30,659 nt of DNA from the NCBI GenBank assembly GCA_934716785.1, contig CAKUYM010000016.1:1-30659 (forward strand), written 5' to 3'. This document shows, one piece after another, positions 1 through 30,659 of this stretch. The notes beneath the pieces were generated by a model that was not told the DNA's origin, did not search any database, and worked only from the letters and a program-made list of their open reading frames with translations. Within the stretch, counting starts at the first letter, position 1. Each line of letters begins with the position of its first letter. The DNA comes from an uncultured Bacteroides sp. Lineage in GTDB: Bacteria > Bacteroidota > Bacteroidia > Bacteroidales > Bacteroidaceae. A program made the translations under genes and the position numbers.

Positions 1-1230
1 GCTCGGATCAGTATATCCATCTTGTCCTGCATAATTTTTATTCATGCCAGGGCAGTTACTGCCATCGTTCATGTAGTATGCATCACACTGTTTTTGTGTC
101 ATACCGTGGCAGTTGTATCCTCCCCCTTGCGAACGGGGAAGCTGATGAATCACCATTACTTCAATATCCTCACTTCCTTGGTTCTTTCCACGAGAGAATA
201 TAAGTTCCGGATTATTGTAAATGCTGACAGTTCCATCGAACAAGGAGCGGTAAGAATCAAACGGGTCGATGTCTTCCCATCCATTTGGCCACGCATTGAG
301 ATGGAAAGTTCCATTATCATCGGGAGGTGTAATCGTTGCCGGATAGGCCAAAGAAGAATAGTCTCTTTTATAGGAAACATACAACTGATACCGATTCAGT
401 TCCATGACATCTTTAGCTGCTGCCGCAGCCTTTGCCCATTTGGACTCGTCATAAGTGCTCGAAAGCAGTTGACGCCCATTTTTATCGACCAATGCAGTAA
501 CCACCTCTTGCGGAGCCTTGCCGTTGAACAAGGGACTTGCCGCATAAAGCAACACTCGTGAACGAAGCCCCAATGCAGCGCCGCGGGTAGGACGTACAAT
601 CTCTTGCAAGTCGCGCTGGCTCGGCAGCATCGAAGCAGCCTTCACACATTCGTTAGCAATATAATCGGCACACTCATCATAAGAGTTGCGCAACAAAGAG
701 ATTTCATCATACTCTTTCGTATAATCAAGCGTTTCATCGGGTACAATGGGAACCGGACCGAATGTGCGGAGCAACACCCAATAGAAATAAGCCCGCAAGA
801 AATGCGCCTGTCCTTTCATATCAGTAATATCGGCTCCCGAAAGTTCTTTATTCATATCTACATTGTTCAGAAAAATAGATACTTGACGAATAGCCTTATA
901 TGAGTTTTCCCATATATTCAGGTTAATCTTATTTCCAGTCTCCGTATATGTACCACAACGCCAACCTGAATAATCATAATCTCCATAGTACATATCATCA
1001 GCAAAATTGAATGCAATAGTCTTCTTACTGCATACCTGTTGCATCTCATTGTTGTTCAAAAATTCATAAGCATAAGCCAGCCATTCATTGGTATAGTTCT
1101 TATCCTCAAAAACCTTTTCTATTGATATCTTCTTATCAAAAAGATAGTCAGAATCCAAGAAATCGGAACAGCTGGTAAAAGCTCCCCCCAGTCCTACTGT
1201 AAGGCATAAATGTATAATAAACTTTTTCAT
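1..1230 (-). CDS. SusD-like outer-membrane glycan-binding lipoprotein (3' end cut by window edge)
   Basis: The reverse strand reads open from an ATG at 1230 to the left edge, giving 410 residues with no stop. SusD-family proteins usually have about 500-600, so the C-terminus is missing. The N-terminus is a lipoprotein signal peptide with lipobox FTSC, lipidated Cys about residue 21, followed by the SusD-like SDFLD. The body has the helical TPR-type features of the family, for example GQAHFLRAYFYW and RPTRGAALGLRSRVLLYAASP. SusD proteins form the lid of a SusC barrel at the cell surface and hand oligosaccharides to it. The gene starts 13 nt after the SusC stop, the usual coupled susC-susD arrangement. 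The specific ligand cannot be read from sequence. Confidence 0.93.
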   Translation of the reverse strand, partial: MKKFIIHLCLTVGLGGAFTSCSDFLDSDYLFDKKISIEKVFEDKNYTNEWLAYAYEFLNNNEMQQVCSKKTIAFNFADDMYYGDYDYSGWRCGTYTETGNKINLNIWENSYKAIRQVSIFLNNVDMNKELSGADITDMKGQAHFLRAYFYWVLLRTFGPVPIVPDETLDYTKEYDEISLLRNSYDECADYIANECVKAASMLPSQRDLQEIVRPTRGAALGLRSRVLLYAASPLFNGKAPQEVVTALVDKNGRQLLSSTYDESKWAKAAAAAKDVMELNRYQLYVSYKRDYSSLAYPATITPPDDNGTFHLNAWPNGWEDIDPFDSYRSLFDGTVSIYNNPELIFSRGKNQGSEDIEVMVIHQLPRSQGGGYNCHGMTQKQCDAYYMNDGSNCPGMNKNYAGQDGYTDPS

Positions 1231-1243
1231 AATTCCTCGTTGT

Positions 1244-4200
1244 TTATAAATTAACTTGCAATCCCACTGAGAATGTCTTGCTTAGCGGGTATTTCTTTCC
1301 ATCCGAGCTTGCCAACTCCGGATCCCATAACTTAAAGCTTGAGAAAGTGAGCAAATTGGTTCCGATAAAGAAAACACGTACCTTATTCAAGTGAAGTTTA
1401 TTCACCAAGGCTGTCGGGAAAGAATAACCGATATCAAGAGTCTTTAATCGCAGATATGAGCCATTGCGCAGCCAATAGCTGGACTGCAATTCGTTGTTCG
1501 AGTTCGATCCATACGACAGACGCGGATAATCGGCATTCGGATCTTCGTTTACACCAAGAATCCAGCGGTTACCCTCCGCCATTTCTTTCAGCACATTACC
1601 CCAGCCATCTCCACCACTGAACATGTGTACGGTGGTACCATTAATAAAGAATGATGATTTGCCGGCACCTTGAAAGTGCATATTGACATCCAACCCTTTC
1701 CACTTCGCAGAAAGTCCGAAACCATAAACAAGATTAGGTCTGGTTGTAGAACCGATAGCTACAATATCTCCACTATCAATGACTCCGTCACCATTGATAT
1801 CCGCATATTTGATATCACCCGGCATAATGTCGCCTGATTGCTTCGGACTGTTACGAATATCCTCATAGTCCTTGAACAGCCCCAAAGCCAAATAACCGGT
1901 TGCTTGGTTCACACGCTGTCCCTTCTTCAATTTATATTCGTAAATCGTATTCTCCTCGTCATACTCTATAATTTCATTCTTACTATAAGTAATGTTACCA
2001 CGCAATGTAAAGTCAACCTTGCCGACTCTCTGCTTCAATGCAAAGTTTCCATCGAACCCTTTCGCTTCTACAATACCGACATTTGCACTCGGTGTATATT
2101 CGATACCTGCTTCATAAGGGATTGAATTTCTCGCCTTATAAATTCCTTCACGATGTTCGAAGAAATAGTCAACCGCACCTGTCAATTTATCATTGAAGAA
2201 AGAAAAATCAATACCCAAGTCCTGCTTGGTAGAGACCTCCCATGAAACATTGGCCGAAGCGATAGAAGAGTAATGCATTCCATCCCACGTCTTTGCAGCG
2301 CTATTAATATCCGAGAAGTTGAATGAACCGGAAGTAGCGATATTATAAGTATACGGGAAACGACTGTTACCTAAGTTGTCATTACCAGTTTTACCCCACG
2401 AATAACGCACCTTAAACATATTAACCACCTTCCCTACATGATTCTTAATAAAAGGTTCTTCAGCAACATTCCATGCACCAGAGAAAGCCGGGAAGAAACC
2501 AAAACGGTAATCCTTATGGAAGTTCTCCGAACCATTGTATCCGAAATTGAAGTCAACAAAGTAGCGGTAATTCCAGTTATAGTTAACGCGCCCGGCTATA
2601 CCTTGGTTACGACGAGGCAATGTATTTTTCAAGTCAGTACCAATACCTTGCGTATAAATTTTGGAAGATTGGGTGTATTTCAGTACAGCCCCCGGATGGT
2701 GTGCCTTGAAAGCACGATTATAGTGCAATTCCCATTCAAAGAATTCGTTACGGTCACCGCTCGAACCAGAAGAGGTATTCTTGTCCATCGTCTTCTCGTC
2801 TCTTAGCTTCGTGAAAAGTAACGAACCGTCAGCCTGCCGATAACGGTCTGCTTTCCAAACTTCCGGGCTCTCATAACGCTTAATCCAGTTTGAATTGTTA
2901 GTATCATAACCGAAGCGCCCGACAAAACGCAACCCTTTCGTAATAAAATCCAACTTTTGTTCCAAAGTAACATTAGTCTGGATATTGTTTTTCCAACTTT
3001 CGTTATATCCGGTCATTGTAGCCTGAACCCATGGATTTAAGTTATCATCTTGGTCTGACCATGCCGGAATACGTCCATCAGAGTAGGTCACAGGCATCAT
3101 GATAGAATTATACCCCATCAACACTGTCCATATGTTGTTTGTACCTGAACCCGGATCATTTTGCTTACGTAATGAACCCGAAAGACCAAACTTTAATAAA
3201 GTCGTTTTTGTAATATCAATATCAATATTCATACGATATGTCCATTTCCGATAATTGGCATTTGTGTTGTAGTTCTTCAAAACTTTGTCTGCCTTGTACA
3301 TACCTTGCTGATCCTGGTAGCTACCGCCTACGTAATAACGCGCCGTCTTTCCACCACCGGTCATATTCAATGAGACACGTGAACTCCATGCTCCATCACG
3401 CATCATTACATCCATCCAATCTACATTCGGAAAGCGATCCGGATCCAGCCCTGTACGAAACAATTCCAACTCCGTATCGGAATAAAGCAATGCCTGATTT
3501 CGTGCAGCTTTTGCTTCGTTCGCCATTGAGGCATATGTATAACCGTCAACAAATTCAGGCACTTTGGTAAGCGTACTGTAAAAACCTTCCGCTTTTGCAT
3601 TGATATTGATCTTTCCTTCCTTACCCCGACGTGTATTGATCAAGACTACGCCATTGGCACCCTTACTACCATAAATCGCTGTAGCAGAAGCATCTTTTAA
3701 TACTGTGAATGATTCAATATCCTCCACACTGACTTCATCAATGTCTCGTTCAAAGCCATCTACGAGCACCAATGCTGCCGTATTTGCACCAAAAGTGGAG
3801 ATACTTCGAATCCAGAATTCAGATACGCTACCCGGGCGACCGGATGTCTGCATTGCCATAACGCCAGGTACCACTCCGGCAAGACCATCAACCACCGATG
3901 TAGACGGTACAGCCTTCAAGGCATCCACATCCACATTCGTCACGGCACCGGTCACTGCAATTTTCTTTTGCGCCCCCAATCCGGTTACTACCACTTCATC
4001 AATAACAGTGGAAGCAGCTTCTTTCATGGTGACGTTTACTACTGTCTGCTCCTTGAGCAACACGTGTACCGTCTCGTAGCCAACGTATGAAAAGACCAAC
4101 CGATTATAGGCAGGTACATTAATCCGGTACTTTCCATTTATATCTGTGATGACACCTAATCCCGGCATATCCTGTACAGAGATATTCACACCGATAAGCG

Positions 4201-4312
4201 GTTCTTTGTCAGCATCCGTCACAATTCCTGTCACTGTAATAGTCTTTTCCTGCGCCCACCCTTGCAGGGAAAGACCTATCAACAGCATCCCTATTAATAA
4301 TAATTTTTTCAT
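1244..4312 (-). CDS. SusC-like TonB-dependent outer-membrane transporter
   Basis: This 1022-residue protein carries, in order, a signal peptide ending near GWAQ (residues 1-21), a carboxypeptidase-D regulatory-like beta-sandwich (about 24-100), a TonB-box-like DEVVVTG (about 105-111), a plug domain with LVLVDGF and the hallmark LKDASATAIYGSKGANGVV (about 205-223), then a long beta-barrel ending in an aromatic-rich C-terminus. It imports the oligosaccharides released at the surface, powered by TonB-ExbBD. I placed the start at the ATG at 4312, because MKKLLLIGMLL gives a proper signal peptide; an in-frame ATG at 4330 would add six residues and would sit 3 nt after the upstream stop. The gene lies 21 nt after the IPT/NHL gene and 13 nt before the SusD gene, so all are likely one transcript. 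Confidence 0.96.
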   Translation of the reverse strand: MKKLLLIGMLLIGLSLQGWAQEKTITVTGIVTDADKEPLIGVNISVQDMPGLGVITDINGKYRINVPAYNRLVFSYVGYETVHVLLKEQTVVNVTMKEAASTVIDEVVVTGLGAQKKIAVTGAVTNVDVDALKAVPSTSVVDGLAGVVPGVMAMQTSGRPGSVSEFWIRSISTFGANTAALVLVDGFERDIDEVSVEDIESFTVLKDASATAIYGSKGANGVVLINTRRGKEGKININAKAEGFYSTLTKVPEFVDGYTYASMANEAKAARNQALLYSDTELELFRTGLDPDRFPNVDWMDVMMRDGAWSSRVSLNMTGGGKTARYYVGGSYQDQQGMYKADKVLKNYNTNANYRKWTYRMNIDIDITKTTLLKFGLSGSLRKQNDPGSGTNNIWTVLMGYNSIMMPVTYSDGRIPAWSDQDDNLNPWVQATMTGYNESWKNNIQTNVTLEQKLDFITKGLRFVGRFGYDTNNSNWIKRYESPEVWKADRYRQADGSLLFTKLRDEKTMDKNTSSGSSGDRNEFFEWELHYNRAFKAHHPGAVLKYTQSSKIYTQGIGTDLKNTLPRRNQGIAGRVNYNWNYRYFVDFNFGYNGSENFHKDYRFGFFPAFSGAWNVAEEPFIKNHVGKVVNMFKVRYSWGKTGNDNLGNSRFPYTYNIATSGSFNFSDINSAAKTWDGMHYSSIASANVSWEVSTKQDLGIDFSFFNDKLTGAVDYFFEHREGIYKARNSIPYEAGIEYTPSANVGIVEAKGFDGNFALKQRVGKVDFTLRGNITYSKNEIIEYDEENTIYEYKLKKGQRVNQATGYLALGLFKDYEDIRNSPKQSGDIMPGDIKYADINGDGVIDSGDIVAIGSTTRPNLVYGFGLSAKWKGLDVNMHFQGAGKSSFFINGTTVHMFSGGDGWGNVLKEMAEGNRWILGVNEDPNADYPRLSYGSNSNNELQSSYWLRNGSYLRLKTLDIGYSFPTALVNKLHLNKVRVFFIGTNLLTFSSFKLWDPELASSDGKKYPLSKTFSVGLQVNL

Positions 4313-4333
4313 AAGACATGTGTTTATCATTGA

Positions 4334-5746
4334 TTATTCTTCCAAAGCAATTTTACGTATTACCTTATTATTTCGCTCTCCTACATAAAAACATCCTCTC
4401 TTCTCATCGTAAGCGATTGCCCATGGACGGTCAAATCGAGCCTCCGTACGCAATGCACCATCCGCATATCCTCCAGCCGCAATATCTTTTCCACGTCCGG
4501 CAAAAGTATAGACACGCCCTGTCGGTGTTAATACACGCACACAATTGTTATAGTCATCTGTAAAATAGAAATCGTATTCATCTTTATCACCGGCATAATC
4601 GGGATTTTTCACAAAAACGCCCTGACCGGGGCCTCGCATCCGCACTGTAGATCCCACTCCATCAGCATATCCGGCAGCGCCATCGCTACCTGCAACAATA
4701 TAAGGAGTACCAAACATTTTAGTTTCTTCATCATAGTCCAAACGCGCGATGTAACCTGAATTATTACCAGAATAGTACAAACGCATCATATAAGCATATT
4801 TGCCGCTTGGATGAAGAACAAATCGCAGATTTTCCTTTGTTTTTACATGTTTAGTAGTAAGAGTCGTCTCTTTCGTTGCAAAGTCATATCGGTAAATATC
4901 CTGCGTATAATATGCCGTATAATACAGTTGTCCGTCAGGATGAACCATCGCAGCATTTCCCGATTTCAATTTGCCCAATGTGCTTTCCAAATCGACTTTT
5001 GTTGTAAAACCGGAAGCACGGCTATACACTATATTAACATTTCCATCGCTACTTAAGTCTCGGGTTACAATCATATCCTGATTTTCATCCGGTGTCCAAC
5101 TAATAATAGTGGGGCGCTCTGTGGAATAGGAGATGTGACTTAAGAATTCCACGGTTTCATTTGCAAAATTAACCTTACGGACAGGACCTAAATTAGCGCT
5201 GGAGATATACATAATATCAAAATTAGATTTAGGATCAAATGCAAACCAGCTAATCCCCTCCATATATCCACAGTTGTCAAAGGAGCCTTCAGACTCTTTG
5301 GCATCCTTCCAATCCTCAAAACGCTGTCCGGCAATAGTTGTCACCAGCCACTGCTTTTGATACGTAAACTTGGCTTCCGCTACACCATAGGCAATCTCTT
5401 CCCCTTCGTCATCACAGGCTGCGACTTCCACCTCATCACCATAGGCCCCCTTAGGTACTACACAATACAAAGCATCATTCTTCACCGAGACCACGTTGGC
5501 TTGCTTACCTCCCACCGTGACTCTAATCCTCGAAACATCATTTCCGAAGTTATCCCCATATATCATCAGATTATTACCATAGCCACCTTCTTTCGGCATA
5601 AAGTCGGTAACCACAATCGGTTTGCTTGGGTCGAATCCCCCTTTCACATCATCGTCCTTACAAGACACAAAGCCAAATGCAAATAAGGCAAGCACAGCAG
5701 CACATAAGCAACCATGCAGACTTTTCCAACATTTTTCCTTTTTCAT
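4334..5746 (-). CDS. IPT/TIG-NHL surface lipoprotein, probable surface glycan-binding protein
   Basis: This is a 470-residue lipoprotein with lipobox FVSC (Cys29) followed by KDDD, an acidic stretch like the lipoprotein export signal of Bacteroidetes that directs surface display. Residues about 43-129 form an IPT/TIG immunoglobulin-like domain (PIVVTDFMPKEGG, GDNFGND). Residues about 130-470 form an NHL-type beta-propeller; visible repeat ends include YADGVGSTVRMRGP and the closing NNKVIRKIALE. Proteins of this build sit in the SusE/SusF position of many Bacteroides PULs and are thought to bind glycan at the surface; no catalytic motif is evident. It follows the GH43 gene by 33 nt and precedes SusC by 21 nt. 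The binding role is inferred from position and architecture. Confidence 0.88.
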   Translation of the reverse strand: MKKEKCWKSLHGCLCAAVLALFAFGFVSCKDDDVKGGFDPSKPIVVTDFMPKEGGYGNNLMIYGDNFGNDVSRIRVTVGGKQANVVSVKNDALYCVVPKGAYGDEVEVAACDDEGEEIAYGVAEAKFTYQKQWLVTTIAGQRFEDWKDAKESEGSFDNCGYMEGISWFAFDPKSNFDIMYISSANLGPVRKVNFANETVEFLSHISYSTERPTIISWTPDENQDMIVTRDLSSDGNVNIVYSRASGFTTKVDLESTLGKLKSGNAAMVHPDGQLYYTAYYTQDIYRYDFATKETTLTTKHVKTKENLRFVLHPSGKYAYMMRLYYSGNNSGYIARLDYDEETKMFGTPYIVAGSDGAAGYADGVGSTVRMRGPGQGVFVKNPDYAGDKDEYDFYFTDDYNNCVRVLTPTGRVYTFAGRGKDIAAGGYADGALRTEARFDRPWAIAYDEKRGCFYVGERNNKVIRKIALEE

Positions 5747-5779
5747 ATATTACATTAATGATTAATAGTTTGTACTTCC

Positions 5780-7690
5780 TTATTTATAGAATACCGGAAT
5801 CAGGTCTGACTCGGAGGGTAAAAGATTCTTGAGATAAGGCCATCCATCGCTCGTCCACAGCAAGCGATCCAGCATTCCATAGCGCCCTCCGAATGTAGAT
5901 TTATTCCCTTTCTCTTTGTAATAATAACTGTGATAAATCATCCACTCCGTGCCTGCATCATCTTTAATGATGACAGAGTTATGACCCGGTCCGACCCATT
6001 TTGTTCTATCACCTCCGTCTACAACAAGTTCCCAGCTATTGTCAAGCATCCTTTTGCCTTTTTTATCCACATACGGACCCAGCAAACTTGTAGAACGTCC
6101 TACAACAACTGCATATGAGCTGTTTTCACCGGCACAACAATTACCAATAGAAGCAAATAAATAGTAATAATTACCTTTTTTATAGATATTAGTTCCTTCA
6201 AAAGCATTTCCACATACTTTCTGCTTTAAGACAGGATTACCCTCCGAATCACGTTTCACAGCAAGACCGTCTTCTGTAAGCTCTACGACATAGATTCCAG
6301 TAAAACTTCCATAAAACAAATATTTATGCCCATTCTCTTCATAATAGCACTGGTCAATACAGTTTGCTCCGAATTCTTCATTTGAAAGCAATAACTTACT
6401 ATCCAAAAAAGCTCCTTTAGGGTAATCATTAGTGCAAGTTCCCAATGGTGTATCGGCTGTCACTACACATGTATGGCTTTGAGCTGTCCCATTCATCTTT
6501 GCATACGAATAATAAAGGACGTATTTCCCATTAATATATTGCATATCCGGTGCCCAAAAGGCATTGTCCGTATTCCATGAAGGCTTAGTCGCTTTCTGAA
6601 AAGCATTCTTCTCATATGTCCAATTCACCAAGTCAGTAGAACTGTAGACTGGCATCCAATCTTTTGAATTCTGAGTAGCATATAAATAGAACCGTCCATC
6701 CTGAGCTAAAATCACTGTAGGATCGGCTACACTTCTATCCGAAATAATCGGATTGGTATAGAACTGCCCCACTACTACATAATACACATTATCCTTACAA
6801 GTTACTTGACTAGTAGAAGGATTAGTCAAAACCAATGGCAACAGATAGTATTTCACTTCAATTGCATTCCGGCGAATTGAAAATTTAACTTCCGCCTCAC
6901 GATCTCCAATAGTATATTTTACTTGTCCCAAGTTAAAACTACCTTCTGGCAACAGCTCGTAATCAGTACTATACTGTTTATTGTAAACCTCTAATAATTC
7001 AGCTGCATTTTCCGGAACTTTAAGGTCACAAGTAAAGTCCCAACTACTTGCCATATCCTTGCCGTCTACCTTATAATCAAGTGCCGTCTTAATTACTGCG
7101 GTGGTAGATGCATCATTCACATTGATCTTATCTACAATCTCAGGCATAACAAATTCTACATTGGCATAATCAATAACAAGTTGAAGCAGTACATCACGTT
7201 GTCCTTTTCTCAAATCCACCTCATTACTATTTAACCGCAAAGGGAGCAAGTAGTGAGTTCCATTTTGGATCTCCGGGATAATTTGAGACGCTTCCACCTT
7301 TATATTTACATCAGTTTCTTTCACACCTGCTCCAAGAACCAGTTCTGATGAAGCTATCGAGTAATATGTTTTCGGAAGCATTGTAAAAGAAGTTCCCTTT
7401 TCTTCATTATAAGCATTTAACTCCTCTTCACTCCATACATCCAACTTTGCAGTAAACTCCGAATCCAGATTTCCTCCATGCCGTTTCACCGTCAAAGAGA
7501 ATACAGCCTCTCCCACATCAGCAACCGAAACTCTATTTAGCCCATACTGCTTTAAGGATAAATATGGCTTTGTCACACCACCTCCAGATGACTCATCATC
7601 TGTTCCGCAGGAAAAGAATAAAAACAGTCCTACCATCAAGCACATAGTGCTAATTCCCGAAAAAATTCTTTTGATTAATTTGTTATTCAT
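5780..7690 (-). CDS. Lipoprotein with two DUF1735-type domains and a GH43 catalytic domain
   Basis: This protein has 636 residues. The lipobox FFSC (Cys28) is followed by a Ser/Gly-rich linker. Residues about 40-175 and 180-310 look like two copies of the DUF1735/BT_3987-type beta-sandwich common in PUL lipoproteins. Residues about 310-636 are a five-bladed GH43 domain. The expected acidic triad is visible: Asp323 in VADPTVI (base), Asp446 in CIDQCYY (pKa modulator) and Glu498 in FEGTNIY (acid), with His570 in GPGHNS. The FASIGNCCAG...YAVVVGRS block resembles endo-arabinanase-type GH43 enzymes, so cleavage of alpha-linked arabinose is the best guess. It is the first gene of the SusC/D transcript, which is unusual. 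Its catalytic domain resembles the other GH43 enzyme in this window (20725-21732). Confidence 0.9.
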   Translation of the reverse strand: MNNKLIKRIFSGISTMCLMVGLFLFFSCGTDDESSGGGVTKPYLSLKQYGLNRVSVADVGEAVFSLTVKRHGGNLDSEFTAKLDVWSEEELNAYNEEKGTSFTMLPKTYYSIASSELVLGAGVKETDVNIKVEASQIIPEIQNGTHYLLPLRLNSNEVDLRKGQRDVLLQLVIDYANVEFVMPEIVDKINVNDASTTAVIKTALDYKVDGKDMASSWDFTCDLKVPENAAELLEVYNKQYSTDYELLPEGSFNLGQVKYTIGDREAEVKFSIRRNAIEVKYYLLPLVLTNPSTSQVTCKDNVYYVVVGQFYTNPIISDRSVADPTVILAQDGRFYLYATQNSKDWMPVYSSTDLVNWTYEKNAFQKATKPSWNTDNAFWAPDMQYINGKYVLYYSYAKMNGTAQSHTCVVTADTPLGTCTNDYPKGAFLDSKLLLSNEEFGANCIDQCYYEENGHKYLFYGSFTGIYVVELTEDGLAVKRDSEGNPVLKQKVCGNAFEGTNIYKKGNYYYLFASIGNCCAGENSSYAVVVGRSTSLLGPYVDKKGKRMLDNSWELVVDGGDRTKWVGPGHNSVIIKDDAGTEWMIYHSYYYKEKGNKSTFGGRYGMLDRLLWTSDGWPYLKNLLPSESDLIPVFYK

Positions 7691-7790
7691 TACACATAGA
7701 TTTAAGTAATACTTAGTGTGTTTTTTTATTAAAAATGTTATCCTTCAACCATCTTTCTAACCCGTATTAAAAGCTAAATTCCGTGTTATA

Positions 7791-7804
7791 ATAATGATCA
7801 TTAT
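7791..7804. promoter_or_regulatory. Perfect 14-bp palindrome upstream of the SusC/D operon
   Basis: ATAATGATCATTAT is its own reverse complement and lies about 100 nt upstream of the GH43 ATG. It could be an operator for the HTCS or another dimeric regulator. Being AT-rich it could also arise by chance. If the -7 candidate at 7840-7847 is real, the palindrome would fall downstream of the transcription start. Confidence 0.3.
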
Positions 7805-7839
7805 CGTCATAAAGATGCTGACACCTCTATAAACCAATG

Positions 7840-7847
7840 CAAAAATA
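7840..7847 (-). promoter_or_regulatory. Candidate Bacteroides -7 element for the GH43-SusC-SusD operon
   Basis: On the minus strand this reads TATTTTTG, matching the Bacteroides -7 consensus TAnnTTTG. It would give a 5' leader of about 140 nt. I see no TTTG at the expected -33 spacing, so this is weak; activator-dependent PUL promoters often have a poor -33 box. Confidence 0.22.
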
Positions 7848-8067
7848 AAAATCAAAGATTATTTAGGATATTAAATATAGGTCAATAAATGAAAAATCCG
7901 TCTCAACCTAATATAAAGTATTCAGAAAAACTTGAAAGAAGATTTATTCGCATATATTTGAACAATATCTTTCTTTTATTGAACATTTTTTAGCAATCCA
8001 TTTTCGACCCATGCAACGTTTATCCCGCATAAAAACATTTGTGAATATAACACAATATCAGCATAAC

Positions 8068-8098
8068 GCCGTCACTATACAAAATAGACAGTGGCGGC
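8068..8098 (-). terminator. Imperfect hairpin after the SGNH esterase gene
   Basis: Arms 8068-8076 (GCCGTCACT) and 8090-8098 (AGTGGCGGC) pair over 9 bp with one imperfect position and a 13-nt loop. It begins about 27 nt after the esterase stop. There is no clear U-tract on either strand, and the imperfect pair is a G-U wobble only in plus-strand RNA, so termination of the leftward esterase transcript is only a possibility. Confidence 0.3.
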
Positions 8099-8125
8099 AT
8101 TATACCTTACTACAAATAATGATTT

Positions 8126-9196
8126 TTATCTAATAACTTTCTTTATAACCGGACAGACTAAATCGGCATACCTCATCATACCCAAGTCTGTAAAATGGAT
8201 ACCATCCACTGTAGCTTCTCCATCTTCTCCCAACATAGTTTTTGATGAAATCAAAATAATATTTTTCTCATTACTCTTCTTTAAGTGATGAAAAATCTCT
8301 TTTAATGTGTCATTTTTTCGTTGCACTTCTTTAGCAACCTTCTCATCATAAAATGTGTGAGTGAAAATTGGGTCCTCTATAAAAATAATTGGTATGTCAG
8401 GATGTTTGCTACGAATAATACGATAGAATATTTCCATCCGTTCTTTCATCTGTACAACAGAAGCATTAGGCACAAAATCCAAAACGAAAGCTCCGGCTTC
8501 AACTTCAGCCATCACTTTGGCTACTTCCAAATCCAGAAATGCATTTCCACTGAATCCCCAATTGATACATTCACGGTTTAACCTCCTTGATATAATATTG
8601 GTATGCGCCATCCCTGGACGTGACGCACAGCCTCCTTGAAGAATACTGGTGCCATAAAAAACAATAGGATTCTCACGAATAGGAGAATCTATTAATGGCT
8701 GACTAATGGTAGCTAAGGAGTCAATTCCTATAGACAGAGAAACAAGACCATCATATAATGGCAAATAAAGCATATATTCTCTTTCTTCAGGACACATATT
8801 TTTTATGATTATTGCCTGATTCTTTTTCCCCTTTGGGCGAGCACTATTAACAAAACGCCAATCTCCATTCTTTTGAAGACAGTAAAGGTCTAACCCCTTT
8901 ACCCCCGTATCGGTCATATGATTCATATGAGAATTAAAAAGAGCCACCCATTCAGTTGCTATCGTGGTAGTGTTACTGCGAAAACGGATTGCCATTCCCG
9001 CAGAATTACGGCTTAAATTCCATAATGGAGCACGAGAAATACTCTTTAATGAATCCGGAAACCTTTCATATCGTGCCCCAACGCATTCTGCCGCCCTTCC
9101 TAACAATGGAAAATTCGCAGCATCATGATATACCAACTGAGCATGTATATGAGAAACTAAAAATGACAGAATTAAAATACAAGAAAACCTTTTCAT
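8126..9196 (-). CDS. Secreted SGNH/GDSL hydrolase with N-terminal GxDLY domain (probable carbohydrate esterase)
   Basis: This is a 356-residue protein from the ATG at 9196; an in-frame TTG two codons upstream is unlikely. A signal peptide ends near HIHAQ. The N-terminal beta domain contains GLDLYCLQ, the GxDLY motif of this esterase type. The SGNH fold follows: nucleophile Ser in YGTSILQGG (about residue 184), Gly/Asn in NWGFSGNAF, Asn in DFVPNAS, and the Asp/His pair in DGIHFTD (about 331 and 334). All four family blocks are therefore present. In PULs such enzymes usually remove acetyl groups from glycans in the periplasm; the ester cleaved here is unknown. It is last in the GH115-propeller-GH105 group, 115 nt after GH105. 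Confidence 0.88.
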   Translation of the reverse strand: MKRFSCILILSFLVSHIHAQLVYHDAANFPLLGRAAECVGARYERFPDSLKSISRAPLWNLSRNSAGMAIRFRSNTTTIATEWVALFNSHMNHMTDTGVKGLDLYCLQKNGDWRFVNSARPKGKKNQAIIIKNMCPEEREYMLYLPLYDGLVSLSIGIDSLATISQPLIDSPIRENPIVFYGTSILQGGCASRPGMAHTNIISRRLNRECINWGFSGNAFLDLEVAKVMAEVEAGAFVLDFVPNASVVQMKERMEIFYRIIRSKHPDIPIIFIEDPIFTHTFYDEKVAKEVQRKNDTLKEIFHHLKKSNEKNIILISSKTMLGEDGEATVDGIHFTDLGMMRYADLVCPVIKKVIR

Positions 9197-9311
9197 ACCC
9201 AAACACTATAATCTCAAGTTTAAGCACTCAGAAATATCAGAATATTATGTAAAAAGTAACAATATACCATGAATAAAATACCCATAGTATATTGTCCAAC
9301 CTTTTATGGCT

Positions 9312-10427
9312 TTATTTATTCAATAACGCATAAGCACACCATATGATCGGTGCCTGCCCATGATAGTCGCCGGCAATACGAGGACGATCCATATAATATT
9401 GCTTACTGTTCTTCTTGCCGGTTCCAATACAAACTTCTGTCAAATCATTGTGGTCATTGATATAATTGCATAAACCAAGCCATGCACGACGTGCCACTGG
9501 TGCATATTCCTCTTTATCCAACCAGCCGTTATTGACACCCACAATCATAGCATAGGCAAACATTGCCGATCCCGAGGTCTCTGTCCAAAAGTCAGGCTCG
9601 GTAATCAACTGATTCCAAAGTCCGTCTTTGTTGACGTATTTTTTCAGGTTATCCATCATCAACAAATATCCTTTCATAATACGTGCACGATTAGGGTCCT
9701 TTTCCGGTAGATTATAAAGCAACTCTGTCATGCCCACAGCCATCCAGCCATCACCACGTCCCCAATAATAAGGGACATCTGGTGCATGATAGAAAAGACC
9801 GTTGTTATGCTGCAACTCATCTAAATAAAGTACCATTTCTTTTGCAGCCCGATTGACATATTTCACATCACCTGTCACTTTATACGCTTCCGACTGCACA
9901 ATAGTAATCATATACATATCATCAATCCACAAACGCGTCTGCCAAGAATAGCCTTTTTTGTGCCATTTACGTTCTTCTTCATTGGCATTATCCGGCAATG
10001 CCCATTGTGTATCTGCATAAGGGAGACCAAGCTCCAAATAACGTTGATCTTTTGTGATACTGTATAAACGCAAAGGCAGACAACCAAACATATTTTGGTC
10101 TACATGAATCGGAGGAGGCAAAAGATCTTTTTCAATATGAAACAACAATTCAAAACGATTTCTCAATTGCCTTATCAGTTCTTTGTTATTTGTCTGCTCG
10201 GCAAATCGAAGCGCCCCGTACCATGTACATACTTCGGCATAATGTATGCCTTTATCAAAATAAAGCTGGTGCTTGGTTTCAAGAAGGCGCCTACTCAATT
10301 TATCCCCAATCGTTTTCGGATTAGCCCGCACGGGAAAATCTTCAAAATAGCTCTGGGCTGAAACCCCATTTGAGCACCCCAAAACAATCATCAGCAATAC
10401 ATAAATAAAATAAGATTTTTTTTTCAT
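9312..10427 (-). CDS. GH105-type unsaturated uronyl hydrolase
   Basis: This is a 371-residue protein from the ATG at 10427; an ATG at 10442 would add five residues before the signal peptide. It has an (alpha/alpha)6 barrel with the GH105 hallmarks LWIDDMYM (Asp169/Asp170) and YWGRGDGWMAVGMTELL (Asp226). Length is normal for the family. GH105 enzymes add water across the 4,5-double bond of terminal unsaturated uronic acids left by polysaccharide lyases, so a lyase partner is expected. None is recognisable in the window unless the propeller protein next door is one. The N-terminus has VLGC, which could act as a lipobox, as well as a possible type I cleavage site near VSAQ, so anchoring is uncertain. 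It lies 34 nt after the propeller gene and is probably co-transcribed with it. Confidence 0.9.
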   Translation of the reverse strand: MKKKSYFIYVLLMIVLGCSNGVSAQSYFEDFPVRANPKTIGDKLSRRLLETKHQLYFDKGIHYAEVCTWYGALRFAEQTNNKELIRQLRNRFELLFHIEKDLLPPPIHVDQNMFGCLPLRLYSITKDQRYLELGLPYADTQWALPDNANEEERKWHKKGYSWQTRLWIDDMYMITIVQSEAYKVTGDVKYVNRAAKEMVLYLDELQHNNGLFYHAPDVPYYWGRGDGWMAVGMTELLYNLPEKDPNRARIMKGYLLMMDNLKKYVNKDGLWNQLITEPDFWTETSGSAMFAYAMIVGVNNGWLDKEEYAPVARRAWLGLCNYINDHNDLTEVCIGTGKKNSKQYYMDRPRIAGDYHGQAPIIWCAYALLNK

Positions 10428-10461
10428 AAGTATAGTTTTCATTTACAATAAATATACTCGA

Positions 10462-12267
10462 TTACAGTCCAGCTACCGGTATCCAATGTGCAGTGCTCGT
10501 AGAAGAAGGATCACAAACAGCCTCTTCTACATTTTTATCAGTAATAGAAAAATTAACTAATAACTGCCCCGAAGAAATGACCAAGCTAGAACGTGGAATA
10601 GAAATTTCCGCAATATATCCGTAGTCATCCAAAAGCCTTTTATTGGTTCCATCGCATACGAAAGTTCTTACCTGCGCACCAATTTCGTTATTGTTCCATG
10701 CTTCTTTATATGTTTCAGAGCTCTTCATCCCTTTCATTGACACACGTATCCGATGTGCGCCTTCCGCTAAATCGCTATTATTGGTAGGGGATATATATAT
10801 AGTTGCATAGTCATTTTCCAATAAGTTCTTATCAAGAACTTCCACAAGGAAATAAATATTGTCGTTATCATACGAACAACGAAGTGTTCCTTGCACCTGC
10901 GAAGTTCCGCCTACAAAGAGTGCATGATCAGTTTTCGCCCATTCCTCATTGTTGCCATCCACAGTCACTTTTCTCTGCACAGCGTCAATACGGTGATTAA
11001 GAACAAACACCGCCATCTGAACAGGACCTTCTTTTGTTTTAGGCATACTTCCTACCATCAGATGAGAATCGACAACCTGTAACGATCCCCAATAGCCACC
11101 ATCGAAAGGTTGATAAACATTACCAAAATTTCGAGCAGTAGCATCACCTATCCTCAAGCAATATTTATTGGAAGAATTATAAAAAAGGACAGTCTCGCCT
11201 GACGGGAATTGATCGATATAAGGAGCCATCCCGGAATATTTAAGATTGTCATGATCGGTCGGGCCCTCTTCATCAGGAGTAAGATACTTCCAATTATTTT
11301 CATCCGAATAACAGAGTGAAATATAATACTTACCCAAGTAATTGGTTTCCAATGCAGCGGCTAAACCTTTTCCTTCATTCAGGCAGATAACTGATGGCAT
11401 TTGATGATTATAACCGACAATTCCATTTTGTTCCCATCTCATTCGTATTACATAATAAGGTAAGAAACCAAAATCCGGCTTCCATGTTTTTCCCCCATCC
11501 GTCGAAACTACCATTGCCGTTCCTGTGTCTCTACCTCTCCCTTCCTGCCCTGTACGATTACTATCGGTAAAATAACAATGTAACTCACCGGAAGGTAACT
11601 CTAACAGATAAGGTTCCCAAGTTATACCCTGATAGATTTGAATGGGATCACTCCAAGTCATGCCATTATCTTGACTACGCCTTAGTTCAACTCCCGCATC
11701 TTTTGTCAAGTGCAAATAGTTACTATTCGTCCTATAAGAAGCCACAGCCAGAATATCACCGTTAGAAAGAACTATAGCATCAGGATTAGCATAGCAATGA
11801 ATATTATTATTACCATCACTATCTACAATACTATAATCTTTAAATATTTTCCCCTTATGTTCCCATCTTTTCATATCAGAACTAATAGCATAATCACAAC
11901 TACGACCAATATTTCCACCAGACCAACCATTGTGATAGAACAAAATATAATTGCCATTCTGCATCTTTTTAACGCGTGTATAATGAGGATAAGTAGCTCC
12001 AATATCAACGTTTGGAGGAGTAATATACATACGATAGTTCATCATTAGTGAAGAACGGTGCGTAATATCAGCGTGAGAATTGGTAATCGGCGTTCCCTGA
12101 TTCAATTCCTCAATCGGTGTAATACTACAAATCGTAGGAGTTTTGGATACATCTTCTTGAGGATTCTCCACATCCTTGTTTCCGGTAGATAAATTCTCAT
12201 CATTTCCACCACAAGCTATAAGTGAAATAGCTATAGAAAAAAATAGTATAAAAAAAGCGTTTTTCAT
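10462..12267 (-). CDS. BNR/sialidase-like beta-propeller lipoprotein with C-terminal CBM9-like domain
   Basis: This is a 601-residue lipoprotein from the ATG at 12267 with lipobox LIAC (Cys19) followed by GGNDE. Residues about 60-430 form a sialidase-like propeller with two clear Asp boxes, SQDNGMTW (about 198) and STDGGKTW (about 255). Residues about 430-601 look like a CBM9-type beta-sandwich (VDGNNEEWAKTDHALFVGG, then YIAEISIPRSSL). Annotation tools would probably name it exo-alpha-sialidase. In this context, beside GH105 and GH115, a glycosidase or lyase acting on rhamnose-glucuronate or another uronate end seems more likely, because GH145 and lyase families such as PL27 are also reported as seven-bladed propellers. 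An alternative ATG at 12288 overlaps the GH115 stop. The catalytic assignment is open. Confidence 0.8.
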   Translation of the reverse strand: MKNAFFILFFSIAISLIACGGNDENLSTGNKDVENPQEDVSKTPTICSITPIEELNQGTPITNSHADITHRSSLMMNYRMYITPPNVDIGATYPHYTRVKKMQNGNYILFYHNGWSGGNIGRSCDYAISSDMKRWEHKGKIFKDYSIVDSDGNNNIHCYANPDAIVLSNGDILAVASYRTNSNYLHLTKDAGVELRRSQDNGMTWSDPIQIYQGITWEPYLLELPSGELHCYFTDSNRTGQEGRGRDTGTAMVVSTDGGKTWKPDFGFLPYYVIRMRWEQNGIVGYNHQMPSVICLNEGKGLAAALETNYLGKYYISLCYSDENNWKYLTPDEEGPTDHDNLKYSGMAPYIDQFPSGETVLFYNSSNKYCLRIGDATARNFGNVYQPFDGGYWGSLQVVDSHLMVGSMPKTKEGPVQMAVFVLNHRIDAVQRKVTVDGNNEEWAKTDHALFVGGTSQVQGTLRCSYDNDNIYFLVEVLDKNLLENDYATIYISPTNNSDLAEGAHRIRVSMKGMKSSETYKEAWNNNEIGAQVRTFVCDGTNKRLLDDYGYIAEISIPRSSLVISSGQLLVNFSITDKNVEEAVCDPSSTSTAHWIPVAGL

Positions 12268-12287
12268 AGTTCTGATTATCAAGTTCA

Positions 12288-15242
12288 TTATCTTCCTTGT
12301 CTCGTCGGTTGCGGTCCTAAATAAGAACGCTTCATTCCTCCGAAATCCAAAACTATCTTTTGCAAAACAGTCCCAGCATCACCACATATAATTTTCACCG
12401 TATGTTTGCCAGGCTTGTCGATATGCAGAGTCGTTTTATTGATTCTACAATTTCTCAGTACACTTTCATACCAAATTTGTGCATATTCAAAAGAAGATGT
12501 AGAAGGATTCATCACAGGGCCTTCGTCAATGCATACTCCATATTTCGTTTCTACATTTGTTGCTTCATGTCCGGCATACCCACGATCTTTACTCAAGGTG
12601 AATGTAGGCGACACATAGGTGTAAACATCAACCGAACCTTGCTCGAATGTATAGAAATCATATTCCAACCGAGGTGTACTGCGGCCTGCAGTCCGCTGTG
12701 GAGCAGCAGTCGGATCACCTAACTGAATAGCTGTATTTTCTACTCCCAAATTAGGAATTGTCCTCATTTGAATAGCTTTGTTCTCTACCTTCCGATGGAA
12801 GCCGGCAGCATCAATAGAGACATATCCGTTATGTTCTACAAATAAAGTATCCATTTCCGCTAATGAGGGAGAGGAAGGATTAAAAACCGAAATATAGACA
12901 TTCTCTTTCTCACCTCGTTCAGACATAATCTCTAATGTTCCGAATACCTTCTCGCCAGTCGGGACCTTATTCCAGTCAATTGAAACCTCAATACGATTTT
13001 CCGTAGCAGTTTCCCCGACCTTCTGGTTCAACAGAATCCAATTATCGGAAACTGATGCTTTCCATTTCAGAGGAGTCGCTCCTTTATTGAAAACATCTAC
13101 GTAATAGGATTGACGGAAATATGTATTGAAAGATGGCAGTGAATGGAAACTCTTTTGTCCTTTCAGAATATCTTCTCCTTCAGCCAATACACCCAAGGAA
13201 GCTGTAGATGCCAAATCTGCCTTCCGTAGAGCCGGGAGTTCAAAGTAAGCCGCGGCAAATCCCTGCTTCATGGTCATCACATGATTCCATTTACCTTCAA
13301 GCAACGAATTATATCCTTTTGTTATTACCTCCAGACTATCATAACAGACCTTGGACATTTTCTCCAATTCTGCCGTAGCTGCCCTCTGCTGAATAGAATA
13401 CCAACGATTTCTCTGACCGTCGAGGATCATACGATTCAGCAATTCACAACCTTTGACCGGATAATATAATGATTGATAATAACATGCCTTTTTATCCTCC
13501 GGCAGAGCTTTCAGAATTTTCTCTACCACATTTCCTATCCGGCGATATTCCGCCAAGCGGGTATCCACTTCACGGTAATTGGCCAGTGAAAAATCAGTAT
13601 CCGTATTCCGTTCTCTTCCATGTTTGTCGGTAGCCCATTGATACCCCCATCCCATAAACTCCGGTTTACGTGCAAAGGCCAACTTATAGAAAGAATTTAT
13701 CACATCCTGATATTCATTGCGATAATCATCTCCCAACATACCACACAACCATTCAGTACGATAGTTGGCAGCTCTTTCAAAATTAAATGAATCAATATCG
13801 AAAGCCATCGTCAAGAAGTAATCAACAGCAAACTCGCATGATTTGATATCTCCGGCATTGAGCAGCCAGATACGGTCGGCAGTCATGTCATAAGCCTTGC
13901 GCAATTCTTCATACATTAATGTAGGCGAGGTTGTATTCATCCAAAGATGATCATGAGGTTTGCCTAAATAAGAAGAATGATAGTACACACCCGAACGTCC
14001 GGAACGCTTCTGCTCTTTCGGGCTGCTCAAACGTTTCATGTACCCGTAATTATCGTCCGGCCAGATAATAGTTACGTCATCCGGAAGTTCCAATCCCTGA
14101 TCATATACATCCAATACTTCTTTATAAGGAGTAAAGGCTTGAGGAATATCTTCCGCCCGCTTACCGATGACATCCACCAACATCTGCCTTTGTGCCATCA
14201 AGGCTTCCTGAAGCATTGCCTTTCTATCAGCCATGTTGTTGCTCGCATTCATTGCCCGGTCATGCAATCCACGCAAAGCCAAAGTGTATACATTCTCAAA
14301 CGGTGCACACTCTTCCACACGCGACTTCAATACTCTGTTGACACCATTCTTATTATTTATATAGTCCCATTCGCCCATTTTATCACGTTTCCATTCACTT
14401 GCCGTATTAAACAACAACGGCTCGCAATGAGAAGATCCCATAACGATAGCAAAGCTATCTGCCACCAAACGATTCTCAGGAATACGATGAAATGCCATGG
14501 ACGCATCGTGCATGGCAGGACAAAGGTAGTTAGCCTGAAGACGAAGCAACAATTCACACACTTTTGCATATGTTTTCGGTCCGAAGTTTCCACGTTCCTT
14601 CTCAAAATTGTTTTTTGACCAGCGATAGAGTCCCCAGTCCTCATCATTGATAAAGATTCCTCTGAACTTGACTGACGGTGTTTTAGAAACGAACTTTTCA
14701 ACTTTTACATTTACCTGCTTCTGCTGTTTGATGGGAGCATCCGCCCACCAATACCAAGGTGACACACCTATTGCTTTTGAGATGGAGAGAAGTCCGTAAG
14801 CAGTACCGCGTCTGTCACTTCCGGCAACAACAATTGCTTTCTTGATACCCGGAACAGGATTGTTGACCACTTCTATCATATAACGCTCCCAACCTCCGGC
14901 TATGACCGTTGTATCTATCTTATTTCTTGATGCCAAGGCATTAATCCATCCGCTTTTCCCTATAGTGCCGGCAATAATGGCATAACGTGCGGAGACTTTC
15001 CCCGGCTTACTTTCGTCCATCTTCAACTCTTGACCTGTCACACGACGAACATCATCTACCAAAAGAGATGCACTCTTACGCACAACCGTCGCATCTTCTC
15101 CATCAAAACATACAACGGCATTCGCTGAAGAAGAGACAATAGGAAAACTATTCTTTCCGGTTGTTGTATCGAGTAAAACTTGTGCTTTTGCTGAAATCAG
15201 ACCACAACAAAATAATCCTAACAATAAAATTCTATTTTTCAT
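12288..15242 (-). CDS. GH115 alpha-1,2-glucuronidase
   Basis: This is a 984-residue protein from the ATG at 15242 (MKNRILLLGLF), with a signal peptide ending near SAKAQ. The length is typical of GH115. Family motifs are plain: GSDRRGTAYGLLSISKAIGV (about 141-160) and SPWYWWADAP (161-170), RGIFINDEDWGL (194-205), GSSHCEP (269-275), GLHDRAM (325-331), WPDDNYGYM (394-402) and HSSYLGKPHDHLWM (422-435). A C-terminal beta-rich region follows and ends in GPQPTRQGR. GH115 enzymes remove D-glucuronate or 4-O-methyl-glucuronate from xylan or arabinogalactan; without xylanases in view, arabinogalactan-type glycans fit better. The stop overlaps or nearly touches the next gene, so tight co-translation with the propeller gene is likely. 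The upstream gap of 129 nt after ApbE may hold a promoter, but I could not identify one. Confidence 0.95.
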   Translation of the reverse strand: MKNRILLLGLFCCGLISAKAQVLLDTTTGKNSFPIVSSSANAVVCFDGEDATVVRKSASLLVDDVRRVTGQELKMDESKPGKVSARYAIIAGTIGKSGWINALASRNKIDTTVIAGGWERYMIEVVNNPVPGIKKAIVVAGSDRRGTAYGLLSISKAIGVSPWYWWADAPIKQQKQVNVKVEKFVSKTPSVKFRGIFINDEDWGLYRWSKNNFEKERGNFGPKTYAKVCELLLRLQANYLCPAMHDASMAFHRIPENRLVADSFAIVMGSSHCEPLLFNTASEWKRDKMGEWDYINNKNGVNRVLKSRVEECAPFENVYTLALRGLHDRAMNASNNMADRKAMLQEALMAQRQMLVDVIGKRAEDIPQAFTPYKEVLDVYDQGLELPDDVTIIWPDDNYGYMKRLSSPKEQKRSGRSGVYYHSSYLGKPHDHLWMNTTSPTLMYEELRKAYDMTADRIWLLNAGDIKSCEFAVDYFLTMAFDIDSFNFERAANYRTEWLCGMLGDDYRNEYQDVINSFYKLAFARKPEFMGWGYQWATDKHGRERNTDTDFSLANYREVDTRLAEYRRIGNVVEKILKALPEDKKACYYQSLYYPVKGCELLNRMILDGQRNRWYSIQQRAATAELEKMSKVCYDSLEVITKGYNSLLEGKWNHVMTMKQGFAAAYFELPALRKADLASTASLGVLAEGEDILKGQKSFHSLPSFNTYFRQSYYVDVFNKGATPLKWKASVSDNWILLNQKVGETATENRIEVSIDWNKVPTGEKVFGTLEIMSERGEKENVYISVFNPSSPSLAEMDTLFVEHNGYVSIDAAGFHRKVENKAIQMRTIPNLGVENTAIQLGDPTAAPQRTAGRSTPRLEYDFYTFEQGSVDVYTYVSPTFTLSKDRGYAGHEATNVETKYGVCIDEGPVMNPSTSSFEYAQIWYESVLRNCRINKTTLHIDKPGKHTVKIICGDAGTVLQKIVLDFGGMKRSYLGPQPTRQGR

Positions 15243-15371
15243 ATATACGTTAGATTGACAATTAATAACGCAAAGTAAGGCAAAAAACAATAAAACGAAT
15301 ACAAAAAACAGACCTATAAATGGTAGAATATGTTCAAAAAAGTCTCTAATTTAGTTAGACAGGCATTGTGA

Positions 15372-16187
15372 TCATACATACACTCGATATGACGCATACA
15401 TAGCCATTAAATCTTTACGTTGTTCACTATCTGCCGCAAACAAAGCGGTAGACAATATTTCTCCTATCGCTCCATTGGTTGTAACGACAGATATCCGGCT
15501 GACACCTTCCACCAATTTCCCACTTTGAGGAGAAACGATATGTCGGCGACCGGGAGAGTCATTGCCAGAGGTTGTAAGACACTCGTTATGAAGGAGTATG
15601 TCATTCACTTTCCAGCCCGTTCCTACCGGGTGATTCCCCATGGCAAGGACAGAACTGTTTCCCATACTTATCAAGGCATGCTCTATCGCAAACTCATCCA
15701 GTATACTTTTAACTGTTTCCAAGGCATACCCTTTAAGAAAACCCGATAAGTTGACAGTGACTCCCAGCTGTGAGAAAAAAAGACTATGATCTTCGACTGA
15801 TAAATGCACCGAATGTATCGTGTCCTGATTATAATTATCGGAATGGACAGTTACATCGAAACAATCCAAAGTCTTCTCGTTATACTCCAGACATAAATCA
15901 ATCATCGAGTAAAGTTCTTCGCTAAGAACAACCGGAGAAATAGAAGCTGTCCGGTTGACAAAAGACAATTCGCTGTCCGGATCATAAAAGTTTGCTATCT
16001 TTTCCAACCGGCACAGTGCATCATAAATCCGATTGACCACAGACAGCAATTCTCCTTCTTTCCGGAGACTGTACAAGATAATATCCACCCGCGTATGCAT
16101 AGAAAGAAACCAAGCATAAAACAAGGAGTTGCCGTCATCGGATGGCTTATATAGATGTTGAATTGTAGTCTGCATCATATAAAACAT
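15372..16187 (-). CDS. Divergent ApbE-like FAD:protein FMN transferase, no signal peptide
   Basis: This is a 271-residue protein. ApbE-family features are visible: NLSGFLKGYALE (normally DlGgiaKGya), the glycine-containing ALISMGNSSVLAMG, LTTSGND and HIVSPQSG (normally HiidPrtG). Near the C-terminus GEILSTALF has Glu where most family members have the metal-binding Asp (aDalsTal). ApbE transfers FMN from FAD to a Thr of target proteins, usually outside the cytoplasm and usually as a signal-peptide-bearing lipoprotein. Here there is no signal peptide, and an in-frame stop lies two codons upstream of the ATG, so no extension is possible. ATGs at 16178 and 16175 are alternative starts. It lies 124 nt after the DUF1080 gene across a large hairpin. 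No FMN-acceptor protein is evident in the window. Confidence 0.8.
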   Translation of the reverse strand: MFYMMQTTIQHLYKPSDDGNSLFYAWFLSMHTRVDIILYSLRKEGELLSVVNRIYDALCRLEKIANFYDPDSELSFVNRTASISPVVLSEELYSMIDLCLEYNEKTLDCFDVTVHSDNYNQDTIHSVHLSVEDHSLFFSQLGVTVNLSGFLKGYALETVKSILDEFAIEHALISMGNSSVLAMGNHPVGTGWKVNDILLHNECLTTSGNDSPGRRHIVSPQSGKLVEGVSRISVVTTNGAIGEILSTALFAADSEQRKDLMAMYASYRVYV

Positions 16188-16193
16188 AAATTA

Positions 16194-16263
16194 GGCACGA
16201 ATTACACAGATTACACGGCTTTTATCTCATTAACACAACCGTGAAACCCATATAACCCGTGCC
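16194..16263 (-). repeat. 25-bp-arm inverted repeat between DUF1080 and ApbE genes (RNA hairpin)
   Basis: The left arm is 16194-16218 (begins GGCACGAATTACAC) and the right arm is 16239-16263 (ends CCCGTGCC), with a 20-nt loop. Eighteen of 25 positions are Watson-Crick pairs. Of the seven others, six become G-U wobbles only in minus-strand RNA, the strand on which these genes are transcribed; one is a true mismatch. It resembles intergenic palindromic repeats of the GGCACGAATTACAC type that I recall from Bacteroides genomes, but this needs a search. It may end or stabilise the DUF1080 transcript. It finishes 6 nt before the ApbE ATG, so it could also limit ApbE translation. Confidence 0.7.
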
Positions 16264-16311
16264 AGCATAAGAACAGGAGCTTCAATACATCTCCCAATAA
16301 CTTAAGACAAA

Positions 16312-17667
<1,356 letters not shown>

Positions 17668-17671
17668 CTAT

Positions 17672-19090
17672 TTATAATTTATAAAATTCATCCCAACCTT
17701 TGCGTGGCGGAAGTCCCGCCAACATTGCATTGGCAAATTCATTATTCGTAATCTGCTTCGTACGAGGATCAAAGAACAACTGTGTATTAAGTCGTTGAGC
17801 TATTACACCCAATGAGAATACCTGGCTCAGTACACCATTGATTTCGAACGGCGAGCGTGTCTTTTCAATGCCGTTGCATGCCAGCAAGAAGTTCTCGAAG
17901 TGATTGGAAGGACTTTTAGGAACTTCCGGCAACTTATCCGCCATCTCTTTCGCTTTTTCTTCCGGGATAATAGACAATGTACTGCCATGGCTACCTCCCT
18001 TGAAAATCAAATCTTTGGTATAAATAATCTTTCCTGGATTCAATTTAGATTTCGGAGTATCACCTTGATTGGTCACCGGGATATTCGGATCTAATCCCGA
18101 AACGCCATAACCGGCAGGAATTGGAGGAAGATTGTCCAGACCGTCATACCAAGTTATGTCTACCGGCGGCATTCCTTTGCGCTGTGGGAAGCGGAAAAGA
18201 ATCGTGGAAGAATAGGGGAAGAAATAATCATTATGCCCCTTTGCGTATTGCATGGTGACTTCATAAGGCAGTCCCAGTTCAAGGAACTCATGAGCCGTAT
18301 CAAGGATATGCGCTCCCCAGTCGCCCAATGCGCCCATACCGAAATCATACCAGCAACGCCATTGCCCCAAATGATAATCCTTATTATATTCGTGATAAGG
18401 TACAACCCCGAGCCAAGTGTCCCAGTCCATATCTTTTGGCAGTTGCTGTCCCGAAGGAAGCTTATAGATATTAGTATCCCATTTATGCCAACGACGCGGG
18501 TTATTCATGTGAGCAGTGATAGCAGTAACATCCTTGATAATCCCCGCATCCATCCAAGCCTTGAATTGGAAATAGTTCGCTTCAGAATGTCCTTGGTTTC
18601 CTACTTGAGTAACCTGATTCGGCCGTTTAAGCACAGCCTGCATCAACAATTCCGCTTCGTAGAAAGTACGTGCCAACGGTTTCTCCACATACACATGCTT
18701 TCCCGATGCCAACGCCAACATACTGATCGGGAAGTGCGAATGGTCGGGAGTAGCAATCGCTACGGCGTCAAACTCGTTGCCGGCCTTATCAAACATCTGG
18801 CGGAAATCCCTGAACTGTTTAGCTTTCGGATATTTGGCCATTATCTTCTGTGTATGTTTGGCACCCATATCCACATCACATAACGCCACCACTTCCACCA
18901 TACCTGTCCGTGCAAAGTCTTCGATAATCTGTTCACCACGATTACCGATACCGATATAAGCAATCTTCACTTTATCGCCTTTCCTTTTTGTAGGCGAAGC
19001 GGTTTGTGCATGTAATAATTCACCGGTTCCTAATGCCAGTCCGGCAGAAGCCATTGACATTGTTTTCAAAAAATCTCTTCGTGTTACCAT
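17672..19090 (-). CDS. Tat-exported Gfo/Idh/MocA oxidoreductase, 3-keto-glycoside module
   Basis: This is a 472-residue protein that begins with a twin-arginine signal (TRRDFLK) followed by an Ala/Gly/Leu-rich stretch. A Rossmann fold with GIGNRG (about 47-52) binds NAD(P), and VEKPLA (Glu136-Lys137-Pro138) is the family's catalytic EKP motif. The C-terminal alpha/beta domain has GDWGAHILD (His261, Asp264), the usual substrate-binding HxxD. Tat export allows folding with the nucleotide bound before secretion. The family includes sugar dehydrogenases and GH109-like NAD-dependent glycosidases; paired with the DUF1080 gene 10 nt downstream, oxidation of a glycoside at C3 is the most likely job. 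The substrate is not predictable. It starts 61 nt after the small membrane protein gene. Confidence 0.92.
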   Translation of the reverse strand: MVTRRDFLKTMSMASAGLALGTGELLHAQTASPTKRKGDKVKIAYIGIGNRGEQIIEDFARTGMVEVVALCDVDMGAKHTQKIMAKYPKAKQFRDFRQMFDKAGNEFDAVAIATPDHSHFPISMLALASGKHVYVEKPLARTFYEAELLMQAVLKRPNQVTQVGNQGHSEANYFQFKAWMDAGIIKDVTAITAHMNNPRRWHKWDTNIYKLPSGQQLPKDMDWDTWLGVVPYHEYNKDYHLGQWRCWYDFGMGALGDWGAHILDTAHEFLELGLPYEVTMQYAKGHNDYFFPYSSTILFRFPQRKGMPPVDITWYDGLDNLPPIPAGYGVSGLDPNIPVTNQGDTPKSKLNPGKIIYTKDLIFKGGSHGSTLSIIPEEKAKEMADKLPEVPKSPSNHFENFLLACNGIEKTRSPFEINGVLSQVFSLGVIAQRLNTQLFFDPRTKQITNNEFANAMLAGLPPRKGWDEFYKL

Positions 19091-19151
19091 AAATTATTCT
19101 TTTTCATTGATATTGATTTAAATCTTCATTGTTTATGTGCAGAATGGTTAA

Positions 19152-19400
19152 TTACCTGCGCCTGCCTTTCTTTCTAAACAACCTCTGTGCTCCATAAAAC
19201 AAGAGACGTAAAATCCCCCAAAAAGCATAAAGCACAAAAGTGAATATGATTATATAAAAAATAGAAGTTATCATCTCCATAAATGGTGCATGATAAGTAA
19301 TAATCGCATAAACATGCAGCACATTAGCTATCAAGAAACAGACGAGTAAAGTTATCAACTCTATTCTCTTGCGCCGTGCGGTTATAATCGTATCTTTCAT
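19152..19400 (-). CDS. Small two-helix inner-membrane protein between the oxidoreductase genes
   Basis: This 82-residue protein has two hydrophobic segments, about 13-36 (IELITLLVCFLIANVLHVYA) and 43-68 (ITSIFYIIIFTFVLYAFWGI), a short connecting loop, and a strongly basic C-terminus ending RKKGRRR. The charge pattern predicts both ends in the cytoplasm. The ATG overlaps the stop of the upstream oxidoreductase by 4 nt (ATGA), which suggests translational coupling and supports it as a real gene. I do not recognise a family and see no heme, metal or flavin motif; there is no Cys pair and only one periplasm-side His. It could anchor the oxidoreductases to the membrane or take part in quinone-linked reoxidation, but nothing in the sequence proves either. 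Confidence 0.75.
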   Translation of the reverse strand: MKDTIITARRKRIELITLLVCFLIANVLHVYAIITYHAPFMEMITSIFYIIIFTFVLYAFWGILRLLFYGAQRLFRKKGRRR

Positions 19401-20692
19401 ATCGCGTCGGGTGTTTTTACAGATTGATGGTTCAGATAGTCTATTTTATATTCATCAGGGAAATAAAGTGTCCGTTCTTCTTCCAACGCCTGATGCCCTA
19501 ACAAACAAAGCATACTTGCATAATATCCTTCTTCCGCTATTCTTTCCGGTTGTTTCTGTGTGATGACAGCCTCCACAAAAGCTTCCAACAGCAATGATGT
19601 ACCGTCACTCTTGGGACGTTCTCCGGTAATGAATTCTCCTTTATTCTCATTAGCCGTTTCCGGAGCCCAACTTGTTCCGGCAAATGGCAAAGAGTCGAAC
19701 ACTTTGTTTTCCCAGTCATTGACCATTTGCAGGAAAGCCGGTGCAGGAGCTACATTCTCAAAGTAGTATTTCCCCTTTTCCGGTTCTACCGTGCCGAGAT
19801 TGCCCATGATCTGCTCTTCCAGTCCATAGAATTTGTTGGAGATGACAGAATCAAACGTCATCTTCACTCCATCATCAAATACATACACACAACTCACATT
19901 GTCATACACTTCTCTACCATCTTTCCAATAAGTAATGGCACCATGCCCCATCACCTTCTCTGGGATTTTGCGCAAAGCCCAACTTCCTATCTGAAGCTGG
20001 TGGCAAGCAAGCTCCGTCATCAGCCCTTTCGAGAATTCCTTGTAAAGGCGCCAGTTTATCAACCGTTCCAAATTGGGTGAAGGCACGGGACGTCTCCAGT
20101 CACCATTCCGGTTCCAGAAAGTACGGATGGCATTTATCTCACCGAAAGTGCCAGCATGAATCATCTCCATTGCCTTGATGTAACGAGGATCGAACAAACG
20201 TTGCTGTCCTGTGAAGAATATCTTTCCCGTACTACGGTGCTTCTGATATATACGATAGCACTCTTCCATCGTGAAACCTATCGTTTTTTCACAAAACACA
20301 TGCTTTCCCGCATCAAAAGCATCCAACACTATTTTGCAATGCGAACTGAGAGGGGTCGCTACGAGCACGGCATCTATCGACTTATCTTCCAGCACTTCCC
20401 GATAGTCGCCATACACTTTGGCATTAGGGGCAAGCGCCAGCGCTTTTTCGATAGACGGTTTATAAATGTCACATAATGCAACAATATCGACTTTAGGGTT
20501 TTTAGTAAGGAATCCCATCAAAAACTGTCCCCGGGAACCGGGTCCGATAATTGCCAGACGGCATTTTTCATTTGAGGTACTCGTCACCTCCGAAAAAGCA
20601 GATAGCCAAGGGCTTGCTGCAAGAAGAGTGCCAGCCCCGGCTATACCCAAATTCTTTAAAAAATCCCGCCTACTAATAGGGGTATGTTTCAT
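19397..20692 (-). CDS. Second Tat-exported Gfo/Idh/MocA oxidoreductase (EKT variant)
   Basis: This is a 431-residue protein with a twin-arginine signal (SRRDFLKNLG) and hydrophobic core, and a Rossmann motif GPGSRG (about 50-55). The catalytic loop reads CEKTIGF instead of the usual EKP; Lys136 is kept. The second domain has ACHQLQIGSW, where the common HxxD motif appears as HxxQ (His231, Gln234). It clearly differs from the 472-residue oxidoreductase downstream, so the pair may act on different sugars or positions, or in opposite directions (oxidising before cleavage, reducing after). It starts 32 nt after the GH43 gene, and its stop overlaps the small membrane protein ATG. NAD-linked redox chemistry on sugars is well supported; the exact reaction is not. 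Confidence 0.9.
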   Translation of the reverse strand: MKHTPISRRDFLKNLGIAGAGTLLAASPWLSAFSEVTSTSNEKCRLAIIGPGSRGQFLMGFLTKNPKVDIVALCDIYKPSIEKALALAPNAKVYGDYREVLEDKSIDAVLVATPLSSHCKIVLDAFDAGKHVFCEKTIGFTMEECYRIYQKHRSTGKIFFTGQQRLFDPRYIKAMEMIHAGTFGEINAIRTFWNRNGDWRRPVPSPNLERLINWRLYKEFSKGLMTELACHQLQIGSWALRKIPEKVMGHGAITYWKDGREVYDNVSCVYVFDDGVKMTFDSVISNKFYGLEEQIMGNLGTVEPEKGKYYFENVAPAPAFLQMVNDWENKVFDSLPFAGTSWAPETANENKGEFITGERPKSDGTSLLLEAFVEAVITQKQPERIAEEGYYASMLCLLGHQALEEERTLYFPDEYKIDYLNHQSVKTPDAI

Positions 20693-20724
20693 GCTATATG
20701 GTATTTTAATAAGATTATAATCAA

Positions 20725-21732
20725 TCAGTTTTTAAAGACAGGTGCTTTTTGTGTCCCGTAAGAAGGAGAACCTCCCTCTACATAGGGCCATCCTTCTTTA
20801 TCCCACTTAATCTGATCCAGCAACAGGACGCGCCCGTTCTCCGGAGTAGATTTTGAGAATCCATGATACAAAAGCCAGTCTTGTCCGGCATCATCCCGAA
20901 CGATTTGTGAACCATGTCCGTTGCCCACAAAATGCCCATTCGCACCTATCACCAAAGAATAGCCATTCTTCAACATCGGTTTGCCGGTCTTGTCTTTATA
21001 CGGACCCCATACCTTTTTAGACCGTCCAACAACAACCTTATATGTACTTCTCACCCCTTCACAACAGCTTCCCACAGAGGCGAACATATAATAATATCCG
21101 TCATGCTTATGAATATAGACAGCCTCAAAAGCAGTCCCTGCTATTCTCTTTTTTTTCGCTCCCGGCATCAATGACAAGCCATCCGCCGTCAACTCAATGA
21201 CATATATCCCCCGAAAGCTGCCCCATACCAAGTAGTTCCGTCCCTTATATGGCAAGTAACTGGGATCGATTGAATTCTGCACACCAATCTCATTACTCCG
21301 GAACATCTTACCATGATCTGTAAAAGGGCCTTGCGGAGAATCGGCAGTAGCCACTCCAATGCCGCACGTTTGTTCTCCTCCCCACACCGACATCGCATAA
21401 TAAAGTACATATTTACCATTAATATAATTAATGTCGGGTGCCCAAATTCCGGCTTTAGGTTCAAACTTAGGACGGGTCTTATTTGTGAATGCCGTATTAC
21501 AATACGTCCATTCCACCAAATCTTTCGACTTCATTATCGGAACGTTTCTGGTAGATTCAGTAGCATACACATAAAAATAGCCATCCGCAGCCTTAATCAC
21601 CGTAGGATCGGGCATGGCAATATCTACAACGGGATTCTTATAACTCACTGTGGATTTTGTCTGCGCTTTCCCCTGCGAAATCCAAGGACCTATCATGAAA
21701 ACGAGAACAAACAAATTTACAAACTTTCTCAT
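20725..21732 (-). CDS. Secreted GH43 enzyme (arabinanase-like)
   Basis: This is a 335-residue single-domain GH43 protein from the ATG at 21732, with a signal peptide ending near GKAQ. The catalytic residues are visible: Asp42 in MPDPTVI (base), Asp156 in SIDPSYL (modulator) and Glu203 in AFEAVYI (acid), with His273 in GNGHGS. The FASVGSCCEG...YKVVVGRS block matches the arabinanase-type GH43 pattern and closely resembles the lipoprotein GH43 at the left of the window, so the two are probably paralogs of one subfamily, one surface-anchored and one periplasmic. It is the first enzyme gene after the HTCS, 57 nt downstream, and precedes the oxidoreductases by 32 nt. Arabinose-specific activity is the best guess, not shown. 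Confidence 0.92.
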   Translation of the reverse strand: MRKFVNLFVLVFMIGPWISQGKAQTKSTVSYKNPVVDIAMPDPTVIKAADGYFYVYATESTRNVPIMKSKDLVEWTYCNTAFTNKTRPKFEPKAGIWAPDINYINGKYVLYYAMSVWGGEQTCGIGVATADSPQGPFTDHGKMFRSNEIGVQNSIDPSYLPYKGRNYLVWGSFRGIYVIELTADGLSLMPGAKKKRIAGTAFEAVYIHKHDGYYYMFASVGSCCEGVRSTYKVVVGRSKKVWGPYKDKTGKPMLKNGYSLVIGANGHFVGNGHGSQIVRDDAGQDWLLYHGFSKSTPENGRVLLLDQIKWDKEGWPYVEGGSPSYGTQKAPVFKN

Positions 21733-21789
21733 CAAACCTTTGTTTTTAATAGACTTTTTTTACTTAATATTTAGAGTCATAAATCAATG

Positions 21790-24700
21790 TTAACTTACAA
21801 AATCTTTAGGCAATACTCCAAACTGCTTCTGGAAGCACTTGGCAAAATAAGACGGAGAATTAAATCCTACCATATAGCAAATCTCATTCACCCGATTTTC
21901 TCCCTCTTTCAATAATTGAGCCGCCCTCTTCAAACGCTCCAAGCGAAGATATTCATTCGGGCTCAAATCCAGCACTCCTTTTATCTTTCGGTAGAAATTG
22001 GAACGGCTCATATTCAAGCCATCCGCCATGTCGTCCATGCTAAACTCCGGATTACTGAAATTTGCCTGAATCACGTCATTCAGCCTCTTTATAAAGTCCT
22101 CATCAGCTTTCGTCAAAGCCATCGTATTGGCAGCCACAAAAGGAGACTGTGCAAAGGCCTTACGCAACTTCTCCCTGTTCTGAATAAGATTGGAAGCACA
22201 AGCCTGCAGGTATTCCACAGAGAACGGCTTCTCCAAATAAGCATCGGCCCCCAGTTCCATTCCCTCTATCTTTGACTGGATATTGGTTTTCGCTGTCAAC
22301 AGGATGACAGGGATATGGCTATAATTCAAATTCGACTTAACCGTCTTACACAATTCAAAACCATCCATCACAGGCATCACAACATCGCTGATCACCAGAT
22401 TCACATAATTGCCATCCAGCACCTGCAATGCCTCCGCACCATTGGTAGCAGTCAGCACCGTATACTCTTTCGACAACTGACGCACCACAAAGGCAAGCAT
22501 ATCCGGATTGTCTTCCACGACCAATACTGTAGAACGGTCATCCGCCTTTTCCGTTTCTCCGACAACGATCTCGGTCATCCTGTCTGTTTCAATCTCCTGT
22601 TCCGATGTTAAAGTTATTGTCATATCCTGAACGATCGGCAAGGTCAGACAGAAGACATTGCTTTCTTCCCCTTTTTCCATCACCAGAGTCCCCTGATGCA
22701 ATTCCGCCAATGAACGGGAGAGAGCCAAGCCGATTCCTGTGCCGGTAGTCACCTTTCCATCTTCCTGTTCATTGAAACGAACGAAAGGCTTGAATATTTC
22801 TTCTTTCATTTCATCGGGAATAATCACTCCGTCATTCTCCGTACGAATACAGAATGATTTGTCGTCGTTATCCGCTTCCGGCACCTCCAAAGAGATACGC
22901 ACGTAGCTTCCGGCATACTTCACTCCATTATTCAGCAGGTTACTGATAATTTTTGTAAATGCCTCTCGGTTCACATGCGCATAAAAATCCCTTTCAGGCA
23001 CTTGCAAAGTGAATTCCAATCCTTTCTGTTTGGCAAGGGAAGTAAAACGCACATGAGTTTCTTTCAGCACCTCCGTTATATCGCATTTCGCGAAATTCAA
23101 ACGGAATCCCTGACTTTCCGTTTTACGGAAATCAAGCAACTGGTTAGTCAGGTTCAGCAGCCGTTCCGTATTCTGTTTCATTACATTCAGGTCTTCGCGA
23201 GTTTCCGCATCGACTTGCTTCTTCAGTATTATATTCTCCAGCGGACCTTTAATCAAAGTCAACGGTGTACGTATTTCATGAGCCACATTCGTAAAGAAAT
23301 CAATCTTCGCATGATAGACCTCACGTTCCTTCTCCTGCTCGAATTTCTCCATCTGCCGGCGATGCTTCCGGTTGCTACGCCTTTTGAAATACATAAATAC
23401 ATACAGAGAACAACCTACAATCAGCAAAGCATATACGATATAAGCCCAGATAGAGAGATAGAAAGGTGGAAGAATATGTATTTTCAATGATACCCCCTTT
23501 TCATTCCACACTCCGTCACTATTGGATACTTTCACCCGAAAAGTATAATTGCCATACCGCAGATTGGAATAAGTAACGATAGGACTTTCGCCCAACGTCA
23601 GCCAATCCTCGTCAAAACCATCCAGCCTATACATGACCTTGCTCATTCTCGGAGCCAGGAAATCCAATGCCGCCACACGAAAAGAGAAAGAGTTCTGATT
23701 GGAGTGCAGCAGGAGTTCATCAGAGAAAGTGATGCTCTTCTCCAACGGAGAACCCGGTTCGCCCACATGCACCTCCTTACCAAAAAGCAGAAAGTCTGTA
23801 ATCACGATAGATGACAAGGATTTGTTCTCTGAAAAAGTCTTAGGGTTGAAAGCAACAAATCCATCAATACTTCCTAAATAGATTGTACCATCTTCCGTCT
23901 TAAAACTCGAACGATAATTAAACTGCTCACCCAGCAAACCATTGGAAGTGGTATATACCTTTATGGCACCGGTGGTAGGTTGGAAACAAACCAAACCGTT
24001 ATTGGTTGTCAGCCAGAAAAGCCCCTCCTTATCCTCCACAATCTGATAAACCACATCGTTAGGCAGTCCGTCAGCCGAATCATAGCCGGTAAAGGTTTCC
24101 GTATCCGGATGGAACAAACAGAAACCGCCGCCCTGTGTCGTCAGCCAAACCTGCCGATGAGAATCCTCAAAGATACTGACCACCTTATCGTAAGGAAGAC
24201 TTCCCGGATTATTCTCGTCATGCAGATAATTCTTCCATTTTTTCTCACTCACATTATAACAGTAAGCACCATTTGCATAAGTTGCCAGCCAAAGGTTTCC
24301 ACCTGAATCTTCTTTTATATCATATACAAATCGTCCGTTCAATTCCGGCACCCGGTCAAAATCATCAGACTGCCTGTTGTAACGTAGAAGTCCGAATAAT
24401 GTGCCCAAATAAATATCTCCCGTCGTTGTCCGGCAAATAGAGAAGACACTGTTATCTATCAAAGAACGGGGCGAATCTGTCTTCTGATATGTTTTAACGA
24501 CAGTGCCCGTGCGTGTATCCACCACTTTCACTCCTTTCGAGAAAGTTCCCACCCACAGATAATCGTCAACCATGCACAAACCGTGCACATTTGTAAAAGC
24601 ATTACTTGGTGTGAAGAAAGAGAAAGTCTTGGTCTTAGGGTTAAAACGATTCAATCCGCCATCCTCCGTGCCAATCCACAAAATTCCCTGATTGTCCTGA

Positions 24701-25812
24701 CAGAACTCACGCACACGCTTTCCATGCAGCCCGTCTTCTGTACCTTTCGGATAATATTTTTCAAAATTCGTATAAAAACGGGGATAATAATTCACCCCAC
24801 CGAAATAAGAACCAATCCAAATTCCTCTTTCACGGTCTATGCACAGTGAATAAATAGCGTTATCAGACAAAGAATAAGGGTCATTGATAGAACTCCGTAA
24901 ATGAGTATATTCCCCCTGTCGGAGATTATAAATATAAAGTCCTGATTCGGCACCAATCCACAACTCATTATCCGAAGCGACCAATAATTCACGGCAAAAG
25001 ACAGACTCCCCCGATTCATCTGCCAGAAGTAAATCATGCAGTTTGCCCGAAGTCAAATTCAATTCTTTCACTCCGCCCTTCAAAGAGCCTATATACAAAC
25101 AGTTGTATGCGCCTTTCACAATACTGGTCACCACATCATTCGCATATACCTCCTTGTTGTCCTCCGGAGACAGGTAAGGATGAAGCGTTTTCAAACGGTC
25201 TTTCGAATAAAAAAGCCCGTCTCCATAACAGCCGATCCAAAGAGTTCCGCTATTGTCGAAAGCGAAAGTCTGCACATTGGTAGTAAGAAAAGAGAAGTTT
25301 TTTAGTGTATAGTTTTGAAGCCTTTCTTTTTCCAGTTCATAACAGAAGAGCCCTTGAGATTCTACAGCTATCCAGACACATTCCTGATTATCACCGGATA
25401 TGGCAGTCACTGTATGTTCTATTTTCGTATTTTCCGCGCTCAAGGTCGTGAAATGTTCAAAGAAGTCCTTCTCCGGATAATAGATATAAAGCCCCACATC
25501 CGTTCCTACCCAGATATTTCCTTTCTCGTCCTCATAAAGCGCTGTAATAAAATTGTTGCCGATACTCCGTTGGCTACGACCATCATGCTTGAATTTGCGG
25601 AACGACAAGCCGTCGTATCTATCCAGTCCATCCTTTGTGCCAAACCACATGAAGCCCTGCTTATCCTGCAGAATCGCATTTACCGTATTCTGAGATAATC
25701 CGTTCTGCACATTCAGATTCTTAAAATAATAATGCTCGTTCGCCACTTGTTGTGCGCTACGACTTATCTGACAGCAAATAAAACAGAGCAAAAGTATTAG
25801 TACTTTTTTCAT
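21790..25812 (-). CDS. Hybrid two-component system (HTCS) sensor-regulator of the PUL
   Basis: This is a 1340-residue one-protein two-component system. The order is: signal peptide (1-20); two-component regulator propeller repeats forming two periplasmic propellers (about 30-680, with repeated WIG/WVGT..GL units); Y_Y_Y domain (about 700-782); membrane helix (about 788-809); dimerisation domain with phospho-acceptor His845 in VAHEIRTPLT; ATPase domain with the N box NLLNNGVKYA (about 958-967) and GTGIGLALS; receiver domain with Asp1143 in ISDVVMPVMDG; and AraC-type HTH (about 1240-1340). All key residues are intact. HTCS proteins bind a specific oligosaccharide in the periplasm and activate the local PUL. 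It lies upstream of, and in the same direction as, the enzyme genes, and is likely to control both gene groups. Confidence 0.97.
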   Translation of the reverse strand: MKKVLILLLCFICCQISRSAQQVANEHYYFKNLNVQNGLSQNTVNAILQDKQGFMWFGTKDGLDRYDGLSFRKFKHDGRSQRSIGNNFITALYEDEKGNIWVGTDVGLYIYYPEKDFFEHFTTLSAENTKIEHTVTAISGDNQECVWIAVESQGLFCYELEKERLQNYTLKNFSFLTTNVQTFAFDNSGTLWIGCYGDGLFYSKDRLKTLHPYLSPEDNKEVYANDVVTSIVKGAYNCLYIGSLKGGVKELNLTSGKLHDLLLADESGESVFCRELLVASDNELWIGAESGLYIYNLRQGEYTHLRSSINDPYSLSDNAIYSLCIDRERGIWIGSYFGGVNYYPRFYTNFEKYYPKGTEDGLHGKRVREFCQDNQGILWIGTEDGGLNRFNPKTKTFSFFTPSNAFTNVHGLCMVDDYLWVGTFSKGVKVVDTRTGTVVKTYQKTDSPRSLIDNSVFSICRTTTGDIYLGTLFGLLRYNRQSDDFDRVPELNGRFVYDIKEDSGGNLWLATYANGAYCYNVSEKKWKNYLHDENNPGSLPYDKVVSIFEDSHRQVWLTTQGGGFCLFHPDTETFTGYDSADGLPNDVVYQIVEDKEGLFWLTTNNGLVCFQPTTGAIKVYTTSNGLLGEQFNYRSSFKTEDGTIYLGSIDGFVAFNPKTFSENKSLSSIVITDFLLFGKEVHVGEPGSPLEKSITFSDELLLHSNQNSFSFRVAALDFLAPRMSKVMYRLDGFDEDWLTLGESPIVTYSNLRYGNYTFRVKVSNSDGVWNEKGVSLKIHILPPFYLSIWAYIVYALLIVGCSLYVFMYFKRRSNRKHRRQMEKFEQEKEREVYHAKIDFFTNVAHEIRTPLTLIKGPLENIILKKQVDAETREDLNVMKQNTERLLNLTNQLLDFRKTESQGFRLNFAKCDITEVLKETHVRFTSLAKQKGLEFTLQVPERDFYAHVNREAFTKIISNLLNNGVKYAGSYVRISLEVPEADNDDKSFCIRTENDGVIIPDEMKEEIFKPFVRFNEQEDGKVTTGTGIGLALSRSLAELHQGTLVMEKGEESNVFCLTLPIVQDMTITLTSEQEIETDRMTEIVVGETEKADDRSTVLVVEDNPDMLAFVVRQLSKEYTVLTATNGAEALQVLDGNYVNLVISDVVMPVMDGFELCKTVKSNLNYSHIPVILLTAKTNIQSKIEGMELGADAYLEKPFSVEYLQACASNLIQNREKLRKAFAQSPFVAANTMALTKADEDFIKRLNDVIQANFSNPEFSMDDMADGLNMSRSNFYRKIKGVLDLSPNEYLRLERLKRAAQLLKEGENRVNEICYMVGFNSPSYFAKCFQKQFGVLPKDFVS

Positions 25813-25821
25813 AACAAATAT

Positions 25822-25893
25822 ACGTATTTTCTATCTTCCCGTTTTGAGTTACCAAATGTAGGCAAAATCGCAACGGGAAGATGATAAATACGT
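25822..25893. promoter_or_regulatory. 22-bp inverted repeat between acyl-CoA synthetase and HTCS genes
   Basis: The arms 25822-25843 (begins ACGTATTT, ends CTTCCCGTT) and 25872-25893 match at 19 of 22 positions, with three central mismatches and a 28-nt spacer. In leftward RNA this is a strong stem ending about 9 nt before the HTCS ATG and starting 22 nt after the synthetase stop. It could terminate the synthetase transcript, act as a leader structure, or be an operator. The spacer contains a candidate -7 element, which favours a regulatory site. Confidence 0.65.
25853..25860 (-). promoter_or_regulatory. Candidate -7 element for the HTCS gene
   Basis: On the minus strand this reads TACATTTG, a match to TAnnTTTG. 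It lies in the spacer of the inverted repeat, 41 nt upstream of the HTCS ATG, and would give a leader of roughly 30-35 nt. No clear TTTG at -33 was found. Confidence 0.3.
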
Positions 25894-25915
25894 CTCAATG
25901 AATGAAAGAATCGTC

Positions 25916-27976
25916 CTATTTCTCTATCCTGATGCGGGCATCAACGGCAATCACCGCCTTCTCTGTTGCCAGAAGCGGGTTTATATCCATTTCCTTGATC
26001 TCTGTCGCAAAGCGGAGCAAGGTAGACAGCCGAACGATAATTTCCGCAAACTTATCTTCATTCACTCCTTTTTGTCCACGCGTTCCCTGTATGATTTTAT
26101 AGGCACGTAATGAGTGAATCATCGAATAAGCCTCCTCATAAGAGAGCGGAGCCAGACCGGAAGAGACATCTTTCAACACTTCCACAAAGATGCCCCCCAA
26201 ACCGCAAAGTACTACATGCCCGAACTTCTCCTCATACTTCGCCCCGATGAAAAGCTCCGTACCCCGCAACATCGGTTGCACCATGATTGCCGTCGCATCA
26301 GCAATCTGCATCATACGGTCAAATTCCAAAGCCAAATGCTGTTCGCTCTTGATATTCAGCACCACTCCGCCAACATCCGATTTATGCACAGGGCCGACCA
26401 CCTTTGCCACTACGGGGAATCCGCACCGACGGGCGAAAGCAACAACCTCTTCCTTGTTATCCGAAACAAACTCATCCACAAGCGGAATACCTGCCGCATG
26501 GAGCAAAGCCTGCACATAGTGAGGCGCGATATATCCATCTTCCGGGATAGAATCGATGATGCGGCGGATTCTCGGAACATCAACCCCGAACAATTCGATC
26601 TCCGGAGCCGCCGGCTTGGGAGCATTGACAATACGTGAAAGTGCCGTTCCCAATGTCACTTCATCTGCAAAGTTCACATGCCCTTTTGCCAAGAATGCCG
26701 CGACTTCCGCACCGGCAGTATTAATGGAAGGAAGAATCGGGAAAATCGGTTTCTTGCAAGTCTGCATTTTTTCGTGAAGCACATCATACATTTCAAACAT
26801 GGTGACCAACCCCGGTGTGCCGAAGATAGCCATCATGGCGTCTATATTCTCAAACTTCTCCTCGCAGTAATCAATACAGAGCCGCAGATGCGCAGGCGTT
26901 CCGGTAGCAAGGATGTCAATAGGGTTTCCAACGGCAGCCCCCGGGAATAACTGAGCTTTCAGTTCCTCAGCCAACTCACCTTCGAGTTTCGGCACGTTCA
27001 GTCCGCCTTTGCTCAGCGCGTCTGTCAACATCACTCCCGGTCCGCCGGCATGGGTGATGATAGCGAAATTCTTCCCTTTCAATTCAGGGAGGGTAAACAC
27101 ACAGCCAACGGTAGTCAACTCTTCGCGAGAGAAACAACGCACGATTCCCGCCTTACGGAACAAAGCCTCAACGGCAGAGTCGGAACTGGCAATAGCCCCC
27201 GTATGCGAAGAAGCCGCACGACTTCCGCTCTCCGAACTCCCCGCCTTTATCGCTGCGATCTTGCAGCCTTTCCTTATCAGAGAAGAAGCATGAAACAATA
27301 GCCTGTCCGGGTTCTGGATACTTTCGATATAGAGTAGTTTGATATGAGAGTCTTTCTCCGGATCAAAGTTTTCGTCCATAAACTGCAACACATCCTCCAC
27401 ACCTATCTGCTTGGCATTCCCCACCGACCATACGGAATTGAACTGCAATCCTTTTGTTACGGCACTTTCAAGGATAAACACCGCCGTGGCACCGGAACTG
27501 GATATCAAATCGACACCTTTCGGGTTCAAATTGGGAATCGGTTGGCTGAATACGCTGTGGTGCCATGTGTTCATCAAGCCGATGCAATTGGGACCAATCA
27601 ATGAAGCTCCGTACTTATTGACCGTTTCCAGAATCCGTTCTTCCAGCAATGCTCCTTCATGAGTCTCCTCGCCAAATCCGGCAGAGAGTATGATGAACGC
27701 CCGAGTCTGCTTTGTACCTGCCAACGTCTCTACAATATCGGGACACATCGCAGCAGGCACAGCCAATATCGCCAAATCCGTATCAGGCAAATCTTTCGCA
27801 TCTGCGAAGGCAGGCACTCCCTGCACTTCCTTCTCCTTCGGATTCACTGCCCGCAATTCTCCCTGATAACCTCCGGCTATCAGATTCTTCAGTATTGCAC
27901 CACCCGGCTTATGCACATTATTCGATGCCCCTACTACAACAATGCTTTCAGGACGAAGCAACTGAGTTGTTATCAT
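25916..27976 (-). CDS. ADP-forming acyl-CoA synthetase, fused alpha-beta form
   Basis: This 686-residue protein starts from the ATG at 27976; an ATG at 27994 would add six residues, but the shorter start leaves a better 5' leader after the promoter candidate. The N-terminal part has a CoA-binding Rossmann domain (SIVVVGASNNVHKPG), then ligase domains with the active-site His motif SSHTGAIASS. The C-terminal part is an ATP-grasp domain (FPVVAKVVGPVHKSDVGGV). Such enzymes convert acyl-CoA, ADP and phosphate to acid, CoA and ATP, for example acetate formation by substrate-level phosphorylation. It is cytoplasmic. Its base composition is visibly more GC-rich than the RHS region to the right. It probably is not part of the PUL. 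Confidence 0.93.
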   Translation of the reverse strand: MITTQLLRPESIVVVGASNNVHKPGGAILKNLIAGGYQGELRAVNPKEKEVQGVPAFADAKDLPDTDLAILAVPAAMCPDIVETLAGTKQTRAFIILSAGFGEETHEGALLEERILETVNKYGASLIGPNCIGLMNTWHHSVFSQPIPNLNPKGVDLISSSGATAVFILESAVTKGLQFNSVWSVGNAKQIGVEDVLQFMDENFDPEKDSHIKLLYIESIQNPDRLLFHASSLIRKGCKIAAIKAGSSESGSRAASSHTGAIASSDSAVEALFRKAGIVRCFSREELTTVGCVFTLPELKGKNFAIITHAGGPGVMLTDALSKGGLNVPKLEGELAEELKAQLFPGAAVGNPIDILATGTPAHLRLCIDYCEEKFENIDAMMAIFGTPGLVTMFEMYDVLHEKMQTCKKPIFPILPSINTAGAEVAAFLAKGHVNFADEVTLGTALSRIVNAPKPAAPEIELFGVDVPRIRRIIDSIPEDGYIAPHYVQALLHAAGIPLVDEFVSDNKEEVVAFARRCGFPVVAKVVGPVHKSDVGGVVLNIKSEQHLALEFDRMMQIADATAIMVQPMLRGTELFIGAKYEEKFGHVVLCGLGGIFVEVLKDVSSGLAPLSYEEAYSMIHSLRAYKIIQGTRGQKGVNEDKFAEIIVRLSTLLRFATEIKEMDINPLLATEKAVIAVDARIRIEK

Positions 27977-28006
27977 ATCATGCTTTGTTTTCATTTAATT
28001 CAGGTA

Positions 28007-28014
28007 CAAATATA
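28007..28014 (-). promoter_or_regulatory. Candidate -7 element for the acyl-CoA synthetase gene
   Basis: The minus strand reads TATATTTG, a perfect TAnnTTTG match, 30 nt upstream of the ATG at 27976. With the ATG at 27994 the leader would be only a few bases, which favours the shorter start. A -33 box is not clear. Confidence 0.42.
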
Positions 28015-28157
28015 TTCTTTCTTATGAAAAAAAGAAAGACTTACAGCAAATTGTCAGTATCTTCTTTTGATAATCTCCGGTTACATGACTTCTCACCCTT
28101 TTCTGTTTTCGAAAAACGACCTTTTTATTTGCATTTATGTAAAAACAAATAGAAAGA

Positions 28158-28197
28158 TACCCTAACACAGAATAATTCTCAATTCCATATCAGGGTA
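28158..28197 (-). terminator. Hairpin with U-rich tail after the RHS-lipoprotein genes
   Basis: In minus-strand RNA, UACCCUGA (28197-28190) pairs with UUAGGGUA (28165-28158) over 8 bp including one G-U, with a 24-nt loop. A U-rich stretch (28139-28157) follows. It lies about 50 nt after the lipoprotein stop, fitting a terminator. A second copy of TCAGGGTAA at 28233-28241 could pair with the same 3' arm instead. Confidence 0.5.
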
Positions 28198-28249
28198 ACA
28201 ATCAAATGAGACTATAAAAGAGCCAACCTATGTCAGGGTAAGACACCAG

Positions 28250-29305
28250 CTATTGGTTCTCCTCAAGTTGTTTTTCCCAATAACGTTGTTTATAAAGTGG
28301 GTTACGATCTCGTTTCATGTCAGGATCCAAAATTCGAAATAAATTCGAATTTTGCTCATCACGTACATCAAACCAAGTACCATTTATATGCATTATTCTT
28401 GTTACAGTTTTTTGGTGATCGATATCCATTAGGCTATACGATGAATTAGAAAACAGACGATGAAAATATCCCCAAGGATCTTTCTCTAACGATAGTTTCT
28501 TAAAAAAATATTCATTAGGTATGCTTTGATAAGAACAATACATATATCTATGTGGTGCAAAAACAATAGGCAAAGAATCACACAGAGACAAATAGAGAGT
28601 ATCCCGTCCATTAGCAATTGCATAATGTTTCTTTGTATCCGAAGACAAACAGACAACCGAATCAGTATTATTCTGCAAAAACATTTCACCATAGATATAA
28701 GACATATCCTTTAATAATCTTTGTCTCAAATTCAGACTATCTACATTATAAGAAATACTATTTCCTAAATCCACTTTAACATTATGAGAACCAAAAATCA
28801 TCTGCACAGGACAATGAGATTCATAACCGTAAAAATAAGGCCACAAATCCGTCCATGCCAAAAAGGTATCACCCATGACCTCTTCATAATCAATAATCCT
28901 TTTTACTTCCCCCTGATTAGAGATAACCATTACCCATTTAATACTATTAAAACAATCATTTAAAGGGTTCCCTGAATAAGAAGTAATCTTCTTCACCTCA
29001 TCAATGGACAATTCTGGTTCATCATGATTTGCAAAACAAAGAAACTTATCTTTGTAAGTTACTATTTTGGAAGGACATCCAAGAAAATCTACATCTAATG
29101 GGCAATCGGCATCGCCAATTAAATAGATACGATGCGAATCTGTAAATACATAATCTTTAAAAACGACATACCTTTTTTCTATGTACCCACTATCGACAAG
29201 CAATTTAGCTTGCGTTTCAACTGTCTGTTGCACCCTATCAACAGATGATAAAGTGCAGCCTGACCCAATAAACAAAAACACCATCAGCCCAATAAACTGT
29301 TTCAT
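28250..29305 (-). CDS. Lipoprotein of unknown function coupled to the RHS gene (candidate immunity or partner protein)
   Basis: This is a 351-residue protein with a short lipoprotein signal: hydrophobic FIGLMVFLFI and lipobox GSGC (Cys17). I recognise no domain. The rest is a mix of beta-strand-like segments with many aromatic residues and several Cys, ending KQLEENQ. The ATG overlaps the RHS stop by 4 nt (ATGA), so translation is probably coupled. In polymorphic toxin loci the gene directly after the toxin tip usually encodes immunity, which makes that the leading guess, but 351 residues is long for an immunity protein and a membrane lipoprotein would protect only outside the cytoplasm. It is noticeably more AT-rich than the acyl-CoA synthetase gene, consistent with horizontal transfer. 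Confidence 0.78.
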   Translation of the reverse strand: MKQFIGLMVFLFIGSGCTLSSVDRVQQTVETQAKLLVDSGYIEKRYVVFKDYVFTDSHRIYLIGDADCPLDVDFLGCPSKIVTYKDKFLCFANHDEPELSIDEVKKITSYSGNPLNDCFNSIKWVMVISNQGEVKRIIDYEEVMGDTFLAWTDLWPYFYGYESHCPVQMIFGSHNVKVDLGNSISYNVDSLNLRQRLLKDMSYIYGEMFLQNNTDSVVCLSSDTKKHYAIANGRDTLYLSLCDSLPIVFAPHRYMYCSYQSIPNEYFFKKLSLEKDPWGYFHRLFSNSSYSLMDIDHQKTVTRIMHINGTWFDVRDEQNSNLFRILDPDMKRDRNPLYKQRYWEKQLEENQ

Positions 29306-30338
29306 AACTTCAATAAATCCTTTAATAGTTTGAATAAATCTTCACCCGTAGTGAGTTTATGATCTTCTCCCTGAATATGATTATCCTTTTTATCATAGAA
29401 AAATAATGTTTCACTATTTCCATGATAGACAGCGCCTTTTCCTGCTTTCAATAGTTTTATATCGTTATCAGACGCTTGTGGATTATATGGATGAGAATGT
29501 AGATCAAAAACTTTTTCTCCACTTACTTTCAAATCTTTCTGCATATCAGAAAAAACACTATTTTCTCTACGGTCTGTTCCAATAATAGCACTTTTACTTC
29601 CGTTGTCATTATACACATCCAATTTCCATTCTACTTTCGTATGATCCGCAGCAAATTTGAATATTGTAGCTGCATCTTCCAATTCTGTTGTTGAAACATG
29701 AATTTCTCGAGATGGGTTCATCTTATCATATTGCATATTAAACATATCCGAAAACAGTTCCTTATTCTTTACTATAACTGGTTCTACATTTGAATTACTA
29801 CTAAACAATCGATCCTCAGAAGAGCCATGCACTATTGTTTGAGAAAATTTTCCAATTTCACTAATTTTGTAATCATCTTTCCCATCCAAATCTATTCGTA
29901 ATATTGGATTACTCTTGCAATACGTATATGGGCTCCAATTGTAATACTTCTCACTTGATGGATCTACTACACCCCATCTTCCTATCGTCGCATCATAATG
30001 TCTCGCCCCATAATCATACCAATCCAATCCGCCTTTCCGATCCAGCTCTTTACCATTATATTTATAAGGCTGCACATTATTGCATACATTAGACATCAGA
30101 CCACCAAAAGGATAATAATCATTCACTTCATCAACTTTACCGGTTTCATCAGCAACTACACGGATATTTCCCTGATGATCTTTAATGTAAAAGTGGAACT
30201 TGTTATCTTGGAAACTATAATAACCAGACTCATTCAGCAACATCTTCAAACTGCCATTCTCATAGACCGCATTGCCACAATAAACAGTAGACGTGACGTT
30301 ATCATTTATAGTATGCGTGGTACGGACTTTACTGCCGT
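29302..30338 (-). CDS. RHS core and JAMM-like C-terminal tip (frameshifted from the upstream RHS part)
   Basis: The open frame runs from the frameshift point near 30338 to the stop at 29302. No ATG lies before 30243; TTG at 30249 is the other candidate start, so this part has no convincing start of its own. It holds the RHS repeat-associated core (DYYPFGG, YKYNGKELDRKGGLDWYDYG, GRWGVVDP, SPYTYCKSNP, DLDGKD). After DLDGKD comes a variable tip of about 190 residues. Counting from the TTG, the tip has HSHP at 251-254, then Ser260 and Asp263, resembling the JAMM pattern HxH-x7-SxxD but one residue shorter, with Glu207 a possible fourth ligand. JAB/JAMM peptidase domains are known as tips of polymorphic toxins. 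A metallopeptidase effector is inferred; substrate unknown. Confidence 0.75.
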
Positions 30339-30659
30339 TGCAGCATATTCATAGACAATACTATTTCCATCAGCAAAACTTATGTGACTAGGCAAATTTA
30401 AGATATTATATTGAATTCCAGTTATATTTTTGTTTAAATCTTTAGTCAGGTTACCATTTTTATCATAAGCATACTCGACCGTTTCATGGGCTGCATCCTT
30501 AAACTCCATACCATTGCCAAATACGGAGTTGGTGGCATTGTCATAAACGGACTCTAGCTGATTGCCATTGTAGGTCAGATTCAGGTTGTCAATCAGACCG
30601 TAAGAATCCGTACCCGTTTGACCGTAACGAAGCAGACCCAGAATATTACCCATTTTGTC
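30306..30659 (-). pseudogene. RHS/YD-repeat protein, upstream part, ends at frameshift (continues past right edge)
   Basis: The frame is open from the right edge with no stop until 30306, so the gene starts outside the window. It has YD-repeat features such as VEYAYDKNGNLTKDLNK and SYGLIDNLNLTYNGNQLESV. After FADGNSIVYEYAA the frame runs into unrelated sequence and a stop. Adding one base at about 30338-30339 (GCAACGGC to GCAGACGGC) would restore YEYAADGSKVRTTHTINDN and join it to the RHS core, so the reading frame appears to have lost one base there. The break could be a true mutation or an assembly error; the site is not a homopolymer run. Confidence 0.75.

Follow-up and report, generated by a model that had tools for sequence, protein, structure and literature searches.

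The window, by which we mean the whole 30,659-nt stretch of DNA analysed, comes from an uncultured Bacteroides sp. and carries five genes consecutively on its minus strand (Table 1): two different Tat-type Gfo/Idh/MocA oxidoreductases (Gfo1 and Gfo2), a small membrane protein (tm82), a tandem DUF1080 protein and an ApbE-like protein. The stop codon of Gfo1 and the start codon of tm82 share a 4-nt ATGA overlap; the gaps that follow are 61 nt (tm82 to Gfo2), 10 nt (Gfo2 to DUF1080) and 124 nt (DUF1080 to ApbE-like, counted from the annotated start at 16187). Because 14 of 16 compared ApbE rows begin at an ATG located 12 nt inside the annotated ORF, the true ApbE start is probably 16175. This layout had been proposed in an earlier, sequence-only reading, and ORF positions and Pfam matches confirm it: GFO_IDH_MocA matches both oxidoreductases, 3keto-disac_hyd (the DUF1080 family) matches twice in the tandem protein, and the ApbE model matches the last protein at 102 bits against a cut-off of 25.6, while the family profile search returned no family above cut-off for tm82. 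The surroundings are those of a Bacteroides-type polysaccharide utilization locus (PUL), again as first described. The GH115 gene belongs to an alpha-glucuronidase family.

Table 1. Features of the window.
Feature	Position	Strand	Remarks
Hybrid two-component system sensor/regulator	21790..25812	-	PUL context
GH43 glycosidase	20725..21735	-	Directly upstream of Gfo1, 32 nt away
Gfo1	19397..20692	-	Tat-type Gfo/Idh/MocA oxidoreductase, 431 aa
tm82	19152..19400	-	Two-helix membrane protein, 82 aa; predicted N-in/C-in
Gfo2	17672..19090	-	Tat-type Gfo/Idh/MocA oxidoreductase, 472 aa
Tandem DUF1080 / 3-keto-disaccharide hydrolase domain protein	16312..17661	-	449 aa; Sec-type signal
ApbE-like protein	15372..16187	-	271 aa; without Sec-type signal; Glu243 replaces metal-ligand Asp
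GH115	12288..15290	-	Directly downstream of ApbE-like gene; PUL context
Remaining PUL	1244..12288	-	BNR/CBM9, GH88-type, GDSL esterase, GH43, IPT/TIG proteins, SusC-type TonB receptor

A Bacteroides finegoldii record contains all five genes in the identical order. The Gfo1-tm82 pair is present in 58 of 78 examined stretches, a set that includes some places fetched twice and in which L041 was scored as lacking the pair solely because its tm82 ORF was called with an early start; the whole five-gene order occurs in 32 of those 58. Such repetition indicates that the arrangement is not due to chance. When 149 genomes of the genus are compared, the genes split into two units, Gfo1-tm82-ApbE and Gfo2-DUF1080, with Jaccard values of 0.95-0.97 within the first, 0.94 within the second, and 0.65-0.68 between the two. 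tm82 adjoins Gfo1 in 45 of 45 places (two of 47 tm82 rows, at 24 and 22.9 bits, were dropped before the tally), and the complete triad is found in 36 genomes. The ApbE subfamily occurs in all 36 genomes that have tm82, although it stands apart from the Gfo1-tm82 pair in five of them (G230, G242, G250, G297 and G324). An intact ApbE lies within 8 kb of tm82 in 39 of 45 places, a count that leaves out a 26.7-bit remnant in G324, and 8 of 47 subfamily ApbE genes are located away from tm82; of 70 ApbE matches, 21 (at most 56.4 bits) were left out and two more, of 75.1 and 26.7 bits, did not reach the 140-bit threshold. The Fisher value for co-occurrence (1.5e-32) assumes independent genomes, an assumption that does not hold.

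The two units also occur separately. Gfo2 and DUF1080 are without the triad in 14 of 47 genomes at the thresholds used, these being genomes of unrated completeness, and no Gfo1, tm82 or ApbE best match appeared in the 14 Gfo2-DUF1080 stretches fetched from triad-less genomes (the Gfo2 of L191-L193 was hidden in this check, a longer antisense ORF having been kept instead). The pair can thus apparently do without the triad. Conversely, loci L028 and L046 have Gfo1-tm82-ApbE with no Gfo2 or DUF1080 beside them; L025 and L037 show the same, but contig ends cut both loci. The sequence-only reading had proposed a search for co-occurrence of the 82-aa protein and ApbE with Gfo-DUF1080 pairs, and would have been contradicted by an association confined to close relatives or by oxidoreductases with no need of a partner. 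The association extends well beyond close relatives and takes a sharper, two-unit form; an apparent lack of need for the partner is seen in the 14 genomes with Gfo2-DUF1080 and no triad.

It is very improbable that the genes are adjacent merely through block inheritance of the PUL. Gene order does largely track the Gfo1 tree, in which 53 sequences require 6 changes for five gene-order groups, one of which arises only because L155 runs into a contig end. Within the phylum sample, genome G646, of unrated completeness, has a Gfo1-tm82 pair (L172) and elsewhere only a canonical-type ApbE at 51.6 bits; it is one possible case of the pair without the subfamily ApbE. However, Bacteroidales carry the triad in several different gene orders, and it persists while the PUL around it varies; ApbE accompanies the Gfo1-tm82 pair even where the two are not linked, and an amino-sugar-type locus contains a paralogous set, ApbE'-Gfo1'-tm82', that is 49% identical. 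Block inheritance alone was rejected on the unlinked ApbE genes, the varied orders and the two-unit split. Gfo1, tm82 and ApbE are a three-part set inherited together, and theirs is a real and specific partnership.

Gut bacteria have recently been recognised to cleave glycans oxidatively as an alternative to using glycosidases, and the Gfo2-DUF1080 unit would belong to this mode of cleavage. The nearest model to Gfo2 is that of the BT_2158 glycoside 3-dehydrogenase, NF058561 (282.3 bits, below the curated cut-off of 750), and its nearest solved chains are 8tdf and 8tdh. It scores 21 bits with the NCBIfam TAT-signal model TIGR01409 (cut-off 16.7; Gfo1 scores 23.4), and TatC is encoded in 144 of the 149 genus genomes, none of the other five being a triad genome. 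The tandem protein matches PF06439 at 311 bits over two stretches, above the gathering score, and is a close homologue of solved chain 4jqt (934.5 bits). Passing mentions in the literature equate BT3469 with 4JQT and list BT_3470 as a dehydrogenase; we infer that the two belong to a B. thetaiotaomicron copy of the Gfo/DUF1080/triad module. Pfam and NCBIfam scores together with the solved homologues bear out the earlier assignment of the pair to glycoside cleavage through C3 oxidation as a probable function. Judging from the families, periplasmic Gfo2 would oxidise the glycoside C3 with bound NAD, DUF1080 would cleave the resulting 3-keto glycoside, and the hydride would probably go back to the 3-keto sugar, which would make the cycle redox-neutral. 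If the pair is self-sufficient in this manner, the purpose of the triad is left without explanation.

One possible, though somewhat unlikely, solution is that everything at the locus is redox-neutral, and that the triad provides a second glycoside-oxidising specificity together with a factor for cofactor loading or quality control in Tat export. The 14 genomes with Gfo2-DUF1080 and no triad fit this scenario, and there are precedents: GH4 enzymes are described as running a four-step cycle of oxidation, elimination, hydration and reduction with enzyme-bound NAD, and the periplasmic, NADP-containing glucose-fructose oxidoreductase is described as requiring its bound cofactor for efficient Tat export. 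The scenario does not explain the presence of an ApbE fold, in place of a general factor, alongside Gfo1 and tm82 in all 36 tm82 genomes, and does not account for the need for a membrane protein.

Two features of Gfo1 point to the membrane. A PWL motif at the end of its signal region is invariant in 27 aligned rows, and the ratio of signal to mature conservation is 0.92, compared with 0.72 for Gfo2 and 0.51 for DUF1080 (38 loci for both Gfo proteins, 31 rows for DUF1080). Uncleaved Tat anchors have been reported (PMC7317946). PWL is retained even in the paralogue Gfo1', which has lost the RR pair; the signal of Gfo1' ends in a lipoprotein-like LTSC, so that an uncleaved anchor is not the sole reading of PWL conservation. 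The AlphaFold model of Gfo1 has a mean pLDDT of 72, with residues 1-27 below 50 and therefore of no confidence, and the protein scores 95 bits against NF058561 (cut-off 750). In tm82, one Cys is kept in 37 of 41 rows and is changed in L172, L173 and L174; across the 41 aligned rows no His is conserved and no Cys is kept throughout, and no PDB relative was found up to E = 5. A haem protein was ruled out on the missing His and PDB relatives. The same features give no positive sign of the electron-carrier role once suggested for the membrane protein.

The ApbE-like protein has the ApbE fold. Its predicted model (pLDDT 94.7) has 39 structural matches with E <=0.001, all of them ApbE/Ftp entries, and the TM-score to 4xdt is about 0.8 when normalised by the model. 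It is nevertheless divergent from the equivalog NF007774 (22.4 bits, cut-off 498). The catalytic Ser207 and His216 are invariant in 42 rows (His is Asn in L174), and their retention means that FMN transfer is still conceivable. The metal-ligand Asp (E. coli D280, FmnB D301) is Glu243, with Glu in 42 of 42 aligned rows and also in L173 and L174; the second ligand, Thr, is replaced by Ile in L040, L148 and L149. The Ser-His spacer is 9 residues long where 16 is usual (it is long in L173 and L174), and GG is changed to GNSS. None of 56 rows has the hydrophobic stretch of a Sec-type signal before the domain, by a test that detects Sec-type signals (32 of 35 DUF1080) and not Tat signals (0 of 48 Gfo1, 1 of 42 Gfo2). 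Annotated records name this subfamily FMN transferase.

A rival reading makes the protein an active transferase that couples FMN to a non-canonical site in Gfo1, tm82 or some other protein, forming a covalent flavin relay. The fold and the conserved Ser and His argue for it. Residue 68, moreover, is Tyr or Phe in 27 rows at the alignment position of E. coli Tyr60, which is reported to mark FAD-binding transferases (PMC4767422), and a cytosolic ApbE acting on a cytosolic target has been described (PMC12052999). We consider this unlikely, because the altered metal ligands are those reported to be critical (PMC4767422), notwithstanding that Glu may stand in for Asp, and because target sites are lacking. 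The motif D-x-x-[ST]-G-A-[ST] is found in 0 of 15 window proteins tested, in 0 of 1839 ORFs of at least 100 aa from related loci, and in none of 48 Gfo1, 49 tm82 and 56 ApbE rows, on which ground a neighbour flavinylated at the canonical motif was rejected; tm82 Thr7 was discarded as a site, being Lys in L042, L148, L172-L174 and L177. A covalent flavin by the canonical route thus finds no support in the motifs, the export signal or the metal site, and the ApbE-like paralogue is probably non-transferring.

A further scenario is that the triad forms an electron-transfer complex, in which the signal-less ApbE-like protein, carrying FAD, would be co-exported with Gfo1 through Tat or docked at tm82, and would take hydride from Gfo1 NADH and hand electrons on to menaquinone at tm82. 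This would answer how periplasmic NADH is reoxidised, the ApbE appears to be of the FAD-binding type, and Tat carriage of a partner by another subunit has a described precedent in PaoABC. It is, however, quite unlikely: tm82 offers neither a conserved His, nor a fully conserved Cys, nor a PDB relative. We also know of no ApbE that serves as an electron carrier. If this scenario were true, extracytoplasmic glycan cleavage would feed respiration through the membrane quinone pool, and the triad would be a periplasmic complex of a new kind that oxidises NADH, with a Tat-exported, membrane-anchored Gfo containing NAD.

The explanation we favour, tentatively, is that there are two units: a probably redox-neutral Gfo2-DUF1080 pair for glycoside cleavage, and a membrane-held Gfo1-tm82-ApbE set in which ApbE would be a maturation or redox partner. 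Gfo1 would leave the cytoplasm folded via Tat and would probably remain attached to the inner membrane through tm82 and its own signal segment, which is unusually well conserved. The ApbE-like protein, an ApbE-fold paralogue that probably binds FAD, with an altered metal site and without the usual export signal, would most likely be the maturation or redox partner of Gfo1 rather than a classic flavin transferase; redox enzyme maturation proteins are reported to serve Tat cargo (PMC6708511). Of the membrane and flavin partner envisaged in the sequence-only reading, the conserved association of tm82 and ApbE with Gfo1 stands, whereas covalent flavin and electron transfer to quinones are hypothetical. 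The triad, with its altered ApbE and its inheritance in one block, offers a concrete means of asking genetically whether oxidative glycan cleavage needs such a partner, and it singles out an ApbE subfamily that has no Sec-type signal and whose metal site is changed.

Finally, we compare the locus with known systems. The glucose-fructose oxidoreductase of Zymomonas, which is among the PDB relatives, is likewise a Tat-exported Gfo protein with bound nucleotide; it is not known as a glycoside 3-dehydrogenase, and we know of no membrane or ApbE partner for it. The ApbE/Ftp FAD:protein FMN transferases share the fold, PF02424 and the active-site Ser and His, whereas the window protein differs in having no Sec-type signal, Glu for Asp, the shorter spacer, GNSS for GG, and no target motif nearby; a signal peptide or lipobox is a trait of most characterised members, with cytosolic ones known. 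The flavinylation-associated extracytosolic electron-transfer clusters of Meheust et al. 2021 (PMC8238504) are similar in that a gene of the ApbE family neighbours exported redox proteins and a membrane protein. As that paper describes its filter, clusters were retained only where one of four target genes carried a signal peptide or a lipidation site, so the window's ApbE family would probably fall outside the survey; a word search of its text found neither "Gfo" nor "Bacteroid". In Caulobacter and Pedobacter, LacABC is also described as oxidising C3 in the periplasm, with a proposed DUF1080 hydrolase acting next (PMC9007349), but it is a membrane-bound three-component dehydrogenase, whereas the window uses Gfo enzymes. 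In the B. thetaiotaomicron pathway, BT2158 is described as a periplasmic glycoside 3-dehydrogenase required for disaccharides (PMC11300592) and BT2157 as a DUF1080 3-ketotrehalose hydrolase (PMC9007349). Both systems combine a Tat-type Gfo oxidoreductase with a DUF1080 protein; the window has a tandem rather than a single DUF1080, its oxidoreductases score 282 (Gfo2) and 95 bits (Gfo1) where the BT2158 model requires 750, and the triad is added. A Gfo/DUF1080 pair that breaks sugar bonds by oxidation was thus already known, and what is added here is the conserved Gfo1-tm82-ApbE set that lies beside such a pair in gut Bacteroides.

The five genes that the sequence-only reading had joined in one redox module split into two units: a triad of Gfo1 (a Tat-type Gfo/Idh/MocA oxidoreductase), tm82 (the 82-aa two-helix membrane protein) and an ApbE-like protein, and a pair of Gfo2 (a second such oxidoreductase) and a tandem DUF1080 protein. 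The window's minus strand encodes a Bacteroides-type polysaccharide utilisation locus (PUL), and the order of the five genes is also present in a Bacteroides finegoldii record (86.6% identity, 97% of the stretch covered). The 91.5-kb B. finegoldii record NZ_OY725916.1, labelled plasmid 14, non-mobilizable, carries the PUL accompanied by an acetate-CoA-ligase-type gene and an RHS protein; despite its label it may belong to the chromosome or be integrated. An Rhs-type toxin/immunity set also adjoins the PUL at the window edge.

Coordinates of features in the window and in related loci (L), genomes (G) and contigs (C)
Feature	Coordinates	Strand	Remark
Hybrid two-component regulator, then GH43		minus	precede the five genes
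Gfo1	20692-19397	minus	
tm82	19400-19152	minus	4-nt overlap with Gfo1
Gfo2	19090-17672	minus	
Tandem DUF1080 protein	17661-16312	minus	
ApbE-like protein	16187-15372	minus	
GH115, BNR/CBM9 protein, GH88-type hydrolase, GDSL esterase		minus	in this order after ApbE-like
Second GH43, IPT/TIG protein, SusC-type receptor		minus	in this order after GDSL esterase
Imm65 immunity protein, JAB1-type toxin, RHS-repeat piece	28250-30653		in succession
Short ApbE remnant	G324:C1:4187418-4187546		stop codons; at operon
Broken tandem DUF1080	G230:C1:7755-9341; G297:C88:7098-8730		beside unlinked ApbE
Open frames of ~480-510 aa	L191 7222-8712; L192 5698-7146; L193 6273-7799		antisense to Gfo2
Paralogous locus	L146 1-15999		

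The two units are apparent in the genus sample of 149 genomes, searched with cut-offs of >40 bits for tm82, >140 bits for the ApbE subfamily and E<=1e-120, 1e-150 and 1e-100 for Gfo1, the Gfo2 type and the DUF1080 type. In raw counts uncorrected for kinship, tm82 occurs in 36 genomes, the ApbE subfamily in 38 and Gfo1 in 37; the Gfo2 type occurs in 48 and the DUF1080 type in 49. All 36 tm82 genomes also have Gfo1 and the ApbE subfamily, and the relevant contig is cut in both ApbE genomes without tm82, ending at Gfo1 (G305) or starting within a truncated DUF1080 (G296). Gfo1 adjoins tm82 at 45 of 45 places, and an intact ApbE lies <=8 kb from tm82 at 39 of them. At the others, ApbE is 8.3 kb (G250) or ~44 kb (G230) away or on a different contig (G242, G297); in G324 the intact gene is elsewhere on the contig and the operon retains a 26.7-bit remnant, and in G309 the contig stops just beyond DUF1080. 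Counted from ApbE, tm82 lies no more than 8 kb away for 39 of the 47 subfamily genes. Jaccard values, uncorrected for kinship, are 0.95-0.97 among Gfo1, tm82 and ApbE, 0.94 for Gfo2/DUF1080 and 0.65-0.68 across the units.

The proposed co-occurrence of tm82 and ApbE with oxidoreductase-DUF1080 pairs holds, most tightly for Gfo1, and Gfo2-DUF1080 can apparently do without the triad: at these cut-offs it is absent from 14 of the 47 genomes having both Gfo2 and DUF1080, and in the 14 stretches fetched Gfo1, tm82 and ApbE were the best model for no ORF. Two tm82 genomes have no DUF1080 match (G300, and G313, whose copy is near a contig end), and two have no Gfo2 (G297, G300).

Some triad-less pairs (L198-L203) lie in conserved non-PUL surroundings adjoining a conserved ~490-aa membrane protein, presumably MBOAT-like, mostly with ribosomal-looking genes nearby. 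Both broken DUF1080 genes have two stop codons in the first half and an open second half. The antisense frames over Gfo2 are probably a codon-bias effect.

Scanning species genomes with the ApbE-like alignment gave 46 loci. The order Gfo1-tm82-Gfo2-DUF1080-ApbE recurs among loci carrying the labels Bacteroidaceae, Prevotellaceae and Muribaculaceae, while the remaining PUL genes vary. With further loci added, there were 78 stretches, window included and some places fetched twice; the Gfo1-tm82 pair is present in 58, overlapping by 4 nt in 41. Of these 58, 32 have the full window order and 26 have others: Gfo1-tm82-DUF1080-ApbE-Gfo2 (five), Gfo1-tm82-ApbE-Gfo2-DUF1080 (three), Gfo1-tm82-ApbE (four, of which L028 and L046 are whole and L025 and L037 truncated at contig ends), ApbE-Gfo1-tm82 with or without Gfo2 (four), DUF1080-Gfo2-ApbE-Gfo1-tm82 (L174), DUF1080-ApbE-Gfo1-tm82 with another Gfo protein separating the first two (L173), Gfo1-tm82-Gfo2-ApbE (L034), and Gfo1-tm82 with no ApbE called alongside (seven: L154-L157, L172, L175, L176). 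In the last group, ApbE is elsewhere in the genome for L154, L156 and L157, and L155, L175 and L176 stop at contig ends. The 20 pair-less stretches include contig-cut loci and ApbE genes located apart. On a tree of 53 different Gfo1 sequences, the five order groups need six changes, one of them because L155 is contig-cut.

In wider samples, tm82 occurs in 10 of 201 genomes of the GTDB family, and clear matches occur in 4 of 345 genomes of the phylum (centre genome included), plus two marginal rows. In G566 and G373 of the phylum sample, whose Gfo1 sequences are deep on the tree, ApbE, Gfo1 and tm82 adjoin one another in a different order, accompanied by DUF1080 and one more Gfo protein. In G646, Gfo1-tm82 lies on a 5.7-kb contig and no subfamily ApbE was found (best match 51.6 bits), making this genome a possible exception to triad co-occurrence.

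A second, paralogous set (ApbE', Gfo1', tm82') is present in 8 of the 149 genomes, with Gfo1' 49-50% identical to Gfo1; another Gfo follows tm82' in two of four loci fetched. One locus (L146) combines this triad with two further Gfo-type proteins, a glucosamine-6-phosphate-isomerase-type protein, an amidohydrolase and an MFS transporter. It looks like an amino-sugar locus, and possibly represents a second oxidative glycan system in Bacteroides. There is no DUF1080 match at 1e-20 in G300, which has the paralogous set only, or in the genome of L034, where the set is the ordinary one, so the link between the triad and DUF1080 is not strict.

In 30 of 30 rows, Gfo1 has the NAD-binding G-x-G, the E-K motif Lys (K136) and E227/H231 conserved; which of these are catalytic we take from the family. 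The Gfo1 signal region is conserved nearly to the level of the mature part: pairwise identities of signal region and mature part are 0.676 and 0.732 for Gfo1 (38 loci), 0.555 and 0.766 for Gfo2, and 0.397 and 0.778 for DUF1080 (31 rows). A P-W-L motif (residues 28-30) is present in 27 of 27 Gfo1 rows and also in Gfo1', where LR takes the place of RR and the signal ends in a lipobox-like LTSC. These sequence features suggest that the Gfo1 signal segment has a role beyond export, as an anchor or as a partner-recognised element. In tm82, two hydrophobic stretches divide mean Lys/Arg counts of 4.6 (N-terminal), 0.6 (loop) and 5.5 (C-terminal; 41 rows), and both ends are therefore predicted to be cytoplasmic; E14, Y58 and R65 never vary, and 40 of 41 rows have E42.

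The AlphaFold model of the ApbE-like protein has an ApbE fold (pLDDT 94.7), with 39 PDB matches at E<=0.001, to ApbE/Ftp entries. The metal-ligand Asp is Glu in 42 of 42 rows, the Ser-His spacer is 9 versus 16 residues, and GNSS replaces GG; the Glu also occurs in L173 and L174, where the spacer is long and the motif reads GESS. Thr, the second metal ligand, is replaced by Ile in L040, L148 and L149, and the His by Asn in L174. Position 68, Tyr or Phe, aligns with E. coli Tyr60 (PMC4767422). No Sec-type hydrophobic stretch precedes the ApbE domain in any of 56 rows, by a measure that detects a signal in 32 of 35 DUF1080 rows and is blind to Tat signals, since it detects 0 of 48 in Gfo1 and 1 of 42 in Gfo2. 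The canonical flavinylation target motif is absent from 1839 ORFs. Judging from fold, residues and motifs, the protein likely binds FAD, and classic FMN transfer by it is doubtful.

We favour reading the triad as a Gfo complex held at the membrane and served by its own ApbE paralogue, which would bind FAD and for which maturation or redox partnership seems likelier than a transferase role. We keep as a less likely alternative that the triad is an electron-transfer system. Among the open-licence papers listed, none describes the triad in its title or abstract opening, and "Gfo" is absent from the text of two flavinylation surveys.

For the other unit, the C3 route probably hands the hydride back, which agrees with the GH4 cycle. 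Gfo2 and DUF1080 fit this known route, for which PMC11300592 describes BT2158 as a periplasmic glycoside 3-dehydrogenase and PMC9007349 describes BT2157 as a DUF1080 3-ketotrehalose hydrolase.
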